DNA from: a virus
IMG/VR virus record: IMGVR_UViG_3300010885_043119
Location: 18,209-82,208 of that record
Reading direction: 5' to 3' (one strand)
Length of the DNA: 64,000 bases
Shown: positions 1-64,000 of the stretch, in pieces
Layout: each line of letters starts with the position of its first letter
Position numbering within the stretch: position 1 is the stretch's first letter
Notes under the pieces: generated by a model
What the model saw: only the letters and a program-made list of their open reading frames with translations
The model's database searches: none
What the model was told of the DNA's origin: nothing
Position numbers and translations under genes: made by a program

Positions 1-23
1 ATACTGTAGTGCTCAATATAACC

Positions 24-932
24 TCAGCTACTTAGCTTAGAGTCTATAGACGCTGGCCTCCTTGACTTAGTCTTGGATAGCGCTTCAGACTTGTCAGCGT
101 CGGTTAACGCCTTCTTGGCAGTGGCCCTTTCTTCTATGGCCTTCTTGGTAACAGATGGAAGGTTTTCAGTAAATACTAAAATCCTAGCCAACATGGTACT
201 AAGAGTAGCTACAGTCTCGTGCATCTCCTCTACTTTTGATAGAAACTCATCAGGCTTTTCTATCTGGTTTACAACCTCAGTAAAGTCAGCTAGCACGTTC
301 TCAACCTGAGCTTTAATCTTTGCCTGATATCTTTCAGTACCACTAATAACTTGCTTAATTGTAGAAGACACTTCTGAGCCCCTGTTAGCAACCCTCTTAG
401 CTGTAGTGCCCCCAAACTCAGACTTAATCTCAGACATAAGATCCCTAACCGACAACTTACCAGATATAGCCTTATCTATCATCTTTCTTCTATTATCGTG
501 TGGATCCGTTTCTGAAGAGCTTGGAAGATGCATAACGCTAGCAAAGTGAGACCAAGTTAAAACAAACCCAGAGTCTTTAGCTCGCTGGACTACCTTGTTA
601 AGCTCTGACTTAGTAGCGTACATAGAGCTGAAAGTAATCGTCTTATAAACTGTTGACTTATCAACTGAAAGAGCTTTAGATAGCTGCTCTACAGCCTTGT
701 CTCCTAGCTTAGGGTTACCCCTAACTGTTCTAGCTACACTACCCCTGTCGTAGTTAAAGCTGATCATGTCGTCTCTAAACTCTTGATAAGCCTTCTTTTC
801 CTTCTCGTAAATTTCAAACAGCTCGTCGCTCATTGAGTCAGTTATATCTGGCTTGTTAGGCTCACTTGATTTGACATGCTGATTTGCAGCCAACTCAGTA
901 TCCTTTTCAATTGCTTCTAATTTGTCTTTCAT
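24..932 (-). CDS. Putative helix-turn-helix DNA-binding protein (ParB/DUF1016-N-like)
   Basis: A 302-aa protein. Residues 82-101 (around QLSKALSVDKSTVYKTI) look like a helix-turn-helix. LTWSHF at 125-130 and a helical stretch at 148-169 ending SVRDLMSEI follow the pattern of DUF1016 N-terminal and ParB/KorB-type HTH regions. The C-terminal third is helical and ends in a Lys/Ser/Arg-rich tail. No ParB CTPase box or nuclease motif is visible. The start ATG follows GAGGTGATTC. It is the last gene of a minus-strand run that also holds the DUF932-like and RecA genes. DNA binding is an inference from the pattern; the partner site is unknown. It could be a partition-like or regulatory protein, and is a candidate reader of the dispersed palindrome reported separately. 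Confidence 0.5.
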   Translation of the reverse strand: MKDKLEAIEKDTELAANQHVKSSEPNKPDITDSMSDELFEIYEKEKKAYQEFRDDMISFNYDRGSVARTVRGNPKLGDKAVEQLSKALSVDKSTVYKTITFSSMYATKSELNKVVQRAKDSGFVLTWSHFASVMHLPSSSETDPHDNRRKMIDKAISGKLSVRDLMSEIKSEFGGTTAKRVANRGSEVSSTIKQVISGTERYQAKIKAQVENVLADFTEVVNQIEKPDEFLSKVEEMHETVATLSTMLARILVFTENLPSVTKKAIEERATAKKALTDADKSEALSKTKSRRPASIDSKLSS

Positions 933-959
933 GAATCACCTCAGTTGTAAAAGAAAAGA

Positions 960-2150
960 CTATTCACCGGAAACACTATCCGGCAAAACCAACCTGTTAA
1001 AAAACAAATTCCAAGCTACTCGCTCGTACTTGTCCGTGTTGGAGAAGTTGAGAGATCTCTGCTCAAAACTCTCCATAGTTATAGAACGCACCAAGTCCAT
1101 AGCAGATCTACTTGGCCAGTTCTTAGATCTATCTAGCATGAGGAAATTGTTTGAAGCAGGCTCGTCACCAGTCAGAACCATAGACAGGCATCGCCTAGAC
1201 ATAAAGTAAGTTAGACCACCCCTGTCAGTTAAGAACTCAACTAATGAACTGAACCTAGCTTCATCCTTCTCTTCACCTGTAAAGCCTAGAAGCCTACCCT
1301 GAGCATCTGACTCTTTCTTAGCCAGAGACTCTTTAGAAAATGTCTTGTTTTCAAGCTTAGATACTACACCAACAATGAGTTGAGATAACTTACCAAGAAG
1401 GTCTCTTCCTGAATGAGCTACTCTTCCCATTCTTCCATAAGAAGACTGCATAGTGGCTCCCTTACTATCAATAAGAACTACAGCCGCTTTTATGGCTGAG
1501 TCTCCTATCTCGCTGTTAACAAGCCTTATGCCTGGTGTAAGCCCTGTCTCATCGTAGCCATCCATAGAGTACACTAGGGATACGCGTCTTCCGGACAGCT
1601 CAGCAGAGAAGAAAGAAAGGCTTACGCTACAAGAACCCATAACACTAGAAACAGCCGATAAAAAGTCACTATTGGATAACCTCCTGTATCTATTGCCTAC
1701 TAGAGCCTCTATGACCCTCGTCTCAGAGTTTCTAATGGCCTGGAAACCAAACAATCTGCCAAACCTTTTCTTGAGAACAAGGTTGTATAAGGATGCAGCC
1801 TCTCCGACTGTAAAGTCTTCGTCAGGGTCTGCTTTAACCTTTGACGGTTTATCCATGGCGTCTGCAGACCTCCTCATGCCTAATAAGTCGGCAAGAGAAG
1901 ATGCCAGACCTGCAGATAGAGCTTTGCAGATCTGGCGCATAGCCAACCATGAGATACGATCGCCCCCAGCTGTTAAAGCTTTTCTAGAAAGTATAAGCTG
2001 ATCCTCGGAGTCTATCATCCAAGAATCAGTAGTCCTTTCACAGTCAGCTAAAACATTAACTAGCTTTTCATAGTCGGTTCTATGGAACAACGCACCCCGT
2101 AAGGAGACGGCGAGGTTGGTAGGTTCGTTACTAGGGGATCTTGTAGCCAT
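960..2150 (-). CDS. DUF932-like protein
   Basis: A 396-aa protein. The middle contains VGNRYRRLSNSDFLSAV, followed by GRRVSLVYSM and then LVNSEIGDSAIKAAVVLI. This order matches DUF932 (phage/plasmid-like protein), whose members carry a G-[DN]-RY-xx-[LV]xN segment followed by an LxNSxxGxSAxxxA segment. The function of DUF932 is not established; members are common on phages and plasmids near recombination genes. Here it lies three genes downstream of the RecA homologue on the same strand, 6 bp after the next gene, so it is probably in the same operon. The assignment is by pattern recognition only. Confidence 0.5.
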   Translation of the reverse strand: MATRSPSNEPTNLAVSLRGALFHRTDYEKLVNVLADCERTTDSWMIDSEDQLILSRKALTAGGDRISWLAMRQICKALSAGLASSLADLLGMRRSADAMDKPSKVKADPDEDFTVGEAASLYNLVLKKRFGRLFGFQAIRNSETRVIEALVGNRYRRLSNSDFLSAVSSVMGSCSVSLSFFSAELSGRRVSLVYSMDGYDETGLTPGIRLVNSEIGDSAIKAAVVLIDSKGATMQSSYGRMGRVAHSGRDLLGKLSQLIVGVVSKLENKTFSKESLAKKESDAQGRLLGFTGEEKDEARFSSLVEFLTDRGGLTYFMSRRCLSMVLTGDEPASNNFLMLDRSKNWPSRSAMDLVRSITMESFEQRSLNFSNTDKYERVAWNLFFNRLVLPDSVSGE

Positions 2151-2156
2151 GGTTAG

Positions 2157-2540
2157 TTACTCTGGTTTAGACCATGAAAACTTAACTGTCTTACTACAGA
2201 ACCCAAGCTTATCCACGTCATTAGACAGGCTAACAAGCATCTCTACTTGGGCTGGGTTAACTTGAGAAATGAGAGCCTTGGCTGCTTCCTTTACAGCGTC
2301 TCCAAGGTTATTTATAGAAGGGTTAAAGTCTACAAGAGTCTTGAACCAATCTCGGTCAAAAGCCTCTAGAGTGCTAGCTACTTCTTTGTCACAGGAAGGT
2401 ACATACTGTAGAGCAACCTCCAAGTACTTACAAGGAACTGAAGCTGCACACGAGGGGCTGTCACTAACCTCTAAAGGTATGTTGGCAGACCTGCTCATTT
2501 CTACATACAGGTTTCCACCATCTTTACTGTTATCTTTCAT
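2157..2540 (-). CDS. Hypothetical protein, RecA-operon
   Basis: A 127-aa protein that I do not recognise. It is acidic, has several Cys residues without a clear zinc-knuckle spacing, and shows no membrane segment. The start follows AAAGGATTTCTA. It sits between the DUF932-like gene (6 bp away) and a 185-aa unknown, in the RecA-led minus-strand run. Confidence 0.6.
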   Translation of the reverse strand: MKDNSKDGGNLYVEMSRSANIPLEVSDSPSCAASVPCKYLEVALQYVPSCDKEVASTLEAFDRDWFKTLVDFNPSINNLGDAVKEAAKALISQVNPAQVEMLVSLSNDVDKLGFCSKTVKFSWSKPE

Positions 2541-2554
2541 TAGAAATCCTTTCG

Positions 2555-3112
2555 CTAATTAGACCATGTGATCGAATCAAGAAGCTGCTCGAACGGCTCG
2601 ATCACAAAGCTTTCTCCGTTCTTTAAAGATTTGTAAATCTTTAAGCAGTCATCGTCTTTGGCGGCGGCCACGCTGTACCAAGAACCGCCAAATTGTTTCG
2701 ACTCTAAATTATGAATACAACACATTTTCCAACTGGGCCAGTTGAACACTACTGCTGTAGGCTTTGTAAGAAAGTCATCAACACCGCTAAGCTTGATGGC
2801 ATCTTCATTACTTTTCCAAGCAGCATATAATTCGGTCCTCTTAAAACCGCTATGTAGACCAGCCCACATGTCTCGTATCCATGGGATGTTTTTATAAACT
2901 ACCCTAATTGGAAAATTAGGGTACTCTTCGTAAAACCAAGATAATGTAACCTTGGCATCACCAGTTTGTTCTTTGCAAAGCCTCTTAAGATGAGGAAACG
3001 AACCAATGCAAGGAAACCTATTAACAAGGACTCTTAAGGCTGCCTCAACTGAGACAGCCTCCGAGTCTATTCCTACCGGCCTCTTGCTGAAGAACTCTTC
3101 ACTACTTACCAT
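2555..3112 (-). CDS. Hypothetical protein, immediately downstream of recA-like gene
   Basis: A 185-aa protein that I do not recognise. Its ATG directly follows the TAA of the RecA-like gene with no spacer, so translation is probably coupled. It is rich in Trp and aromatic residues (several TW/SW/PSW motifs) and has no obvious catalytic motif or membrane segment. Its position suggests a role in recombination or replication, but that rests on context alone. Confidence 0.6.
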   Translation of the reverse strand: MVSSEEFFSKRPVGIDSEAVSVEAALRVLVNRFPCIGSFPHLKRLCKEQTGDAKVTLSWFYEEYPNFPIRVVYKNIPWIRDMWAGLHSGFKRTELYAAWKSNEDAIKLSGVDDFLTKPTAVVFNWPSWKMCCIHNLESKQFGGSWYSVAAAKDDDCLKIYKSLKNGESFVIEPFEQLLDSITWSN

Positions 3113-4324
3113 TTACACACCCACTTTCTCAACTTCTCCAGCTTCACATGCTTCTCTCATCTGAGTTGAGTAGGGAACTCCTAAGACAAAAGGCCTACGC
3201 TTTCGTATACCTTGAGAAGCATCAAGTTCTTCCCTCATAGCTACGTCTGCGTCGATAGCTGCTCCTACCTCGGTCCAGCTAGCTCCTACCAATCCCAACT
3301 TTGAGCAGTCAGCAGTTCTGCGTGACTTATCAATGTTTTTAAGTCCTGTAATGTCAGTAATAACCTTCTTGCGTACTGAAGTCATACCTTCTATGATGCG
3401 TATGCTTGCTTCATGCCAATCCCACCAAGTGGTTTGAACACCATTTTCGTCAAATGTCCACTTCATAGGAGCTAGTATGGACCTTCGCTCTGGAGCCGTT
3501 CCAAGGCTGTTCTTATCCATAATAAACTTAATTAAACGACCAGACTCATCAAGCCTGTCTATGTCGTCCTTCCTTTGCATTCTTATTTTAAAAGTAGCAT
3601 AAAAATCTAACGATTGGCCTCCAGGTATCTTATACTCTGGAATACCGTTTGCGTCCTTACCTATCTTCATATGGTTAACCCCAATGAAGCTAAAAGGCCA
3701 CACTCTAATCTCTGAAAACACAAACTTACAATAGGTGTTAATAATGTTTGCACCTTTTGCAAAGTTTATCTGTGCAAAACCTTTTTCCCATATCGCAGCA
3801 ATCTCTGCTCTAGTTGCAACAGCTGTTAAAGAGTCGACTCCAATAGCTCCAGGAAAAGGACAAGATCCTGACTCAGAAAAAGCTTTTCTACTTTCTTTAA
3901 GCCATTTTGTTATGTTCTCTTGCCAGTCCTCTATGCTGTTACAAGTCTGAGTTGGCCACTTTCTATCAGCTTCATGGCCAATTATACTAGACCTAAGATC
4001 AGGGCTATCTTTAGGTTCGGCTAGGTTAAAGATGTACCCACCACCTGCATTAACATGCCATCTAAACATCTCATACAACATCGCTGATTTACAAGATTCG
4101 TTAATGCCGTACAACTCTGTCATCCTGCTTAATGGAAAGCAGTCGTTCTGGAACAAGTATCTTAGGCTAAACGCAGGCAATGGAATGCCTATGATAACCC
4201 TTTGAGACTCTGATCCAATGTAAGTATCGTTACGTCCGAGCTCAGCTTGTGAAGATGTCATCTGTGAAGAAAAAAAGTCAGATGCTGTTATCTTTACGTC
4301 TGGGTCCCACTTCTTCTTAGCCAT
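3113..4324 (-). CDS. recA: RecA/UvsX-like recombinase
   Basis: A 403-aa RecA-fold strand-exchange ATPase, expected to form filaments on ssDNA for recombination-dependent replication. The P-loop near residue 73 reads GINESCKS. The second Gly of Walker A is replaced by Cys; T4 UvsX similarly has a non-Gly residue (Phe) there, so this is likely tolerated. A VDSLTAV segment corresponds to Walker B. GVNHMKIG followed by PGGQSLDFYATFKIRMQRK matches the RecA pattern of NQ...GG.ALKFYAS..L...RK that forms L1/L2 and the core strand. The C-terminus is basic (IRKRRPF). The start follows AAGGAGATAGACAC. The candidate ssDNA-binding protein lies directly upstream. This is a confident family call, with UvsX- versus RecA-type not settled. 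Confidence 0.88.
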   Translation of the reverse strand: MAKKKWDPDVKITASDFFSSQMTSSQAELGRNDTYIGSESQRVIIGIPLPAFSLRYLFQNDCFPLSRMTELYGINESCKSAMLYEMFRWHVNAGGGYIFNLAEPKDSPDLRSSIIGHEADRKWPTQTCNSIEDWQENITKWLKESRKAFSESGSCPFPGAIGVDSLTAVATRAEIAAIWEKGFAQINFAKGANIINTYCKFVFSEIRVWPFSFIGVNHMKIGKDANGIPEYKIPGGQSLDFYATFKIRMQRKDDIDRLDESGRLIKFIMDKNSLGTAPERRSILAPMKWTFDENGVQTTWWDWHEASIRIIEGMTSVRKKVITDITGLKNIDKSRRTADCSKLGLVGASWTEVGAAIDADVAMREELDASQGIRKRRPFVLGVPYSTQMREACEAGEVEKVGV

Positions 4325-4355
4325 GTGTCTATCTCCTTATTTCTATGTGTATTAG

Positions 4356-4382
4356 AGACCCTCCAGTAACTCTGGAGGGTCT
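4356..4382 (-). terminator. Intergenic hairpin between ssb-like and recA-like genes
   Basis: A perfect 11-bp stem (AGACCCTCCAG / CTGGAGGGTCT) with a 5-nt loop lies between the stop of the 429-aa gene and the start of the RecA-like gene. On the minus strand it is not followed by a U-run. It may therefore attenuate or be an mRNA-processing/stability hairpin rather than a full terminator. Confidence 0.5.
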
Positions 4383-4393
4383 TGTGTTAACTA

Positions 4394-5683
4394 CTACTTA
4401 CCGTCAGTAATTCCAGCCTTAGCCCTTAACTCCCTTAACTGAGCCATAAGCGCATCCTTGTCCAAGTCAATCTCTGGTGCAGCAGCGGCTGCATTAACGA
4501 TCTTCTGTGGATCTGGATAAGGCTGTGGTGCAGCTTTAACAGGAGCCTGAACAGGCACAGGTTGGTGTGGGACGTTAGCTACAGTAGCCGGAGCGTAAGC
4601 AGCAGGAACTGGAGCATAAGTTGGTATAGAAGGAGCATATCCTGGGTTAGACACTGCAGTAGCCATAAGCCCTACCTGCCTAAGGTATTCATTACCAAAG
4701 TTCAGGAAGTCTGCAGGTAAGAACCGCTCATATCTATCACGTAAAGCATGTACTACTAAACCAGCGTGCGAAGCTTGGCCTCTCATACTATCAACAACGT
4801 ATCTAATCTGCTCTTCGTCAGAAGGGAAGTTTAGGTTGTCTCTAATAGGAGTAGCAGTCCTTCTAGCCACGATCTCCATCTCTGCATCGGTAAAGCTGGC
4901 CGGTTGGCCTCTGTACGTTTTGCTGATTAAACAATCGTAACCTTTGCCCTGTGGCTTGCCGTAGCTAGCTGGCGATAAAGCAGGCGCTTCATAACCTCTA
5001 GGAGTCATTCCAATCTCGTAAAAGACTAGGAATGCTCCGTCCTTAACGGACACTACGTCGCCACTCTTAAACTTGTCATTAACATTACCAGTGGAGCTGG
5101 CTCCGTCATTCTTCAACAAGCTTAACTCTCTAATAAGAGCTTGAGCAGCTGACTTTTTTAACACCATAAAAACAGTCTGATGATGAGGCGCTAAACCGTC
5201 AACAGGTTGCTTTGGCTCTCCCTTATACTCATAAACTGCGCATCTTACGATAAGCACTCTATCAGGCTTAGAGACAGTTGCTGACTTACCAGCGCCGCCC
5301 TTGATGGCAAGAGCCCATTCTTGAGGACCGCGCACGTTGGTGTTGTTGGCTACTTGATAAGCCAGATCATATACCATGACGCTAGGATTGCTCCTTACCT
5401 CATAGTTATGGTCCTCTGGATCGTAAGCAATCCAACTCTTCTGAGGGTTACCAAAGCTTGAAACCATGGTAGCTTCAAAGAACCACTTAGAACACTCAGA
5501 TTCGCTATACCTTGCTGGCTGGAAGCTATTGCCTTCAGTACAAGGGAAAGGACGAATTACAGTAGCATCACTTTTAGTCCATGAAGGACGCATGATGATG
5601 CCAGCCCCTGGCTTAAGAGTGTGATCACCCCTGTTAGAGTCTGGTCTGGAATCAAAGTTTGGCAAACTAATACCTAAAGACAT
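4394..5683 (-). CDS. Candidate single-stranded DNA-binding protein
   Basis: A 429-aa protein, taking the start at MSLGISLPNFD because GGAGG lies seven bases before that ATG; the frame remains open 12 codons upstream without a ribosome site. Residues about 30-330 form a mixed globular domain. This is followed by a long Pro/Ala/Val-rich linker (about 340-400) and a short tail, PEIDLDKDALMAQLRELR, that looks helical and partly acidic. A globular core plus disordered linker plus C-terminal peptide is the usual design of phage SSBs. It is directly upstream of the RecA-like recombinase, as SSB genes often are. I see no direct sequence match to T4 gp32, so the SSB role is an inference. Confidence 0.45.
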   Translation of the reverse strand: MSLGISLPNFDSRPDSNRGDHTLKPGAGIIMRPSWTKSDATVIRPFPCTEGNSFQPARYSESECSKWFFEATMVSSFGNPQKSWIAYDPEDHNYEVRSNPSVMVYDLAYQVANNTNVRGPQEWALAIKGGAGKSATVSKPDRVLIVRCAVYEYKGEPKQPVDGLAPHHQTVFMVLKKSAAQALIRELSLLKNDGASSTGNVNDKFKSGDVVSVKDGAFLVFYEIGMTPRGYEAPALSPASYGKPQGKGYDCLISKTYRGQPASFTDAEMEIVARRTATPIRDNLNFPSDEEQIRYVVDSMRGQASHAGLVVHALRDRYERFLPADFLNFGNEYLRQVGLMATAVSNPGYAPSIPTYAPVPAAYAPATVANVPHQPVPVQAPVKAAPQPYPDPQKIVNAAAAAPEIDLDKDALMAQLRELRAKAGITDGK

Positions 5684-5707
5684 AAAAGACCTCCAAATGA
5701 AAAAATT

Positions 5708-5728
5708 GGAACAGCACAACGCTGTTCC
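5708..5728 (-). terminator. Rho-independent terminator or attenuator upstream of ssb-like gene
   Basis: An 8-bp stem GGAACAGC / GCTGTTCC with a 5-nt loop is followed on the minus strand by AATTTTTTC. It ends only about 25 nt before the start codon of the 429-aa gene. It would therefore either end the kinase operon or act as an attenuator in the leader of the ssb-like gene. Confidence 0.6.
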
Positions 5729-5823
5729 GGAACACTGTGTGACGGATTTAAATAGCCTAATAGACTTTTTGGATTTTTAAAACGAATTGTCGATGTGCTG
5801 TACGTCACGTAGACTCGATTCAT

Positions 5824-6327
5824 CTAAAGACCACTAGGAACCATTAGACCATTAGACCCGTTAGAAAAATTTACACTTATGAATGCCGTTATCTGGTTGT
5901 TAAGTTCTCTTAAGTCTCCAGCGTTGTTCAAAACATGAGTGCAGTTAGAAGAAGTATAGGTTACCGTTGGGTCTTTGGCAATACCTGGCCTATCAACCCA
6001 AACTGCTATTTTTATAAGTCCTTCCTGTAAAGCAGTTTGCAACTCTAAAAAAGTTCTTGCACCACACACAATAGGGCTAAATTTTAAACAAGTTCTGATT
6101 AATTTGGCAGGGTCATCACCCCTGTATTCTTCTAGTATTCGCTTCCAGTCTTCTCGTATCTCATGCCTAGTATCCCAAGCTAACTGGTCAGGAATGCCTA
6201 GTTTTGCAGCGACTATCTCTTTGTGCATCCAAGATATGCTGCCTGCGTATGGAATACCTGTAATTTTAGAAAACATATAAGCAGACGTGTCTTTACCAGA
6301 CCTACCGTATCCACAGAAAGCTATCAT
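5824..6327 (-). CDS. Deoxynucleoside monophosphate kinase (P-loop)
   Basis: A 167-aa kinase of the T4 gp1 / adenylate-kinase-like group, which phosphorylates dNMPs to dNDPs for phage DNA synthesis. The N-terminus MIAFCGYGRSGKDTSA is a Walker A motif (GYGRSGKDT) typical of these kinases. RHEIREDWKRILEEYRG gives the central substrate-binding helix, and VCGARTFLELQ followed by IKIAVWVDRPG matches the core strands of the family. The length fits. The start follows AAAGGGGTAACT. A terminator-like hairpin follows the gene. The exact nucleotide specificity cannot be read from the sequence. Confidence 0.75.
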   Translation of the reverse strand: MIAFCGYGRSGKDTSAYMFSKITGIPYAGSISWMHKEIVAAKLGIPDQLAWDTRHEIREDWKRILEEYRGDDPAKLIRTCLKFSPIVCGARTFLELQTALQEGLIKIAVWVDRPGIAKDPTVTYTSSNCTHVLNNAGDLRELNNQITAFISVNFSNGSNGLMVPSGL

Positions 6328-6394
6328 AGTTACCCCTTTAAAAAGTTAATAAGGGCACAGTTTAACATTCGTATTTGCGATGTAAACAAAATAA

Positions 6395-7003
6395 CTATGA
6401 AGGCGTTAACCATGTCTTAAAGTCGCCTAAAGCATCTACATCTACTTTTGGATCCTTACTAACTTCAGGTTCTTTAACTCCAGTAAAATAACCTTTGTCG
6501 TAAGTGTTAGTACCTAAGTCGTTACAAACTTGCTCGTACTCTGAGACCTCAATGTCTATTGTTAAGCTGTTAAAGTAAATGTTTATAGTGCCTCTGCATC
6601 CTTCATTATTAAAATCAGACCTAGAATCAAGATCTATAATTTGAAACAAAAGATCTTCTTTAGCAGCCCATAAATTTACATTAGAGAGTGGAGCTTCAGT
6701 TCTAGTATCTACAGGAGTAAAAGCAATAACGTCTAAAGCCTGCTGCTCAAACTCAGCAGCCAAAGCGCTGCTTATTGAACATGGGCATTTTGTATCATGA
6801 GCTGTAATCGGTCCAATAGGAGAGCTTCTGTATAATAAATCAAAAGAAGTTCTTGTTACACCACAGTGTATGCAAAATACAGCCGTATTATCAAAGTCAC
6901 TAAATGAATCGCCTGAGCCTGAAAAGTCTGTACTAAAACTTCCAATTAAATTGTAAGTCATAGCAGCATGTTCAATATAAGTCATAATATCTTCACTTCT
7001 CAT
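6395..7003 (-). CDS. Hypothetical protein with C-terminal LGDFxxWLxP motif
   Basis: A 202-aa protein of unknown function. CIHCGVT and a downstream CPC could form a small metal site (FCIHC...KCPC). It ends ALGDFKTWLTPS, a motif that also ends the two neighbouring repeat proteins (stops at 7879 and 8532). The start overlaps the TGA of the upstream gene as ATGA, with GGAGAAGTAAA before it, so translation is probably coupled. Confidence 0.6.
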   Translation of the reverse strand: MRSEDIMTYIEHAAMTYNLIGSFSTDFSGSGDSFSDFDNTAVFCIHCGVTRTSFDLLYRSSPIGPITAHDTKCPCSISSALAAEFEQQALDVIAFTPVDTRTEAPLSNVNLWAAKEDLLFQIIDLDSRSDFNNEGCRGTINIYFNSLTIDIEVSEYEQVCNDLGTNTYDKGYFTGVKEPEVSKDPKVDVDALGDFKTWLTPS

Positions 7004-7431
7004 TTTACTTCTCCAATTGATTGCAGGTTAATTGTTCTAGTTACTTTTCTAAGTTCAGATTCAGAATCGGCCAAGTATGTCTTAGTTCTAGGGGCTGGCC
7101 CCATAGCATTATTCATCCAAGGCGTGAGATTCATCTCAGAAAGATAATCCATCACGTTTGGAAAGAACTTAAACTTAAAGTCCTCGTTTATATGCTGCTC
7201 GCATATCCGATATATGCTAACTATCTTTCCGTCACTATTTGTAATTGTCTTGCCAAAAATAGGCTCCATCACCTCAAATATCCAGAAGTGGCTATGTGTA
7301 AGTGCTCTATGTCGGTTATCTCCGCAGTACTTCTTGCTGCAATCCATCTTTTCATGGATTGCCATATAATCCTCAGGCTTACCACCAAACTGCCTAGCCG
7401 AACTAAGCGAGTGAACTAGAGGCTCTGCCAT
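7000..7431 (-). CDS. DUF6915-like conserved phage protein
   Basis: A 143-aa protein. The N-terminal pattern HSLSSARQFGGKPEDY, IHEKMD and NRHRALTHSHFWIF corresponds to a small family often seen in phages (DUF6915-like: xHSLSSARKFGGKPEDYxxIHxxxD...RHRALxHxxxG). ICEQHINEDF continues the pattern and is rich in His that could bind metal. No function is established. It is coupled to its neighbours by ATGA and TAATG junctions. Confidence 0.5.
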   Translation of the reverse strand: MAEPLVHSLSSARQFGGKPEDYMAIHEKMDCSKKYCGDNRHRALTHSHFWIFEVMEPIFGKTITNSDGKIVSIYRICEQHINEDFKFKFFPNVMDYLSEMNLTPWMNNAMGPAPRTKTYLADSESELRKVTRTINLQSIGEVK

Positions 7432-7667
7432 TACTCGCTCCTATCTGTAAGCCAAGGTTTATTACTTCTCCATTCATCAATACCTGCTTGCCAGTCATCT
7501 GTGACTCTATTGACTCTCATAATAGCGTCCATAGGATCTGTAGCAGGCATGTCTATCGTAGTGCCGTCAGACATAGTAACAATATGAGGCACTACGTGCC
7601 AAAGGTCTGACTCTTTTGTATTTTTATTCTTTGTTTTTGCGCTAACCGGCCTAGGTAATCTACTCAT
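7431..7667 (-). CDS. Small hypothetical protein
   Basis: A 78-aa protein with no family recognised. The N-terminus is basic (AKTKNKNTKES) and the C-terminus Trp-rich (DDWQAGIDEWRSNKPW). The start follows AGGAGAGTAACC. It is tightly packed with its neighbours, so it is probably a real accessory gene. Confidence 0.55.
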   Translation of the reverse strand: MSRLPRPVSAKTKNKNTKESDLWHVVPHIVTMSDGTTIDMPATDPMDAIMRVNRVTDDWQAGIDEWRSNKPWLTDRSE

Positions 7668-7669
7668 GG

Positions 7670-7867
7670 TTACTCTCCTTTGATCATAGTTTGTGAGTAC
7701 TCTAATTGGTTCTGACTGGCCATAAACTGCTCTCCTGAGAACTTGTTCTGCGTTCTCCGCAGAGCCACCTGATGGGATCCTTTAATCTTCCATCCCTTAC
7801 TGAGCATCTCTTTCACTTCGTTTGTAAGCTCGTAACCATTGTCAGCAACTACAACTTGATATTCCAT
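7670..7867 (-). CDS. DUF1737-like small protein
   Basis: A 65-aa protein, starting at MEYQVVVADN, where AAAGGAGTAAAA precedes the ATG; the frame is open 11 codons further upstream without a ribosome site. The pattern MEYQVVVA...L...V.EMLSKGWKIKGSH, ending with YSQTMIKGE, resembles DUF1737 proteins (small alpha-beta domain, often annotated as hypothetical). No activity is known. Confidence 0.55.
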   Translation of the reverse strand: MEYQVVVADNGYELTNEVKEMLSKGWKIKGSHQVALRRTQNKFSGEQFMASQNQLEYSQTMIKGE

Positions 7868-7878
7868 TTTTACTCCTT

Positions 7879-8553
7879 TTAGTTTGATGGGTCTAGCCAC
7901 TGTCTAAAATCACCTAAAGTATCTTCTGTTACCACCTTATGAAGTGGAAACATTTGTCTGTATTTATGTAACGTGTACTCTTCTGTAGCTATCACTGGTT
8001 CACCCAACGGAAAAGGCGCTTTTAAAACGTCCTGCGCATAACAATAAGAATAGTATGCGCTTATAGCTATTGCAGCTTCTCCTAGTGGAAAAGAACCCTT
8101 TAAAATATACTTTGCATACATATAAGAGTGTTTTGCAACTTTAGATATAGCGCGCTCTCCCAATATAAAAGGAGCTCTTAAAACATCCGTTGCATAATAG
8201 TAAGAGTATAATGAGCTTTTAGATATTGCATCCTCGCCCAATGGGAAAGGTGCCTTTAAAACTTCGTGTGCATATTCATAAGACGTTACCGCACTTGCGG
8301 CTATCGCAGCTTCTCCTAGAGGGAATCTACCCTTTAAAACATCTTTAGCATAACGGAAAGAGCAGCTTGCACTTGTAGATATAATACGTTCATTTTTTGT
8401 GGGCTCCGTGCTGCGTATTATCTTGCTGCGTATTCTCCTACCAAAGGCATCATGCAACTGAGGATCTTGTAAGTGCCGGATGTAAGCTTGCAGTTCTAGG
8501 CTGTAAGCTGTTTCTGGGCTCATCATGTATTCTAAGCTGTTGGAACTAGCCAT
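7879..8553 (-). CDS. Protein of 26-residue repeats (paralogue 1)
   Basis: A 224-aa protein. After an N-terminal helical region (about 1-55) there are five tandem 26-residue repeats of the form SYxYAxDVLKxPFPLGExAIAxSxxY, then a short cap ending LGDFRQWLDPSN. The repeats probably stack as paired helices in a HEAT/solenoid-like manner; this is inference. Similar YAxDVLKGxFPxGE repeats occur in other phage proteins of unknown function. The start overlaps the end of paralogue 2 by 22 bp and is preceded by AGGAG with 10-nt spacing; MMSPETAY nine codons downstream is an alternative start. Confidence 0.7.
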   Translation of the reverse strand: MASSNSLEYMMSPETAYSLELQAYIRHLQDPQLHDAFGRRIRSKIIRSTEPTKNERIISTSASCSFRYAKDVLKGRFPLGEAAIAASAVTSYEYAHEVLKAPFPLGEDAISKSSLYSYYYATDVLRAPFILGERAISKVAKHSYMYAKYILKGSFPLGEAAIAISAYYSYCYAQDVLKAPFPLGEPVIATEEYTLHKYRQMFPLHKVVTEDTLGDFRQWLDPSN

Positions 8554-9215
8554 GCTTTGAAGTCTCCTAAATTAGCATTAACAACCTTCTCTGCTCTCTT
8601 AGGAAAAAGAGCTACATATCTTTTTAGTGTGAATGGGCACTTAGATATAACCGCCTCACCCAATGCAAATGGAGCTTTTAGAACATCTCTTGCGTATTCA
8701 AAAGACCACTCCGCACTTGTAGCTATTGTAGCCTCGGCCCTAGGGAAAGGCGCTTTTAGTATATCCCTTGCGTAAAAATGAGAGTGCCTTGCATTATTAG
8801 ATATTTGAGCTTCCCCTAATGGGAAGGCCGACTCTAAAACGTCTTTTGCATACAAATAAGCATGAACTGCTTCGGTAGCTATAGCATCCTCTCCTTTTGG
8901 AAAAGGACCTTTTAAAACCTCTTGTGCATAACAACGAGAGTAATAAGGATCAGCGGCAATAGCAGCTTCGCCTTTTGGAAAAGAACCTCCTAAAACGTTC
9001 TTTGCGTAATAATAAGAATTATATCCACTAGAGGCTATGCAGTCCTCCACCGACGTAGCCCTGCCCTTTACAATTTCTTTTGCATACTTGTATGCTATGC
9101 TCGGGTCTTCAAAGATAAGTGAACGGGCAGCAGAAAGCTTGTCCCAATCTAGCCCTGCGGCTTTATCAGGTACAATAACTTCTTTAAGATATTTAAAACT
9201 CTCATCTGTGGTCAT
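8532..9215 (-). CDS. Protein of 26-residue repeats (paralogue 2)
   Basis: A 227-aa protein with about six 26-residue repeats (SYYYAKNVLGGSFPKGEAAI and relatives), a cap with LKRYVALFPKRAE, and a C-terminal LGDFKAWLVPTA. It is clearly paralogous to the gene downstream, sharing the repeat consensus and tail. The start follows AAAGGAGAACAAC. The function is unknown; the solenoid form suggests protein binding. Confidence 0.7.
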   Translation of the reverse strand: MTTDESFKYLKEVIVPDKAAGLDWDKLSAARSLIFEDPSIAYKYAKEIVKGRATSVEDCIASSGYNSYYYAKNVLGGSFPKGEAAIAADPYYSRCYAQEVLKGPFPKGEDAIATEAVHAYLYAKDVLESAFPLGEAQISNNARHSHFYARDILKAPFPRAEATIATSAEWSFEYARDVLKAPFALGEAVISKCPFTLKRYVALFPKRAEKVVNANLGDFKAWLVPTA

Positions 9216-9232
9216 GTTGTTCTCCTTTAGAG

Positions 9233-9679
9233 TTACTCAATGTAATTAGCGTTCTTAAGTGCTGTCTCAAGAGATGAGCACAGTTCAGCCAAAGGCTCAG
9301 TCGGTTTCTTGCTATTTGGATTTGAAAAAGTAAATTCTATATTACTATCAGTAACTAACACGGATAGGTCTTTATATGATGCAAAATTAGATATAGTTGA
9401 TTCATCAAGCTTTATAACCTCTCCAAAGTCATCTCCGCCTACCAAGCTTCTAGCAGTTTGATAGTAGTCACTGTCTTTACTAGGATTGCAGCCTTCAGCA
9501 TAGGCTACGTATGATTTTGGTCCTTCTAAATCAGCAGGGCTAGCATTGCTCATAATGTACACGCCGCTATCGTGCACTAATAGTACTGACGGAACAGAAA
9601 AACCGTCGTCTGGAGTGTTCTTTACAGCGTGAACTACACACCTTAACACTTCGCTAACTTTAAATTTACATACGCCCAT
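9233..9679 (-). CDS. Hypothetical protein
   Basis: A 148-aa protein that I do not recognise. It is mixed alpha/beta in appearance, acidic towards the middle, and has no membrane segment or catalytic motif. It starts after GAAAGGCTCTAACC and is the gene before the repeat-protein pair in the same minus-strand run. Confidence 0.55.
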   Translation of the reverse strand: MGVCKFKVSEVLRCVVHAVKNTPDDGFSVPSVLLVHDSGVYIMSNASPADLEGPKSYVAYAEGCNPSKDSDYYQTARSLVGGDDFGEVIKLDESTISNFASYKDLSVLVTDSNIEFTFSNPNSKKPTEPLAELCSSLETALKNANYIE

Positions 9680-9702
9680 GGTTAGAGCCTTTCACGTTTG
9701 AG

Positions 9703-10185
9703 TTAAGTTTCCGAAACACATTCATCTCCCTTAAGGTTTAGGCCTACTCTCTTTAGCTCAGCACGAAGCTGCGCAAGAGAAATTACACCCATGTTTCTCC
9801 AATCAAGAATGTCCATAGCTGATAGCTGTACAAACTCCGAAAGAGTTTTGCCCTTAAACTCATGCAAAATAGATCTAACAGTTCTAGTATTAAGCTTTAA
9901 CGTAGGAAATATTGGCTTGTTTAGAATATGGTCCTGACTAACTATTGACTTATAAGCCTCGTCGCTTTTATTAATTTGTAAATATTTATGATAAATGTCC
10001 TTTACGCTTTCCAATACGTCAAAGCTGACACCTTGAGAGCAAGCAACTCTAGACGATGGACGTCTAACGTATCTAGTTCTCATCTCTACGCATCTAACCG
10101 AGCTTACACTTACAATATGGTCTACATTTATTAGTATAGACAGGTTGCTTAATGCCTCTGTAAGTTCTATTAAGTTACAGCTCAT
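9703..10185 (-). CDS. Protein with RNA polymerase alpha-CTD-like domain
   Basis: A 160-aa protein. Residues about 95-155 follow the bacterial RNA polymerase alpha C-terminal-domain pattern closely: LKLNTRTVRSILHEFKGKTL, then LSEFVQLSAMDIL, WRNMGVISLAQLRAELK and RVGLNLKG. These correspond to L-L-(T/S)-VR..N.L, GDL...TE.ELL, .NLG.KSL.EI...L and GL.L. The N-terminal 90 residues are not alpha-NTD. The alpha-CTD binds UP-element DNA and activators, so this may be a DNA- or polymerase-binding regulator; the role is inferred. The start follows AAAGGAGATTAC. A second, more diverged example ends at 32154. Confidence 0.7.
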   Translation of the reverse strand: MSCNLIELTEALSNLSILINVDHIVSVSSVRCVEMRTRYVRRPSSRVACSQGVSFDVLESVKDIYHKYLQINKSDEAYKSIVSQDHILNKPIFPTLKLNTRTVRSILHEFKGKTLSEFVQLSAMDILDWRNMGVISLAQLRAELKRVGLNLKGDECVSET

Positions 10186-10200
10186 GTAATCTCCTTTTAA

Positions 10201-10533
10201 TTAAATAAAAATGTCATCAAAAATACCATCAGGTCCTTCCATTGCTCTTATAGCGTTTGATTGGCTTGGGCTGATGTCGTCCTCGTATCTTTCGTTGTTA
10301 TAGTCAGACCTACCCCCAAAGAACGATATGTTCTGATTTACAATCTTGCCTAGGTGTAGCTCGCGGTAGCATACAAGGCATAAAATGGGGTAACGAGCCG
10401 TTTCTAATACCCTGGCATAAGTTATACTGTATTTACAACACGAGCACTCTGCATTATTACTAGATCGAAGAGCAGGTCTAACATCCATCTTAAGCTGTTC
10501 AACTACCGCTCTATCCTTTTGTTCGGCGGTCAT
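10201..10533 (-). CDS. Small zinc-ribbon protein
   Basis: A 110-aa protein. CSCCKYSI and, 19 residues later, CLVCYREL provide two CxxC pairs, a likely zinc ribbon. The C-terminus is acidic. The function is unknown. The start overlaps the upstream gene by 4 bp, with AAAGGGAGAATGAGCC before the ATG. Confidence 0.6.
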   Translation of the reverse strand: MTAEQKDRAVVEQLKMDVRPALRSSNNAECSCCKYSITYARVLETARYPILCLVCYRELHLGKIVNQNISFFGGRSDYNNERYEDDISPSQSNAIRAMEGPDGIFDDIFI

Positions 10534-10820
10534 GGCTCATTCTCCCTTTTACTCTCGGCAACAATGTTTGCATTATTAATTGTCCTTTTCTTATCAATAG
10601 ACTCGTATTTTTCTTCGTTATATTTTGACCAGAACTTTGATGACCTAGACTTTTCATATTTTGTTCTTGGTACCTTTAAGTAGCATGCGTGAATATGCAG
10701 CTCTTTCTTGTCTAAGCTCCAAAACCTCTCGTGTCTACAAAGGTCTTTGCTTGGATAATATAAAGCATCTTCACCGCACCTTTTACACTTTACGACAGTT
10801 ATCTCTATCTTTTTTGCCAT
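10530..10820 (-). CDS. Small zinc-finger protein
   Basis: A 96-aa protein. CKRCGED followed by a CRHE...HIHACYL segment gives a plausible Cys/His metal site. It is Lys-rich throughout. Ribosome site AAGGAGACGACT. It is the first gene after the terminator at 10845-10872. The function is unknown. Confidence 0.6.
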   Translation of the reverse strand: MAKKIEITVVKCKRCGEDALYYPSKDLCRHERFWSLDKKELHIHACYLKVPRTKYEKSRSSKFWSKYNEEKYESIDKKRTINNANIVAESKRENEP

Positions 10821-10844
10821 AGTCGTCTCCTTTTTAATTAAAAA

Positions 10845-10872
10845 ATGATCCCTAAAGCAATTTAGGGATCAT
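10845..10872 (-). terminator. Rho-independent terminator
   Basis: A perfect 12-bp stem (ATGATCCCTAAA / TTTAGGGATCAT) with a 4-nt loop, followed on the minus strand by TTTTTTAATTAAAAAGG. It lies just past the stop of the 179-aa gene and should end the replication operon transcript. No separate promoter for the next gene fits in the remaining 24 bases, so some readthrough is likely. Confidence 0.8.
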
Positions 10873-10895
10873 AGGTTATACAGCTTAGGCTAACA

Positions 10896-11435
10896 CTAAC
10901 TTGGATGGTCTTCCGCCTCAGCTATAGAATCGTCTTCATCGTCTTGGTCTTTATCATCACGTAGTTTAACTTGTTGCTCGCAGCAAGACTTGCATACCGT
11001 CTCCCCCTCTAATTCATCGTTTCCTATAGCATGAGGGGCATCATGGTCTATGCACTCTAAACATGTAGGCATGTCGCAGAAATAACATTCTTGGCCGTGG
11101 TCTGTACCAGTATTTGGTTGTGGCCAATGCATTTGCGGCAATGACTTGTTACATACGCAACATTGGTGAATATGTGATACATCATCAGCCCATTTTCTCT
11201 TTTCTTTTAAAGTTCTTTTGTTTTTTTCCATGGCATCCTCTTCCATGGCATCCTCTGCTAAAATCATGTCCTCCGCAGCTTGAGAACCTGACATTAGCAT
11301 CTCCATACGCCTATCCATCTTAAGTCTAGCGTTTCCTTCTTTTATAAGCATTTTCCTTACAGCCGCTGCACTATGTGGACCTAGTAGTTCAGCAGCTCTA
11401 ATTGCAGCTTTATCTCTCTTATTCAACTCGTACAT
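10896..11435 (-). CDS. Cys-rich RING/zinc-finger-like protein
   Basis: A 179-aa protein. A Cys/His-rich segment CCVCNKSL, CYFCDMPTCLECIDH, CKSCC (residues about 92-155) has the spacing of a cross-braced or double zinc ribbon. The N-terminal half is charged and helical with a short repeat (EDAMEEDAME), encoded by a 15-bp tandem duplication. The C-terminus is very acidic. It is the gene immediately downstream of the DNA polymerase. The function is unknown. Confidence 0.6.
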   Translation of the reverse strand: MYELNKRDKAAIRAAELLGPHSAAAVRKMLIKEGNARLKMDRRMEMLMSGSQAAEDMILAEDAMEEDAMEKNKRTLKEKRKWADDVSHIHQCCVCNKSLPQMHWPQPNTGTDHGQECYFCDMPTCLECIDHDAPHAIGNDELEGETVCKSCCEQQVKLRDDKDQDDEDDSIAEAEDHPS

Positions 11436-11444
11436 ACCATCCTC

Positions 11445-14400
11445 CTAATGCTGGGCAAACCTCTCAGGTATGCCCATAACCTTACAATCCTCCTTGGTAA
11501 GCGGTATCGACCATTTGGTAAATACTTCAGTCGCTATGCCTAGATGAAAAGGACCGTTACTACCACTCCTCATCGTTCCGTCTAAGTTACAAGATCTAAT
11601 CTCAACCTTGTCACTCATACAGACCGGCAAGACAGTATCAACTACCCACTCTACACAAGCATAAGGAACCTCAAGGATCACGGCATCGTGAACCTGAAGT
11701 ATTATGTCGTAGGTCATGCCTAATGGTGCAGAGTTTCTGTAGCTGTATATGTGATCTAGTGCGCACGACATAGCATCAGCTACCGCGGATTGGATTGGAA
11801 AATTCATGCTTTGACGTTCATACTCAGCGACGACAAGCCTGTCTTCACTAGGAGAGAATCGCCTGTATCTTCCAAAAGCATTACTCATCCAACCTGGGTG
11901 CTTAACTCTTGACTTGCACTCATTGAAGTACAAAGGAAGCTTAGGGTACATTGCAACTAACCCGTCTATAAGCTCTTGAGCTTCTCTTACCGATATTATG
12001 ACACCCTCTTGCTTTGCCTTTCTAGCTGTAGAGTCAGCCCCTTGACCATAGGCGTAACCAAATACCACAGCTTTAGCAGCTGTTCTAATGCCTGACTTAC
12101 CTATATCCTTAAGGCCTTTCTTGGTAGCTGGGCAATTCAACTTGAATGTATTTACAGCCACATTACTATGGATGTCGTAGTGATCTGGGTGATCCTCTGG
12201 AAGGTTAGCTCTACGAACGTGATCTATCATGTTCTTATCACCAGACTGCCAAGCCATAATAGCAAGCTCTGCGCCAGTATAGTCAGCCTCTACCAGTACA
12301 GTTCCAGGCCTTGCACTTATCACAGACCTGAGAGGATACGTATAGTTCATTCCAAGGTCTTTACCATGCAGCTTGAATATACCCTTATACTTTTCTTCTA
12401 TAGTCTTTCCAAGGTTCTGCATGTTTGGCCTAGATGACGAAGCGCGGCCTGTTTCTTTAGTCTGGCTAAACATAGATCTAACTCTGTCGTCAGCATTCAT
12501 GTATGAAAGAATGCCTTTGTCATAAACTATGTCACCTTCAGAATCAGTCTTCTCATTACCTGCGTCATCAAAGTCTGGGCCTCTAAGAACAGTAGTTCGT
12601 AAGTAATGAAGCGACCTTATATCTCTAAGCATAGCCACTACTGGATGCTTTTCTGCCAATATGGTAAGAGTCTCCTTGTCTACGGCAGCGGTATACATGT
12701 GCTCTTCCCTTTTGGTTATAAGGTCAGCCCACAGTTTACCTTTAGATCCTGTACCAGTACTCTTATAAGGTGTTAGAGAAAGAGTCATAGCATCGTCAGG
12801 TCTTTGCTTTATGAATCCTCCGTTTATGTCCCTCTTACCAGATAGCTCCTCACCAAAAAGAAGCTCTCTGTTATGAAATGTACTCGATGGGTTATAGTCA
12901 GGCCAATGTATGACAGCTCTTATCTTAACCATAAGGTTTTCATAAAGAAGGTTGTATGAGTCAGTAAGCTCCAACACCCTTGCTTTATCTATTAATATTC
13001 CCTTTTCATGCATCTCTATAAATGCAGGATAAGCTCTAGATGACAGCCAGAAGGCTGGCCTGCAGTTGTTACCATACTTATCAGCGTCAAGTTTACCCTT
13101 AACACCACTATGCCCGTTGTAGTAGTCAAAGAGCCTTCTTGTAACATCTGCGTCATAACACCCATAAGGTATGATGACATCGTCAGGGCAGTCTCCGTAT
13201 CCTTCAAGCTCTGAGTCTTTTATACCCTTAGCCCTACAGTGAGCCTTACGCCAGTCCAGAATAGGACCTTCCCATCTAGGCACTCCGCAGTACCTTACAG
13301 CCTGCTCCTCTAGATTAAAGTAGTCAGTCTCGTTTACAGAGTGAGCAGCTAAAAGCGTATCAAAACCACCAAAGTCTCTAGTCTTTTCGAAACCAAACTT
13401 ATAGTCAGGCCCGTACATGCTTATAGGGTCGTCTTCTGGAGCCATGAACAAATTTGAAAGATCTACACCTATAGACTTAAGCCAAGGTAAGTCAGAGGTA
13501 AGGTAGTGACCTACAACTCTGACATGTCTTCCATCTTCTGGATAAAATATAGAGTTCAGTATAGAGCTTAGAGCGTCAGGACCTCCATCAAATACAAAGC
13601 CTCCTCCAGCTTCATTTACAATTATGCTGCAAGCTACTCCAGACTTCCAAGACAGCTGTACTGTTCTAACGTAAGAGTTCTTATCTCCAGGCCATGCACC
13701 ATTCCACTCAAGGTCAACTGCTACTACTGGTACAGGATCTTTAAGTATCTCGTCTCTAACCTTTACAAGCTCTTCGCTAGTTCTAACAGCAAAGTGATTT
13801 ATATTAGCTTCTTTAGACAAGAACTCTACGTCATTGCATAACGCAGAGAAGTGATTCAAAGAAGCTTCAAACCTATCACTATGCTCAGGGTATCTAAGTA
13901 CATAAGCTGGGTTAACGCAGGTTATAGCCTTTGCTATGTGGAAAGATCCATCAGGCAAAGGAATGTTAACTTCAAACACCTTACCAGTAGATGTATGTAA
14001 GCGTTTGTCTCTACCAAGGACAGCCTTAATAGCCTCGTCACCAAGTAGAAGCATGAAGTCAGGTTTAACCAATGCCATTTCTATCTTTAGCAATGGAGCA
14101 CAGTTGTGTATCCAATTTGCTTTAAGAGCATTGCTAGCAGGATCAAGCAAAGTATGTTTTACAGAACAAGTCATATAGAAGTCAGATTCAGATAACCCAG
14201 GTATTCCTGAAAGGTGTTTATACAGCTGACTTTTTCTTGTTCCTGAAAGTATTCTTCCAGCAGCCTCGTCTTGACTTGAAGCACACTTACCAACCACCAT
14301 GCATTTAAACTTCCTAAAAGGACCAGGCCTGCAGTTGTCCATCCAACCGCTACCAGGAACCATGTTTACACTTAATATGTTTCCGTTAAACATGACTGGA

Positions 14401-14651
14401 AGGCTAAAGTTTTGGCAGTATAAAGCCCTGAAGTAAAGAAAGTCACAATAGAAGTCTACTGCTTCAGGATACTCAGGGCCAGCTAGCTTGTCAGCGCACT
14501 GATAAAAGTCAGGACCTGGCTTTGCTACTATGTGCTTATTCTTAGAAGGAAATATAAAAGGGTAATTTATTAAAGGACCTGTCCCCTCTTGTAGTAAAAG
14601 AAAGTTTCTATAAGTGCATATACTTTTAAAGTCTTTTATTAAATCAATCAT
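11445..14651 (-). CDS. DNA polymerase I-type replicase with N-terminal UDG-like domain
   Basis: A 1068-aa fusion. Residues about 113-270 resemble family 4/5 uracil-DNA glycosylases: VVGKCASSQDEAAGR in place of GEAPG..ED, DFYMTCSVKH, a PLLKIEMALVKPDFMLLLG segment, and CVNPAYVLRYPE in place of HPA/HPS. The catalytic positions are altered, so it may be inactive. About 305-520 is a DnaQ-type 3'-5' exonuclease (AVDLEWNG, GHYLTSDL, YGCYDADVTRR). About 690-1068 is a Pol A domain: motif A VEADYTGAELA, motif B RTAAKAVVFGYAYG, motif C QVHDAVILEVP. The usual HDE of motif C is HDA. The Phe in motif B implies ddNTP discrimination. The start follows AAAGGAGTGGCCTA and overlaps the primase stop. Confidence 0.9.
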   Translation of the reverse strand: MIDLIKDFKSICTYRNFLLLQEGTGPLINYPFIFPSKNKHIVAKPGPDFYQCADKLAGPEYPEAVDFYCDFLYFRALYCQNFSLPVMFNGNILSVNMVPGSGWMDNCRPGPFRKFKCMVVGKCASSQDEAAGRILSGTRKSQLYKHLSGIPGLSESDFYMTCSVKHTLLDPASNALKANWIHNCAPLLKIEMALVKPDFMLLLGDEAIKAVLGRDKRLHTSTGKVFEVNIPLPDGSFHIAKAITCVNPAYVLRYPEHSDRFEASLNHFSALCNDVEFLSKEANINHFAVRTSEELVKVRDEILKDPVPVVAVDLEWNGAWPGDKNSYVRTVQLSWKSGVACSIIVNEAGGGFVFDGGPDALSSILNSIFYPEDGRHVRVVGHYLTSDLPWLKSIGVDLSNLFMAPEDDPISMYGPDYKFGFEKTRDFGGFDTLLAAHSVNETDYFNLEEQAVRYCGVPRWEGPILDWRKAHCRAKGIKDSELEGYGDCPDDVIIPYGCYDADVTRRLFDYYNGHSGVKGKLDADKYGNNCRPAFWLSSRAYPAFIEMHEKGILIDKARVLELTDSYNLLYENLMVKIRAVIHWPDYNPSSTFHNRELLFGEELSGKRDINGGFIKQRPDDAMTLSLTPYKSTGTGSKGKLWADLITKREEHMYTAAVDKETLTILAEKHPVVAMLRDIRSLHYLRTTVLRGPDFDDAGNEKTDSEGDIVYDKGILSYMNADDRVRSMFSQTKETGRASSSRPNMQNLGKTIEEKYKGIFKLHGKDLGMNYTYPLRSVISARPGTVLVEADYTGAELAIMAWQSGDKNMIDHVRRANLPEDHPDHYDIHSNVAVNTFKLNCPATKKGLKDIGKSGIRTAAKAVVFGYAYGQGADSTARKAKQEGVIISVREAQELIDGLVAMYPKLPLYFNECKSRVKHPGWMSNAFGRYRRFSPSEDRLVVAEYERQSMNFPIQSAVADAMSCALDHIYSYRNSAPLGMTYDIILQVHDAVILEVPYACVEWVVDTVLPVCMSDKVEIRSCNLDGTMRSGSNGPFHLGIATEVFTKWSIPLTKEDCKVMGIPERFAQH

Positions 14652-15702
14652 TAGGCCACTCCTTTGATGCTTCTGGCATCGACTCTCCTATGTCTTGAAA
14701 CTGAGATTGGAGACGTCTCCACAACTCCATCTTTAAAGCGCCTGGGTCTTCATGCTTATCCATCTTAACTTTTATGATCTTAGACCTTGGAGCAGCCTGC
14801 TGAAGCTTGTCAACTAAAGACTCAGCCTTGTAAGCCACGTCTCCGTCTAAAGCTATAGCTATGGGCTTACCATTAAAGTTCTGTCCGATTAAAGCAAGCT
14901 GACCAGCACTACAGTCACTGCCGAATATAGCTACACCTGCCGGACCTATTGACCAAACATCTATTGGACCCTCACACACTACTATCATTGGTTGTAGCTT
15001 CGCATTGTCTATGTTGTAAAGAAGCATGGACTTCTTCATTCCAACTGGGTTTATATATTTTTGTTTCTTCTTCAATGGGTCGTCATAAATTATTCTTGCC
15101 TGATAACCCATTAACTTTGAACCTTGAAATATGGGTATGTAAAGTCTTTCTCTAAGGGTTGGAATAGCCATGTCGTCTATCCAGCCTACACCTAGATACT
15201 TATCAAGAACGGCTGGGTTATATCCCCTAGACTCAACATACTTTATGGCTTCGTGATCCTTGCTAAGAGACGATAGGCTTGTAAGTCTTTCTGGAGGTCT
15301 GCATTCAGTAAGAGCTATCAATGCCTCAGAAGACATAGGCTTATCAACTACTGAAAGAGTTATCTTAGAAGACGTATTGAACAACCACATGTGAAGTTGA
15401 TCTAAGTTAAGCTTACCTAGCTCGCCTCTAGTGCATGCTGTCTCGTTAAAGCAGTTTGCCATGTGTCTGTACTCAAACCATCTGTGGTTTATGTACAACC
15501 TATGTCTTGTCTCTTTACAAAAAGGACAGCAGACCCTGTAATATTCTCCATTTACTATAGAGGTAGGCCTCTCTCCATTAGATGAGGGGCGCATCACCAT
15601 GCCGACCCCTCTATTATTAACATAGACCTGACCAAACAACTTCTTAAGCTTAAAGTATAGTTCAGGGCACAACACGTCATCATAACTAGTCGAAGTGCTC
15701 AT
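14644..15702 (-). CDS. DNA primase with zinc finger and TOPRIM domain
   Basis: A 352-aa DnaG-type primase. The N-terminal zinc site uses CCPFCKETRHR with further Cys/His residues in HMANCFNETACTRG. YIPIFQGSKLMGYQARI is the RNA-polymerase-core segment. The TOPRIM domain shows CEGPIDVWSIG (EGxxD) and IALDGDVAYKA (DGD). It would make primers for the adjacent replicative polymerase and pairs with the helicase gene 11 bp upstream. The start follows AAAGGAAAGTT. The gene carries a copy of the dispersed palindrome near its 3' end (14708-14721). Confidence 0.85.
   Translation of the reverse strand: MSTSTSYDDVLCPELYFKLKKLFGQVYVNNRGVGMVMRPSSNGERPTSIVNGEYYRVCCPFCKETRHRLYINHRWFEYRHMANCFNETACTRGELGKLNLDQLHMWLFNTSSKITLSVVDKPMSSEALIALTECRPPERLTSLSSLSKDHEAIKYVESRGYNPAVLDKYLGVGWIDDMAIPTLRERLYIPIFQGSKLMGYQARIIYDDPLKKKQKYINPVGMKKSMLLYNIDNAKLQPMIVVCEGPIDVWSIGPAGVAIFGSDCSAGQLALIGQNFNGKPIAIALDGDVAYKAESLVDKLQQAAPRSKIIKVKMDKHEDPGALKMELWRRLQSQFQDIGESMPEASKEWPND
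14708..14721. repeat. Dispersed palindrome, copy 1 (TGGAGACGTCTCCA)
   Basis: A 14-bp perfect palindrome inside the primase gene, read there as the codons for WRRLQ. It is one of six copies in the window. Confidence 0.85.
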
Positions 15703-15713
15703 AACTTTCCTTT

Positions 15714-17372
15714 CTAGGAATCCCTGTCAGAGTAATCATCGGAAGCTGCTTTGTAACTTCGGCTTGTTGGTACATCCATAGAGCTGCCTGAGAACGATGC
15801 TCTTATAAAACCTGCTTGCTCATCTATGACCCATTCGTTGTTTAAAGAGTAAGTGCACGAATCAGCTTCAAACTTTATGACTGCACAATTCTTAGAAGTA
15901 TGTTCATCCTCCCTATACTTAGTAGCGTCAAGCCTTTGACATCCGCTGTTTAAGTCCTTCTGCCCAAGGCAAAACATCCTATGGCAGTTTTCAGCAAAGT
16001 CCTTACATTCGCTAGCCATGGAGTGATGAAGCGGCTTATGAGCTTTAATACTATTAGCTTCTCCACTAAGCTGATGAAGAAGCCAAACGCAGCAGTTATA
16101 GCTAAGACCTATATTGACTGATACGTCTTCAGCTAGCTTTCTTATGTAGTGACGCATGTTCTCAACTTTTATACCCTTAGCCGATATGTGCCTGTCAACG
16201 ATAAGCTTAACGTAATCGACAACCATCAAAGCTATCTCAACGTTCTTAAAGTTAACTAGCTTGTCAACCTGGGCTGTAAGCTCAGAAGTGTAGCCATGCC
16301 CGAGCTTAGTACCTCCGGAGCCGCTCATGTCAAGAAGTTGAACATACGTGTTAACTAATGACTTTGTATCCCTGAACCTATCTGACTCTGAAATCCTAAG
16401 AACTTCTTCTATAACTCCTGAGTATCTCTTTAGCTCGTAATCTTTAAGGTTGCCGCTAGTTGAAAGAAGAGCTCCATTAATAACGTGGGCCTTAATAGTA
16501 TTTAATGGAGTTTTAGACACAGTTGCAGCAAGCCTAAGTCTTATAGAGTCTATGTTACCTTCGTAATTAGCATAAACGCCTACTTTACGCTTATACGGCC
16601 TTCCTTCGGCTAAACATAGAATCTCTCTAGCTCGCTCAGTAAAGCAATGGTTGGCTATAATGTTTATACCCATCCAAGTCTTACCTGCGCCTGTACCAGC
16701 AAGAAGACCGTAAATGTCTCCAGCTGCAACCCCTCCTGTCATAAACTTGTCAAAGTAAGGTAGACCCATTGGAGCTCCTATAGCTATGTTAGGTTTCCAA
16801 ACGTCTGGAATAGACTCACACATTGCTGATGAGCCAGCTCCTTTAAAGTTGTTGTATATTTTGCTAAAATGACCTAACAAGATAGAAGGGTCTTTAGACA
16901 CTGATTGAACAGATGATGTCTTACTAAAGTGACTGTACAGCTTATCGTGTACGCCTCTCTCGGTTAAAAACCTTTGAATAACTTCTCTACATATATGACG
17001 GTTAGCCTCTACGTTGTCTTTAGGAACTAAGAAAGCCTCGTCTATTATTTGAAACACAGACTGCTTAAGTTGAGCTGCCTCATGAGTGCCTCCCCTGAGC
17101 TCGTCATCATCGATAGTTATAGTTTTGAATATTTCAGCTGTAAGCGACAGGTCTTTGTAAACCGTCTTCATGTAAAGCTTAATACTATTAACGATAACTC
17201 TGTAAGCTCTTTCATCGTGACTAAAGTATCCTGTGTTAAAATACTCTAGCGACTCAAGTATTAGCAGACGGTCCGCTATAAGATGCTTTACCATGAAGTC
17301 TACTGTAGTTGAATCAAGCCTGTAGACCGTCTCTATAGTAGTATCTACTAAACTTTCAGATTTATCATGCAT
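15714..17372 (-). CDS. DnaB/gp41-like replicative helicase
   Basis: A 552-aa hexameric-helicase-type ATPase. Residues about 1-190 are helical (DnaB-N-like). The RecA-fold motor follows: GDIYGLLAGTGAGKTWMGIN holds Walker A (GTGAGKT), VGVYANYEGN precedes the catalytic Glu region, ALMVVDYVKLI is Walker B, and VWLLHQLSGEAN matches the sensor segment (xxQLSRxxE) of the family. The C-terminus is Ser/Asp-rich. It should unwind the fork with the primase encoded just downstream. The start follows GGAGGTCATATGC. Confidence 0.85.
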   Translation of the reverse strand: MHDKSESLVDTTIETVYRLDSTTVDFMVKHLIADRLLILESLEYFNTGYFSHDERAYRVIVNSIKLYMKTVYKDLSLTAEIFKTITIDDDELRGGTHEAAQLKQSVFQIIDEAFLVPKDNVEANRHICREVIQRFLTERGVHDKLYSHFSKTSSVQSVSKDPSILLGHFSKIYNNFKGAGSSAMCESIPDVWKPNIAIGAPMGLPYFDKFMTGGVAAGDIYGLLAGTGAGKTWMGINIIANHCFTERAREILCLAEGRPYKRKVGVYANYEGNIDSIRLRLAATVSKTPLNTIKAHVINGALLSTSGNLKDYELKRYSGVIEEVLRISESDRFRDTKSLVNTYVQLLDMSGSGGTKLGHGYTSELTAQVDKLVNFKNVEIALMVVDYVKLIVDRHISAKGIKVENMRHYIRKLAEDVSVNIGLSYNCCVWLLHQLSGEANSIKAHKPLHHSMASECKDFAENCHRMFCLGQKDLNSGCQRLDATKYREDEHTSKNCAVIKFEADSCTYSLNNEWVIDEQAGFIRASFSGSSMDVPTSRSYKAASDDYSDRDS

Positions 17373-17384
17373 ATGACCTCCGTG

Positions 17385-18083
17385 TTACAACACTATGCTT
17401 TTGGTATTAATTAGAAGCTTGGACCTTTCCTGATTTAAAGCTGATAGAGCTTTATCTGCAAAAGATTTATGTATAATGTCAGGTATAACAGTTTCATAAA
17501 CATCAACTCTCATCAAATAGTCTTTAATGGCTGTGCTTATCATGTTAGGCGGTATGTCTGCTGACTCATTCATAAACATAATAGAGTTTACTTTGAAGAA
17601 ACAAGACACGTCGCTACTCACTATGACATCCAAGAAAGAACGTTCGTTCTTTATAAGGTGCATTGAGTTTACAAGGTTAACCTCAACAACCTTTCTATAA
17701 GACATTATTAAATTGTGAGTCTCTTGTCTTTCAGCTTCTCTGCTAGAGTTGGTTATCGACACTGCCCTTTCTGTGTAACATGCACTAGCTGCAGGTGGTC
17801 CTCCCATAGACGTGTCAAACTGAGTTCTTATTAGTTCTAGCAGTGTTACTTTGTTATCAATCGAGCATTTAGCTATTAAAGGCCAGACAGGCTTGTAGTC
17901 CTTGCCGTACTTATGAAGTATAGCTTCCCCTGGCCTTGGTCTTAAAACAGAAGTTCCATCGTAATTGGGTATTACTCTGGAACCGTAGTTGGACACTACC
18001 CCCTTAGTCTTAAGGAGGTAGTCGCGCATAAACATGCAATAAATACGTCTTGCTTCAAGAGCTAAGGTTCCAATAGACTCCAT
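17385..18083 (-). CDS. Hypothetical protein, replication module
   Basis: A 232-aa protein with no family recognised. It starts at a TAATG junction with the previous gene (one-base overlap) and lies 12 bp before the helicase gene, so it is co-translated with replication genes. It is helical in appearance with no nuclease or ATPase motif. A helicase loader or accessory factor is possible from position only. Confidence 0.55.
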   Translation of the reverse strand: MESIGTLALEARRIYCMFMRDYLLKTKGVVSNYGSRVIPNYDGTSVLRPRPGEAILHKYGKDYKPVWPLIAKCSIDNKVTLLELIRTQFDTSMGGPPAASACYTERAVSITNSSREAERQETHNLIMSYRKVVEVNLVNSMHLIKNERSFLDVIVSSDVSCFFKVNSIMFMNESADIPPNMISTAIKDYLMRVDVYETVIPDIIHKSFADKALSALNQERSKLLINTKSIVL

Positions 18084-18832
18084 TACTTTGCGCCTTCAAG
18101 AGCGCTTATCTCTGCTCTTTCAAACTCAGCAGATTTTATTCTAGACATAACAGCAGCTGAACTCTCTAAAACCCTTAGCTTTCTAAGCCTAGGAATATTT
18201 GTATAAATTGTGCTTCCAATTTTACAATTGTCTTCACCAAACTTTATCTTAAGTCTCTTTGTAAGGTTGTAATCATCTATTATGCCTACTATAGAATCTA
18301 TTTTTAAGTACGTTAATTCGTACTCTTCTTCGTAAGGTTCTTCATTTAAAAAAAGCTCATCATTATCGCCTAATACTACATCGCCATTTGTCATAAAAGT
18401 TTTAATAGCTGTTACTTCTATGAAGTTAGAGGCAGCAACTACTGTCGGATGGCCTGTAACAGCAGTAGGCTGTACATAAATGCATGGTACCTCTTCCAGA
18501 CTTAAAGTAATAACAGTGTCGTACTTATCTGAATATTTATAAACTGCATACTTTTTATCAACCAATGTAGCTAGCATTTTTTTAAACTCAGGAGAATCAT
18601 CTTTAAGTAAAAACTCCATAAGCCCCTGATCACCTCCAGACGCGTACGCTATGCTGTTTATAATCTTCTTACTTAAAGCTGTAATAGTAGGGCAGTATAT
18701 AACCTCTTCGAAGTAAGGAGCAACTTCTCCTCTCTTTTTCCATGAAGGCATGTTTTCATAACCTAAAACAACCGACCAAACCTTAGGTACTTTTTCTGAA
18801 AACCTTGTCTTCTTTTTAGTTTCTTCTGTCAT
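18083..18832 (-). CDS. Hypothetical protein, replication module
   Basis: A 249-aa protein that I do not recognise. It has a basic N-terminus (TEETKKKTRFSEK), an acidic middle (EEPYEEEYELTY), and is predicted soluble. It lies between the UvsW-like helicase and the 232-aa gene, overlapping the latter by one base. A replication role is only an inference from position. Confidence 0.55.
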   Translation of the reverse strand: MTEETKKKTRFSEKVPKVWSVVLGYENMPSWKKRGEVAPYFEEVIYCPTITALSKKIINSIAYASGGDQGLMEFLLKDDSPEFKKMLATLVDKKYAVYKYSDKYDTVITLSLEEVPCIYVQPTAVTGHPTVVAASNFIEVTAIKTFMTNGDVVLGDNDELFLNEEPYEEEYELTYLKIDSIVGIIDDYNLTKRLKIKFGEDNCKIGSTIYTNIPRLRKLRVLESSAAVMSRIKSAEFERAEISALEGAK

Positions 18833-18858
18833 GTTGTACTCAATTCTTTTAAAAAGGT

Positions 18859-20412
18859 TTAAAGTTCTTCATCTACTGAATCAAACGCTTCATCTAATAT
18901 GTCTGCTTCAAAGTTATGAGTATCTATCTCAGACTTAATAAACTTCTCAGCCCAACCCATTTGCTTGTAGCTAGCCCTTCTACTCTTACTTCTATTAAGG
19001 AAAGTAAAATCGAAGGCATCCATGAAATCAACAACCAAACCAAACTTTTTACCTGACTCGTCATGTTTTCTAGCAACTCTACCTGGAGCTTGAATATCTA
19101 CTATCTTGCTAGATCTAGCATCTGCTCGTATCAACACGCAAAGCTGTGCAAAGTCTACACCTGTAGACCACACGTCAGTGCTTATAACTTTTTTTAGAGT
19201 AGCCCTCTCAAAGCCAAGTCTCATATCTTCTCTTCTAGCAGGAGTCATCAAAGGCTCGGCAACTGGGTCAATAAGTTCCTTGTTTACATAAGCTTGGTAG
19301 TCGTCTGGATCCATTGAGTCATAACACAGCTGAAACTCAGGTAGAAACTGCTTAAGATGTATAGCGTGCTCTATTGACTTAACCATGATTAAAACCTGAT
19401 CATCATCATCGTACTCTCTAGCTTTAGCCGCTATAGCTTTATTTCTTTCTTCGTTTCGCCATATACCCCACCTCTCCTTAGACACTCCACTCATATCTGA
19501 AAATGCGCTTGGACCATTACCCTTTACATACACCCACTCAACCTTGATAGGAACTACAAGGTCTACGCTTACAGCGTCGCTATATGATAGTTGGAATATC
19601 CTAGGCCCAAATATTGCTTCTAGCATGAAATGAGCTCCATCCATTCTTCCGTCTGGAGAAGCAGTGAACCCAAACTTACGTGTCCTCATAAACTTACCTA
19701 GTTCATGCTGATACGTTGGAGCTACAGCTTCGTGTGCTTCATCGTAAAGAAGGATGTCTGCCAGACCTTCGCCTTCGTGGGATATCCTATGCATACTATC
19801 AGCAGTAATAACTGTAACTCTATCCCAAGTCTTCTTCCCGCTACCAACCATTCCAAGAGCAGGTATAAACTTTGACAACCCAGAGTGAATGCGACGCATA
19901 ACGTCAACTCTTCTGGTTACTATCTGAATCTTTGCTTTTGGATAAGCCAAGCATACTGCTGCAAACATAAAAGTCTTACCAAAGCCTGTTGGCCCTACGA
20001 TGATGCCGCCGCGAGAAGTAAGTATAGCTGCCAAGCATTCATCCTGCTTGTCTCTAAGCTCCATCCTACCCTTTAGTCTCATTATGTCGTACTTGAAGGC
20101 TGGGCCGCTGTGGTATTCTTTGTCTATGTCTACAATTGAAACCTTGTAGCCTAATCGCTCTGCATCAGCTTTTACCTTTGATAAAAACCCAGCTGGGCAA
20201 ACCAAGTTATTAAGACCGTCATATTGAAACACTCTTCTTATCTCTGTGGTTATTCCACCCTTCTTTGAAAAGTAGGTGGGTTGGTTGTAAGTGTTGTGAG
20301 TGTAACAAAGCCTGCTCTCTAAGCTTTTAGACAAGTCTTCCGGTAGAGAACTCATTCCTGGCACTGACACTTGAAGCAGAGAGTTACCTATAGTAAATAA
20401 AACTTCACTCAT
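18859..20412 (-). CDS. UvsW-like superfamily II DEAH helicase
   Basis: A 517-aa helicase, taking the start at MSEVLFTIGN because AAGGAG lies seven bases before it; the frame is open 43 codons upstream but without a ribosome site. Motifs: a Q-like RDKQDECL, Walker A VGPTGFGKTF, motif II LLYDEAHEA (DEAH), motif III FGFTASP, and motif VI APGRVARKHD. The short N-terminal domain before the motor resembles UvsW-type branch-migration helicases, which remodel R-loops, forks and recombination intermediates. It works with the RecA and gp46/47-like proteins. It is transcribed from a good sigma-70-type promoter (20513-20541). Confidence 0.82.
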   Translation of the reverse strand: MSEVLFTIGNSLLQVSVPGMSSLPEDLSKSLESRLCYTHNTYNQPTYFSKKGGITTEIRRVFQYDGLNNLVCPAGFLSKVKADAERLGYKVSIVDIDKEYHSGPAFKYDIMRLKGRMELRDKQDECLAAILTSRGGIIVGPTGFGKTFMFAAVCLAYPKAKIQIVTRRVDVMRRIHSGLSKFIPALGMVGSGKKTWDRVTVITADSMHRISHEGEGLADILLYDEAHEAVAPTYQHELGKFMRTRKFGFTASPDGRMDGAHFMLEAIFGPRIFQLSYSDAVSVDLVVPIKVEWVYVKGNGPSAFSDMSGVSKERWGIWRNEERNKAIAAKAREYDDDDQVLIMVKSIEHAIHLKQFLPEFQLCYDSMDPDDYQAYVNKELIDPVAEPLMTPARREDMRLGFERATLKKVISTDVWSTGVDFAQLCVLIRADARSSKIVDIQAPGRVARKHDESGKKFGLVVDFMDAFDFTFLNRSKSRRASYKQMGWAEKFIKSEIDTHNFEADILDEAFDSVDEEL

Positions 20413-20512
20413 AATCGCTCCTTCGAACTTTAAACTCAAAATAATAGATTTATGGCAGCCTCTGGAGGTACCAGTGATTGCCACTTTTGTTGTTACTAAG
20501 TAGGTCTTTCGG

Positions 20513-20541
20513 ATTCTATTTTGATAGAAGGTTTGAGTCAA
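20513..20541 (-). promoter_or_regulatory. Sigma-70-type promoter for UvsW-like gene
   Basis: On the minus strand, TTGACT, a 17-base spacer and TAGAAT: one mismatch to consensus in each of the two boxes. It lies about 100 bases upstream of the ATG. A near-consensus host promoter marks this as a likely early transcript covering helicase, primase and polymerase genes. Confidence 0.65.
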
Positions 20542-20561
20542 TTACTGAACTTAAAACAAGT

Positions 20562-20579
20562 TTTGTAATTGATTACAAA
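20562..20579. promoter_or_regulatory. Dyad upstream of early promoter (possible operator)
   Basis: TTTGTAATTGATTACAAA is an 8-bp inverted repeat with a 2-base centre, starting about 21 bases upstream of the -35 box of the promoter at 20513-20541. An activator- or repressor-binding site is possible. No other copy was noticed. Confidence 0.4.
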
Positions 20580-20635
20580 GCGTTACATGCTAGTAAGTTA
20601 AACTTAATAATATTAAAAATAAACTTACATGTACA

Positions 20636-21550
20636 CTACTTCAACTTGCTAAGGTGAATAGCCAAACCTATTGAATCCTTCTCTTGTGAAAAGAAAAGAT
20701 CTGGATCAAACACTTTCTCCATCCAAGGGTTTGGATATGGATATATGCTGTCCATCCAAGCCATACGTACAAACTTGATAAAGAGCTGAGACATTCTTAA
20801 CGAACTAACCCAAGGTTTGTGGTTTGCCCATTTAGTACTGCCTTCTCTTATAATAAACCAACCAGGCCTAGTCATCTCGGATATGGAAGCTGACAAGCCC
20901 TTGGACCAGCAGGAGTAAACGTCAAACTTCTTTACAAGCTTATCGTCAGTCTGTGGTCCATTGCACAAGCCAAGCCAAGAATACAACCTTGAAAGCCTAG
21001 ATGGATGGTTAGGGTCTATATACCACCTTGGGTCACCTATTCTAGCCATAACCTTTGTGAAGAACATGTCATCTATATGAGGTATGAAGCTTACATAGTT
21101 CCATACAGGATGCTGCTTCATTAGCTCACAAGCTTTTATGTGAGAGCCTTCTGTCTCTGATCTTATAAGAGCCCCAACCCCGTATGAAGCGCAATCTAAC
21201 ATATCAGCCTCATGCCAACCACCTAAAGACGGAATAGCTGAAGCCATTCTCATCTTAATAAGATTAGCCGGCGCATCGTTGTTAGATACTATGATTGGGC
21301 TGCCTATCTCAAGAGACTTGAGCCTGTGCTTAACTTTAAGCCGGTACAATCTTACAATCATACCGGCGTTTGAACCACTACCTAAAACACGAATCTTATC
21401 AGGGCAGTTTCCAGAGGTCTCAAGCTTGTCTATGTAACCCTCAACAGTAAGCTTAGTGCTGTAAGGCATTCTGTCGCCTTCTATAACCCACACCTCACTG
21501 TTGCTGTCTAAGGCAAGCTTGAAAACCGAACCTTCTACTGTTGTACCCAT
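20636..21550 (-). CDS. Conserved hypothetical protein between gp46-like and UvsW-like genes
   Basis: A 304-aa protein. The segment IDDMFFTKVMARIGDPRWYI, followed by PNHPSRLSRLYSWLGL, reads like a conserved phage protein but no function is known to me. It lies 8 bp downstream of the gp46-like gene and starts after AGGTGATAG, so it is in the recombination operon. No catalytic motif is visible. Confidence 0.6.
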   Translation of the reverse strand: MGTTVEGSVFKLALDSNSEVWVIEGDRMPYSTKLTVEGYIDKLETSGNCPDKIRVLGSGSNAGMIVRLYRLKVKHRLKSLEIGSPIIVSNNDAPANLIKMRMASAIPSLGGWHEADMLDCASYGVGALIRSETEGSHIKACELMKQHPVWNYVSFIPHIDDMFFTKVMARIGDPRWYIDPNHPSRLSRLYSWLGLCNGPQTDDKLVKKFDVYSCWSKGLSASISEMTRPGWFIIREGSTKWANHKPWVSSLRMSQLFIKFVRMAWMDSIYPYPNPWMEKVFDPDLFFSQEKDSIGLAIHLSKLK

Positions 21551-21557
21551 CTATCAC

Positions 21558-23672
21558 CTATTTATAAAGAGTCAGCGTATGATCGCACATGCGCTCCATA
21601 GCTTTCTCGTGACTGACTACAATAACTTGCAGTCCAGAGGACTTAGACATAGCTCTTAGTCTATTGAAAGCTGTGTCTAAACATTCGATGTTGTCATCGT
21701 CTAGACCTACGGTTGGTTCATCAAGTACTAACAGGTTTACACCTGAAGCTACTCCAAACTGAACAGCTAGCCTGAATGCAAGAGCCAGAACAACCTTCTC
21801 ACCGCCTGACAATCTAGCCGCTGGTAAGTCTCTTCCGTCATTGAACTTTGCCCAGAACACAAGCTCGTCATCAGAGTAAACTCTGAACGGAGCGTTAAAG
21901 TCTTCTAGATACTCATTCAACTTAATCACTGTCCTCTTTAAGTAGTTTACCGTAAGTCTCTTCGGTAAGTTAGACTTATGCATAACTTCTTTAAGATTTT
22001 CAAAATGATCCTTAGCAACTTTATTAACCCTAGCTTCTTCTATGTCTCCAACCAGCTTATCTCTTCTATTATATAAGTAATCTAAAGTTTCAACAGTTGC
22101 TTTTGATTGCTCTTCAAATCGTATTTTCTTTTCTCTGTCTTGATTTACTAAATTGATGCTATCACACAATACTCTTTCTTGCATGTAGTAGTCTTCACTT
22201 ATGTTGCATTCTTTACTTCTAGTTTCAATCTGAGACAAAAGTGAGTCTCTGGTTGCTTTTAAAGAAGTTATGCAAAAGTCTAAAGCAGAAAGCTTTGATG
22301 ACAAAGACTCATAGGATGTTCTAAGCTCAGTAAAGGTAGAAATAAACTTATTAACCTCGTCTTCAGAAACAGAAGGCTGCTCAGGTCTTTCAGTCTGAAG
22401 TTTTAGTGTAATTAACTCAAGCTTACTGTTAAGACCAGCTAAGTCTGAAGAGTGTTTGTAATTAGCAGTGTCGTACTCTCTGCTAAGCTGATACTGCTTC
22501 TTCATGTGGTCTATGAGTGGAGACGTCTCCACTAGATGCTTAGATATAGCGTCTATTGCAGCTAAAAGTACTTCTCCGGTAGTACCACATACAGGGCACT
22601 CTTTCTTTGAAGTAAGTTGAATTAGGTTCTGCCTCTTAGCTTCTAAAGCCCCAGCCGACTGTGAGTACTTCTCAAAATCTAAACCACTAGACTCTATGTA
22701 AGGAGACGGCTTTATAGGAGCAGATGCAACTAGTACTGATATACTTTCTTCAACTATAACAAGCTGAGCCTCATTAGCTGCTTTGCTATTGTCGTACTTA
22801 TGTATAAGACTCCACTGATACTGATGTTTTTTATACTCAGATAGAGCTGCATCTGAGTCTTTAACTAAAGACAGGTCATCAACCTTTGCTGAAAGAGGAG
22901 GCCTAGCTTCTTCTGCCTGACTTAGATCAGACAAAACTAAACTTAGAGTTTCTGAACACTTGTTGATGTCACGTTTTACATCTTTCTTTCTTCTTACTTC
23001 GCTGAGGTCTTTTTGAAGCTCAGTGTCGTCTACTACGTTTAAAGACACTTCCTTCAAAGATTTCGATATAGACTCAAGTAGTAGAGTCTTCTCTCGTATC
23101 TGAGCAAGTACAGACTCTACAGTTTCAGATGGAACCTGCACTAATATCTTAGATGAATATTTATTTATCTCGTCGTAGCAAAGTTCTGCTTTGTCTAAAC
23201 CGTATAGCGACTGCAGAGCTGACAGCCTGTCAGATTTAGGTAAAGTAAATATGCTGAACATCTGCCATTGGTCTACAAATATGTAGTCAGACAATATGTT
23301 AGAGCTTACTCCGACCAAACCTTCGATAGCAGTAGTAACTTCTCTGTCTCCAGTCAGTGGAGGCATAGAGTTTATAATTAAAGACCGCTTGTTAGGTCTT
23401 AGGTTCCTCTTTATAACAGCCTTACCGCCTGTTGTAGAAAATGTTAGCTCTACAAATGACTCATCTTTATCTGAGCATATTTTATTAATGTTTTCTGATA
23501 GAACACCTTCATTCCTTTTAAAATCTCCAGTAAGAGCTGCGTACGCTCCCTTGATAGCGTTAGACTTTCCTCCACCGTTAGGCCCTGTTATGGCAGTTAT
23601 GCCATCAAGAAAAGTCCAGTCAAGTTCTTGATGCTGGCAGAAGTTACGCAACCGAAGTTTATCAAGTCTCAT
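21558..23672 (-). CDS. Rad50/SbcC-like (gp46-type) recombination ATPase
   Basis: A 704-aa SMC-like protein. The N-terminus MRLDKLRLRNFCQHQ leads to Walker A GPNGGGKSNAI. A long coiled coil follows, interrupted by a zinc hook CPVCGTTGE near residue 350. The C-terminal lobe has the signature LSGGEKVVLALAFRL, Walker B LLVLDEPTVGLDD and the H-loop VVSHEKAM. It forms the end-processing nuclease complex with the Mre11-like product (24514-25650), resecting DNA ends for RecA. Shorter arms than bacterial SbcC and closer to T4 gp46 in size. The start follows GGAGGTATC. Carries palindrome copy 2. Confidence 0.9.
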   Translation of the reverse strand: MRLDKLRLRNFCQHQELDWTFLDGITAITGPNGGGKSNAIKGAYAALTGDFKRNEGVLSENINKICSDKDESFVELTFSTTGGKAVIKRNLRPNKRSLIINSMPPLTGDREVTTAIEGLVGVSSNILSDYIFVDQWQMFSIFTLPKSDRLSALQSLYGLDKAELCYDEINKYSSKILVQVPSETVESVLAQIREKTLLLESISKSLKEVSLNVVDDTELQKDLSEVRRKKDVKRDINKCSETLSLVLSDLSQAEEARPPLSAKVDDLSLVKDSDAALSEYKKHQYQWSLIHKYDNSKAANEAQLVIVEESISVLVASAPIKPSPYIESSGLDFEKYSQSAGALEAKRQNLIQLTSKKECPVCGTTGEVLLAAIDAISKHLVETSPLIDHMKKQYQLSREYDTANYKHSSDLAGLNSKLELITLKLQTERPEQPSVSEDEVNKFISTFTELRTSYESLSSKLSALDFCITSLKATRDSLLSQIETRSKECNISEDYYMQERVLCDSINLVNQDREKKIRFEEQSKATVETLDYLYNRRDKLVGDIEEARVNKVAKDHFENLKEVMHKSNLPKRLTVNYLKRTVIKLNEYLEDFNAPFRVYSDDELVFWAKFNDGRDLPAARLSGGEKVVLALAFRLAVQFGVASGVNLLVLDEPTVGLDDDNIECLDTAFNRLRAMSKSSGLQVIVVSHEKAMERMCDHTLTLYK
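22516..22533. repeat. Dispersed palindrome, copy 2 (18 bp)
   Basis: AGTGGAGACGTCTCCACT, a perfect 18-bp palindrome inside the gp46-like gene, read as VETSPL in the coiled-coil region. Confidence 0.9.
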
Positions 23673-23714
23673 GATACCTCCAATCTAGTAGGGTAAATGA
23701 TACATACTAAACAA

Positions 23715-23748
23715 AATAAGCCCACCCCAAAGAAGAGGTAGGCTTATT
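23715..23748 (-). terminator. Rho-independent terminator
   Basis: An 8-bp stem AATAAGCC / GGCTTATT, extended by three more pairs after one mismatch, is followed on the minus strand by TTTTGTTTAG. It lies after the Pro-rich gene and before the gp46-like gene. Confidence 0.65.
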
Positions 23749-23767
23749 TAAAATATAAAACAGTATG

Positions 23768-24442
23768 TTACTTAGTCATAGTTTTATCAGGACCTATGCC
23801 TGTATATGGTCTGCCATTTAAGGAGCCTCCTGGCACGGCTTGCATAACTGCAGGAGCTATAGATGGAGGAGCAGGCTTTGGAATTCTTGTAGCTGGCCTG
23901 CTTCCTTTAATTGTAGCAGGCTTCTTTACTGAAACTGGCTTTTTAGGTTTAGCCTTATTAATACCTTTAGTCTTAGGAGGAAGTACCTTAGGCTTACCGG
24001 TAGGCTTACCCTTAGGCTTTGGGTTACTAGGAGCCAACGGAGACTCAACTACAGGCTTAGTTGATGGAGGATCAGGAATAGGCTCAGCTGTATTAGATGG
24101 CGGTGGAAACCCTGTACAAATCTCAGGAGGAATACTCCATGTGTCAAAGCTTCCATAAATTCCAAAAGAATTAGTAGTAGTAACAGTTGGCGGTGAAGGA
24201 ACTTTTACTCCTGGAAAGTCTTTATACTGTTTAACTAACTGGTTATAATAATCACCTGCTGAGTTAACTTGTGCTCTTGCAGTACCCAAACTTTGAGAAA
24301 TAGTATTGTCCCATCCTGTATTATCTTTAAGCTGTGATCGTTTATTATCTAAATCAGTTACTGCTGCTTTAAGATCGTCTTTAGCAGCCTGCAGATCTTT
24401 GTTAGCCTTGTCTGGGTCAAACTTAAAAAACATGCTGGTCAT
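23768..24442 (-). CDS. Pro/Lys-rich protein with N-terminal coiled coil
   Basis: A 224-aa protein. Residues 8-75 are a probable coiled coil (KANKDLQAAKDDLKAAVTDL and onward). Residues 75-224 are dominated by Pro, Lys, Thr and Gly (KPKGKPTGKPKVLPPKTKG) and likely disordered and basic. No family is recognised. It sits between gp47- and gp46-like genes but its make-up is unlike a nuclease partner; it may be a structural or DNA-compacting protein. Own terminator downstream. Confidence 0.55.
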   Translation of the reverse strand: MTSMFFKFDPDKANKDLQAAKDDLKAAVTDLDNKRSQLKDNTGWDNTISQSLGTARAQVNSAGDYYNQLVKQYKDFPGVKVPSPPTVTTTNSFGIYGSFDTWSIPPEICTGFPPPSNTAEPIPDPPSTKPVVESPLAPSNPKPKGKPTGKPKVLPPKTKGINKAKPKKPVSVKKPATIKGSRPATRIPKPAPPSIAPAVMQAVPGGSLNGRPYTGIGPDKTMTK

Positions 24443-24469
24443 GTTATTACCTCGCTAACTGAAAATATG

Positions 24470-24495
24470 TGGTAGCCAGTTGTAGCCAGCTACCA
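24470..24495 (-). terminator. Weak hairpin after gp47-like gene
   Basis: A 7-bp stem TGGTAGC / GCTACCA with a 12-nt loop, then ACATATTTTCAG on the minus strand. It may partly separate the gp47-like gene from the downstream Pro-rich gene. Confidence 0.35.
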
Positions 24496-24513
24496 TTATC
24501 TCCTATAAACCTT

Positions 24514-25650
24514 TCAAGTTCCACCACTTTTTATGTCACTAAGCATGTTATCCAACTCGCCCCTCAAATCCTCTACTGATCTGCTAGACCATAGCTTTAT
24601 AAGGTCATTGTAGCTTCTTTCGGTAACATCACAAAAATCCTTTAAAGACTCATGAAATGACGAGTTTATATCAAAAGATCCTACTAGCTTGTCCAAGTCA
24701 GAAGCTACTGATGGCAAGTCAACTATTTCTTCAATTATAGGCACAAGGTCCACGTGAGCCTTGTCCTTAAAAGCTGAAGTTATAGCTGCGTTAACGTTAT
24801 CTAACTTAGTAGAGTAACGTATCCTAAATATAGGCCGTCCTATGTCGTTAGGCATATCGTCAGACTCAACTTTTTCAGCAACCTTTACCATAGTGTGAAG
24901 GTCGCTTTCTGAGTTTATTACTGACTGAATTAGTCGCCTTGTCTTATAAGGTGCTGATACAAACCCAAGGTCTTCAGTCATAATCCAAGCTGCTTTGTTG
25001 CAAGACTCTTTCAAATCTTGAAGACATATGCTGCCTGGAGATACAAACTTCATGTCATTAACGTCTGATATAAAATGTGAGTGAAAGTCTCCACTTATAA
25101 GAGCCTTGTACTTAAGGTTGTGTTCTACTAACGAGTAAGAGCAGCAAAATTCTTGTCCTGTATGAGGAAGCAGCTCGCTCCAAACCTGATGAGTAACTAG
25201 AACATCTGCAGGTCTAAATCTGTTGTAAGAGTCTTCAACAGACTTAGGAAGAAAGTAGTCGTAACCAAAAAAGTCCACTCCTTTTATTTTAAAGTTCTTG
25301 TTATGAACGTTTTCACAACCTTTAAACAGACTAAGCCAGGTAGGGTCTGACATCTCGTGCTGACCTTGCACATAGTATACCGGCAATCCTTTTTCATACA
25401 TCCTTGCCATCTGGTTTGAAACAACATGTATGCTGTAAGAGTCAGGATTCTTTATGTCAAACAAATCACCAGCCGCTATAAGCGGTACGCTTAGGGCTAT
25501 AGCCATATCAACTATTTGTGTAAGAGAGTATTCAGCATCTCCTTTTATACTTGGAAACTTCTTCCAAGCATTAAGTGCAACATGCCAATCAGATGTAACT
25601 ACTGCCAAAGGTTTTGAATTTAAAGAAACATTATTAATAGGATTTTTCAT
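24514..25650 (-). CDS. Mre11/SbcD-like (gp47-type) nuclease
   Basis: A 378-aa calcineurin-like phosphoesterase, start at MKNPINNV because TGGAG precedes that ATG; six further codons upstream lack a ribosome site. Metal-binding motifs appear in order: VTSDWHV (DxH), AAGDLFD (GD), QGQHEM (GNHD position, here GQHE), LVTHQ and GDFHSH. The Asn-to-Gln change in GNHD is unusual, as that Asn binds metal. The product should form the end-processing complex with the Rad50-like protein encoded downstream. It is divergent from csrA, whose promoter lies in the 78 bases between them. Confidence 0.87.
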   Translation of the reverse strand: MKNPINNVSLNSKPLAVVTSDWHVALNAWKKFPSIKGDAEYSLTQIVDMAIALSVPLIAAGDLFDIKNPDSYSIHVVSNQMARMYEKGLPVYYVQGQHEMSDPTWLSLFKGCENVHNKNFKIKGVDFFGYDYFLPKSVEDSYNRFRPADVLVTHQVWSELLPHTGQEFCCSYSLVEHNLKYKALISGDFHSHFISDVNDMKFVSPGSICLQDLKESCNKAAWIMTEDLGFVSAPYKTRRLIQSVINSESDLHTMVKVAEKVESDDMPNDIGRPIFRIRYSTKLDNVNAAITSAFKDKAHVDLVPIIEEIVDLPSVASDLDKLVGSFDINSSFHESLKDFCDVTERSYNDLIKLWSSRSVEDLRGELDNMLSDIKSGGT

Positions 25651-25682
25651 GAATGCTCCACTGTCCATTGGATTTAAAACAA

Positions 25683-25688
25683 TATAAT
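25683..25688 (+). promoter_or_regulatory. -10-like box for csrA
   Basis: TATAAT, 40 bases upstream of the csrA ATG, with no good -35 at 16-18 bases. It could be a promoter of the phage sigma factor or an activator-dependent one. Confidence 0.35.
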
Positions 25689-25728
25689 ACTCTAGGCGGT
25701 AACTGAAACCACTTCAGGAGAACTAAAA

Positions 25729-25914
25729 ATGCTAATATTATCAAGAAAAGTAGAAGAGTCTATAAAGATATCAGACGATATCGTAATAAAGATAGTTCGT
25801 ATAAGTGGCAACCAAGTTAAGATAGGAATAGAAGCACCAGCTCACATGACTGTTAGCAGGTCAGAAGATAAAACTAGATCTGTTGGTAAGTTTAACCTTA
25901 AACATACCTCATAA
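25729..25914 (+). CDS. csrA: CsrA-family RNA-binding translational regulator
   Basis: A 61-aa protein that follows CsrA/RsmA almost end to end: [20 protein letters not shown], then [17 protein letters not shown], and HMTVSRSED. The RNA-contacting residues of the family (Leu4 and Arg6 region of strand 1; the V-x-R near position 44, here VSRSE) are present. Host CsrA binds GGA motifs in mRNA leaders to block or stabilise translation. It is one of the few plus-strand genes here, with ribosome site CAGGAG and a TATAAT box upstream. Its end overlaps the convergent GT75-like gene by 17 bp. It could retune host carbon flow or regulate phage GGA-rich leaders. Confidence 0.92.
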
Positions 25915-27100
25915 TAAGTTTATTCCAATCAATAACAGCTTTAGACCAAAGCTTAAAGTAATCGCAGCACTCCTGTGAGCAGCCGCTTTCGTCTGGTGTT
26001 AGCGTCATCATCGCTTCAGCTATGTAATTAGACATAACACCAGCATCTGCCTTAGCCTCCTCAGGAGGAGCACTGTAGTTACTTAAAACCCACTCTAGAC
26101 CTCTCCACACATCTTCATTAAGTCTTATACCTGAAGCCTCTGCCACTAAGCAATTCATTCTGTCACTAAGCCTAAGGTGATCTAAGTTAGGGTAGCCATA
26201 GCACCATGCGTCACCACTAAGCTTTAAAGCAGCCTGAGCAAACAGACCAAACCATATATCATCGAATCGTTTGTAATTAGACAGCATACCCATAGGAGGA
26301 AATAAAGCATGAGGCAACATCGAGTCTATAAACGCTAGGTTCATTCCACATATAGGGTAAACCACAGAAGGATGAGCTAACACAGGACCGTGAAGTAAAG
26401 GAAGAACTGCTTTCTCAAGAGATGGGTTACTTATTCTTTGTATTGAATCAAAATCAGGCATTCCCTCCCACGTACCTACGCTCATTGAAACAAAAGGTTT
26501 GTGTAAGTGAGTTGTATTAGTAAAGTACGGCACACCTCTTACGCGCACTCCAGGCACTGTAGAAGACCAGACGTTAAAATCAAATAAATTTGATAAATGA
26601 GACTTAAAGAAGTCTCCGCCTCGTTCACCTTTTGAAGGACGACAGTCATCATCTAATGTAAATACAACATGTTCTCTATATTCATTTATCTTTCTTTTAG
26701 CGTTTAAAGAACAAGCTTGAAGAAACCCGTAACTTCGTATTGCTGAATCTTTTTTACTAAAACAAGAAAAACCTGCGTATTCAAACATATCTATAGGTAT
26801 AGGCAAGCAGTCTATCAAATTGTAGTCTGAGCTTCCTATGTAGGTTGCGTCCCAACTATGAAAATGCAAACGGTATTTTTTAATGTTGATCAGGTCTAAC
26901 AACTCGCTAAAGTCTTTAAAACCTGATGAATGACCGTCATATACTATGTGAACGTCTTCAGGAAAACACTCTAGAGATTCCCAAGCTAACAAAAAATCAC
27001 TTATCTCATTCAGCCTTATAGTTGGTACTACTAAGGAAGAATATACTAAAGGAACTTTTGATAAGTTTTGAAGATAGAACGGTTTAAGGATGTTAGTCAT
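25898..27100 (-). CDS. Reversibly glycosylated polypeptide / UDP-arabinopyranose mutase-like (GT75)
   Basis: A 400-aa protein. The order of motifs follows plant RGP/UAM proteins: [14 protein letters not shown] at the N-terminus, [34 protein letters not shown] (the DDD-type metal/nucleotide site), [27 protein letters not shown] and [10 protein letters not shown]. RGPs interconvert UDP-arabinopyranose and UDP-arabinofuranose and self-glycosylate. Whether this phage member has that substrate is not readable from the sequence. It is co-oriented with a GT2-like gene 10 bp upstream. The start follows AAAGGTATAC. Confidence 0.75.
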
Positions 27101-27110
27101 GTATACCTTT

Positions 27111-27926
27111 CTAGATTACACCGCGCATAAACGATGGAATAGGTCTTAAACTTGAATCAATAGGTCCTTGATTACCTCTAAAGAACCATTTGTCAAATCC
27201 AGCACCGTCAAAAACCCTGTTATGAAAACCAAGACCTTCAGCTAAGTCAACCGGGTTCCAAGTTCTGCTTACTTGTTCACGGTGTTTATTTTTACACATG
27301 TCGTAGTCAAGTTTATGAAGGTGAACAAGGAAAAGGTCGTTGCTTACTTTTGGCTGAGATGGCACGTTTAAAATATGAAAACCAACGTCCCACTTACAAG
27401 AAACTTTAGATATAAGAGTCTTGTTATAAATAGTGTCGTAACGCCAAAAACCTCTTTGATTAAAAATAGGTTTTGACAAATCTATAGAAGGCTCTTTGGC
27501 TGGGTCGTGGTCTAATGCCAAACCTACACATCTTAAAAGTGACAATCCTGGCTCAGCAAACCGCTTAGACACGTACTCGTTAAGGCCGTAAGGATGTAGC
27601 TCTGGGTTAGGTACTAATATCTCATCAGACTCTGCAAACGCTACTACATCATAGCTTTGAAGCAAAAACGATTGAAAAGATTGAACTGTGTCTCTTAGCC
27701 ACCCATGATCAAAACTAAAAAACCTATGCACCGGTACAATATTAACTCCAGCTTTCCTATGTCTGTCTAAAGACGCTAAAGAAGATTCTGTTGCAGAGTT
27801 GTGATTAAGTATGTATAAATCTTCTTTAGGAATGGTCTTAGAATAGTAGTTAACCCATATATCTAAAAAAAAGTCTTCGTTTTGAACAATAGTAAAGGCC
27901 GCTAGTTGTTTCTTTGACTTTGACAT
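27111..27926 (-). CDS. GT2-like glycosyltransferase
   Basis: A 271-aa protein. FTIVQNEDFFLDIWVNYYSK at the N-terminus, then AFAESDEILVPNP (the SDE replacing a DxD) and later VHLHKLDYDMCKNKHRE, match GT2-type proteins of the kind annotated as glycosyl transferase family 2 or 92. The acceptor and donor are unknown. It lies upstream of the GT75-like gene on the same strand and divergent from a sulfotransferase, so the group probably builds one glycan or modified sugar. Confidence 0.6.
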   Translation of the reverse strand: MSKSKKQLAAFTIVQNEDFFLDIWVNYYSKTIPKEDLYILNHNSATESSLASLDRHRKAGVNIVPVHRFFSFDHGWLRDTVQSFQSFLLQSYDVVAFAESDEILVPNPELHPYGLNEYVSKRFAEPGLSLLRCVGLALDHDPAKEPSIDLSKPIFNQRGFWRYDTIYNKTLISKVSCKWDVGFHILNVPSQPKVSNDLFLVHLHKLDYDMCKNKHREQVSRTWNPVDLAEGLGFHNRVFDGAGFDKWFFRGNQGPIDSSLRPIPSFMRGVI

Positions 27927-27949
27927 TGTAAATCCTTAGAAAGAAAAAC

Positions 27950-28594
27950 ATGAACACATGCTACGCTATAATAAGCACTCCAAGGTCTGGGTCAAGCGCA
28001 TTATCGGGGGTGGTTCATACTTTAGGAATAAGCATGGGAGATAGGCTTTTGCCTCCTATGGAACAAAACCCAAAAGGGTTCTATGAGGACATGGAGTTCT
28101 TAGAGCACCACGCTAACATGTACGGAAACATACCTTACTTGATGGACGGCTTAGAACCAGGAACTCCATCTCCTCCAAACCCTGCGTATGCAAGCCTGAT
28201 AAGAAGAAGATGCGTAAAACCAAAATGGGGACTAAAAGACCCTAGAATGGTATTTCTAGTTCAAGATTTCAAAGAATACCTTATGAACTGCAAACTAAAA
28301 ATAATCAGTACATCAAGGCCTATAAATTTGTCTGCAAAAAGTATGAGCAAAGTTATAAAAGTAGATTACAGAAGAGCTACTGAAATTATAGGAAGATATG
28401 AGGCTGCAAGACTTGACACACTAGCTTGGGCTGCAGAAGTTGGAATAGAAACGCTTATAGTTCCTTACAACGACTTAATTGACAACACAAAAAACACAGT
28501 TAAAAAAGTAGCTGAGTTTTGCGAGATTACTGATGAAGCCTATATAGCAAGAGCTACGAGCATAGTTGACGTTTCTTTAAGAAACAACAAGTAA
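27950..28594 (+). CDS. Sulfotransferase-family protein
   Basis: A 214-aa protein on the plus strand. The 5'-phosphosulfate loop is visible as IISTPRSGSSALSGVV near the N-terminus, WGLKDPRMVFL is a family hallmark, and KIISTSRPINLSAKSM fits the 3'-phosphate-binding strand and helix (R...S). This suggests PAPS-dependent transfer of sulfate to a carbohydrate. The weak ribosome site (AGAAAGAAAAAC) implies low expression. It is divergent from the GT2-like gene and ends flush against the convergent 83-aa gene. Confidence 0.72.
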   Translation: MNTCYAIISTPRSGSSALSGVVHTLGISMGDRLLPPMEQNPKGFYEDMEFLEHHANMYGNIPYLMDGLEPGTPSPPNPAYASLIRRRCVKPKWGLKDPRMVFLVQDFKEYLMNCKLKIISTSRPINLSAKSMSKVIKVDYRRATEIIGRYEAARLDTLAWAAEVGIETLIVPYNDLIDNTKNTVKKVAEFCEITDEAYIARATSIVDVSLRNNK

Positions 28595-28846
28595 CTAAGA
28601 GTTGTCTTCTGAATCAATTGATAGGCCAGACCTGTATACTCCAGGAGACCACTCCTTGCAGTTAAGCCTAGTGCATGGAACGCATATCCTGTTTCTACAT
28701 ACGTCGTTAGACATAAACTGCTTGCCACATCTAAGGCAATTCTTGTAGCCACAGTTAGCTCGCTTGTTATATCTGTTGTCCACTTTCTTTGCAGGCTTCT
28801 TACCTACTTTTTTGGACTTTCCTTTTTCTTCTTCTCTTTTTGACAC
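28595..28846 (-). CDS. Small zinc-binding protein, GTG start
   Basis: An 83-aa protein. It is Lys-rich for the first 30 residues (KGKSKKVGKKPAKK), then CLRCGKQFMSNDVCRNRICVPC gives two or three Cys pairs likely to bind zinc. The start is GTG, chosen because GGAGGTGGCAATAA precedes it; it overlaps the upstream gene by 43 bases. The basic tail plus zinc finger suggests nucleic-acid binding. Confidence 0.6.
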   Translation of the reverse strand: MSKREEEKGKSKKVGKKPAKKVDNRYNKRANCGYKNCLRCGKQFMSNDVCRNRICVPCTRLNCKEWSPGVYRSGLSIDSEDNS

Positions 28847-29265
28847 TTATTGCCACCTCCATGTGGCTTAGCCGTTGTTTCCGGTACCTCGTCAAGATCA
28901 TCCTGATCATCCAAAGAACAGTCAAGGCTAAGTAGCTCATTAATAAACTTATTAGAAGACTCCCGCTCAGATACAGCTTCAATGTAGGCGTCGCTGGTTA
29001 TAGCTGAATATATGATGTCTCTAGTAATACGGTCTGACCCAGGGATCTCTACTCCTTCCTTGGTTGAAGCTACTGCAAACGGCTCCCTATCTGGTATCGA
29101 GCCTGCAGACTTCCACCTTTTATCAAATATAGAGATCACATCAGACATCTGGCTATAGTTGTAACTCTCTCCAGGCATAGGGTATTTAGGCAAGACATCA
29201 GGAAGTTTTTCAAACACAGGAGGTACATATACTACATAGGTTTTAAACTTAGTGTCTTTATGCAT
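28804..29265 (-). CDS. Hypothetical protein
   Basis: A 153-aa protein, start at MHKDTKFKTYVVYVPP where AAGGAATCTTACTCC precedes the ATG; a TTG nine codons upstream lacks a ribosome site. It ends in a Lys-rich tail (KCQKEKKKKESPKK). I do not recognise a family. It overlaps the zinc protein downstream by 43 bp. Confidence 0.55.
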   Translation of the reverse strand: MHKDTKFKTYVVYVPPVFEKLPDVLPKYPMPGESYNYSQMSDVISIFDKRWKSAGSIPDREPFAVASTKEGVEIPGSDRITRDIIYSAITSDAYIEAVSERESSNKFINELLSLDCSLDDQDDLDEVPETTAKPHGGGNKCQKEKKKKESPKK

Positions 29266-29304
29266 GGAGTAAGATTCCTTTCTTAATACCAACGTATAGT
29301 TAGG

Positions 29305-30102
29305 CTATTCCTCATCAGCTGAATAAAACGAACCGTATTGCCTTATCAGCCTTCTACGCCTAAAAGCCTCGTCTACCTTAATAGACCTTAAGGGGCCATC
29401 GTAAAGCATGGATACAGGAAAGCAACAAAAATTAATAGCAGCTTTTCCAAATCTTTTTGACGAGCACAAAGAAGACTTAGCGGTCTTAGAGTCCTTGTGA
29501 CAGTAAGATATCTGCTTAAGAGTAAGCTTGTATACTCTCTCTCCATCTAGTAAGTGAGAGTGTACTATAAGCATTTCAGATACTCCTGCAACTCTATTAG
29601 CTGAAAGAGAAGCAGGACGCATCTTCCATCTTGGAGAAAACATGCTTAAACCTTTGTCAGATATGGCTTTACTGCTAGATCCTACAGGTATATAAGAAAC
29701 TTTCTCACTGTAAAAAAAGCCATAGTCTTTATACTTATCGCTGCCTTTACATAAGCTACTCGTCATACGCCTATAAGCTCTGCATATTGACCTATTCCAA
29801 CAGTATGGGCAATATCTTATCTTACTGCATTTGTAAGCCTTCTTCTTATCTTTGTCTTTAGAGAACCTAAGGTAAGAAGGAAGTGTGCATTTTCTCAAAG
29901 AAAAGCATAAAAAAGGATAACGTGTTTTAAGGTCTTGCAATCTTTCAAAAGCCTTAAAAAAAGCTTTAATCTTTTTACTTCTCAAGTATAAAAACTTTGA
30001 CATAGCGCCAGCACGACTTTTAATGCCGTGCTGCGCTACAGTTGCAAATAACTCTAAATAAAAACAGCTTTTATAAAACCTAGATACGAGGCTGGTTGCC
30101 AT
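29305..30102 (-). CDS. Hypothetical basic protein with RCPxC-type zinc motif
   Basis: A 265-aa protein that is strongly basic. CSKIRYCPYCWNRSICRAYR (about 103-122) resembles the CxxRxCPxCxxRR motif near the N-terminus of some rolling-circle Rep proteins and transposases. A HUH motif is not evident (VHSHLL is the nearest), so I do not call it a Rep. The start follows GAAGGCAAGAA. Possible DNA-binding protein. Confidence 0.5.
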   Translation of the reverse strand: MATSLVSRFYKSCFYLELFATVAQHGIKSRAGAMSKFLYLRSKKIKAFFKAFERLQDLKTRYPFLCFSLRKCTLPSYLRFSKDKDKKKAYKCSKIRYCPYCWNRSICRAYRRMTSSLCKGSDKYKDYGFFYSEKVSYIPVGSSSKAISDKGLSMFSPRWKMRPASLSANRVAGVSEMLIVHSHLLDGERVYKLTLKQISYCHKDSKTAKSSLCSSKRFGKAAINFCCFPVSMLYDGPLRSIKVDEAFRRRRLIRQYGSFYSADEE

Positions 30103-30120
30103 TTCTTGCCTTCAATTCTT

Positions 30121-30633
30121 TTAGTTAAACTCAGCCATAGCTTTTCCAAACATATCGTTAAACCTTCCACTGTTAGTTGAAGCTTTCTTATCAGTAGGCT
30201 TAGTGCTGAAAGTCTCCCACTCCCCTAACGATACATTATCGCCAGATCTGATAATGTCTGCCTTATACAGAATTTCTTCTTTAACAGAAGAGTACTGCAT
30301 AAGCATTATTTCCTTCCTTAGCGGGTGATTGGCAACAGAACCGTATTCATCAAAAGCTTTTTCAACTCCACCTTTTTCGGATTCTAAGCACCAGCTCTCA
30401 GCAACAAATACGTACTCCTTTACAGAGCCATTCTGTATTCTGGCTTTCATGTCAGACATTACGTTATCTTTGTCTCTGTTGTTTCTGAACGCTACAGGTT
30501 TAACTTCAATCTTCTCATCTTCTGATGAAGTAAAGAATACCGGAGGGTGCTCACAGTTAGCCTCCATTACAGACTTTACAAGCTTTTTAATCATAGGAAT
30601 TTTGTTAAAAAGTTTGCTGTTAATATCGCTCAT
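30121..30633 (-). CDS. Hypothetical protein
   Basis: A 170-aa protein, start at MSDINSKLFNKIP because GAGGTGTACT precedes it. It is soluble and charged, with no recognised domain. It is the first gene downstream of the sigma factor gene, 22 bases on, and probably shares its transcript. Confidence 0.55.
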   Translation of the reverse strand: MSDINSKLFNKIPMIKKLVKSVMEANCEHPPVFFTSSEDEKIEVKPVAFRNNRDKDNVMSDMKARIQNGSVKEYVFVAESWCLESEKGGVEKAFDEYGSVANHPLRKEIMLMQYSSVKEEILYKADIIRSGDNVSLGEWETFSTKPTDKKASTNSGRFNDMFGKAMAEFN

Positions 30634-30655
30634 AGTACACCTCGATAAAAGTTGT

Positions 30656-31369
30656 TTAAACATCATCGCCTACGTTGGCGTTTGAGAAAAAATGAGAGTA
30701 TGCTTTTTTACCTTTAAGCATTCTCCTAATCGTATCCATAGCTTTTGCCAATATTTGACGAGCTCTTTCTCTAGTAATTCCAAGTTTATCTCCTATCTGC
30801 TGTAAATTTAGACCTTTGTTGTATTTGTATTTAATAATCATCTTAGACCTTGAATCTAAATGCTCTGATATAATATCCCACATAACTTCGTTTCCGCCCA
30901 CGCTATCAATAAGATCTAAGGCCCAACTAGTTTCTTTTTCTTTATATTCTAAATCTTTAAAAACAGATCCAGCAGAGTTAACTACTTTAGTTTTTACAGA
31001 ATAATAAGATACAAAAGTGCAGTAAGGAAATATTACCTCATGTGAGTCTTTCAACTCTTTCCAACTGGCAGCCATGTGATCAGATTCAAATCTTACAAAT
31101 GTAGCTTTAACGTGTTTAAAACAATAATTAAAAACTCTATCTTTAAAAAAGTTATCGCTATAACAGTTAGCAAAAAACAAAGAACTGTTAAAAGATAAAG
31201 CTATAGAGCCAAGGTAGTCTTTGCTATCGCCTCCAAAGACTTTAGCTAGTTCATCAGACAGTGCAATAATCAAATCTTGGTACCTATACCACATGTATTC
31301 AAAATTATAATGTTTAGTTACTCTACCTCGTACCTTAACCGGCTTAGTTAGCACTTCTTTTACCGACAT
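30656..31369 (-). CDS. Phage sigma factor (sigma-70 region 4-like)
   Basis: A 237-aa protein. The C-terminal part is a clear region 4: HLDSRSKMIIKYKYNKGLNL, then LQQIGDKLGITRERARQIL and AKAMDTIRRML, which is the -35-binding HTH with the E-I/G-x-x-L-G-[IV]-[ST]-R-[ER]-R-[AV]-R-Q-I pattern. The N-terminal half (YMWYRYQDLIIALS onward) could be region 2 but is diverged. It probably redirects host RNA polymerase to late promoters, as T4 gp55 does. The upstream region carries a hairpin and a tandem 29-bp repeat that may regulate it. Confidence 0.8.
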   Translation of the reverse strand: MSVKEVLTKPVKVRGRVTKHYNFEYMWYRYQDLIIALSDELAKVFGGDSKDYLGSIALSFNSSLFFANCYSDNFFKDRVFNYCFKHVKATFVRFESDHMAASWKELKDSHEVIFPYCTFVSYYSVKTKVVNSAGSVFKDLEYKEKETSWALDLIDSVGGNEVMWDIISEHLDSRSKMIIKYKYNKGLNLQQIGDKLGITRERARQILAKAMDTIRRMLKGKKAYSHFFSNANVGDDV

Positions 31370-31412
31370 GATTCAATCCTAGAAATGTAGTTAATTTGTA
31401 AATTAAATAAGT

Positions 31413-31444
31413 CTGCAGAGCCTATTTTAAAGTAGACTCTGCAG
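31413..31444 (-). terminator. Hairpin upstream of the sigma gene
   Basis: CTGCAGAG / CTCTGCAG 8-bp stem, extended by three pairs after a mismatch, loop rich in T and A. On the minus strand it is followed by ACTTATTTAATTT. It would end transcription of the 88-aa gene before the sigma gene. Confidence 0.5.
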
Positions 31445-31501
31445 TAAACAAAAGTAAACTGTTTACCGGTTAGTAAACGAAAGTAAACCGTTTACCAAAA
31501 G
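31444..31501. repeat. Two tandem 29-bp repeats with GTAAAC/GTTTAC boxes
   Basis: Copy 1 is 31444-31472 and copy 2 is 31473-31501. Each has GTAAAC, a second GTAAAC 10 bases on, and an inverted GTTTAC, so six boxes at fixed spacing in 58 bases. It lies between the sigma factor gene and the next gene upstream, a place expected for an operator. Confidence 0.7.
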
Positions 31502-31503
31502 TG

Positions 31504-31770
31504 CTAGTTAAAAGAAACAACAGCACCCTTGGGATCGGCTACTACAAACCAAGACCCTTCAACCCTGGCATTGTTATCGCCAAGAGTCCATATGTTAACT
31601 CTCCACCTGTCGCTATAAACGTTTATGGCTTCAGATTTTATAACTCCAGAAGGATAGGTCACAAGTTTAGAAAGGTTGTTAATAATAACCTTGTCTATTT
31701 GAACCTTACCTTCTTTCTTAAGCTTTGGAGACGTCTCCAACTGCTCATCTTCTTTATGATCAATAGCCAT
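31504..31770 (-). CDS. Hypothetical protein carrying palindrome copy 3
   Basis: An 88-aa protein, start at MAIDHKEDEQ because GGAGGTAAGTAGA precedes the ATG. No family recognised. The palindrome is read here as LETSPK. It is followed by the tandem repeat and hairpin. Confidence 0.55.
   Translation of the reverse strand: MAIDHKEDEQLETSPKLKKEGKVQIDKVIINNLSKLVTYPSGVIKSEAINVYSDRWRVNIWTLGDNNARVEGSWFVVADPKGAVVSFN
31725..31740. repeat. Dispersed palindrome, copy 3 (16 bp)
   Basis: TTGGAGACGTCTCCAA, a perfect 16-bp palindrome inside the 88-aa gene. Confidence 0.9.
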
Positions 31771-31806
31771 TCTACTTACCTCCAAGTAAGAGTTTGTCAG
31801 CCAATT

Positions 31807-32127
31807 TTACCACTGCAAGCTCTCACCAGCTACGAAGTTCTCACATTCTTGCATAGCTCCCCAGAACTGCTTTCTTACTTCAGACATGTAGCCTGTAAAA
31901 AGCTCTTCTTGTTCAGGAACGTTAGGAGTCTGTATGCAACAACTAAAGAACTTACCGTTATCAGCGGTTGCTGATAAAACTATTTCATTAGCTGTATCTT
32001 TGAACACTAAGTCAATATTTGTAAGTATAGTTTTACGTAAAATGTGTTCTTTAATAAAAAGAACCGGATTCTTATCGGTAGAAAATCCAACTAATCCGCT
32101 TGCAATGCAGGTAGCTAGTCCATCCAT
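31807..32127 (-). CDS. Hypothetical protein
   Basis: A 106-aa protein, start at MDGLATCIASG where GGAGGAAGCC precedes the ATG; the longer frame overlaps the upstream gene and has no ribosome site. No family recognised. Confidence 0.55.
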   Translation of the reverse strand: MDGLATCIASGLVGFSTDKNPVLFIKEHILRKTILTNIDLVFKDTANEIVLSATADNGKFFSCCIQTPNVPEQEELFTGYMSEVRKQFWGAMQECENFVAGESLQW

Positions 32128-32153
32128 GGCTTCCTCCTTTAAAAATAAAACTA

Positions 32154-32738
32154 CTACTTTCTCAAAAACACACCTATTTTCTCTAAACATTCAATAACCC
32201 TGCTAAGCCCCGTCTTAGTGACGTAATCGCTTAATTTTAAGCTACTGCAGGCCGCTAGAATCAAAGACTCAGTAGACTTTGTTATATCAGCCAGCGTTCT
32301 GTACCCTATCTCATAAAGAAAGTTCTTTGTCTTCTTATCAAACAAATCGCAGTCTTTGATTAAAATAGCCCTCATGCTAGGAGCTGAAAGCCTTCCACTA
32401 TGATGTGCAATATTCATTGAGTCTCTTAGTTCTAGATGCTTCCTAGTAATACGAGTGTGCTTTCCAAACCTACGCTTTTTAGGTTTGTTAAGCTTAGGCT
32501 CCTTGACAGCTGGAAGACCAAGCCTACACCCATCGCGTTGTACATCTAGCAAGTTTAACTCTTCAAAGTTATCGCTAAAGTCATCTCTAAATTTATCTGG
32601 ACTAACCACCTTACCTAATTTAAACCTAGCTTTGTTACTAGGGCTAAGTACTATGTTCAGGTTAACCTTATCACCAATACTGTTTAAAAGTTCGGTGAGT
32701 TGATCCATGTCTAAGTTGAGTCTTAGGTCTTTTATCAT
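32154..32738 (-). CDS. Second alpha-CTD-like (helix-hairpin) protein
   Basis: A 194-aa protein. Residues about 130-193 fit the RNA polymerase alpha-CTD layout with an insertion: LFDKKTKNFLYEIGYRTLAD, then ITKSTESLILAA, a roughly 10-residue insert, and KTGLSRVIECLEKIGVFL. The middle is basic (KPKKRRFGKHTRITRKH) and may bind nucleic acid. It is weaker than the match in the protein at 9703-10185. It lies near the phage sigma factor, which fits a transcription role. A generic helix-hairpin-helix domain is the alternative. Confidence 0.5.
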   Translation of the reverse strand: MIKDLRLNLDMDQLTELLNSIGDKVNLNIVLSPSNKARFKLGKVVSPDKFRDDFSDNFEELNLLDVQRDGCRLGLPAVKEPKLNKPKKRRFGKHTRITRKHLELRDSMNIAHHSGRLSAPSMRAILIKDCDLFDKKTKNFLYEIGYRTLADITKSTESLILAACSSLKLSDYVTKTGLSRVIECLEKIGVFLRK

Positions 32739-32765
32739 GTTAAAATCCTTAATGAGGTGTTGTTC

Positions 32766-32820
32766 TGTACACGTTCCACTTAATTCACTATATTCTAAAG
32801 AATATAGTAGTATACTTTTA
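32766..32820 (+). repeat. 55-bp inverted repeat, left copy
   Basis: Exact reverse complement of 33218-33272. It contains an internal 9-bp stem (ACTATATTC / GAATATAGT, loop TAAA). It lies just past the stop of the 124-aa gene it brackets. Confidence 0.9.
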
Positions 32821-32830
32821 GCTCTATTTA

Positions 32831-33205
32831 TTATTCAATTTCGTTTGGAAACTGGTCAGCCTCTTCTCCATCGGAAAGCCAAGGTGAAACTGGTCCTATA
32901 GGTTTGATATCAACTAGCTCAGCTCTTCTCCATATTTTTAGAAAGTTACTGCTTTCAAACAAACTGTTCATAAAATAACCTTCTACGTAATCAAAACTTA
33001 AAAAGTCAAAATCATCAGGATTAAGACCTTTTTCAGTTAACTGTTCTTTAACTTTTGCTATTGCACACTCATGGTGCTTTCCTAAAGACACTTGAAACTT
33101 TGTACACGAGAGCTTTACAAAGTGAGGTATCTTTGAATATTTAGTTCTTACAGCTTCACTTTTATCCTTATGATTTTTTAAAACTACACACCTTACAGAA
33201 GCCAT
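32831..33205 (-). CDS. Hypothetical protein bracketed by 55-bp inverted repeats
   Basis: A 124-aa protein of unknown family. Basic N-terminal half (VVLKNHKDKSEAVRTKYSK), acidic C-terminus (DGEEADQFPNEIE). The start follows AAAGGATTAAACC. It is enclosed between perfect inverted repeats, 10 bases after its stop and 12 bases before its start. It has no transposase or recombinase motif. The upstream repeat copy carries TATAGT and TATACT boxes that could be its promoter. Confidence 0.6.
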   Translation of the reverse strand: MASVRCVVLKNHKDKSEAVRTKYSKIPHFVKLSCTKFQVSLGKHHECAIAKVKEQLTEKGLNPDDFDFLSFDYVEGYFMNSLFESSNFLKIWRRAELVDIKPIGPVSPWLSDGEEADQFPNEIE

Positions 33206-33217
33206 GGTTTAATCCTT

Positions 33218-33272
33218 TAAAAGTATACTACTATATTCTTTAGAATATAGTGAATTAAGTGGAACGTGTACA
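33218..33272 (-). repeat. 55-bp inverted repeat, right copy
   Basis: Exact reverse complement of 32766-32820. On the minus strand it leads directly into the 124-aa gene's ribosome site, so it likely contains that gene's promoter. Confidence 0.9.
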
Positions 33273-33321
33273 AACTACTGTACAAATTGTTTAAACAGTT
33301 CCACTTTTAAACCAAATCTAG

Positions 33322-33537
33322 TTATTCATTCTCTTCTTCTTCATTATCACCATTCCACTCTGCGAGCTCCATCATTAGGGATTCTAGCTCTTCAAAAGTA
33401 AGATCTTTGCATTCGTCTTCTAAACCTCTCTCGGCATAGAAGATCATCTCTGAGCCATCGCCGTCGTCTTTCATTGTTGCCATTTTGACTTCAATGTATT
33501 CAGCTCTTAACTGCTCAAGTTCTTTCTGATCTTTCAT
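33322..33537 (-). CDS. Small acidic protein
   Basis: A 71-aa protein that is extremely acidic at both ends (CKDLTFEELESLMMELAEW, then NGDNEEEENE). The start follows AAAGGTAAGTT. It lies downstream of a sigma-70-like promoter (33573-33600). Small acidic phage proteins often mimic DNA or bind host factors; this is speculation here. Confidence 0.55.
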   Translation of the reverse strand: MKDQKELEQLRAEYIEVKMATMKDDGDGSEMIFYAERGLEDECKDLTFEELESLMMELAEWNGDNEEEENE

Positions 33538-33572
33538 AACTTACCTTTCATTTTGTGGTTTAAAGGAAATTT

Positions 33573-33600
33573 TATCTAAATTTTAAACTCTTTATGTCAA
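33573..33600 (-). promoter_or_regulatory. Sigma-70-type promoter, leftward
   Basis: TTGACA, 16-base spacer, TAGATA on the minus strand, 36 bases upstream of the ATG of the 71-aa acidic gene. Perfect -35 box. Part of a divergent promoter region. Confidence 0.6.
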
Positions 33601-33642
33601 AAGACTTACGAGCTTAAATAGACTATTTATAATTCTATATAT

Positions 33643-33670
33643 TTGACAAACCTATTAACATTTGTAAACT
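33643..33670 (+). promoter_or_regulatory. Sigma-70-type promoter, rightward
   Basis: TTGACA, 16-base spacer, TAAACT on the plus strand, about 45 bases upstream of the ATG of the 83-aa Cys-rich gene. The leader holds a short CCGG...CCGG hairpin near 33679-33694. Confidence 0.55.
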
Positions 33671-33715
33671 TTCATCTCCGGCAACAGGGCCGGTTAGATT
33701 TAACAGGAGGTTAGT

Positions 33716-33967
33716 ATGTTTCAATTCGTAGTGGCTGCAAGTATCGCTCTAGGTTCCGAGTCAGTAGACGGAGTCTTTGCAAAAAGACAGTCTTCTTGCT
33801 CAGGTGGCTCTTGTTCTGTAGCTAGTAGCCCAGTTGTAGAAGCCAGGAAGGTAGAGGCTGTTAAACCAGCAGCCACTGTTAAGGAATCGACACCGGCCTG
33901 TAAAGCTTCCTCTTGTGGTAAAAACACAAGAAAGCTATTTGGTAGATCAAGAGCTAAGTGCTCCTAA
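33716..33967 (+). CDS. Small Cys/Ser-rich protein in an isolated plus-strand unit
   Basis: An 83-aa protein. The first 20 residues are moderately hydrophobic (MFQFVVAASIALGSES) but do not form a classical signal peptide. Then QSSCSGGSCSVASS, CKASSCGK and a basic tail (NTRKLFGRSRAKCS). Five Cys residues could form metal or disulfide links. Ribosome site CAGGAGG. It has its own promoter and a strong GC-rich hairpin after it, in an otherwise minus-strand region: a self-contained, probably well-expressed early gene. No family recognised. Confidence 0.65.
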   Translation: MFQFVVAASIALGSESVDGVFAKRQSSCSGGSCSVASSPVVEARKVEAVKPAATVKESTPACKASSCGKNTRKLFGRSRAKCS

Positions 33968-33986
33968 GTCGGGTTTGGGTTGTATG

Positions 33987-34014
33987 CACGGGCGCCCTTT
34001 AACAGGCGCCCGTG
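33987..34014. terminator. GC-rich hairpin, bidirectional
   Basis: A perfect 10-bp stem CACGGGCGCC / GGCGCCCGTG with an 8-nt loop between convergent genes (83-aa plus gene, 731-aa minus gene). Short T-rich stretch (TGTATTTAC) on the plus side. It likely ends the plus transcript. Confidence 0.6.
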
Positions 34015-34022
34015 TGTATTTA

Positions 34023-36218
34023 CTAAACAGACGCAGTGGCAGTCGCTGGAACTTTTACTAACGCCTTAGCTGCTTTTAAAGTCTCATCTGAGTTAATAAT
34101 ACTTAGATACAGCCCGTCACCAAAACTTGCTCCGTACTTGATAAGGTTGTGACCATATATGCTTATATCTACTGAGTTAGCATTCTCAGTAGCTCTAAAC
34201 AAATCTAAGTATTCTTTAGTTTTAACAACAGGAACTCCGTTTACGTCATATCCTACAAATGGAACTGTTATGTCTCCATTTTGTCCATAAGCATACTTAT
34301 GATTTTTAGCTTCAGCTGCTGTTATAGCCTTATTATTGTTACTGTCTCCATACTGTTTGTCATACGGATTTAGATGGCTGTACGATAGACAGCTTCCCTT
34401 AAAAGTAAACTTATGTCTTACTGTTGGTGAAAAAGAACAAGCTGGCCTTTCATTAAAGTACTTTATTCTTTTTACCAAAGACTTAGATATTGGGCAGGTT
34501 GCTGGAATAATTATATTAACAAGAGCCCCTGCAGTAGCCTCTATAATGTACTTAGAAAGTCTATATCTTGTGTATATATCGTAAACTAAGGTAGACCCTA
34601 TAGGATTACAAGGAAGCAGTATTACCTTAGCTAAGTTGTAAATTGCATCTTCAGACATAGCAGTGTGCTTTCTAAAGAATCCACAAACTAGATCTAAGCT
34701 ATTAGCATCATCGAGCTTAGCTCTTTCAGGTATATCAGAGATATTACCTGGTACTAAGTTCTCAATATCTTCTACAGCTTCAAGTATAGGATTAATATCT
34801 TCGTATTTAACAGGAATACCTTGAGCTAGTTTAATCATAAATCGTCTGCCACTAGCTTCTGATATTTTAAAGTAATGCTCTCTAAATCTATCAGTCTGTC
34901 TATGCCTGTCAGCGTACTGGTAATCTTTGTACGTCATGTATGAATTAGGCTGGACTTTAAGAATAGGAGCAATAAGTGTGGTAGTTACAAATCCTTTTAA
35001 GCCTTCGCTTAAGCCTGCATCTGCCACTCCTGATGTATCTACAGATTCCATAAAAACAGGTACAGATGTTTCTGCACTGTATTTTCTTATTACGTCTAGG
35101 TTTCTTAAGTTTATAGTGCTTGGTGATACTACTTCAGGGCTGAACATAGTATCATTATTTTGGCAAGCTCTTGACGCGCCTTTTATACGTATACCGCTTT
35201 TGCTTACGTTTATGATCTCGTTAAGCATATCTTCTGAGTAAGGCACACTGCCTTGCTCTACAGCAAGAACCGTATCAAAGTGCGGACCAGGCATAGCATT
35301 GTCTTTATCTTCCATGATTTTATTCATGTGCTTCATAAAAGATATAACTTTCTTTATACGTTCAGCCACATGTTTAGTTCTTTCTAGTCTACCTGCTCCT
35401 CTATCATAAAGAACTTGAGGTATGTTTGATAAATTATTATGTATGTTCAACGACGTAGTGCTAACTGGCAGCATCTTATGAGCTGAAGAAAGGTTTAGCC
35501 TTCTATAATTTTTAATAATTATAAACATAGCTTCTGCTAATAGTTCAGGAGTTACCTTTGTAAGGTTTGTAAATATTGTATTGAAATCGTAGTCATCAAT
35601 ATCTGCTTGAATATCGTCATGATTTCCTTTTAAGTCTAATATTGTAGACGTTATTAGTATTGGATATTGCATTCTTATTAAAGCTGCAAGTAGACTTGCG
35701 TCTTTAAACTCTAAGTCTGGAACTTTAAATAACGAATAATTTGAAGACACAGGCGTGTCTCTAGCTTCATCGTATAGAAAAGGAACTAGATCTTTCTCAA
35801 GCCCTGAGTTTACAGAGTCTAAGATAAGCTCTTGCATAGGGTCTTGTGGAAGACTTAGAGTGTATGTTCTATCAATAGGAGCTAGCGCTGCCGCTACTCT
35901 CTTAGCTTCCATAATAATAAATGCAGCTTCTTTTGTACAACTTCGCACTGTTAATTGATTAGGAAACGGCATGCTAACTATTTCTCTAGCATCATCTTCA
36001 TTTATTTTAAAGTATGATCCAAAGCTCAAGCTTAAATACCTTGAGTTATCTTCTGTAACTTCTTCTGGCTTTAGGTGCACTATCTTATTCAAAAGCTCTA
36101 AAGCGCCTTTGTCAACTTTAGTTATTGCTTCAAAATGATAATCAAAATTAGGCAGCTTACCGTATTTTCTAGCTGTTTTCTTATCCAAGTGTTTGACCAA
36201 GTGTTCTCTAGTTTTCAT
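34023..36218 (-). CDS. Large hypothetical protein (731 aa)
   Basis: A 731-aa protein that I do not recognise. It is predicted soluble, rich in Ile, Leu and Asn, with no Walker, nuclease or polymerase motif seen. The C-terminal part has KHKYAYGQNGDITVPFVGYD, suggesting beta structure. The start follows AAAGGAGAGCAGTAACA. Its size and isolation from the replication block suggest a virion or internal protein, but this is not supported by a motif. Confidence 0.6.
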   Translation of the reverse strand: MKTREHLVKHLDKKTARKYGKLPNFDYHFEAITKVDKGALELLNKIVHLKPEEVTEDNSRYLSLSFGSYFKINEDDAREIVSMPFPNQLTVRSCTKEAAFIIMEAKRVAAALAPIDRTYTLSLPQDPMQELILDSVNSGLEKDLVPFLYDEARDTPVSSNYSLFKVPDLEFKDASLLAALIRMQYPILITSTILDLKGNHDDIQADIDDYDFNTIFTNLTKVTPELLAEAMFIIIKNYRRLNLSSAHKMLPVSTTSLNIHNNLSNIPQVLYDRGAGRLERTKHVAERIKKVISFMKHMNKIMEDKDNAMPGPHFDTVLAVEQGSVPYSEDMLNEIINVSKSGIRIKGASRACQNNDTMFSPEVVSPSTINLRNLDVIRKYSAETSVPVFMESVDTSGVADAGLSEGLKGFVTTTLIAPILKVQPNSYMTYKDYQYADRHRQTDRFREHYFKISEASGRRFMIKLAQGIPVKYEDINPILEAVEDIENLVPGNISDIPERAKLDDANSLDLVCGFFRKHTAMSEDAIYNLAKVILLPCNPIGSTLVYDIYTRYRLSKYIIEATAGALVNIIIPATCPISKSLVKRIKYFNERPACSFSPTVRHKFTFKGSCLSYSHLNPYDKQYGDSNNNKAITAAEAKNHKYAYGQNGDITVPFVGYDVNGVPVVKTKEYLDLFRATENANSVDISIYGHNLIKYGASFGDGLYLSIINSDETLKAAKALVKVPATATASV

Positions 36219-36220
36219 TG

Positions 36221-36436
36221 TTACTGCTCTCCTTTAAATTTAGCCAACATTTCCTTGTTGAGTTCTTCCATACGGTTTATCATAGCCTGCTCGTTACCGT
36301 CATTGCCTCTGAGGCATATAGTCCAAGTGTACCCTTTGGTATTCTTGGTAAGTTCTACTTTTGATGGATACTCAACTGTCGGATTGTTCGACAGTTGAGT
36401 CTGCTTGTACATAACGTCTCCATTAATATTGCTCAT
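36221..36436 (-). CDS. Small hypothetical protein
   Basis: A 71-aa protein, no family recognised. Ribosome site AAAGGAGCAATAA. Directly adjacent to the HEAT-like gene upstream and 2 bp from the 731-aa gene downstream. Confidence 0.55.
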   Translation of the reverse strand: MSNINGDVMYKQTQLSNNPTVEYPSKVELTKNTKGYTWTICLRGNDGNEQAMINRMEELNKEMLAKFKGEQ

Positions 36437-36940
36437 TTATTGCTCCTTTGATTTTTGTTTGTTTAACTTATCTTTATTCTGCGCAAACCATGCTTTCCAC
36501 ATAGTTTGACTGGCACAAGCTCCAGCTCGTGTCTTATCTCCAGGTATCGGACCAAAATCTACTGATCCTAACTTTTTATTGCTGTTTGTTAGCACAGCCA
36601 AAACTATTAGACTTTCCCTGCTTGCCTGTCTAACTAGCTCGCTGTCATCAGCTACTGACTCTATCAGGTCTTCTAGGTATTCATCTCCAAACCTTCTAGC
36701 AAGTATGCAGCCAGCTGACTTAACTCTGAAGTCAGCTGACTTCATAGCTAGCTCTACCATAGGCTTAGAGTCGGATTTTGATATAGATGCTACCTGCATC
36801 TGCATGTATCTTATGTCAACCACTGTCAACTTTTTATCAGCCCAACTGGCTGATGACGCTGAGCTGCCTCAGCCTGCACTGCTTTGTTTTGCAGATACAA
36901 ACAATACAACTACGCTAGCTAGTATCAGTCTAGTCAACAT
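36437..36940 (-). CDS. HEAT-repeat-like lipoprotein gene with an in-frame TGA
   Basis: The only well-placed start is the ATG at 36938-36940, with GGAGGGTATTGTT before it. It encodes a signal-peptide-like MLTRLILASVVVLFVSAK, then QSSAG, then TGA (36869-36871), and the same frame continues GSSASSASWADKK into a 130-residue HEAT-like domain (SELVRQASRESLIVLA, then VDFGP and MWKAWF). The TGA is exactly where a lipobox Cys (SAG-C) would be. The downstream part alone has only a TTG start without a ribosome site. So the gene is either interrupted, read through, or carries a sequencing error. HEAT-type domains bind proteins; the site would be the outer membrane or periplasm. Confidence 0.6.
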
Positions 36941-36957
36941 AACAATACCCTCCAATG

Positions 36958-36987
36958 AATCAGGCGGCCTTAAAGGGCCGCCTGATT
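36958..36987. terminator. Strong GC-rich hairpin
   Basis: A perfect 12-bp stem AATCAGGCGGCC / GGCCGCCTGATT with a 6-nt loop between the 220-aa gene and the lipoprotein-like gene. T-rich on the plus side, weak on the minus side. Confidence 0.6.
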
Positions 36988-37023
36988 TTAGTTAATGGTT
37001 TTACTTTTACTTTAGGTCTACGT

Positions 37024-37686
37024 TTAGTTTTTACTTTTGGCACTACCATCCTCCCATAGCTCGTCATTAAACAGCTCGTCTCCTGTAGCTGCGTATTTAT
37101 TAAGCTGTAGCTCTGTTAGTTCTTTGCCAACTAAGCAGCTTCCTACATAATCCAATCCTTCTTCTTTTTCTTTGGTTTTGTATATAAAGCACTCTACCCA
37201 GTACTTAGGGTCAGGAACTTTCATTCCAAGCCTTTTGAGCTCGTCACTTACCTTTGCTCCGCAGTTTCTGAAGCTAACTATTTTCATAAACCATTTTAGT
37301 TTAGAAGATTCTACTAGAACTAACTTATGGTAAGTTCCAGTTGGAATGCTTTTTAATATTCTTCCAAGCATCATGTTTGGAATGGTTGTCTCTACTTCGT
37401 ACTTGGCTTCTTTAAAAGCTTCGTCAGTGGAGACGTCTCCATCTCCTGAATACTCTAGAACGTTATCGTATTCGTCAGCGGCTGAATCTACCGACTTGTA
37501 TATTGGGCTATTGAACGCCTCTAGCATACCTAGCGCTTCTTCCTTTGATGTAGGAGCGCCATCTTCTGCAGCTGCAACTTCGCCATTATCTAACCTGTGA
37601 ATAGCTAGCGTGTTTCCCACGTCGCCAGGTCTACCACCTCTATCTGATTCATAGTACTCTACTACCACGTACTTTAGTTCGCTCAT
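37024..37686 (-). CDS. Hypothetical protein carrying palindrome copy 4
   Basis: A 220-aa protein, start at MSELKYVVVEYYES because AAGGAGATCTA precedes it. No family recognised. Acidic. The palindrome is read here as GDVS, in a different frame from most copies. Confidence 0.55.
   Translation of the reverse strand: MSELKYVVVEYYESDRGGRPGDVGNTLAIHRLDNGEVAAAEDGAPTSKEEALGMLEAFNSPIYKSVDSAADEYDNVLEYSGDGDVSTDEAFKEAKYEVETTIPNMMLGRILKSIPTGTYHKLVLVESSKLKWFMKIVSFRNCGAKVSDELKRLGMKVPDPKYWVECFIYKTKEKEEGLDYVGSCLVGKELTELQLNKYAATGDELFNDELWEDGSAKSKN
37428..37441. repeat. Dispersed palindrome, copy 4 (14 bp)
   Basis: TGGAGACGTCTCCA inside the 220-aa gene. Confidence 0.88.
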
Positions 37687-37705
37687 TAGATCTCCTTGGT
37701 TAGTT

Positions 37706-38032
37706 TTAAACATCATCTCTACAACCAGCGTTGTAGCTGTTATCGTCGTCATTCAATCCAAAGCTTTCAAGGTGTTCAAGGTCGTATAAGTCCCTTTCAT
37801 ACGAGCTAGGCTTACGCTTTTTACGTATTTTACCTTTAGGAGCATCAGGCGCAGTCCTTGGTCTGCTACTTCTTTTATACTCGTGCATTGTTAGAGACTC
37901 ATTCTTGTAATGCTCCTTAGACTTATCACATACATCTGTATGAAAGGATACGCCATCCTTGTTGTATACTCTTCCATTAGATATTTTGAAAAGAGTATCG
38001 GCTCCGCAGAACTTACACTTAGTCTCTTCCAT
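37706..38032 (-). CDS. Small zinc-finger protein
   Basis: A 108-aa protein. N-terminal CKFCGADTLF followed by FHTDVC gives a CxxC...HxxxC site. The middle is basic (KGKIRKKRKPSSYERD) and the C-terminus acidic. Probable nucleic-acid-binding accessory protein. Ribosome site AAGGGAATAAAC. Confidence 0.55.
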   Translation of the reverse strand: MEETKCKFCGADTLFKISNGRVYNKDGVSFHTDVCDKSKEHYKNESLTMHEYKRSSRPRTAPDAPKGKIRKKRKPSSYERDLYDLEHLESFGLNDDDNSYNAGCRDDV

Positions 38033-38034
38033 GT

Positions 38035-38310
38035 TTATTCCCTTTCTTTAATATCATTCCTTTGTTTCAATATCTCTTTACTTAAGTCTTGTCTATCTAG
38101 TTCGTTTTTAATTATTTCAGACTTTGTTTTATCTAATATTTTTTTAATGTCTGCGTATTTTGGGTCATGAATCATTCTAAGAAAGCTTTGATAATCTGGG
38201 CACTCTATTGCTTTTCTATCTTTCTTTATGATCTCCATTATCATGTCTAGAACTTTTAAACTGTCTGAAGCAGCCTTAGCCACTATTTCATCTTTGTAAG
38301 GGTCTTCCAT
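38035..38310 (-). CDS. Small helical protein
   Basis: A 91-aa protein, charged and helical, no family recognised. Ribosome site AGGAGAGTTAC. Two bp upstream of the zinc-finger gene. Confidence 0.55.
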   Translation of the reverse strand: MEDPYKDEIVAKAASDSLKVLDMIMEIIKKDRKAIECPDYQSFLRMIHDPKYADIKKILDKTKSEIIKNELDRQDLSKEILKQRNDIKERE

Positions 38311-38326
38311 GTAACTCTCCTATTGT

Positions 38327-38791
38327 TTACAAGAACCAATCAGGTTTACTGCGTTTTTTCCAAGAAGCCAAGTGGCTTTTACCTTTAACGTAGTACAGTC
38401 TGTAAGCTGCAATAGCGCATTCACCTTTGTATTCTATTGGCATAGCTTGAGCAAAGCTAGTTAACGAACCTGAAGGTATGCTACTATGTTTCTCATAGCA
38501 GCTAAGTATTACTTTCTCTGAAGCATGTTCTCTTCCGTATCTATAAGTGTATTCAGAGCATAACTCTATACCCAGTCTGCACAGCCACTCAAAGTTATCC
38601 CTAGTAGCTGCAGCCCACAGCGTGCATGGGTGCTTAACGTGAGCCGGCTTGTATGCTACGTCATTGCAGCCATTTAGGATTAAAGCCGTGCATAGCATTT
38701 GGGCCGACTCTAACGGCATCTTTACAACATGCCTGTCTACGTGCCATTCAGCCGCTTCCCTGACGTTTTCTGAAAGCACGAAGATGTTCAT
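38327..38791 (-). CDS. Conserved phage protein (MNIFVLS..WHVDRHVVKM family)
   Basis: A 154-aa protein. The pattern MNIFVLSENVREAAEWHVDR, HVVKMPLESAQML, HPCTLWAA, NFEWLCRLG, EYTYRYG, FAQAMP, YRLYYVKGK and WKKRSKPDWF belongs to a family widespread in tailed phages, sometimes labelled pyrimidine-dimer glycosylase-like without proof. The conserved His and Glu residues suggest an enzyme. Ribosome site GGGAGGTAAGC. Function not established. Confidence 0.65.
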   Translation of the reverse strand: MNIFVLSENVREAAEWHVDRHVVKMPLESAQMLCTALILNGCNDVAYKPAHVKHPCTLWAAATRDNFEWLCRLGIELCSEYTYRYGREHASEKVILSCYEKHSSIPSGSLTSFAQAMPIEYKGECAIAAYRLYYVKGKSHLASWKKRSKPDWFL

Positions 38792-38804
38792 GCTTACCTC
38801 CCTG

Positions 38805-39113
38805 TTACAATAATTTATCTATGTAGTTTACAGCTTCTTCTTTAATCTTATCCATAGTTGTAACGCCTTTAATAAGGTCATCTTCAAATGCTCGTTCATA
38901 CCCATCGGATCTAGTCCAACCGACACAAACAATACGATTCTTTTTTAATCCATCTAGTTGATATAATTGAACGGCACGGCCTGCTCCATAAACACCTATA
39001 TTCATTTCTTTTAAAATAAAAGTGTGACCTTTGCGTTCAAACTTTGTTTCAAAAGACGAAAGCTTTGTGTATATGGGTTTTTCTTGTTTATCAGCTTTTA
39101 GTATGCGTGTCAT
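38805..39113 (-). CDS. Small hypothetical protein
   Basis: A 102-aa basic protein, no family recognised. Starts 4 bp inside the upstream gene's end (coupled). Soluble. Confidence 0.5.
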   Translation of the reverse strand: MTRILKADKQEKPIYTKLSSFETKFERKGHTFILKEMNIGVYGAGRAVQLYQLDGLKKNRIVCVGWTRSDGYERAFEDDLIKGVTTMDKIKEEAVNYIDKLL

Positions 39114-39349
39114 TGCTTCTCTACCTTTATGTTTAGTTGTTTCCCAATTTCAAGAACTTTTTGAAACATATCAGCTTGTGCTTCTTCTCCATAAGAGTCG
39201 GTTGGCATTGAGTCTATTAATATTAACTTGTCTCCTTGTTTTACAAAGGTTTGACCAGTCATAGGAATTACCCAAGAGCCACCTTCCTTTAGCATAGCTA
39301 TGACGTTACGAGTCCACTCTATATCTGAAGGCCTAGGGTTCCATGTCAT
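39110..39349 (-). CDS. Small hypothetical protein
   Basis: A 79-aa protein with Trp-rich N-terminus (MTWNPRPSDIEWTRN). No family recognised. Overlaps both neighbours by 4 bp, as expected for an operon gene. Confidence 0.5.
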   Translation of the reverse strand: MTWNPRPSDIEWTRNVIAMLKEGGSWVIPMTGQTFVKQGDKLILIDSMPTDSYGEEAQADMFQKVLEIGKQLNIKVEKQ

Positions 39350-39669
39350 AAACAGTCACCCCCTATAAATCCCCATAAACGAGCTGCTACAGATAGAACT
39401 TCTATGGTTTTATCAACTACATAGTGCGTCCTATCATCTGGGCATTCGTGTATTATTCTAAATGTAAACTTGTATGTGTTTAGTGCTATGCACTCTAGTT
39501 TTACAGCTTCTAACTCAAGGTTTAATTCACCAGTATTAGGTATGCCTGTATGACGGCATGCGCCCTTCAAGAACAGGGTGAGCAGCTTTTCGAACGGCAT
39601 GTTGTTAAGAGTAGCGTCTAAATAAGACAATACCTTAGCAGGAACTTCTATGCTTTTACTCATCATCAT
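39346..39669 (-). CDS. Small hypothetical protein
   Basis: A 107-aa protein with three consecutive in-frame ATGs after AAAGGAAG; the third has the best spacing. No family recognised. It overlaps the small zinc protein upstream by 14 bases. Confidence 0.5.
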   Translation of the reverse strand: MMMSKSIEVPAKVLSYLDATLNNMPFEKLLTLFLKGACRHTGIPNTGELNLELEAVKLECIALNTYKFTFRIIHECPDDRTHYVVDKTIEVLSVAARLWGFIGGDCL

Positions 39670-39814
39670 CTTCCTTTATAGGTTTAAAGTTTCCAACTTT
39701 ATTAATATGCTTATCTAGGCATTTTGCGCAGAGCCTGTCTGCGTAAGATGCTAGGTGGTGGTATTTCTTAACAATTTTATTGCACTTGGGACATTTACAT
39801 TTTATAGTTTTCAA
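39656..39814 (-). CDS. 52-aa zinc-ribbon protein, TTG start
   Basis: The start is the TTG at 39812-39814, nine bases after AGGAG; the longer frame overlaps the upstream gene. The product begins with KTIKCKCPKCNK and has a second pair RLCAKCLD, a clear two-CxxC zinc ribbon. Confidence 0.6.
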   Translation of the reverse strand: MKTIKCKCPKCNKIVKKYHHLASYADRLCAKCLDKHINKVGNFKPIKEDDDE

Positions 39815-39824
39815 TTTTAATCTC

Positions 39825-40193
39825 CTATAGTGCGTAAAAAGAGTTAGTAACAAGATCTTTAGATACTTTACAAATAAGGCTAGATCGCTCATTATCGTCA
39901 AGTTCTGCGGCTGTGCACGCTGCATCAACTTTACACTTTATAATATTACAAGCTTTCTCAAACGGCTCTAAAATGTCATTCTTGCGGGACCTCGCTGATT
40001 TACCATGCGATCCCTCCATCGCAGATACAACTTGTAAAACTAACCCAAGATGCCGCCTGTCGAGGTCGTTGACCGCTAGGATTAGCATTTGTTTTGCTTG
40101 AAGACTTTCGCTTAATGCGCTATCCCCAAATGCTTTTAGTTTTGATGAAAGACTCTTAGATATTCTAAATATAACATGAGTGCTTGCTGACAT
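39825..40193 (-). CDS. Ribbon-helix-helix-like protein
   Basis: A 122-aa protein. The N-terminus has a strand (STHVIFRISKSLSSKLKAFG) followed by helices and MLILAVNDLDRRHLGLVLQV. The same layout of strand, helix, L..L...D.R.L occurs in the proteins at 41146-41478 and 41488-41973, so the three are diverged paralogues, probably Arc/MetJ-type regulators. Ribosome site AAAGGAACAACAAA. Confidence 0.5.
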   Translation of the reverse strand: MSASTHVIFRISKSLSSKLKAFGDSALSESLQAKQMLILAVNDLDRRHLGLVLQVVSAMEGSHGKSARSRKNDILEPFEKACNIIKCKVDAACTAAELDDNERSSLICKVSKDLVTNSFYAL

Positions 40194-40215
40194 TTTGTTG
40201 TTCCTTTATCTAAAT

Positions 40216-40280
40216 GTTTGGGGTGCCCGTAGACCCTATCTACGGGCTGCCCTTATCTCACCAAGGGCTTATCCCCAAAC
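40216..40280 (-). other. Three-way-junction RNA element
   Basis: An 8-bp closing stem GTTTGGGG / CCCCAAAC encloses two hairpins: a 6-bp stem GCCCTT / AAGGGC and a perfect 9-bp stem GCCCGTAGA / TCTACGGGC. All are intergenic on the minus-strand transcript. It is not a tRNA (no T-arm, wrong arm lengths). A cis-regulatory or processed RNA is possible. Confidence 0.5.
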
Positions 40281-40281
40281 T

Positions 40282-40312
40282 AACGTGAAGGGCTCGGTAA
40301 CCCCTTCACGTT
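40282..40312 (-). terminator. Hairpin at the 3' end of the 144-aa gene
   Basis: An 11-bp stem AACGTGAAGGG / CCCTTCACGTT overlapping the stop codon of the 144-aa gene, directly upstream of the three-way-junction element. No T-run. Confidence 0.45.
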
Positions 40313-40745
40313 ATTCCTTATCGCCTGGCCTCAACCAAGCTAATCTTTGAGATCCATTTACCATGGCTCTCATATCTTTAACGTCAGGGTGCTTCATAAC
40401 TTCTGTAGTCTTATAAGCTACAGAGATAGAGAAGTCTGTAATCTCTATTGGATCGTTACCGAATGGAAGTCGTTTGTTACACATGGATACCATGTGTACT
40501 AGTGCTCCCATAAGCTCGTCATAGTCGAATTTATTATAGATGTACTTACCGTCTTTTTTTGTTTTAATTTTATTAGCGTCTATATGTAACTCTTTTCTAA
40601 CTATTTTTCCGTTTTTGTTACCTTCTATTTCTACTATGTCTCTGCCAAATTTTAGGTAAAGTGGGTTACCTGAGATTGGCACTTTTATTTTCTTAACTGC
40701 CTTAACTTTGTTTTTAGCTTTTACCTTAACTGATTTGCTTTTCAT
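40311..40745 (-). CDS. Hypothetical basic protein
   Basis: A 144-aa protein with a very Lys/Val-rich N-terminus (KSVKVKAKNKVKAVKKIKV), then a soluble domain with DYDELMGALVHMV. No family recognised. The N-terminal tail may bind nucleic acid. Ribosome site AAAGGAACGTAAC. Confidence 0.55.
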   Translation of the reverse strand: MKSKSVKVKAKNKVKAVKKIKVPISGNPLYLKFGRDIVEIEGNKNGKIVRKELHIDANKIKTKKDGKYIYNKFDYDELMGALVHMVSMCNKRLPFGNDPIEITDFSISVAYKTTEVMKHPDVKDMRAMVNGSQRLAWLRPGDKE

Positions 40746-40761
40746 GTTACGTTCCTTTTTG

Positions 40762-40926
40762 TTATTCTTTAACTTTTTCTTTGAACTCTCTCTCAGCCTG
40801 CTCAGACACTACACTACGGATGTAGTCTCCCCACCGAACTCCTTTGTTGGCAGCAGCGAAAACAATCTTTGCATACTGATCATGTGAAAACATAATCTTT
40901 ACTAGTTTTTTATCATCTGAACTCAT
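40762..40926 (-). CDS. 54-aa ribbon-helix-helix-like protein
   Basis: A small gene with AAAGGAGAATAAAA before its ATG. The product starts MSSDDKKLVKIMFSHDQYAK and continues with a helix WGDYIRSVVSEQAEREF. Strand-helix-helix of this size fits an Arc-type DNA-binding dimer. Confidence 0.55.
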   Translation of the reverse strand: MSSDDKKLVKIMFSHDQYAKIVFAAANKGVRWGDYIRSVVSEQAEREFKEKVKE

Positions 40927-40965
40927 TTTTATTCTCCTTTTAATTTAATTAATGTTACTGTACTG

Positions 40966-41130
40966 TTACTTTGCTCTAACTGCATGGTTTGTATTATCTT
41001 CTATTATTTGTATTCCCCGCTCCTTAGCGAGTTTGTCTATGCCTGCTCTATTAGCTGCTTTAGCTGCAGCTGTATCTTTTTTATTTGTTTTTATTGTTAA
41101 CTTTACTAAATCTTTTGGCATTATAAACAT
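40966..41130 (-). CDS. 54-aa basic protein
   Basis: A small gene with AAAGGAAAGTCCTA before its ATG. The product MFIMPKDLVKLTIKTNKKDT continues with an Ala/Lys-rich helix. No family recognised; an in-frame ATG three codons on is an alternative start. Confidence 0.5.
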   Translation of the reverse strand: MFIMPKDLVKLTIKTNKKDTAAAKAANRAGIDKLAKERGIQIIEDNTNHAVRAK

Positions 41131-41145
41131 TAGGACTTTCCTTTC

Positions 41146-41478
41146 TTATTCTCTAGATCTGATGTACCTATCTGTTTCTACTTGTATCGCTTCGTGCACT
41201 TTATTAAAATCTGCGACCCTAACATCGTCAAAATGTCCTTTTAAAAATGAACCCATATGATTAGCGCATTCTTCGAAAGTATTAATGTTTTTATTGGCTT
41301 TTGCCATATAGTATATGGCTCCATAGCACCTTATGTCTATGAAGTTTAAGCTTAGAGCTAGTATGTTCTTAGCTACTTGGTTTACAGATATATCCCACTT
41401 CTTAGCTATTATTTCTAATTCTACTAACATTGTTGAAGCAGGTTTAAATTGTACATGCCCAGTTGTCTTCATTTTCAA
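41146..41478 (-). CDS. Ribbon-helix-helix-like protein
   Basis: A 110-aa protein. GHVQFKPASTMLVELEIIAK and KWDISVNQVAKNILALSL form a strand-helix-helix; the rest is helical. Shares the LxxLxxxxxDxR layout with its two neighbours. Ribosome site AAAGGTTGAAA. Confidence 0.5.
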   Translation of the reverse strand: MKMKTTGHVQFKPASTMLVELEIIAKKWDISVNQVAKNILALSLNFIDIRCYGAIYYMAKANKNINTFEECANHMGSFLKGHFDDVRVADFNKVHEAIQVETDRYIRSRE

Positions 41479-41487
41479 CCTTTCTTA

Positions 41488-41973
41488 TTATTCTGAGAGG
41501 TCTACTGTAAACGACAATTTACTTGCTGGTTCGTTAGCTTTTGCGATAGTGATTAAGCGATCTTGTGCTTCGCTAATTCCCATAAATTGTAGTTCAAAGT
41601 CTTTGACGTCATCTCCGTGCTCTTTGCACGCTGAGCGTACAATACTGAAAATAAGTCCGCACCTTTGGTCTTCGCTGTGCACTTTAACGCCCCCACTTTC
41701 AAACATTTTAATAGTATCTTGAATTCGTTTACAGCACCCTTCAAAGAAGTCGGCGGATTTAAGACTGGGGACTATTCCATAAGATCGTATTAAGCTTTCT
41801 GTCATCTTTGAAATAAAACTTAAATATCTACAATCCATGTCATACATTGACAATATTGCTAATCTTTTAGCAACTAAAGATTCAGAAATTCCTAATTTAT
41901 CAGCAAGATTTTCGAGCGCTTTATTAGTCGTTATGCTAGTTCGATAATTCATCTGCTTCCGTAGTGTAGCCAT
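41488..41973 (-). CDS. Ribbon-helix-helix-like protein
   Basis: A 161-aa protein, start at MATLRKQMNYRTS because AAGGAGAAATATTT precedes it; the upstream part of the frame runs into the terminator. YRTSITTNKALENLADKLGI then SESLVAKRLAILSMYDMDCR matches the other two paralogues. Probable DNA-binding regulator with a C-terminal helical domain. Confidence 0.5.
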   Translation of the reverse strand: MATLRKQMNYRTSITTNKALENLADKLGISESLVAKRLAILSMYDMDCRYLSFISKMTESLIRSYGIVPSLKSADFFEGCCKRIQDTIKMFESGGVKVHSEDQRCGLIFSIVRSACKEHGDDVKDFELQFMGISEAQDRLITIAKANEPASKLSFTVDLSE

Positions 41974-42012
41974 AAATATTTCTCCTTCTAAATACCTGTA
42001 GATACGAAAAAA

Positions 42013-42037
42013 GCCGTGACTCAACGAGAGCCACGGC
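42013..42037 (-). terminator. Rho-independent terminator
   Basis: GCCGTG / CACGGC stem with further internal pairing, followed on the minus strand by TTTTTTCG. Ends transcription of the 42.1-43.2 kb genes; a second hairpin (CCTGATTG / CAATCAGG, 42044-42076) precedes it. Confidence 0.75.
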
Positions 42038-42071
42038 GCATGTCCTGATTGTTACCCACCTAAGATTTCAA

Positions 42072-42236
42072 TCAGGGCTTATCAATGGACTTGCAACGAG
42101 AACACATTATGCGGTCTGGCACGTCCTTTAGTTTGACTACACTTGTATCATTCACAAAGGAATGCTTACAAGACGGTATGACTAGGTATTTGTTAAACTT
42201 GAGTAGTTCAACACCGACTATTTTGACACTTTTCAA
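42072..42236 (-). CDS. 54-aa zinc-finger protein, TTG start
   Basis: The frame opens at TTG (42234-42236) after GGAAGTGAGG. The product has CKHSF and, 20 residues later, CSRCKSIDKP at its end, a CxH...CxxC metal site. Its stop lies within the hairpin preceding the terminator. It is the only sensible gene in this interval; the plus-strand frame here has no ribosome site. Confidence 0.55.
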   Translation of the reverse strand: MKSVKIVGVELLKFNKYLVIPSCKHSFVNDTSVVKLKDVPDRIMCSRCKSIDKP

Positions 42237-42247
42237 GCCTCACTTCC

Positions 42248-42463
42248 TTACCGGACTAGGCTTGCAAGGTCGTAGGCTTTTACAAGCCTGTCCGGTATCT
42301 TGAATTTTCTTTCATACAACTCTCGTACCCTTTCACAGAAGTCATCATCATCAAATTTGCTTAGGGGCATAGCCCTAGGGTTGACCTTAAATATCTTAGA
42401 AGCCATTCTTCTACTACTTAGTAGTATAATCCTTCTGGCTTTACATTGCCTGCTTTTTTTCAT
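42248..42463 (-). CDS. Small basic protein
   Basis: A 71-aa protein with a strongly basic N-terminus (KKSRQCKARRIILLSSRR). No family recognised. Ribosome site weak (AAAGG, 12 bases away), one base downstream of the next gene. Confidence 0.45.
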   Translation of the reverse strand: MKKSRQCKARRIILLSSRRMASKIFKVNPRAMPLSKFDDDDFCERVRELYERKFKIPDRLVKAYDLASLVR

Positions 42464-42464
42464 A

Positions 42465-42863
42465 TTAAACTTTGCCTTTCATAGCTTCTAGTTGGGCTTC
42501 TGAGTTATTTAGTTCTTTCTTAAGCTTAGTTATTTGCAAAGCTAAATCGCTAGCAAGTTTATCCATACCTGCTAATATGCCGGCCATAACATCTGACTGA
42601 TGTCTCACTAGCTTTGCTGTTTGTATCATCAAGCTATAAAGCTCATCAGGCCTATTTACTGACCCTCGTCTTCCTATCATTATTCCGTAAGGAAATAGTT
42701 CCTGCCCTACTGACCAGTCTATTACTAAAGCTACAGATCTAACTTCAGGAATGTTTTCAAGCACTTCATTTATAACTTCAGTAAACCTATCAGTAGCTTC
42801 TTCGTGTCTAAGCTTTACTGTTTTTACTGCTTCCGACTGTTTAATCATTATCTCTTCGCTCAT
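42465..42863 (-). CDS. Hypothetical protein with C-terminal coiled coil
   Basis: A 132-aa protein. The N-terminal domain has SVALVIDWSVGQELFPYG and the last 35 residues form a likely coiled coil (LALQITKLKKELNNSEAQLE). No family recognised. Ribosome site GGAGACGCA. Confidence 0.55.
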   Translation of the reverse strand: MSEEIMIKQSEAVKTVKLRHEEATDRFTEVINEVLENIPEVRSVALVIDWSVGQELFPYGIMIGRRGSVNRPDELYSLMIQTAKLVRHQSDVMAGILAGMDKLASDLALQITKLKKELNNSEAQLEAMKGKV

Positions 42864-43170
42864 TGCGTCTCCTAAGTTCTAGTTCTATTTCGTGCTCAAT
42901 AGCTCTACTTGCCAACCACACAGGCAGTAACAGTATAAGGCTGAGACCATTAAAGCAACATAAAACTGTAATCCAAAATGATACGTGGTATCCAAGGCAA
43001 AATCGGCAAGATAAAAGTTCTCCTGCTAATGATGTGTATGCTGATTTAGATTCTCTCCACGCTTCAGCGTGAGCTCTAGCTGTAGAGAATATAGTGCCAT
43101 CAAACCAAGCGTCTAAAGTTCCTTTGCTTGCTAATGCAATTATTAAAGTTGTTAGAATGGCTTCTATCAA
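42841..43170 (-). CDS. Membrane protein (DUF1360-like), TTG start
   Basis: A 109-aa protein, start at the TTG at 43168-43170 because AAGGAGG lies four bases before it. An N-terminal hydrophobic stretch (IEAILTTLIIALAS) and a second one (FWITVLCCFNGLSLILLLPVW) flank LLSCRFCLGYHVS. The C-x-x-C-L-G-x-x-x-x motif at the head of a membrane helix resembles DUF1360 membrane proteins. Charged tail ELELRRRNERRD. Inner membrane location likely. Confidence 0.55.
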   Translation of the reverse strand: MIEAILTTLIIALASKGTLDAWFDGTIFSTARAHAEAWRESKSAYTSLAGELLSCRFCLGYHVSFWITVLCCFNGLSLILLLPVWLASRAIEHEIELELRRRNERRDND

Positions 43171-43183
43171 TTTAGCCTCCTTG

Positions 43184-43756
43184 CTATATAGAGTAATTAT
43201 CAATCCTAGCGTACCCAAATAAGTGAGACATATTATCTATTTCTTCTACTACTTCTGGCCACTTTTTAAAGTCGAGTCTATTTAATTTTGCATGTCTTCT
43301 TGAATTTACTTTTGTAGGTTTAGGAAGTTTGCTTATTCCTAGCGAGCTTGTAAGAAGGTAGTAACCTTCGCTACTGCTTGACCTAAGGTCTTCAACCCTA
43401 TAAAACTTGTCAGTTAGCTGCATACACAGCTTGTTCCAATTTATCCAAAACATAGCTGCCCTTAGAGCGCTATTTTTTATTTCTAATAAACCAGCTGATT
43501 CTTTTGACACAGCTTTCCATAAAGACCTTTTGTGTGTGGTTAGGCTAGATATAGCCGACCAAGGTTCTCTAACTTGATGAAGTACCGTAGGGTTTAGAGG
43601 CTGCCATATGTCCTTCAGCCTACTCATTACCATAGGCCAGCCTATTCCTCCGTCTTCCTGTAAGACTTCATGACCTATCTTGAATCCAGCGGCTTTTAGC
43701 TGTGAGTGTACAGCTGACGTTCCACTTCTTCCACATCCTACTATTACAAGCTTCAT
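43184..43756 (-). CDS. Second sulfotransferase-like P-loop protein
   Basis: A 190-aa protein. The N-terminal loop KLVIVGCGRSGTSAVHSQL is the 5'-phosphosulfate-binding site of the sulfotransferase family, and LHQVREPWSAISSL fits the 3'-phosphate-binding strand (R...S). Shorter than most family members. Substrate unknown. Ribosome site AAGGAAGTCCAAGC. Confidence 0.62.
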   Translation of the reverse strand: MKLVIVGCGRSGTSAVHSQLKAAGFKIGHEVLQEDGGIGWPMVMSRLKDIWQPLNPTVLHQVREPWSAISSLTTHKRSLWKAVSKESAGLLEIKNSALRAAMFWINWNKLCMQLTDKFYRVEDLRSSSSEGYYLLTSSLGISKLPKPTKVNSRRHAKLNRLDFKKWPEVVEEIDNMSHLFGYARIDNYSI

Positions 43757-43783
43757 GCTTGGACTTCCTTGACTAGTAAAATA

Positions 43784-43817
43784 ACAGACCGATCCTTTAT
43801 TACCAGAATCGGTCTGT
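43784..43817 (-). terminator. Rho-independent terminator
   Basis: A perfect 10-bp stem ACAGACCGAT / ATCGGTCTGT with a 14-nt loop, followed on the minus strand by TATTTTAC. Ends the 43.8-44.5 kb group. Confidence 0.65.
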
Positions 43818-43822
43818 CCTCC

Positions 43823-44113
43823 TTAATACCTGTTCTTAGATCTCCTCTTACGATGATAGCCGCTACCGTTATATCGACTTTTTGTTAGTCTTATATAGGA
43901 GCTGTCAAGGTGACGAGTAAACTTACCTGGCGCCCAGAAAGGTTTACCCTCATTGATATTACTATCGGTTCGTAAAAATATGTAACAAAGAACAAAGCTA
44001 AAACAAATAGGTATAATTGACTTAAGAGCTGCTGCAGCCACTAGGCCACCTGCGATAACCCAAAAGCTTATTGTTACCTTATCGTCCTCAGGAGTGTACA
44101 ATCTATAGCTCAT
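43823..44113 (-). CDS. Small membrane protein
   Basis: A 96-aa protein, start taken at MSYRLYTPEDD. Two adjacent hydrophobic segments (SFWVIAGGLVAAAALKSIIP and ICFSFVLCYIFL), then a very basic C-terminus ending HRKRRSKNRY. Inner-membrane protein of unknown role; a longer start nine codons upstream overlaps the next gene and has no ribosome site. Confidence 0.5.
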   Translation of the reverse strand: MSYRLYTPEDDKVTISFWVIAGGLVAAAALKSIIPICFSFVLCYIFLRTDSNINEGKPFWAPGKFTRHLDSSYIRLTKSRYNGSGYHRKRRSKNRY

Positions 44114-44118
44114 TATTA

Positions 44119-44328
44119 TTATAGAGTTCCATAGGGCCATTCACGTGATATACCTCTATCAGGAGGCGGCGACCCTTCATTAGGTCGATTGTGCTCTATA
44201 TCGTAAGGAGGCTTAAGTGGATAATTCATGGAAGCTAAGTTTCCAAGCGCCAGTCTACTAGCTGGCAGCCTTTGGGTTGAAATCAATCCTGAACGCTCTA
44301 GAAACCTCTTAGGTGAACGGTTTGCCAT
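44119..44328 (-). CDS. Small basic protein
   Basis: A 69-aa protein, start at MANRSPKRFLERSG with GAGGTAAAGTTTCA upstream. Pro- and Arg-rich, no family recognised. Confidence 0.5.
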   Translation of the reverse strand: MANRSPKRFLERSGLISTQRLPASRLALGNLASMNYPLKPPYDIEHNRPNEGSPPPDRGISREWPYGTL

Positions 44329-44383
44329 TGAAACTTTACCTCTTTTTTTAAAGTAAGTGTATGTACCTAACGGGCTCACAAGG

Positions 44384-44518
44384 CTAGAATCCAGCGAAGG
44401 CTAAGACCATCAATAGAGCTATAAGACAGGCTAGGCCTATCGGCTCCATTGAATCAGCCATGCTGTATCCGTCAGAACCATACTCGTCCTCTACCCTCTC
44501 AGAGATTCTGTATAACAT
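44384..44518 (-). CDS. 44-aa single-pass membrane protein, divergent to terminase
   Basis: Start at MLYRISERVED because TGGAG precedes it. One hydrophobic segment at the C-terminus (GLACLIALLMVLAFAGF). Its ATG and the terminase ATG overlap on opposite strands in one CATG. Holin-like size, but with only one membrane helix; function unknown. Confidence 0.5.
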   Translation of the reverse strand: MLYRISERVEDEYGSDGYSMADSMEPIGLACLIALLMVLAFAGF

Positions 44519-46325
44519 GATTAGTACTCCAAACCCAACAGATAAAGCCTCTAAAAGCCAAAAGAGCTTAGACGAAGTAGTAGCCAGAATAAAACAGGGG
44601 GCTATTCCTAACCTATCCTGTATTCTACCAGCAATACTCAATCTCGATGGTAAACCCTACAGCTTAGAAAAGCACTATCAATTTGAGTCGCTCTTCAATG
44701 TTTATATGCCTAGGCGCACCATATTGAAGACTGGGCGTCAGGTTGGTAAAAGCACGGTTATCTCGGCGCATGGAGTTATAACTTGTGCCACTATACCTTA
44801 CTTTAGAAACCTTTATATTACTCCTTTGTTTGAACAGGTGCGCCGCCTGTCCAGTAACTACGTTCGCCCTTTTATAGAGCAGTCTCCGGTTAAATCAGTA
44901 TTGATAGGCCCAGAGACAGAGAACAGTGTTTTGCAGCGAAGCTTTCGCAACAACAGCATGATGCAGTTCTCATTTGCCTTACTCGACGCCGACCGAGTGC
45001 GTGGTATTCGGGCTGATCAAGTGGTTATTGACGAAGTACAGGATATGGACGGTGACCATATACCTGTTATCCGTGAAACCATGTCAGCTAGCGAATGGGG
45101 AACCATGAAGATAGCTGGAACCCCTAAGACACTTGATAATACCATTGAAAGGGAATGGCTATCATCTTCACAGGCTGAGTGGTGTATAACCTGTAGCGCC
45201 TGCAAGTATCTAAATGTTTCGTCTGTTAATCATGACCTTATTGCCATGATTGGCCCGGTTAGGGCTGATATATGCGAAGAACGACCCGGCACAGTTTGCG
45301 CTAAGTGCTTCGCTATTATCCATCCCAGAAATGGAAGATGGATTCACAAACATCCTGAAAGAAGGTTAAACTATGCTGGCTATCATATTCCGCAACCAAT
45401 TATGCATATTCACTACTCACGACCTGATAAGTGGGCTGAGTTGAATGCAAAGAGAGAAGGGATGGGAAACTATACGCATGAGAAATTCTTAAACGAAGTA
45501 TTAGGTGAAAGCTCTGGAGCAGGTTTACAGCTTGTGTCCATGCTTGAACTGCAAGCAGCTTCAAATCCAGATCTTAAAAATAATCCTAGAGATCCATCTG
45601 CCAACTGTAAGGAAGAACTACTAAGAAAGTACGCACATCGAGTTCTCGCGGTTGACTGGGGAGGTGGCGGTGAGAAAGGCGTAAGCTTGACCGTGCTTGC
45701 TGTAATGGGAATTACGGCTACAGGTTTAATAGAGGTAATATGGGCAAAGAGGTTACTTACGCCTCATGACCATATGGCTGAAGCTGCAGAGTGTCTAAAG
45801 ATTTACAGAATGTACAAATGCGAGTTTATAACTCATGACTTCTCAGGAGCAGGTGTAGTCAGAGAGACAGTGCTTGTTCAGTCAGGAATATCTCCATCTA
45901 GCTTGCTTCCAGTGCAGTACGTTAGGGCTGCTAGCAAAGGTATGTTTACCTATGTTCCAGCCGCTCCAGCTCATCCTAGGCCTCACTACAGAGCTGATAA
46001 GACTAGAAGCCTGCTTACTACATGTTCTGCAATTAGAACCAAGAAGATACGATTCTTTGCCTACGATTATATTAGCTCTGAAGATCCTGGACTTATTCAA
46101 GACTTCCTAGCCTTAATTGAGAACAAGACTACTACAGCTGCTGGATCTGACATATACACTATTCAGAGAAACCCAGCCATGTCTGATGACTTTGCTCAGT
46201 CAGTAAACATTGGAGCTTTGTGCTTATGGCACATGACAGGAAGATGGCCTGACTTCAAGACAGACAAGTACTCTATAACTAGAGAGCAGTCTATGGAGTC
46301 TGGAATGTCCGGTTGGAACACTTAA
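44517..46325 (+). CDS. terL: Terminase large subunit
   Basis: A 602-aa packaging motor ATPase/nuclease, start at MISTPNPTDKASK; an earlier ATG at 44460 would lengthen it by 19 residues but has no ribosome site. Walker A TGRQVGKSTVISA, Walker B VVIDEVQDMDGD, and C-terminal RNase-H-fold nuclease residues in VLAVDWGGGGEKG and THDFSGAG. A zinc-ribbon-like insertion (CITCSACKY and CAKCFAIIH) lies between motor and nuclease. It cuts and pumps concatemeric DNA into proheads. No small subunit was recognised nearby. Confidence 0.88.
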   Translation: MISTPNPTDKASKSQKSLDEVVARIKQGAIPNLSCILPAILNLDGKPYSLEKHYQFESLFNVYMPRRTILKTGRQVGKSTVISAHGVITCATIPYFRNLYITPLFEQVRRLSSNYVRPFIEQSPVKSVLIGPETENSVLQRSFRNNSMMQFSFALLDADRVRGIRADQVVIDEVQDMDGDHIPVIRETMSASEWGTMKIAGTPKTLDNTIEREWLSSSQAEWCITCSACKYLNVSSVNHDLIAMIGPVRADICEERPGTVCAKCFAIIHPRNGRWIHKHPERRLNYAGYHIPQPIMHIHYSRPDKWAELNAKREGMGNYTHEKFLNEVLGESSGAGLQLVSMLELQAASNPDLKNNPRDPSANCKEELLRKYAHRVLAVDWGGGGEKGVSLTVLAVMGITATGLIEVIWAKRLLTPHDHMAEAAECLKIYRMYKCEFITHDFSGAGVVRETVLVQSGISPSSLLPVQYVRAASKGMFTYVPAAPAHPRPHYRADKTRSLLTTCSAIRTKKIRFFAYDYISSEDPGLIQDFLALIENKTTTAAGSDIYTIQRNPAMSDDFAQSVNIGALCLWHMTGRWPDFKTDKYSITREQSMESGMSGWNT

Positions 46326-48814
46326 AGCTTGGTAGACCACTCATCCCAATTAATTGGGTCTATTACCCAGCAAGGTATTCTTGTGTCTGGATTGTTAGCG
46401 TAGTCTAGTATCGTCTTAGTAGCCAGTAGCGATTGTGCCAGTCTACTGGGCTCTAGCAGCGGTATGTTGTGAGCTTTACATGCGTTAAAGAGCTCTCTGC
46501 ATTCCATCCATATATATTCACCAAACTTGACTACTCTTGTTGACTTACGCTTACAAGACTTTTCAAAGTAACCCATATTGATGAACTTACCACATAGAGC
46601 AGTGAACGAGTTGGTTATAGACTTGTTCAGGCTGTTTGATAAGTCTGAGTCTATCATGGTAGCTCCCATGATTAAGCCGTGAGTGGCTATCTTGTTTGCG
46701 TTGCACCAGTCTTCCAATGCATTAACTGTTTTGTGGATCAGATCGAATCCGGCTGTTTTATAACCGCACTTAGCCATCCAAGATAGAAAGTTTAGAGATA
46801 ATTTGTTTAGTGCTGACTCTGTGTCTCTTGTTATCTCTACAGCACTTGGCCTAAGGTATACCCATCTAGATATGGTTCTACAGCCAAGAAGCGCCATGTA
46901 GTCCATTGAAATTATGCAGTTTCTAGCCCCTGTAGCCTTTTCTACTCCAAGCCTTTGAATAGGCGCGTCAGGCTTATCTGGAGCTATCACTACAGGTAAT
47001 GTGCTTTTGGTTTCGTCGGCTAGGGTCGTAGATATGACTGACTTGGTAAATACAGGGCCTGTAAGTTTATTCGTATAGCACCCCAGTTTATTTCCAATAA
47101 ATTTAATATCTTCAAAAGATTCTGGGTCTACCCCTATACCTACTGTGCCTAGTCCTATCTTGCTAGCTATTGCGTTAGCCATGCAAGGTATTATTACAGC
47201 CCACACCAATGCCGATTTCTCATCTGACAGAGCTCCTTTTTCAAAGGCTGTCATAGGCTCGTTAATAAAGCATTCAGTTCCGTTAAGCTTCCTATAGGTG
47301 TTTATGTCTGTTATCTCGCCTTTTGAGCCTATTTCGAACTTGTAGAAGCTATACTCTATGTCTTGCTTCTCTGCTGCTATAGCTGTAAGTACTTCTCTAT
47401 CAGGAGGCTTAGACATCAGAGCTATCTTTGCTGCTACTTTAGAGTATCTGTTGTTACACACAGGTAGCTGCATATCGTTTTTAATACAGAATGCTTTAAG
47501 CCACTTTGAAAAGTTTTGATCTATAGCTGTCATGTTAGCTTTAAACGGAGCTTCTACTCCTCCACACTTTACCCTTCCTGTGTAGTAGTTCTTAGATCCC
47601 TCTATGGCTATCTTGTCTATTTTAAGAATAGCATCGCACATTAGCTTTTCTTTGCAGTAGATTCCGTCTGGTCTTTCTTCGTAGCTAACTCCATCGTAGG
47701 TTACTCTTGCCCAGCCTACGTCCAGTGGAGACGTCTCCACTTTCTTCTTAACAACACCAGAGGCATGGACCTTAGCTATCCACTTTGAAGGACCCATCCA
47801 TCCAGCTTCCCAAGACCCTGGGTTTTGAGATACTCTTATAACCGAGCTAAAGGCTGATAGTGTTTCAGCTTTTTCACCTACTACTGTAATAACTTTGTTT
47901 TCAGAACTTAGCACTCTCCATGCATCCGACAGTCTTGATTCGTCTTCAGGTATGGCTAGTATTGGTGGAAAGCTGTTGTGCCTATCTACGTAGTCTAAGG
48001 CAAGCCTTACAGTATCTATCATGTCTCCGCTCACAACTAAGTTATCATGGCTTGACCTTAAGGCTTCCTCTAGGAACAGCATTCCGCATTCATTGTCGTG
48101 AGGACCCCATAGTTTATAGGACATGTGCCTACACACTACTCTTAGATCTGGGCTGGCAAGGTTTCCTATAATTACAAGCGTCTTTATTCTTCCTGGCATG
48201 TCAAAGGCTGGTATTACACATACTTCGTCCCATCCTTCTCCTGTAAATGTTCGGTTGTTTCCTAGGTTTACGTGGTCATGCCCGTTGTTTGACATAGTAA
48301 GTGCTTTATCTACGTCTAACTTATTGCAAAATCCTACAAGAGTGCTTCCTAGCGCTTCCCAGTTATGCCCTATTTTTAGACCCATCTTAGCAGCTATAAC
48401 CCTGTGGTCTGGTAGCATATTCTTGCTGTTTTCTTTACACTTCTCCCATAACTCAAGCACTTTGACTCTCATGCCTATTGTTCGTATTAGGTAGTCTTGA
48501 ACCTTTTTACCGTAATTTGCTGGTGAGTCGTCTATATCCCCGCTAGCCACTAACGCTGCAATAGCTTCGCTTACAGTTATTTTAAGCTTTCCAGCCATAA
48601 GCTCTATCATGTCTCCAGACTTGCGGCATGACTTACAGTAAAACCATTGTCCTGTTGTGGAGTAATCGTCATATATGGTAAGATTGCTTGGGCAGAAAGC
48701 GCACGGTATTTCAATTGGTAGCGCGCTGCTACTGGGTTTGATGTTTAGAATAGACATCACCTTGTTCCAACTAACACCGGCATGGAAGTTTAAACTAATC
48801 GGAGTATTTGCCAT
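46322..48814 (-). CDS. CHC2-zinc-finger, primase-like large protein
   Basis: About 830 aa from MANTPISLNFHAGVS; a TTG 18 codons upstream (after AGGAA) is an alternative. The N-terminus has a DnaG-type zinc ribbon: CAFCPSN ... WFYCKSCRKSGDMIELMAG. A degenerate TOPRIM may follow (NLVVSGDMIDTVRLAL where EGxxD is expected, then LAIPEDES). The rest is unrecognised. A replicative primase already exists at 14644, so this may be a packaging- or virion-associated relative. It is convergent with terminase (4-bp overlap). Carries palindrome copy 5. Confidence 0.6.
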   Translation of the reverse strand: MANTPISLNFHAGVSWNKVMSILNIKPSSSALPIEIPCAFCPSNLTIYDDYSTTGQWFYCKSCRKSGDMIELMAGKLKITVSEAIAALVASGDIDDSPANYGKKVQDYLIRTIGMRVKVLELWEKCKENSKNMLPDHRVIAAKMGLKIGHNWEALGSTLVGFCNKLDVDKALTMSNNGHDHVNLGNNRTFTGEGWDEVCVIPAFDMPGRIKTLVIIGNLASPDLRVVCRHMSYKLWGPHDNECGMLFLEEALRSSHDNLVVSGDMIDTVRLALDYVDRHNSFPPILAIPEDESRLSDAWRVLSSENKVITVVGEKAETLSAFSSVIRVSQNPGSWEAGWMGPSKWIAKVHASGVVKKKVETSPLDVGWARVTYDGVSYEERPDGIYCKEKLMCDAILKIDKIAIEGSKNYYTGRVKCGGVEAPFKANMTAIDQNFSKWLKAFCIKNDMQLPVCNNRYSKVAAKIALMSKPPDREVLTAIAAEKQDIEYSFYKFEIGSKGEITDINTYRKLNGTECFINEPMTAFEKGALSDEKSALVWAVIIPCMANAIASKIGLGTVGIGVDPESFEDIKFIGNKLGCYTNKLTGPVFTKSVISTTLADETKSTLPVVIAPDKPDAPIQRLGVEKATGARNCIISMDYMALLGCRTISRWVYLRPSAVEITRDTESALNKLSLNFLSWMAKCGYKTAGFDLIHKTVNALEDWCNANKIATHGLIMGATMIDSDLSNSLNKSITNSFTALCGKFINMGYFEKSCKRKSTRVVKFGEYIWMECRELFNACKAHNIPLLEPSRLAQSLLATKTILDYANNPDTRIPCWVIDPINWDEWSTKL
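47724..47741. repeat. Dispersed palindrome, copy 5 (18 bp)
   Basis: AGTGGAGACGTCTCCACT, read as VETSPL inside the CHC2 protein gene. Confidence 0.9.
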
Positions 48815-49931
48815 GATCTTAGACCAATCTAATGATGGAGCTGGAGTAGGGTTGCATAGTATGACCAAGCTTTACGAAGTTCCTGAGTTTGTTAAGTCAG
48901 CTTCTACGTCGGACATTACAGGACAAGGAGGCAACCTAGCTCCTAACGTTTATGGCGACACTAGGACTTTAAAGTTCCCATGCCACAGCTCACCTGCAAC
49001 GTACGTTTCAATGTCTTACTTTTTAGACCAAGAACAGTCTCTTGGCAAGGTGGCTTCTGTAATCAAGTCACGAATACTTAAAGCTGCTGACTACTTTGGA
49101 ATCCGAGCAGACGTCGATAGCCTTGTAGAAAAGCACGCAGCTCTCAGGACACATTCTGAGAACGACCTGTCTGACTCTGACTTCGCTATGGTAGTTAACT
49201 TTGAAGACGGTAACAAGTCTAGAAGCTACCCTTTGCGTAACTCTGGCGAAGTTAAAGCTGCAGCTGATTGGATTGAAAAGTTTGCTGGAGACATAAACTT
49301 CCATGATAGAAAGATTATATCTAGCAAGATATTAGACAAAGCTTCCGAGTATGGAGTCAAGTTGGACAACGATGATACGTTGAATAAGTTAGCAGCCAAT
49401 GGCTTAGTGTCTAGGACTAAAGCCGCCAGCATGCTATTTGACAGAGCTAAGGCTCTTAAGACATTAAAGAAAGACTCAGACATACAGACTATGCTAGCAA
49501 AGACAGCTCAGCACGTATTAGAGTCTACTGATGCTGATTTAGATAAAGCAGCTTCAATTATAGAATCTGTAGATAAAGAGTATAAGCTTAAGTCTCTAGG
49601 TTCTTATTCTGACCTTTATTCTTTGTCTATTAAGAAAGCTTCAGAAACTTTAGACAGCCATGTTCAGCTTACTAACGGATCTGTATATAAAAAGGCCGCA
49701 CTTGAATCTATAGCTCTAGATGAGTTAAGGAGCGTTTTCGGTGAAGAATTCACTGATAGGGTTTCAAGCGGCGGCCTCTTGGTGGACTCTGAGAAACTAG
49801 CAGAAGAGCTTACAACACTTCCTAGGAAGGATGCAGGCTTATTTGATAAGCTTGTAGACAGCCTTGGTGTAAAGACTGCCTACAAGAAAGCATCTTTCGA
49901 TGCTATAAGAGTTGAAGACTTTATTCGGTAG
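48813..49931 (+). CDS. Hypothetical virion-region protein
   Basis: A 372-aa protein, start at MILDQSNDGAGVG because GGAG lies eight bases before that ATG. Helical, Lys/Ala/Ser-rich, with SRSYPLRNSGEVKAAADWIE. No family named, but it reads like a conserved phage protein. One of the few plus-strand genes and co-oriented with terminase, suggesting late expression. Convergent with the VWA gene (11-bp overlap). Confidence 0.6.
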   Translation: MILDQSNDGAGVGLHSMTKLYEVPEFVKSASTSDITGQGGNLAPNVYGDTRTLKFPCHSSPATYVSMSYFLDQEQSLGKVASVIKSRILKAADYFGIRADVDSLVEKHAALRTHSENDLSDSDFAMVVNFEDGNKSRSYPLRNSGEVKAAADWIEKFAGDINFHDRKIISSKILDKASEYGVKLDNDDTLNKLAANGLVSRTKAASMLFDRAKALKTLKKDSDIQTMLAKTAQHVLESTDADLDKAASIIESVDKEYKLKSLGSYSDLYSLSIKKASETLDSHVQLTNGSVYKKAALESIALDELRSVFGEEFTDRVSSGGLLVDSEKLAEELTTLPRKDAGLFDKLVDSLGVKTAYKKASFDAIRVEDFIR

Positions 49932-51912
49932 AATCAGCAAGCTGATTCAAGAACCTAGATAGATAGCCTATACTGGACTTAACATCACTGATGATGATGT
50001 TATTACCAGGGCCATACATCTTGTCTCCAAGTGCAGCAGGATAAGCGTTAGCTACTCCGATTGCGTATGTCTCAACGCCAAATCTAGCTCTGGCGTCTTT
50101 CCTACACATATTAACATGCTCATGAGCAGAGTCGCCTCCGTAATTAGATCCGTTAGGTTGACCGTCAGAGATGACGATCATAACCTTACGTTTGTAATCA
50201 GGTCTTGATTCCTGCAAGTGCTTAGCTGCGTGCCACACAGAATAACCATCAAGGTTATTACCATGACCACACATCTTTAGGATGTTGTCAAGCGGTACGC
50301 TAGCATCTAGCTCATCGTATATAAGACGCATGTTCATCTCGTCAGAAGAACATACGCCCATATTATGCGCTTCACGAGATGACTCTTGAGCGCTGAAGCC
50401 TACTACAGTTAGGTCTACGTCTTTGATACCTTTACACAGCTTGGCAAGAATATAGGCAACCTCTGCGGCTTCCCTTATCCTTGACGAGTTGTTTCCGGTC
50501 TCGTTCTTCATAGAACCAGATTGATCTACAAGAAGGCAGATAGCTGTCTTATCTGAGTCACAGTGACTTCTACGGTAAAACACTGTGTCTAAGTCCATAC
50601 CTATTTTGTATAGGCTGTTTGAGTGCAGCCTACCTGAGTTGTATCCAAATATCTTTTTGGATGCCTCTTTAGATTTGAAGCTAAACGAATCTCTAAGCCT
50701 TTCTGTAAATGCTTCTATCATTTGAATCCTAGCAGCGTCAAAGTATTTGGCGTTCTCGTTCTTGCTATCAGGAGGAACCCACACAGCCTTGATTGACAGA
50801 CCTCCACCTCCGATACCACAAACTATTGGAACCCCTGGAGGAGAGATAGTGTCTTTCAACTCTGACGTTTTATCACCAGATATTGCATCTATTGAAGAAG
50901 CGTCAAAACAACTAGAGTTGCCTACTTTAGCAAGGCCGAATAGGCTCTCGTCTATTCCTGAGAACTTATCAGCACCTTTCTTTGGCAGAACAGGAGCTGG
51001 CTTTGAGCTTTCTTCTATTAAGCCTTCTTTGCTTAGTATGTTGACCATCTCTTCAGATGGGTCAGTCTCCTCTTGTTCTTCAGGAGCTACGTCGTATAGC
51101 TTTCTAAAGAGCTTAACTACCTCCTCTGCTAGGTACCACCTATCCTTAGGAGTTCTTACACTAGCTAGCCCTTCAGCTATAGCCATCTTACCTTCGTTGT
51201 AGCAACTTGGGATTTTGATGGGATCATGGCTGTGATACAAGTTCCACGCTAGACCTTTGACAAACGCTTTACTAGACGTTTTGCTTTCAGGTCCAGAACC
51301 ATCGTGGTTCTTTAGCAGTTGCTTAATAACCTTTGAAGTTACTACGCTACTTGCTATTGAGTAGTTATCAAAGTATGGCTTGAAACCTCTCCAATCGTTG
51401 ATAACATCTCCCCTAGCTATGGCAAACTCAATAGCCGACCATACGGATTTGACGTCCATATCATCGCTTCTAATAAACTCTTGGTAGGTGTCGTTGTCTA
51501 TCTGCCTTTTGAGCTGCGCTGCCATCATAACTTGGCCGCACAAACTGTCTACAACGTCATCTTCTGTAACGCCACCGTCTGCCTTGACCAAGTCGTCAGG
51601 GCTGATGTAAATGGTGTTGTCACTGATTGTATTAACGTCAGTGCCGTCACTAAACTTAACTGAGAGCTTTCTCTCGTTCTCGTCACCTGAGTTCAGAATG
51701 ACGTTAGCCGAACGACCTATAGCGCGTAAACCATCCTCGCATACCTTTTTAGCTTTATCCTGAGGGCTCTGAACTAGAGCCGTCGACGTATAACTTGTGT
51801 ATGAATTGTAGTCATACCCACCATACAAATCGTCATTCCACGACTTCCAGTAGCTTTTTCTACCATAGTCAGCTCTGTATGCTGGATCATTGAACCATTC
51901 TTTGAATCCCAT
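49921..51912 (-). CDS. VWA-domain protein, CobT-like
   Basis: A 663-aa protein. The C-terminal VWA domain has the MIDAS motif LLVDQSGSMKN, MIVISDGQPNGSN and a conserved Asp/Thr pattern; the N-terminal half is helical and acidic in the middle (PEEQEETDPSEEM). With the CobS-like AAA+ gene directly upstream it forms a MoxR/CobS-VWA pair, which in bacteria acts as metal-chelatase or protein-remodelling chaperone. No third (CobN-like) subunit is seen here, so a chaperone role in phage assembly or host inhibition is more plausible. A GC hairpin sits just before its ribosome site. Confidence 0.78.
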   Translation of the reverse strand: MGFKEWFNDPAYRADYGRKSYWKSWNDDLYGGYDYNSYTSYTSTALVQSPQDKAKKVCEDGLRAIGRSANVILNSGDENERKLSVKFSDGTDVNTISDNTIYISPDDLVKADGGVTEDDVVDSLCGQVMMAAQLKRQIDNDTYQEFIRSDDMDVKSVWSAIEFAIARGDVINDWRGFKPYFDNYSIASSVVTSKVIKQLLKNHDGSGPESKTSSKAFVKGLAWNLYHSHDPIKIPSCYNEGKMAIAEGLASVRTPKDRWYLAEEVVKLFRKLYDVAPEEQEETDPSEEMVNILSKEGLIEESSKPAPVLPKKGADKFSGIDESLFGLAKVGNSSCFDASSIDAISGDKTSELKDTISPPGVPIVCGIGGGGLSIKAVWVPPDSKNENAKYFDAARIQMIEAFTERLRDSFSFKSKEASKKIFGYNSGRLHSNSLYKIGMDLDTVFYRRSHCDSDKTAICLLVDQSGSMKNETGNNSSRIREAAEVAYILAKLCKGIKDVDLTVVGFSAQESSREAHNMGVCSSDEMNMRLIYDELDASVPLDNILKMCGHGNNLDGYSVWHAAKHLQESRPDYKRKVMIVISDGQPNGSNYGGDSAHEHVNMCRKDARARFGVETYAIGVANAYPAALGDKMYGPGNNIIISDVKSSIGYLSRFLNQLADSTE

Positions 51913-51925
51913 AATAATACCTCCA

Positions 51926-51951
51926 AGGACGGCGATATAAACCGCCGTCCT
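51926..51951 (-). promoter_or_regulatory. Hairpin abutting the VWA gene ribosome site
   Basis: A 9-bp stem AGGACGGCG / CGCCGTCCT, immediately followed on the minus strand by TGGAGGT, the VWA gene Shine-Dalgarno. No U-run, so more likely a translational or processing element than a terminator. Confidence 0.5.
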
Positions 51952-51966
51952 GCCTTAATTAAAACC

Positions 51967-52965
51967 CTAGAAGCTTGACACAAGATCGCTAGCGGTAGCG
52001 GCCTTAGCCGTATCACCATCGATTGATCCAAACTTACCTTTCAGCATTTCTAGAACCTGAGCCCTCTCAGAGTCTGCACCTGTACCTGCGCTGAAGTGAT
52101 TGATAAGAGAAAAGCGAAGAGTCTTAACACCCCCACGCGTGAACTTACGAGCTGCGTTTAACAGCTCACGCGTGGAAACTGTGTGAGTGAACACGCTATC
52201 TATACCTTTTGCCTTACGGCGGATAGTATCGGCAATGTCCACTAGTTTAGTGGCGTTATCCACACTGATGTTAGTTCTCTTAACTAGCAGCTCGATCTCG
52301 TCTACCTTTGACAGGTAAGTGAGCTCTACAACATCGCTGAAGCGAGCACGTAGCGCTCTGTCTAACTTGATTGTACCGGTGTAAGCGGCACCCTCGTTCA
52401 TAGTTGCGAACCAAACCAAGCCACCGCCGTCCCTAAGTATTGGTGATGGTTTGCGGTCCTGAATAAAGGTAGACCGATTGGTATCGAGCAACGGTAACAA
52501 CACGTTCAGCACCTCGGGTGCCGCCCTGTTGATCTCGTCTAACAATATGACGTGGTTACCGGCAGATACAACCCTATCGAATGGAGATTCTTGCCAAGAC
52601 ATATTACCGCCTTTGAGGTCGAAGTGTCCGAACCACTGCTGCGCCTCCGTTACGTTAGCACAATCCATTTTTAGTAATGGTAGCTTATGCATAGCAGCGA
52701 ACTGCTTTGCAAACTCGGTCTTACCGCAGCCGGTTGGACCTACCAAAATAACGTTTTGGCTCTCAGACTTACGCTCCTCTTGGAGCACCTCAAACAATTC
52801 TTTTGTATCCTTTGGCATGACATACGTCGAGTCCAGTTCCGGCACGAATGTACCAGTTCTATAGCTGAAACTTGTTTCTTCTGACCTCATATCTACTGAA
52901 CTCCTTAAACCATTGAAACCCATTTCGTCCACATTTTTACCAGCTTGCTTTGGTTGATTAATCAC
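51967..52965 (-). CDS. CobS/MoxR-like AAA+ ATPase, GTG start
   Basis: A 332-aa protein starting at GTG (52963-52965), seven bases after GAGGAG. Walker A VGPTGCGKTEFAKQF, Walker B HVILLDEINRAAPEV, sensor 1 WFATMNEG, and arginine-finger region RALRARFSDVVEL. Close to CobS/MoxR ATPases, which drive a VWA partner. It is 55 bases upstream of the VWA gene and overlaps the 114-aa gene by 8 bp. Confidence 0.85.
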   Translation of the reverse strand: MINQPKQAGKNVDEMGFNGLRSSVDMRSEETSFSYRTGTFVPELDSTYVMPKDTKELFEVLQEERKSESQNVILVGPTGCGKTEFAKQFAAMHKLPLLKMDCANVTEAQQWFGHFDLKGGNMSWQESPFDRVVSAGNHVILLDEINRAAPEVLNVLLPLLDTNRSTFIQDRKPSPILRDGGGLVWFATMNEGAAYTGTIKLDRALRARFSDVVELTYLSKVDEIELLVKRTNISVDNATKLVDIADTIRRKAKGIDSVFTHTVSTRELLNAARKFTRGGVKTLRFSLINHFSAGTGADSERAQVLEMLKGKFGSIDGDTAKAATASDLVSSF

Positions 52966-53302
52966 AATAATTCTCCTCATCGAATTGGCCAAACAGATCA
53001 ACATAGTCTTCCTCTACCACATCTATGGCAAAGGATGGAAGGCACGCTAACGTAGCGGCCTCCTTTTTTGATAGTAAACTCTTATCAATATAAGGCTCCA
53101 TCAATAGCCGAAAGTACCTATCTACAACTTTCTTGTTGATAGTACTGCAAGGTATAGCTTTAGTCATATCCCAGCTAACTGAACCTAGTAACTTAGCTGG
53201 TATACTTTTTATACTTTTTAATTGTAGGGCACTTAACGTCTTTATGAACCTATTCTTTATAGCCTTATTATTGAATTGAAGTACTTGCTCCGTGCTTAAC
53301 AT
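52958..53302 (-). CDS. Hypothetical protein
   Basis: A 114-aa protein, no family recognised. Ribosome site AAAGGAGGTGCT. Overlaps the AAA+ gene start, so it belongs to the AAA/VWA operon. Confidence 0.55.
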   Translation of the reverse strand: MLSTEQVLQFNNKAIKNRFIKTLSALQLKSIKSIPAKLLGSVSWDMTKAIPCSTINKKVVDRYFRLLMEPYIDKSLLSKKEAATLACLPSFAIDVVEEDYVDLFGQFDEENYCD

Positions 53303-53313
53303 AGCACCTCCTT

Positions 53314-53508
53314 TTAATACTTTCTAAAATCATAGTAAAGTAGAGGGTCTAATTGCCTAGAACAAGATACTATCTTGCCGTTTTTATTCTTAAGAACTGC
53401 CGACTCATTAGTCTGCATTTCTATAGTGAACCTTTTCTTTAGCTCCTCTAAGCTAAGTACGTTTTTTATTCCGTACTTAGCTTCAAGGTATTCTCTAGGG
53501 GCACCCAT
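53314..53508 (-). CDS. Small hypothetical protein
   Basis: A 64-aa protein (MGAPREYLEAKYGIKN start). No family recognised. Ribosome site GGAGGATCCAAA. Same operon as the AAA/VWA pair. Confidence 0.55.
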   Translation of the reverse strand: MGAPREYLEAKYGIKNVLSLEELKKRFTIEMQTNESAVLKNKNGKIVSCSRQLDPLLYYDFRKY

Positions 53509-53519
53509 TTTGGATCCTC

Positions 53520-54395
53520 CTAGTTCTCAGAGAATTTTATACGATTTACTGGCTTCACTTTGTGAGCAGTCAAAGGCTTATCTTCTTTATCATTATTAAG
53601 ATTAAATCCTTGTTTCTTAGCAGTCTTCTCTATTAACCTTTTGACCCACCTATCGTGAGCCGACTTGCTTCTGAACGAAGCTTTAGGTTCTTCTTCTATT
53701 CTTCCTTTCTTTGACACCCTGAAGTAATTTACTTCGTATATCTCTCCGTGAATGAAAAGGGTGCACGCAACTAAGTTGGCAATTTCCAACTTACGTATTT
53801 CCACAGCTGAAGCTGATGAATCAACTCCCTTCTTTACGAAATTATCCATATCACTAATTTGGGGATTTTCGTCATCAAGCTGTATGCATGTAGTTTTGAC
53901 AGTAGCTACGTCGTTTTCACACGTAAATTCTACCAATACTGAATCAGGCCTTCCGCCTTTTCTTTTGCTAAGTCCCATGTATTCAGGGAATACTTGAGAC
54001 CTGAAGAATGCTCTAGTCCAAATTCTCAAGCTTTTTCTTTTTGAGAATATTGAATCTATAGAGGTATCTACTTCTTTTCCGTTTACAATGGAAGTTATAT
54101 CTTCATTTGACACAGTGATTACTTTTACACAGGTTTTAATTTCTTTTTTATTACTATCTGCCTTAGCCTTATCTGCTTTAAGAAACCCTGAAAATATCTC
54201 TTCCGGTGCTATTTTGTACTTCTTGATATCTTCCTTCATTGACTCCATCTTAGCGTATATGTCGCTCTCAGAATTATGGAGCATTACTATAAGTTCTGGC
54301 GTAGAAACGCCCTTCTTTCTTAAATCTTTTACAGCGTCATCTATTATAGCTATCAGTTTAGCCACTACTTCTTCACGTTCATAATCGTTATCCAT
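53520..54395 (-). CDS. Hypothetical protein
   Basis: A 291-aa protein, start at MDNDYEREEVVAK because AAGGAGATAAAA precedes it. Lys-rich, mixed helices and strands, C-terminus basic. No family recognised. It overlaps the upstream gene by 8 bp. Confidence 0.55.
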   Translation of the reverse strand: MDNDYEREEVVAKLIAIIDDAVKDLRKKGVSTPELIVMLHNSESDIYAKMESMKEDIKKYKIAPEEIFSGFLKADKAKADSNKKEIKTCVKVITVSNEDITSIVNGKEVDTSIDSIFSKRKSLRIWTRAFFRSQVFPEYMGLSKRKGGRPDSVLVEFTCENDVATVKTTCIQLDDENPQISDMDNFVKKGVDSSASAVEIRKLEIANLVACTLFIHGEIYEVNYFRVSKKGRIEEEPKASFRSKSAHDRWVKRLIEKTAKKQGFNLNNDKEDKPLTAHKVKPVNRIKFSEN

Positions 54396-55014
54396 TTTTA
54401 TCTCCTTCATAACTGTTAGGACCTGACAACGCAAACACTAGATCAGAAACATACATCCACATTTCTTGAAGATACTGAGCGTACCTTTCAGAGTTGATGT
54501 GTGGCCATTCAACCTTTGTAGCTCGCACCTCACCGCACTTACTGGTTGATATCTGAAACGAGTAGTCATAGCACTTAGCCTCTACGTCTACTTTAAGCTT
54601 AGGCGCTATTTTGGATGTTGTATTCTCTATGGTTTTATAGATACTGTCTTTTAACGGAATTAAAGGACTCAAAAGAATTATGTAGCTTAAGATACCGTTT
54701 AATGGATCGTAAGACCCAAATATGCTAAAGCTTATCGCTCTATGCCCTACTACAGGGTGCACCGTAATGCCGCCTAAGTTGACTTCTCCTTGAAAACCTT
54801 TCCCTGTCATTTCAAACAGATCTAGACTTATAGCTCTATGAACTTTTGTTTGCAAAGGGTGCAAAGCATCTGCAGTCTCTTTTGCCCACCTGACAAACTT
54901 AGGTATCAGCCTGTCTTTTGCAAACCCTACCCTTACTTCTATAAGTGCGTTTTCTTCAGCGTCTTCACCGCGCTTGCGCACAGCTTCAGCTATAGCTTCT
55001 GCTACGTTGCTCAT
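54388..55014 (-). CDS. Hypothetical protein
   Basis: A 208-aa protein. Soluble, with beta-rich middle. No family recognised. Ribosome site AAAGGAGAAAAA. Confidence 0.55.
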   Translation of the reverse strand: MSNVAEAIAEAVRKRGEDAEENALIEVRVGFAKDRLIPKFVRWAKETADALHPLQTKVHRAISLDLFEMTGKGFQGEVNLGGITVHPVVGHRAISFSIFGSYDPLNGILSYIILLSPLIPLKDSIYKTIENTTSKIAPKLKVDVEAKCYDYSFQISTSKCGEVRATKVEWPHINSERYAQYLQEMWMYVSDLVFALSGPNSYEGDKNG

Positions 55015-55104
55015 TTTTTCTCCTTTACTTAGGTGTAAAAATACAAAGCTACATCACCGTCTGGCGACTCTATGTCTAATGTATTTCTTATAGCGACGTG
55101 TCTA

Positions 55105-55911
55105 TCAAACTACGTTGGTTACCAAGTAGTTGTTTATGTCGAACGAAGTGTCTTTAAACGGCTTCAGTTCTCTTTCTCCAGCCTTACTACTACCTACTAA
55201 TCTAACCGCTGGAAGGTTATCTGGATGAAAGTAGCCTATAGAATAGGCTCTGTTCATTTTGTATATGTTAGTGTTAATAAAGTTAATTACTGAATACATG
55301 GATCCAGAGTTGTGACCTCTACTATTGAAATGATTAATTATGTCTTCTTCTGATTTACTATTAATACCTATCTCATTAAAGTTTTTATTAAGGTAAAAAG
55401 TAGGATTAAACGATCCGTTAGTAGCTACTAAAGCTTTGTCAAACAGCGACCGTTCACTGTCGGTGAATTCCATAGTAAGATCATTAAGCTCTTCCATAAA
55501 CTCACCCTGTATAATAGGGTCTAACATAGCTCCAACGTTGTAATTAGCCCTGTGGTCTATTAAATCATTAGGGCACCGGAAGTGAAACGAAATCTTATAT
55601 TTGCATCTTCCAAGGTTTGTAGCGCCACTAGCATCTGCTATGTATGTTTCAGTTGTACGTTTTTCGCTTATTAGAGCTGCGACGAATGGTACTACTTCCT
55701 CTTTAAACAAATCGTAAGCTTTAGAAAACACGCTGGCACTATTGAAGTACATATCAAACTCATAGTAAGCCTTGTGAAGCTTTGAAACGTCTACTAGCTC
55801 GTACAAGCTGTATGTGTTTCTTATGGTTAAATGCTTGTAAGCTTCATCTGTCGTAAGCTCTAGGACTTCTGAATTTAAAGGGATGGTTCTCCCAAACTTC
55901 AGTTTAATCAC
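55105..55911 (-). CDS. Hypothetical protein, GTG start
   Basis: A 268-aa protein starting at GTG after AGGAGATAAGCTACA. Rich in Tyr, Asn and Phe (virion-like composition), no motif recognised. Coupled to the 238-aa gene by a 4-bp overlap. Confidence 0.55.
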   Translation of the reverse strand: MIKLKFGRTIPLNSEVLELTTDEAYKHLTIRNTYSLYELVDVSKLHKAYYEFDMYFNSASVFSKAYDLFKEEVVPFVAALISEKRTTETYIADASGATNLGRCKYKISFHFRCPNDLIDHRANYNVGAMLDPIIQGEFMEELNDLTMEFTDSERSLFDKALVATNGSFNPTFYLNKNFNEIGINSKSEEDIINHFNSRGHNSGSMYSVINFINTNIYKMNRAYSIGYFHPDNLPAVRLVGSSKAGERELKPFKDTSFDINNYLVTNVV

Positions 55912-56624
55912 TGTAGCTTATCTCCTGCCAGCTTTCTTATTACTCCAGCAGTATTACCATTAGCAAGCTTTAAACTATCGATCTGCTTTATAAGACTTCT
56001 AAGGTTTTCTTTAACATAAGTCTTAATATCGTCAGACTTATCTTGCTGAGTCTTCCATATTGCTGAATACATCTCTGGATCGTCAGAAAACGTTTGGGCT
56101 ACGTTTTCTGCTATTTTATCAGCATCTTCTCCAAGGCCTATTTTTAACACGTCAGGAGGATTATGTATTCCGTGAGACTTTACAACCTGAGAGATATACC
56201 CTACTATCTCGCTAGCGAACGGATTTTCTTCTCCATCATCTGGAGGGGATATCATTAAAGCCTCTGTGATGCCCCAAGCACACTCCGAAGGGTCTGCTGG
56301 ATCAAACCATCTTGGGTCTAGGACGTCTCCTGATAAGATGTTGCACAGGTCGATGAAGTCAGGTAAGGACGTGTAGAACTGGTCAGTAGTGGCTATGTTT
56401 ATAGCCGACATTAACCTGTTGAAAACTTTGTTAGGAATCTTTACTCCAAAGTCTTCTTCTATCTCTTGCCTTATGGTCATGGGGTCCCATTCTAGGCCTT
56501 CAGTACCGTATGAGTCTATAAAGCATATAAGAAGAACTGTGGCATAGGATTCACCGTTAAGCCATACAGCTTTTGATGTATCCCTGTGCTCATACGGCTT
56601 TACCTGACTACTGCCCTGTTCCAT
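55908..56624 (-). CDS. Hypothetical acidic protein
   Basis: A 238-aa protein. Start taken at MEQGSSQVKPYEH because that ATG overlaps the upstream TAA as TAATG, with AAGGGC before it; eight more codons upstream are open. Two Trp/Pro-rich segments (DPRWFDPADPSECAWG). No family recognised. Confidence 0.55.
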   Translation of the reverse strand: MEQGSSQVKPYEHRDTSKAVWLNGESYATVLLICFIDSYGTEGLEWDPMTIRQEIEEDFGVKIPNKVFNRLMSAINIATTDQFYTSLPDFIDLCNILSGDVLDPRWFDPADPSECAWGITEALMISPPDDGEENPFASEIVGYISQVVKSHGIHNPPDVLKIGLGEDADKIAENVAQTFSDDPEMYSAIWKTQQDKSDDIKTYVKENLRSLIKQIDSLKLANGNTAGVIRKLAGDKLQ

Positions 56625-56899
56625 TACAGCCCTTCTTGTAGAGGCCATGAAATATGTACAAACCTAGAAGTAGAAGCTTCAAACTCCTTGTGACTCAGCG
56701 ACTTACCTGACTCGTCTACCCACTCCATCCAAGGTGAACCTGAAATTCCTGGACGGTTCATCCCTAGCTTCTGGGATCCAAACTCAATAGCAGCTTCCCT
56801 TGAAGCCTTTGATTGCGCTTCCTCAAGGGAGGCAGCCTCAATAGTTACATTAGCCTTCTGGCCTACCTTTTCGGACTTCAACGCTATAGCCTTAATCAT
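56624..56899 (-). CDS. Small hypothetical protein
   Basis: A 91-aa protein with no family recognised. First gene after the terminator at 56992-57035. Its TAA overlaps the next ATG. Confidence 0.5.
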   Translation of the reverse strand: MIKAIALKSEKVGQKANVTIEAASLEEAQSKASREAAIEFGSQKLGMNRPGISGSPWMEWVDESGKSLSHKEFEASTSRFVHISWPLQEGL

Positions 56900-56991
56900 C
56901 TAAGTATCCTTTCTTTGTTTTATACCGATCGTGGGTCTATGTTACTGACCTTGCTGCCAGTTAGCAAACCCAATAGCTAAAAATTTGCATC

Positions 56992-57035
56992 AGACCCGTA
57001 ACGTTTAGACTGTGAGGTCTAGACGTTACGGGTCT
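56992..57035 (-). terminator. Long-stem rho-independent terminator
   Basis: A 19-bp stem with one G-U pair and a 6-nt loop. The base of the stem is AGACCCGTAACGT / ACGTTACGGGTCT. On the minus strand it is followed by GATGCAAATTTTTAGC. Separates the 57-60 kb genes from those below 56.9 kb. Confidence 0.75.
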
Positions 57036-57093
57036 TATATTTGATAGCTATAGCTATACACTAGATTATGACGCAAAAACGGCTCCAATTTAG

Positions 57094-57420
57094 CTAGAAG
57101 GTAAGCTGTATAATTTTACCTGAATCGTTGGTATAAACTATCCTAGCCTGCTCTGTGTTCATTATGTCTTTAAGCTTTGCCTTATCAGCGTCTGATAGCT
57201 GAGCTATAGCCTTCTTTACCGACATTAGGTTTACAGCTATATTACGGGCCTTGGCTTGGCACGGCCTACAGCCTCCTTTTCTAACGCTTCCAACCTTAGC
57301 TCTAGCGTTATCTACGGCTATCTTTACAGCCTGTATTTGACCTGAAACCTTGGGGTCATTAAGTATGTTTATGACCATACCGTCGTCTATAATGACTAGT
57401 TTGCTTTTGATTTCTGACAT
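57094..57420 (-). CDS. Hypothetical protein
   Basis: A 108-aa protein with GGCRPCQAKARN (two Cys, possible metal site) and a helical centre. No family recognised. Ribosome site AAGGAGACTGCT. Confidence 0.55.
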   Translation of the reverse strand: MSEIKSKLVIIDDGMVINILNDPKVSGQIQAVKIAVDNARAKVGSVRKGGCRPCQAKARNIAVNLMSVKKAIAQLSDADKAKLKDIMNTEQARIVYTNDSGKIIQLTF

Positions 57421-57430
57421 AGCAGTCTCC

Positions 57431-57886
57431 TTAGTTTAGTGGGTCACCTATGGACACGGTTATTTCTGGTTGTATATCTTCCATAGTGTCCATTGTCTTT
57501 ACAAGGATTTTAACATCACTTAGCATCATCTCCCAAGCCTCGTTAGCCGTGGCTTGAGATCTAAACACTAAGTCTACATAGCTCTTCCTAAACCATGCCG
57601 GATTAGCTCCAGGCTGTGGAGCGTTCTCATAAAACTCTTCTAAATCAGACGGAGAGCATATACCATCAAAGTCGTCCTGGTACGAGCCTGTGGATGCGCT
57701 TAAAGGTCCGCGCAAGTAACGAAATATAGCGTTACTCATTCCGTTAGCGTCTAAAGCTTCTACCTTCATTCTAAAGCCGTCAATGTTGTTTATGACGTAT
57801 TTAGCCTGAACGTAACGCTTTAGCTTGATACCATGCTTGTCTGATGGTGTATCAGAAGAACTAAAAGAACTAGAAGAATCACTCAT
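57431..57886 (-). CDS. Hypothetical protein
   Basis: A 151-aa protein, start at MSDSSSSFSSSDTPS because GGAGGGCATAAGC precedes it; the longer frame overlaps the glycosyltransferase. N-terminus Ser-rich, no family recognised. Confidence 0.55.
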   Translation of the reverse strand: MSDSSSSFSSSDTPSDKHGIKLKRYVQAKYVINNIDGFRMKVEALDANGMSNAIFRYLRGPLSASTGSYQDDFDGICSPSDLEEFYENAPQPGANPAWFRKSYVDLVFRSQATANEAWEMMLSDVKILVKTMDTMEDIQPEITVSIGDPLN

Positions 57887-57929
57887 GCTTATGCCCTCCA
57901 GGCTATATACAGTGTACCTTAACTTACTC

Positions 57930-59855
57930 TCATATTCCAAAGATACTTTCTGCGTATCCGCGTCTAGCCACGCTTGACCATAGGATTATTCTTTTATCAT
58001 TATTCCAGTTTTTAAGGTGCCACCCTCCCTGCCATAGCTGCTCGCCTATGCATATGTCTCCTCCGTTATGCCTAAGCCTTGAGTCAGGTATGTCGCACTC
58101 AGTTATACACTCCCTTTTAATAGCCCAGCACGACCCAGACGCAAAGTGTATTTTAAATCCATTAGGGGCTGCATTTCCAGCTTTATCTCTAAAGCTTACA
58201 CCTTTAAACCAAGAGCCTGTTCTTATCCAACTTAGGTGTTCTTGGTTCATGCTAAAGAAGTATCTAGCACCTAGCATACCGACACTAGGGTCTGACTTTA
58301 CGTTAGTTATTACAGCTTGGCAGAGCTTATCAAGCCAATGGTTATCAACATCAGCCATAGTGTCATCATCAAACCATATTACCCATTTGTTGGTTATAGG
58401 GTTATCTTTGTCGTGGAACATCTCTCTCATGCACGGGTATTTAAACTTGTTGCTGTCTGATCTGTAAAGAACAGATATCTGCTTGTTCTTGTGCATCTCT
58501 TCTGCCATAGCTATAGTTTCATCGCATGCCTGGTTAAGATACACTCTTAGGTCTAGCCTAGAACTTGGAACTCTAGCCAGTGCACTAAGGCAGCGCTTAT
58601 GCATATCGAAGAACTTGCCGTACACTAGTAAACATAGTGTGACTTGTCCTCCTATCTCTTCGTGGTCCATTAGTGAGGTCAGTGGAGACGTCTCCACTAG
58701 GTTTACAACTAAAGGCTCATGTACTTTGGCTGGCTTCAGTACAGGAAGCTCAATCTTTCTTTTGGAAGTAACATCGTTATAGTCGTCGATTGTTACCTCT
58801 ACTTTTACTTTTCTACCATCTGGAAGCACTAGGCTGGTTGGCTTATCAACTGACGGTAACATGTTATTCAAACTCCAATCTGGTAATGGTGGTAATATTC
58901 CGGTTAGATAGTAGTAAAGGACAGACTCTGTTATTTTGCTGGCTCCTATCATGTGCTGGCACAATGGAACAGTCTGCCCTTCAGGCTCAAGGTGTGGATA
59001 GCTGCAGTAAGACTTGTCTCCTTCAGACTTTAAAACTTTGTTTTTCCAGCAAGCTCTAGGGCCTCTGCAGCAGTCTAGTAGACCCATGGTGTGAAGGTAC
59101 TTGTGAGGAACGTTTACGTTAAGACCTTTAAAAGCAGGGTTTTCTCTTACGTAGCCTTCCCACCACCACTCTTCTCTTCCTCCTGCTAGCACTACGCATG
59201 GCTTTTGCAGAGCTGCAGCCATGTGCATAGCCATAGTTATAGTGCATATAACTCCGTCAGAATGGTGTATCAAAGCCATCAGATCTCTTAGCGACGTTTT
59301 ACCCCTAAGATCTATGGCTCCTTCTATGGTTCTGTGAAGGCTGGCTGGCTTTCCACCGCTGGCTCCAACCTGTACAAACTTTACACCCATAGATCTTAGT
59401 ACGTCTACAGAGTCCTGTATGTCAAAGAACCTAGGGTGCTTGGTTGTAAAGTCTGCTTTACCTCCTGACAGCACTACCCAGTACCTGCCTTCAACTGCTC
59501 TTTTGCTGAGCTCAGATTCGGATAAGTGTAGGTCAGGTTTTGGATCGGTAAGGCTAAGCTTCATTCCAGACCTTTTTTCAAAGTCGTCATAGAATGCTTG
59601 CATGAAGTGTATAGGCTCTCTACCAGCTTTCCGTATGCCATCTCCGTAGCTTAAGTTATATACAGAGGCTCCTAACCTTCTATCTTTAAGCTTTACAATG
59701 TATGGGTTGTTTTCCCATATCTCTGGAAATGGGGTTTCTACGCCTATATCTACGGTATCAGAGTATGCCTTATATAGGTCTCTAACCACAGCTGTCATTA
59801 CAAGGATGTCGCCAGCGGCTCTGTGGTGCCTTAGGATTATAGTTCGCTTAGACAT
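57930..59855 (-). CDS. Two-domain glycosyltransferase (GT9-like + GT2-like)
   Basis: A 641-aa fusion. Residues 1-300 resemble GT9 heptosyltransferases (ILRHHRAAGDILVMTAVVRD, WVVLSGGKADF, AIDLRGKTSLRDLMALIHHS, HMAAALQKPCVVLAGG). A Cys-rich strip (LDCCRGPRACW) precedes the linker. Residues 400-641 are a GT2-type domain: VTLCLLVYGKFFDMHKRCL, VIWFDDDTMADVD with a DDD metal site, and HNGGDICIGEQLWQGGW. Such a fusion could add two sugars in turn. It lies close to the tail fibre genes. Carries palindrome copy 6 between the domains. Ribosome site GGAAGGTTACT. Confidence 0.7.
   Translation of the reverse strand: MSKRTIILRHHRAAGDILVMTAVVRDLYKAYSDTVDIGVETPFPEIWENNPYIVKLKDRRLGASVYNLSYGDGIRKAGREPIHFMQAFYDDFEKRSGMKLSLTDPKPDLHLSESELSKRAVEGRYWVVLSGGKADFTTKHPRFFDIQDSVDVLRSMGVKFVQVGASGGKPASLHRTIEGAIDLRGKTSLRDLMALIHHSDGVICTITMAMHMAAALQKPCVVLAGGREEWWWEGYVRENPAFKGLNVNVPHKYLHTMGLLDCCRGPRACWKNKVLKSEGDKSYCSYPHLEPEGQTVPLCQHMIGASKITESVLYYYLTGILPPLPDWSLNNMLPSVDKPTSLVLPDGRKVKVEVTIDDYNDVTSKRKIELPVLKPAKVHEPLVVNLVETSPLTSLMDHEEIGGQVTLCLLVYGKFFDMHKRCLSALARVPSSRLDLRVYLNQACDETIAMAEEMHKNKQISVLYRSDSNKFKYPCMREMFHDKDNPITNKWVIWFDDDTMADVDNHWLDKLCQAVITNVKSDPSVGMLGARYFFSMNQEHLSWIRTGSWFKGVSFRDKAGNAAPNGFKIHFASGSCWAIKRECITECDIPDSRLRHNGGDICIGEQLWQGGWHLKNWNNDKRIILWSSVARRGYAESIFGI
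58681..58698. repeat. Dispersed palindrome, copy 6 (18 bp)
   Basis: AGTGGAGACGTCTCCACT, read as VETSPL at the linker between the two glycosyltransferase domains. Confidence 0.9.
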
Positions 59856-59924
59856 AGTAACCTTCCAAAATCGACATACTACCTTTACGTTTAAATATGG
59901 GCAAGGTTACCAACAGTTAATATT

Positions 59925-60569
59925 CTATTTAATTACATTAAAGTCTGACAATTTTACAATACAGTTATCTGTTTTGTTAGTTGGATGTTCAATTTTTAAT
60001 ATTTCATATTTAAAGTTAACCTTTTTTAATAAACTCTCTAACCTGTTTCTGTACTCGTTTATGTTGTCTTCTTTAACAAGTACGTCTTCTATTACATAAA
60101 CCCCTCCAACATTAAGTTTATGATAAGAGTTAATTAAAAAATTAAAATTAGGATCAGCTCTATGTAAGCTGTCATCTACCATAAGGTCAAATTTTAAATC
60201 TTTAAGAGCTGCGTTTTCCCACAAGCTCATGACAGAAAGCTCAGAAGTTTGATCAACGTAATAACTCTCTATTCTTTCTTCGCGTATTAATACGCTCTTA
60301 TCAATGTCAGCTCCATATATAATTGCGTTTGGAAAGAACTCTCTCCATCCTCTTAGTGACGCGCCAGGTACTCCTTTTGGTCCCATGTTTGTAGGAATGA
60401 ATCTGTTTGTAGTGCCTATGCCAAGTTCAAAGACCGATTTAACATCAAACCTACGGCTGTTAAATATCTTGTAATATTCTTTAGTATAGTTATGAAGTCC
60501 TAGCCCTTTATCGCTACCATACTTATGCATTATCGAGCAAAGTGGAGTTGTGGTTGTAGCTTCAGTCAT
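59925..60569 (-). CDS. SAM-dependent methyltransferase (sugar O-methyltransferase-like)
   Basis: A 214-aa class I methyltransferase. Motif I is SVFELGIGTTNRF, followed by GASLRGWREFFPNAIIYGAD with the acidic ribose-binding ADID, FDLMVDDSLHR, and VGGVYVIEDV. This arrangement (PGASLR.W..YFP.A.I.G.DID...DDGSH) matches sugar O-methyltransferases such as MycE/demethylmacrocin methyltransferase. Adjacent to the glycosyltransferase and tail fibre genes, so it could cap a glycan. No ribosome site was examined closely. Confidence 0.7.
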   Translation of the reverse strand: MTEATTTTPLCSIMHKYGSDKGLGLHNYTKEYYKIFNSRRFDVKSVFELGIGTTNRFIPTNMGPKGVPGASLRGWREFFPNAIIYGADIDKSVLIREERIESYYVDQTSELSVMSLWENAALKDLKFDLMVDDSLHRADPNFNFLINSYHKLNVGGVYVIEDVLVKEDNINEYRNRLESLLKKVNFKYEILKIEHPTNKTDNCIVKLSDFNVIK

Positions 60570-60580
60570 AGTTGCCTTTA

Positions 60581-61153
60581 TTAAATTGGTGGAGGTATTG
60601 TAGGTAATTCTTCAATCATAGTAGCATCTTGTATTGTCTTACGCCTAGCCGCAAACTCTTTAGCAAGGTCTGATCTAGCCTTTCCATAATACATGAGCAA
60701 TACAGTCATATCTTGTATGGTTTCAAATTCAATTTCATTACCTTCCATACTGATTAATCCTGGTATAGGCAGGCCCATCGCTGATGCCTCTCTTGCAAGG
60801 GAAAACACCCCTACAATAAGGGCAACATCAGAAGGAGTAATACCCAGATGATATCCTTTACCAGAGTCCCATCCTGTTTTTTCTAAAACCGCCCAGTCAC
60901 TATCTACATTTTGTAATAACCAAGCCTTTGCCTGAGAAAGAGCATCTGGAGGGGCTGAAGGTACGTAGTTCCAAGCTTGCTCTGCAAGATTAGATATAAA
61001 CCTACCAGTCTCTGAAGTGGGTAAAACAGGCATAGTTACATTTCTTGTAACACCATCTGAATTTGTTTTAATTAGGCTAATGTTATAGATGTCCTCTGTT
61101 GCTACTCCTGAGGCATCTATCCTATTTGTTAAAATAATACTTAAACTTAACAT
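60581..61153 (-). CDS. Tail-fibre-associated protein (DUF4376-like)
   Basis: A 190-aa protein. The C-terminal half GITPSDVALIVGVFSLAREA, GNEIEFETIQDMTVLLMYYG and FAARRKTIQDATMIEELPTI resembles DUF4376, a domain of tail fibre or tail-fibre assembly proteins. It follows the three tail-collar genes. Ribosome site AGGAGAAAAGT. Confidence 0.5.
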   Translation of the reverse strand: MLSLSIILTNRIDASGVATEDIYNISLIKTNSDGVTRNVTMPVLPTSETGRFISNLAEQAWNYVPSAPPDALSQAKAWLLQNVDSDWAVLEKTGWDSGKGYHLGITPSDVALIVGVFSLAREASAMGLPIPGLISMEGNEIEFETIQDMTVLLMYYGKARSDLAKEFAARRKTIQDATMIEELPTIPPPI

Positions 61154-61162
61154 ACTTTTCTC

Positions 61163-61852
61163 CTATGTTTTAATAATGAAATTAATGACTAACGCTGGCG
61201 GTATGATACCAAATGGAGTCCCACCTCCGGTATAAGAATTAGAAAACGAGTGTGTATGAGTTGCGCTTTCTGTTCCAGTAGTCGTAGTATGTGTATGCCC
61301 GGCTGTGGCTCCCTGCGTATTTGGTGTCCCATTAGCACTTCTGTTAGCACCGTCCCTTAAGCCATAGGAACCAGATGATCCCACGTTTCTGCCCCAGCCA
61401 TGTGTATGATCAGCTGATACCGTACCACTTGTAGCAGTATGCGTATGAGTAGCGCTTTGAGTTGCCGTGGCTGAGTTGTTGGTGTGAGTATGAGAGGCCA
61501 TATTTGCTTCAGCTAATGTTACTGTTTCTGCTCCTAAAGTTGATCCTAAAGTCCTAGCCGTTAAAGATGTACCGGTTCCAGCACCAATTGGTAATCTACC
61601 CCTCATGTCAGGCAGCGTAAAGGTGTTATTCGAATTACCGGAGCCAAATGTAGTTCCAATGACTTTAAACAAATTACTGAAAGCCATTCTGCTTATGGTG
61701 CTTCCGTCGCAGACAAGCCAACCACTAGGGATAGTTGATCCAGAGAAACCCCTTATAACACCCGCTGGGGTGACAGATGCGACTAAGCCTTGAAACGCAC
61801 TACCTTTAGGAGCGTTTGTTGGTACCATGCTATAATTAAAAGATCCAGCCAC
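61163..61852 (-). CDS. Phage tail-collar protein 1, GTG start
   Basis: A 229-aa protein of the tail-collar / microcystin-dependent type: PSGWLVCDGSTISRMAFSNL, FKVIGTTFGSG, NNTFTLPDMRGRLPIGAG, then a His-Thr-rich beta region with HTHT motifs (probable metal sites in a trimeric spike) and FGIIPPALVINFIIKT. Starts at GTG after AGGTGAACAA. Confidence 0.78.
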   Translation of the reverse strand: MAGSFNYSMVPTNAPKGSAFQGLVASVTPAGVIRGFSGSTIPSGWLVCDGSTISRMAFSNLFKVIGTTFGSGNSNNTFTLPDMRGRLPIGAGTGTSLTARTLGSTLGAETVTLAEANMASHTHTNNSATATQSATHTHTATSGTVSADHTHGWGRNVGSSGSYGLRDGANRSANGTPNTQGATAGHTHTTTTGTESATHTHSFSNSYTGGGTPFGIIPPALVINFIIKT

Positions 61853-61860
61853 TTGTTCAC

Positions 61861-62553
61861 CTATATCTTTATAATGAAATTAATGACTATTGATGGTGGC
61901 ATAATTCCAAACGCAGTTGCAGCTGTTGCAGGCGTATTTGAGTTTGTAAATGTATGCGTGTGGTTAGCACTTTCAGTTCCTGTGGTAGTAGAATGCGTAT
62001 GATTTTGCTGAATGCCACCAGTACTAGGTTGACCAGAACTACTAGCTGTGGCTGAATCGAATAAACCATACGAACCCGATGTGCCAGCAGTATGACTAAA
62101 ATAATGTTGATGGTTCGCAGACGCTCCAGTAACGGTGTTGCTTGTGTGCGAATGAGTAGGGCTATCTGTTCCTATTGTAGCTGTATGAGTATGAGAAGGT
62201 AGATTAGTTATAGCCAGCGTAGCAGTCTCTGCACCAGCAGTAGCCGCTAACGCTCTTGTGGTTAGGCTGGGGCCAGACCCCACGCCCATAGGGCATCTGC
62301 CTCTCATATCAGGTAACGTAAACGTAGTATTTGAATTACCTGCCCCATAAGTCGTACCGATAACTTTAAATAAGCTTTGATAAACACTTCTGCTCACAGT
62401 ACTTCCATCACATATTAGCCACCCATCAGGAGCAGTAGACCCAGCAAACATTTCTATCACTCCGGTCGGTATGACTGCAGTGTTAGATGGTGCAAACGCA
62501 CTACCTTTAGGGGCGTTAGTTGGTATCGTGTTATATGCAAAAGCTCCAGCCAA
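61861..62553 (-). CDS. Phage tail-collar protein 2, TTG start
   Basis: A 230-aa paralogue of the proteins on either side, with the same collar motifs (PDGWLICDGSTVSRSVYQSL, FTLPDMRGRCPMGVG) and a more diverged HTHT-rich middle. TTG start after AGGTGAACAA, the same leader as protein 1. Confidence 0.75.
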   Translation of the reverse strand: MAGAFAYNTIPTNAPKGSAFAPSNTAVIPTGVIEMFAGSTAPDGWLICDGSTVSRSVYQSLFKVIGTTYGAGNSNTTFTLPDMRGRCPMGVGSGPSLTTRALAATAGAETATLAITNLPSHTHTATIGTDSPTHSHTSNTVTGASANHQHYFSHTAGTSGSYGLFDSATASSSGQPSTGGIQQNHTHSTTTGTESANHTHTFTNSNTPATAATAFGIMPPSIVINFIIKI

Positions 62554-62561
62554 TTGTTCAC

Positions 62562-63248
62562 CTATACTTTTATAATAAAATTAACAGCTATTGCCGGTAA
62601 TAATATTCCAAATGCGGTTCCGCTGCCTGTAGGATCATTCGTAATGCTATGCGAATGAGTAGCGCTTGCATTTCCAAAAGTTGTTCCATGGTAATGATCA
62701 GCGGATTGGCCACCGGTTAACGGCGTACCAGAACTAGAACCCGTAAGAGTATCTATGATACCGACTTGCGAACCAGTAGTTCCTATAGGCTTATTATAAC
62801 TATGCGTATGAGTCACGCTTTGATCTGAGCTTGTGCCTGTGTGCGTGTGTGTGGCGCTTTCTGTGCTTACTGAAGTGGTATGGGTGTGTGAAGGTAAATT
62901 AGTGGTAGCTAGTGTAGCTGTCTCTGCCCCCAAAGCTGTACCTAGCGTTCTTGCTGTTAGAGAAGTACCGGTACCCGCACCCATGGGCAACCTGCCCATC
63001 ATGTCCGGTAGGGTGAATGTACTATTTGAATTACCGGCCCCGTATGTGGTTCCGATGACTTTAAATAAATCACTATATGCGCTTCTGCTGACAACACTTC
63101 CATCGCAAACTAACCAACCACTGGGGGCGGTAGAGCCAGCGAACATTTGTATGCTGCCTGCTGATATAGTAGTTTCTTGAACTGCCTGAAATGCAGAACC
63201 TTTTGGAGAGTTAATCGGAGTCACTCCGTAACTAAACGCTCCTGGCAT
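62562..63248 (-). CDS. Phage tail-collar protein 3
   Basis: A 228-aa paralogue, start at MPGAFSYGVTP because GGGAGGGGCATACTA precedes it. Collar motifs intact (PSGWLVCDGSVVSRSAYSDL, FTLPDMMGRLPMGAG). The His-rich middle differs most from its neighbours, as expected for receptor-facing surface. Confidence 0.77.
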   Translation of the reverse strand: MPGAFSYGVTPINSPKGSAFQAVQETTISAGSIQMFAGSTAPSGWLVCDGSVVSRSAYSDLFKVIGTTYGAGNSNSTFTLPDMMGRLPMGAGTGTSLTARTLGTALGAETATLATTNLPSHTHTTSVSTESATHTHTGTSSDQSVTHTHSYNKPIGTTGSQVGIIDTLTGSSSGTPLTGGQSADHYHGTTFGNASATHSHSITNDPTGSGTAFGILLPAIAVNFIIKV

Positions 63249-63694
63249 TAGTATGCCCCTCCCATTACACATACTTGCAAAGCTGTAGTACTAGCAGTAG
63301 TAGTAACACTAACAGAGGCAAAAAGCTTAAATGTTGAAGGAAGAACTAGAGGGTTAGCAAAAGTTAAAGTAGTAGTAAATCCAGCAACAGTAGTCGAAGG
63401 AGTTATAGCGGTCACAAGTATTTCTGTGAATAAGAAAGCTGTAGTACCATCCCATACCCAAATGCCCACTATGTTACCAGCAGTTGCTGATGTAAAAGAA
63501 GTAGAGCAAGCATTAACTTGAATACTATCAATCCTTAGCCCATTGGTAGAAGTCGGCACAACTTCGATAATGTTTGCTGCTGCAAGGCTAGCTGTTGCTG
63601 TTGGGCCTCTAGTGGTACAAGCTGTTTGTGCTGCTAGTGTCTTTGCTACAAAGTACGGTGCTTGAGCAAATATAGGTGTTGCTGTTACTGGCAT
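63248..63694 (-). CDS. Tail-fibre-region structural protein
   Basis: A 148-aa protein rich in Ala, Thr, Val and Ser (beta-rich). Sits between the tail fibre and collar genes and overlaps the collar start as TAATG. No family recognised. Confidence 0.55.
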   Translation of the reverse strand: MPVTATPIFAQAPYFVAKTLAAQTACTTRGPTATASLAAANIIEVVPTSTNGLRIDSIQVNACSTSFTSATAGNIVGIWVWDGTTAFLFTEILVTAITPSTTVAGFTTTLTFANPLVLPSTFKLFASVSVTTTASTTALQVCVMGGAY

Positions 63695-64000
63695 TATAAA
63701 CCTCCAAAATTGTTAGCTAAGAAAATATCGCTTCCTGATGACTTAGAAGTTTGTGTACCCCAAGAAGGTGCTGCTGTTCCATTGGATTGCAATACTTGCC
63801 CCGCTGTTCCAGCAGCAAGAAAACTAGTTGCACCAGATGCAGTGTTGTAAGGAACTTGGCCAGCACCACCGCCAGCGAGACTAGTTGCAGTTGATGCGTT
63901 CCCTGTTAACGCTGCGGTGATAGTGCCAGCAGAAAAGTTACCAGAAGCATCTCTTTGAACTACATAAGAAGCGGTATTTGCACTTGCTGCGTTTATTCCA
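63694..64000 (-). CDS. Tail fibre protein, C-terminal part (truncated by window edge)
   Basis: The frame is open from the window end to the TAA at 63694-63696, giving at least 102 residues. It reads like phage tail fibre repeats: ASYVVQRDASGNFSAGTITA, LTGNASTATSLAGGGAGQVP and AGQVLQSNGTAAPSW. The start lies beyond the window. Confidence 0.75.
   Translation of the reverse strand, partial: GINAASANTASYVVQRDASGNFSAGTITAALTGNASTATSLAGGGAGQVPYNTASGATSFLAAGTAGQVLQSNGTAAPSWGTQTSKSSGSDIFLANNFGGL

Follow-up and report, generated by a model that had tools for sequence, protein, structure and literature searches.

Fusions of a UDG domain to a family A DNA polymerase (UDG-PolA) are, as such, already known from phages SPO1, PaBG and phiLo, and UDG domains on phage replicases have so far been read as uracil-repair modules; the UDG domain of the PaBG polymerase I was described in 2020 with a repair role assumed (PMC7412058), and a solved UDG-PolA structure, that of the phiLo polymerase (9qhs), was released in March 2026. 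Across these fusions (SPO1-like phages, Lupandier PaBG and others; PHROG 17) the domains run in the order UDG, exonuclease, polymerase. Motif A of the UDG domain is intact (GEAPG or near) in MW202455, vir526, phiLo, MelJY34 and RHph_TM39, and altered in SPO1 (QENP), LysYB1 (ADNP), EalM132 (QDSP), PMBT14 (GDNP), Serbin (GDAP) and KimJongPhill (GKFP). In poxviruses, the role of D4 in the polymerase complex is independent of its glycosylase activity and catalytic residues (PMC1936997).

UDG domains also occur at the C-terminus of DnaE-type polymerases from Rhizobium and Pseudomonas phages, in altered form and with motif B reading NPA or NPG; those of Pseudomonas phage nickie (L058:1570-4962; LDGP/NPA) and Rhizobium phage RHEph10 (L063:1552-4965; TDAP/NPG) are independent fusions. 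The canonical fusion of MW202455 (L014) and the reduced fusion of MW202777 (L160) adjoin genes for pyrimidine hydroxymethylase, thymidylate synthase or dCMP deaminase, neighbours which suggest that some UDG-Pol fusions are linked with modified thymine.

The fusion gene described here lies in a window of 64,000 nucleotides, the whole stretch of viral DNA that was analysed (Table 1), and is present as a single copy in its own 82-kb virus record; it is carried by the minus strand, the strand being absent from the initial annotation. Its product is best explained as a tailed phage's replicative DNA polymerase of family A, with both the polymerase and the proofreading exonuclease complete. The full-length model (AlphaFold2; pLDDT 88.4, pTM 0.84) superposes on Klenow (1kfs) with a Z-score of 29.9 over 587 residues, Pfam DNA_pol_A matches residues 655-1029 at 153 bits, the Pfam exo1 match (residues 289-402) falls slightly below its cut-off, and PHROG 17, a DNA polymerase family, covers both parts (residues 113-1014), the chain following the same domain order as the PHROG 17 fusion replicases. 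Viral contigs scanned with a profile yielded 388 encoding stretches, of which the best 80 were kept, and the relatives compared throughout are 74 distinct clade proteins. In all 74 of these the exonuclease residues D313, E315, D387, Y496 and D500 and the motif A aspartate D790 of the polymerase are invariant, as is the catalytic D989 of motif C in the 73 that cover it.

As a proofreading polymerase of family A, the protein deviates only at the motif C residue that follows the catalytic Asp, where Ala replaces Glu. The initial annotation had read this motif (QVHDAV), and the Tyr in exonuclease motif II where Klenow-type enzymes have Asn, correctly; neither is a sign of altered function, and as functional novelties both were rejected, being common among relatives. 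HDA is found in 71/74, and also in PMBT14, Serbin, StAshley, KimJongPhill and Triscuit (SPO1 and others have HDS), and the exonuclease II position is Phe or Tyr in 73/74, so that both are ordinary phage variation. In one relative (L050:9917-14569) the polymerase has 1551 aa, ~400 of them in an insert within motif B of the polymerase; this insert starts at Cys, ends HQS and looks like an intein.

The polymerase gene sits in a T5-type replication module. The order SbcD, SbcC, helicase, DnaB, primase, polymerase recurs in 13 relatives, SbcD lying beyond the fetched stretch or being undetected in some, and the order dnaB, primase, polymerase is shared with the T5-type phages (Demerecviridae). When GTDB genomes were scanned, every match was to Pol I (23-32% identity) and nearly all lacked the N-terminal part, so that no host was found. 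Genes for thymidylate synthase (TS), ThyX or dUTPase were found neither in the window's own record nor in a 190-kb contig with an identical polymerase; across 21 clade records, ThyX is above cut-off in 11 (a twelfth is below) and dUTPase is present in four, mostly in more distant members. A genome containing dU or hmU was rejected on the basis of these missing genes, the clade distribution not being diagnostic and the records possibly incomplete.

Table 1. Coordinates of the fusion polymerase, its domains and motifs, and the neighbouring replication genes (positions in the window; residue numbers refer to the fusion protein)
Feature	Position	Strand	Remarks
UDG-like / 3'-5' exonuclease / family A DNA polymerase fusion	11445..14651	(-)	1068 aa, ATG start
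N-terminal extension, residues 1-112, helices and a beta hairpin	14316..14651	(-)	Predicted structure; present clade-wide
UDG-fold domain, residues 113-285	13797..14315	(-)	Pfam UDG and predicted-structure matches
UDG motif A, residues 121-129 GKCASSQDE; K122 (14286-14288) for catalytic Glu	14265..14291	(-)	UdgX alignment
UDG middle motif, residues 161-166 TCSVKH; C162 for uracil-binding Asn (UdgX N91), K165 kept	14154..14171	(-)	UdgX alignment
C184, the one cysteine remaining among the iron-sulphur ligand positions of family 4	14100..14102	(-)	Conserved in 70/74
UDG motif B, residues 247-253 NPAYVLR; N247 for catalytic His (H178), R253 (R184) kept	13893..13913	(-)	UdgX alignment
3'-5' exonuclease domain, residues 286-512	13116..13796	(-)	D313, E315, D387, Y496, D500 intact; Klenow match starts at residue 279
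Exonuclease motif II, residues 382-387 HYLTSD; Tyr (Y383) for Asn, D387 kept	13491..13508	(-)	Alignment
Family A polymerase domain, residues 530-1051	11499..13064	(-)	Klenow 1kfs structural match
Polymerase motif A, residues 784-800, retaining D790 and the steric-gate E795	12252..12302	(-)	Alignment
Polymerase motif C, residues 986-991 QVHDAV (H988)	11679..11696	(-)	Alignment
DNA primase (Toprim), overlaps polymerase start	14644..15702	(-)	phrog_47, E 4.5e-40
DnaB-like replicative helicase	15714..17372	(-)	phrog_19, E 1.9e-21
ResIII-type DNA helicase	18859..20541	(-)	phrog_16, E 2.7e-46; PF04851
SbcC/SMC-like ATPase	21558..23672	(-)	PF13476, PF02463; order conserved
SbcD-like metallophosphoesterase	24514..25668	(-)	PF12850, weak, E 1e-4; order conserved

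Elsewhere in the window, we note a match to the reversibly glycosylated polypeptide family PF03214, known mainly from plants (25898-27100, minus strand; E 5e-13); a pair of adjacent paralogues composed of ~22-28-residue repeats like YAKDVLKGPFPLGEDAIA (7879-8553 and 8532-9215, minus); a CobT-like VWA protein (49921-51912, minus) adjoining a CobS-like AAA ATPase (51967-53004, minus); weak sulfotransferase-family matches, under curated cut-offs, at 27950-28594 (plus) and 43184-43756 (minus); and a match to phage deoxynucleoside monophosphate kinase at 5824-6327 (minus; phrog_139, E 3.8e-6).

That the polymerase is joined to a UDG-like domain, as the initial annotation had proposed, was confirmed by Pfam UDG (residues 115-262, 44.6 bits against a cut-off of 24.3) alongside the DNA_pol_A match, and the structure prediction on which that annotation had staked its assignment returned the UDG fold. 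Modelled separately (AlphaFold2, 55 sequences; pLDDT 91.2, pTM 0.89), residues 1-290 match the family 4 UDG 4zbx with a Z-score of 19.8 (185 residues, 2.9 Å), Thermus thermophilus UDG (1ui1) with 19.0, UdgX (6ajo) with 18.3 and the phiLo family A polymerase (9qhs) with 13.2; Foldseek places the domain model with 4zby at E 2.6e-10. Used as the query of a fold search, the full-length model returned polymerases only, and the UDG match appeared once the domain was folded alone. As predicted, then, the N-terminal domain is clearly a UDG fold of family-4-like type, sharing with family 4 UDGs and UdgX the fold and general motif layout, but missing the motif A Glu, the uracil-binding Asn, the motif B His, the iron-sulphur cysteines and the His of the UdgX R-loop.

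The departures from an active pocket are several. Alignment to UdgX equates E52 with K122, N91 with C162, H178 with N247, K94 with K165 and R184 with R253, and bears out the earlier readings of KCASSQDE for GEAPG..ED and of NPA for HPA/HPS; the exchange of the uracil-binding Asn for C162 had been missed. Motif A thus reads GKCAS where family 4 has GE(A/G)PG (GEQPG/GEAPG) with its catalytic Glu, and C162 and N247-P-A stand in place of the uracil-binding Asn and the motif B HPS, which some relatives retain. The stacking aromatic of the uracil pocket aligns with L135 and is lost, and of the four cysteines that would hold a 4Fe-4S cluster only C184 aligns, H166 occupying the third position and the N-terminal CxxC, which MW202455 has, being absent. 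The UdgX R-loop (KRRIH), with its cross-linking His109, falls in a 7-residue alignment gap of the window protein, and a UdgX-type covalent trap was rejected for want of this His.

No single one of these active-site changes proves inactivity, because active E. coli MUG has NPS, with Asn, in motif B (so that NPA alone is insufficient as proof) and family 5 UDGs do without the motif A acid. Three changes (K122, C162 and N247) coincide here, and the corresponding UdgX mutants N91A and H178A fold normally and have no activity, while E52A is strongly reduced (PMC10776899; PMC10359453); taken together, the three changes would make uracil excision by the window protein very unlikely. The initial annotation had suggested that the domain may bind uracil or DNA ends without cutting: binding without cutting is reasonable, because the UDG fold is present and the catalytic residues are replaced, but the ‘uracil-reading’ part of its proposal is unsupported, the N91 and H178 equivalents that serve uracil recognition in UdgX being lost.

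The pattern of change across the clade is the new element. At the E52 position the 74 distinct relatives have Lys (70) or Arg (4) and never an acidic residue, and this basic residue is invariant over sequences down to ~34% identity; the N91 position, by contrast, is Asn in 27, Phe in 22 and Tyr in eight, and the H178 position His in 55, Asn in 12 and Ser in six, with the motif B Arg (R253) and Pro kept. Several relatives (L140, L046, L096 and L097 among them) retain both Asn and His, their main departure from the canonical pocket being the change of Glu to Lys. In a tree built from the exonuclease and polymerase columns, leaving out those of the UDG, the clade forms one supported group (SH-aLRT 100) in which all members have Lys or Arg, and Asn and His were lost later and repeatedly, in several branches including the window's. 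With motif A basic in 74/74 distinct relatives and a UDG fold at pLDDT 91, the observation is not chance. As the initial annotation had advised, we compared other phage UDG-Pol fusions: several have an altered motif A, and among those compared GKxP is confined to the window clade and KimJongPhill. Where the PaBG authors assume uracil repair, this clade has a decayed pocket, and its mode of decay, with the Glu always basic and the Asn and His lost late and repeatedly, had no match in the literature that could be searched.

The domain is the sole UDG in 23/23 records searched, 21 of them from this clade. In close pairs, dN/dS is 0.16 and 0.04 for the UDG part and 0.013 and 0.05 for the polymerase part, the first value of each coming from the window protein and L025, in which the UDG evolves faster; the estimates indicate purifying selection on the UDG domain that is weaker than, or similar to, that on the polymerase part. 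The domain has, then, been retained and its basic residue fixed, whereas uracil recognition has not been kept. Net charge, varying between members from +5 to -8, was rejected as a proxy for DNA binding since its sign is inconsistent, and for the same reason the domain does not amount to a plain basic patch for binding DNA.

Synthesising these observations, we propose, with a probability that we would put at a little over one half, that the UDG domain is a glycosylase-dead module which the polymerase has kept for making contact with DNA. An ancestral UDG fold would have lost excision, through the changes of Glu to Lys, Asn to Cys and His to Asn and the disappearance of the iron-sulphur cysteines, and would have been retained on the polymerase as a DNA-contacting part; K122, in the former active-site loop, might then grip the backbone of DNA close to the polymerase, a hold that may aid processivity or strand displacement. 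This role in processivity or ‘DNA grip’ is one that we infer, in part by analogy with the poxvirus D4 protein, a processivity factor with A20, in which a UDG fold likewise serves a replicative polymerase without depending on catalysis; D4 differs in being a separate subunit that belongs to a different UDG family, is still enzymatically active and acts via A20 and a family B polymerase. The ‘DNA clamp-like module’ offered as one option by the initial annotation is, in this sense, the best that remains of its proposals.

An inert structural relic of an ancestral, active UDG-Pol fusion, packing on the exonuclease domain and making no DNA contact, is in our view unlikely. Fusions with intact motifs do exist (MW202455, vir526 and phiLo), and the domain, which outpaces the polymerase in its evolution, is shrunken in T5-type enzymes (see below), all of which would suit a relic; packing alone, however, does not predict a basic loop residue that stays invariant to ~34% identity.

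We consider it improbable that the enzyme is a ‘uracil-reading replicase’, as had also been suggested, in which the domain flips or binds template uracil uncut and the polymerase stalls or reacts. Archaeal family B polymerases do read uracil, although with a different pocket, and here the fold, the motif B Arg (R253) and the Pro are kept and several relatives retain Asn and His; the window protein itself, however, has C162 for the Asn, N247 for the His and L135 in line with the lost stacking aromatic, the recognition positions vary in the clade where the basic residue is fixed, and TS, ThyX and dUTPase are missing from the record and the 190-kb contig, so that the loss of recognition residues and the failure to find dU/hmU pathway genes both make such reading less likely. 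An active glycosylase of altered chemistry, with Lys122 in place of Glu perhaps acting as a nucleophile with lyase or cross-linking activity at the fork, would be in keeping with L046, L096, L097 and L140 and with the replaceable motif A Glu and motif B His of family 5 UDGs and MUG, but is highly improbable given that the window protein has neither Asn nor His, that four relatives have an Arg incapable of forming a Schiff base, and that the UdgX mutants at all three positions are strongly impaired or dead.

The fold of this domain probably extends to the T5-type polymerases. Among cultured phages, the best BLAST matches of the exonuclease-polymerase part are to T5-type enzymes, and on the PHROG 17 profile residue 1 of the T5-type proteins falls at position 480, against 478 for residue 113 of the window protein. 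The T5-type N-terminal domain, carried by 905 phage records, is much shorter than that of the window protein, and Pfam detected no UDG in it. Seven such N-termini (L161:2501-2935, from T5, and those of L156, L158, L159, L162, L163 and L164) were aligned by hhalign to the canonical UDG-pol domains with a probability of 97.5% and a score of 76 over 140 columns (null ≤19), MW202777, whose N-terminal domain is an intermediate, reduced form, being one of the seven rows in the canonical profile; against the window clade the score was 66. Over these comparisons, with 60 column-shuffled nulls for each, no null exceeded 22, and the remaining parts of the clade protein scored ≤15. Single-sequence HMM scores of the T5-type N-termini are weak, from 18.6 to 9.1 bits, against ≤2.6 in 300 shuffles, and establishing the link took the comparison of profile with profile. 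Lys stands at the E52 position in 6/7 of these sequences (VDKSLN, IDKCPN, VDKSPN), and their motif B is SPA, NPA or TPS. By these profile comparisons the ~145-residue N-terminus of T5-type DNA polymerases is homologous to the UDG domain and, as a lead, is probably the same fold reduced further; their Lys may have come by common descent or separately, the deep branches of the tree being long. The processivity determinant reported for T5 polymerase is its C-terminus, not its N-terminus, and a 30-residue N-terminal deletion is reported to be mild, so the DNA-grip model is weakened to some extent.

We offer only tentatively, as something rather less likely than not to hold in full, the broader idea that a single exchange of the catalytic Glu for Lys or Arg made a UDG fold the built-in DNA grip of a large replicase lineage including T5 DNA polymerase, such that phages and poxviruses would independently have recruited UDGs as processivity elements. 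With repair chemistry apparently lost and a basic residue fixed across a large lineage, a non-catalytic role for these domains becomes directly testable; and the T5 link, if true, would supply an origin, and a hypothesis of function, for the N-terminus of a classic, highly processive polymerase.

Follow-up and report, generated by a model that had tools for sequence, protein, structure and literature searches.

A gene for a protein of 124 amino acids in a large phage is bracketed by inverted repeats that are perfect over 55 bp, and such a bracket was found around the gene in each of the six phage genomes that encode a homolog. Both arms of the repeat carry, directed into the gene, a box that equals the consensus box of promoters found elsewhere in these phages, followed by a perfect hairpin and a sequence resembling a −10 element. 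The reading that we tentatively favour, and to which we give slightly less than an even chance, is that two alike promoter/operator elements face inward, one in sense and one in antisense direction, around one fast-evolving gene and are kept the same by conversion.

The window, i.e. the whole stretch of 64,000 nucleotides that was analysed, belongs to a viral record of 82 kb (G000). Another record of the same virus, IMGVR_UViG_3300027782_000032 (G001), is 190 kb long; it was identical to the window over the first 58.6 kb and differed from G000 by 5 mismatches over the ~82 kb compared. The virus is a large phage encoding a DNA polymerase A with a UDG-like domain, a primase and a helicase, and also a fused beta/beta′-type RNA polymerase and a sigma-region-4 protein. 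The fused phage RNA polymerase is a 1485-aa protein with Rpb2 (beta) and Rpb1 (beta′) domains, encoded on the minus strand at L032:3411-7865. A candidate for the phage RNA polymerase/sigma lies at 30656-31369 in the window. A sister phage, IMGVR_UViG_3300024346_000041 (G002), was ~90% identical. Genes located at 7879-9215, 39825-40193 and 40770-41982 in the window, including paralogous neighbours near 8 kb, were absent from G002.

The two arms in the window matched as exact reverse complements in 55 of 55 positions and are separated by a spacer of 397 nt. A preliminary description of the stretch had reported this perfect repeat, a single 124-aa ORF between the arms with 10-12 bases to spare and an internal 9-bp hairpin in each arm. 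All these features were recovered: the ORF on the minus strand leaves 10 and 12 bases, and both arms contain ACTATATTC-TAAA-GAATATAGT, in which a stem of 9 bp closes a loop of 4 nt. The coordinates are given in the table. No further occurrence of a 30-mer from the arm was found in the window when up to 3 mismatches were allowed (chance expectation 0.00), and the runner-up among the spaced inverted repeats in the whole 190-kb genome was only 25 bp long. A 25-bp inverted repeat (96%) at 21970-22283 in the window lies within a 704-aa SMC/SbcC-like gene, is weaker in G002 and may be a chance occurrence in a coiled-coil gene.

Table. Features of the bracketed locus, numbered by position in the window.
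Feature	Position	Strand	Remark
Bracketed gene, 124 aa	32831..33205	-	Homologs in six phage records; dN/dS 0.25 vs sister
5′ arm (right): box, hairpin and proposed −10, directed into gene	33218..33272	-	Exact reverse complement of 32766-32820
3′ arm (left): identical element facing the 3′ end of the gene, i.e. antisense	32766..32820	+	Reverse-complement match
Putative promoter box CTTAATTCA, 5′ arm	33251..33259	-	Equals consensus upstream box of 35 putative phage promoters, six genomes
Putative promoter box CTTAATTCA, 3′ arm, antisense direction	32779..32787	+	Equals consensus box of the 35 putative promoters
5′-arm hairpin/palindrome ACTATATTC-TAAA-GAATATAGT	33230..33251	-	Stem lineage-variable, always perfect
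Proposed −10 TATAGT, end of 5′-arm hairpin	33230-33235	-	24 nt to ATG
3′-arm hairpin/palindrome	32787..32808	+	Contains TATAGT at 32803-32808
Ribosome-binding site AAAGGA of bracketed gene	33213..33218	-	33213-33217 outside repeat; sequence inspection
Two direct TTTGTACA units (TTTGTACA-GTAG-TTTGTACA) upstream of box	33267..33286	-	Possible regulator site
Inverted half-site GTTCCACTT (AAGTGGAAC on minus strand)	33298..33306	+	Sequence inspection

The inverted half-site is located 32 bp upstream of the GTTCCACTT belonging to the 5′ arm itself. By sequence inspection, the other genomes also have equivalents upstream of their 5′ arm, some of them one mismatch off. The left arm of the window retains a single TGTACA, and similar TGTACA pairs adjoin the 3′ arm in G005 and G009.

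Protein and exact-DNA scans of IMG/VR recovered only the virus of the window and G002. When IMG/VR was scanned with an 18-bp version of the dispersed palindrome GGAGACGTCTCC, further members of the lineage were obtained, in four of which (G005, G009, G010 and G013) a homolog of the 124-aa protein was found, with 43%, 43%, 28% and 32% identity over the alignment, respectively. A profile scan of IMG/VR revealed no homologs beyond these six, and INPHARED gave zero DNA or protein matches. A protein match in a Euryarchaeota MAG (L042) was located within a larger aminoacyl-tRNA-synthetase-like ORF and was rejected as a chance match. The six homolog genomes, those of the virus of the window, G002, G005, G009, G010 and G013, represent the only four independent lineages known.

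The inverted repeat brackets the gene in 6/6 homologs with a length of 35-71 bp, perfect in five genomes and 90% identical in one. In G002, where the gene is 81% identical at the protein level, the repeat was 62 bp and perfect; perfect repeats were also found in G005 (38 bp), G009 (35 bp) and G013 (42 bp), the last of which has a tandem third copy behind the gene. The repeat of G010 was 71 bp long with 90% identity and a perfect core. In G013 a tandem duplication of the 3′ arm (58-bp unit, L078:1753-1851) brings the hairpin elements of the locus to three. In all six genomes the bracketing repeat was the longest spaced inverted repeat, the others reaching at most 25 bp. One arm starts 12-25 nt ahead of the ATG and the other overlaps the stop codon or lies no more than about 10 nt beyond it. 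The preliminary description had considered an assembly artefact; since the locus is present in both records of the virus (G000 and G001), in the sister phage with its 62-bp repeat and, with other arm sequences, in four distant phages, faulty assembly of a single record does not account for the bracketing repeat.

The order of genes was also shared by the six genomes: an 83-aa gene on the opposite strand, the bracketed gene, and genes of 93, 265 and 162 aa, followed, where the stretch reaches beyond the 162-aa gene, by a 271-aa gene, a 400-aa gene and a CsrA-like gene. A small protein resembling CsrA by eye is encoded at 25729-25914 on the plus strand of the window, opposite to its neighbours, and is 50-65% conserved in four relatives. 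Both the syntenic place of the bracketed gene and its orientation relative to the neighbours were unchanged in 6/6 assembled genomes. The same neighbours and orientation argue for vertical inheritance, and a bracketed architecture common to phages whose proteins are only 28-43% identical argues for age; by sequence comparison the module thus appears to be old and vertically inherited. These observations alter the view of the locus given in the preliminary description. Recent duplication, one of its explanations for the identical arms, does not fit bracketing at such protein distances, and arm identity is better ascribed to concerted evolution. The suggestion of an invertible or mobile segment met with one constant orientation and one syntenic place, the unit being nowhere else in these genomes, and the possibility that the unit might not occur elsewhere gave way to five further phages with the bracketed gene in IMG/VR. 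A recent mobile insertion was rejected in view of the conserved synteny and the lack of other copies. Insertion sequences and MITEs are likewise at odds with the fixed neighbours, the single copy and the absence of a target duplication at the arm ends. On this last point, and in naming no transposase, inspection agreed with the preliminary description. Contigs with the 18-bp palindrome and without the gene also lacked the 93-aa neighbour, so that no empty site was obtained.

The palindrome itself is a 12-bp sequence, GGAGACGTCTCC (consensus AGTGGAGACGTCTCCACT), with 23 perfect copies in G001 where about 0.01 was expected. Its sites in the window are at about 14709, 22519, 31727, 37429, 47727 and 58684, and many are inside ORFs. 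The spacing was evener than random (CV 0.37 with a cluster merged; 0/20,000 simulations as even). GGAGACGTCTCC is repeated also in G002, G005, G009, G010, G013 and other contigs and resembles dispersed sites such as stoperators or parS.

Relative to G002, the bracketed gene displayed a dN/dS of 0.25 at a dS of 0.40, which shows that the ORF is coding and under purifying selection. No Pfam, PHROG or NCBIfam family matched the 124-aa protein and no recognised DNA-binding domain was found in it. An AlphaFold2 model made from the six sequences had a fair mean pLDDT of 76, against only 40 for a two-sequence model. A Foldseek search with the six-sequence model gave no hit below 1e-3 and no confident structural relative; weak matches to ferredoxin-fold-like structures (PurS, Cas2) were discounted.

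Read inward, all arms contain CACTTAA(T/G/C)TC, then a perfect hairpin beginning at the next base, then A. The hairpin has a stem of 8-10 bp, with A-T as the first and C-G as the last pair, and a loop of TAAA or TAA in all arms. Between the stems of the four independent lineages, 3-8 pairs are altered on both sides and all remain Watson-Crick perfect, with box and loop constant. The chance of a perfect hairpin of such size exactly adjoining the box is about 1e-4 per sequence. The hairpin element was confined to the bracketed locus, with 2-3 copies per genome.

Box, stem and loop are wholly shared between the arms of one genome and the arms differ among lineages. The single substitution between G001 and G002 in the shared arm core is found in both arms (AGTAGTAT versus AGTATTAT), and G005 and G009 are separated by a second concerted change, CTTAAGTCA in both arms of the former versus CTTAATTCA in both arms of the latter. 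This pattern of arms matched within the genome, different between lineages and with substitutions fixed in both copies is that of arms evolving in concert, as judged from the aligned genomes. Around the 5′ arm, G001 and G002 differed by 1 substitution in ~70 bp, which compared with the dS of 0.40 makes this region far more conserved than the local synonymous sites. Some changes escape correction, since one 12-bp unit (TTTGTACA-GTAG) was lost from the left arm of the window only, while the 5′ side of the window and both sides in G002 keep it. The idea that the left arm is a mere copy of the right arm was dropped because the 3′ arm of G005, G009 and G013 has TGTACA motifs absent from the 5′ arm. 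Template switching between inverted repeats is known to homogenise their arms (PMC8604942). Repeats homogenised in this way (PMC8604942, PMC8794818) resemble those of the phages in having identical arms that nevertheless diverge between lineages, but the known short cases have short spacers, whereas here a gene of ~400-500 bp lies between the arms.

The arms are linked to transcription by their box. In the six genomes, 37 matches to G(C/T)GTCATAAT were detected, and in 35 of these CTTAATTCA, or a sequence close to it, precedes the match at a distance of ten bases and (A/G/T)TG follows it at a distance of three, which gives the layout CTTAATTCA-N10-GCGTCATAAT-N3-RTG. Six sites were read in detail and lay at gene boundaries, several directly after a terminator ending TTTTTTTAGCTAT(C/T)A, and a ribosome-binding site and a start codon followed ~100 nt downstream of the sites inspected. 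Examples are L024:2676-2704 (minus strand) and L093:3284-3312 (plus strand). By position and layout, the 35 sites clearly look like a promoter class of this phage lineage. A comparison of L024 (G001, 108.7-109.4 kb) with L037 (G002, 74.3 kb) showed that the G002 promoter downstream of a palindrome site matches another G001 promoter 660 bp off, which suggests that gene-plus-promoter cassettes are exchanged at promoters.

The arm box equals the class consensus CTTAATTCA exactly in G001, G002, G009 and G010; the boxes of G005 and G013 have one mismatch, and within each of these genomes the change is identical across all arms. Counting both strands, each genome has 2-8 exact boxes, and the arms account for two of them in 4/6 genomes. 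A PWM score equalling that of the arms was reached in 0 of 20 Markov genomes. At the 3′ edge of the hairpin TATAAT, or TATAGT in the window, was present in 4/4 independent lineages, with a simulated chance of 2% per lineage and about 2e-7 for four. The distance from this −10-like sequence to the ATG is 24-29 nt (24 in the window, 26 in G013) and the ribosome-binding site lies between them. The right copy was expected in the preliminary description to hold the promoter of the gene, and it looks so, with TATAGT 24 nt before the ATG, AAAGGA and the phage's own box upstream.

Against a promoter function stands that the extended −10 GCGTCATAAT of the class, at its fixed distance, is missing from the arms, where the hairpin and TATAAT/TATAGT take its place. 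The distance from box to TATAAT also varies (15, 18, 21 and 23), a variation ill suited to a plain sigma-70 promoter, and a standard sigma-70 promoter is therefore not claimed. The same variation among genomes led us to revise the view of the arm as a simple copy of the palindrome-linked early promoter (TTAATT-17-TATAGT).

The favoured arrangement of facing promoters may be depicted as follows: Each element would be composed of the box CTTAATTCA, a perfect hairpin or palindrome with a TAAA/TAA loop and the −10-like TATAAT. From the copy in front of the gene, a sense message would start about 7 nt past the −10, near 33223. Since this element recurs in the 3′ arm and faces the gene there, transcription would proceed from both ends, and the mirrored copy behind the gene would start an antisense message near 32815. 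Both copies would be controlled alike, probably via a palindrome-binding protein. The simplest candidate for this regulator would be the protein that the gene itself encodes, as its divergence goes together with that of the stem. The inverted repeats could stay identical through conversion or template switching, and identity might be reinforced by the need to fit one binding protein. The constant orientation of the loop (TAAA, not TTTA) hints that the recognised form is a folded single strand and not a duplex operator. A more specific proposal, which is possible but on balance doubtful, is that of an undescribed phage control module whose product reads both hairpins and switches sense and antisense transcription together, the identity of the ends being actively maintained.

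PeSLs are direct-orientation modules of promoter and terminator scattered over many genes. The locus described here differs in having two mirrored copies around one gene and a hairpin that is no terminator: while PeSLs have a many-copy stem-loop terminator, the arm hairpin is A/T-rich, without a T-run and unique to the locus. According to the passages of PMC4503421 that cite Arbiol 2010 and Comeau 2014, the PeSLs of T4-type phages are like the present elements in that small accessory genes have a phage promoter combined with a stem-loop at their boundaries.

The strongest rival to the facing-promoter model is a REPtron-like relation, which we consider unlikely. The bracketed protein would be a DNA-processing enzyme, either domesticated or so far unrecognised, and would recognise the arms as hairpin ends in the form of folded ssDNA; by copying or repairing the ends the enzyme would make both match and co-diverge with the gene. 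RAYT genes are always located between two inverted REPs with complementary stem changes, a conserved foot and congruent repeat and gene trees (PMC2817692), and the anatomy observed here is as described for them. Two inverted hairpins with a constant foot flanked the gene in 6/6 homologs, foot and loop were constant and the stem variable, the pair was identical per genome and the gaps to the ORF were about 0-25 nt. As in REPtrons (PMC2817692, PMC6006769), the unit consists of one small gene between the hairpins, the elements co-diverge with the gene and the unit stays in place. The six-member alignment, however, contained no HUH motif (no H-x-H among the invariant columns) and no invariant Tyr that could be catalytic, and the 124-aa protein gave no Pfam transposase match. 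The elements are undispersed, occurring only 2-3 times per genome and all at one locus, the syntenic place is identical in all six genomes, the promoter box of the phage itself serves as the foot and the unit is phage-borne.

A device acting at the level of RNA seems quite unlikely. On a read-through message the arms would form a 55-bp duplex around the ORF, to be cut by RNase III or to switch against the local hairpins. A 561-nt message does fold with the full stem (z-score −10.7), and the local hairpins and the upstream half-site could compete, but of the 232 inter-arm pairs in the five perfect-armed genomes none was G-U, a pattern closer to copying of DNA than to selection for pairing in RNA. 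A long duplex needs neither a constant box nor a constant loop, and there was no Rfam match. Were the arm a promoter, the gene's own message would be without most of the 5′ arm. The RNA stem around the message put forward in the preliminary description is thus possible as such and unlikely on the gene's own transcript, which would start inside the right arm. Improbable to a greater degree is an invertible cassette, in which the segment would flip between the arms and the gene would be expressed either way, a promoter being present in both arms and the ribosome-binding site moving with the gene. The geometry permits flipping, and inversion of the spacer is a known by-product of template switching at inverted repeats (PMC8604942); the single orientation in 6/6 assembled genomes speaks against it. 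So does the outcome of a recombinase search: in agreement with the preliminary description, which saw no transposase, neither PF00239 (serine) nor PF00589 (tyrosine) was found in G000, G001 or G002, the three records of the virus and its sister, in a search whose controls were detected and which covered these three records, G000 and G002 being fragments. Segments inverted by Gin/Cin/Pin and by tyrosine invertases similarly comprise an inverted-repeat segment with a promoter, whereas here no recombinase was found, one orientation was seen and the putative promoter is in both repeats. Very improbable, finally, is a role of the mirrored hairpins as a DNA site acting in cis in replication or packaging, with the gene incidental or encoding the binding protein. 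Hairpin inverted repeats at one fixed locus per genome would suit such a signal, but there was no skew inflection at the locus, and the box and −10 of the arm are properly positioned for the gene.

Mirrored elements that vary between lineages yet are matched within each genome amount to a natural experiment, both on concerted evolution and on the co-evolution of a protein and its site. The module would extend the few known layouts in which inverted hairpins are inseparable from one gene, in this case without a transposase. The promoter class, in turn, provides a transcription map that can be tested for this lineage of large, uncultivated phages, which encode an RNA polymerase of their own.
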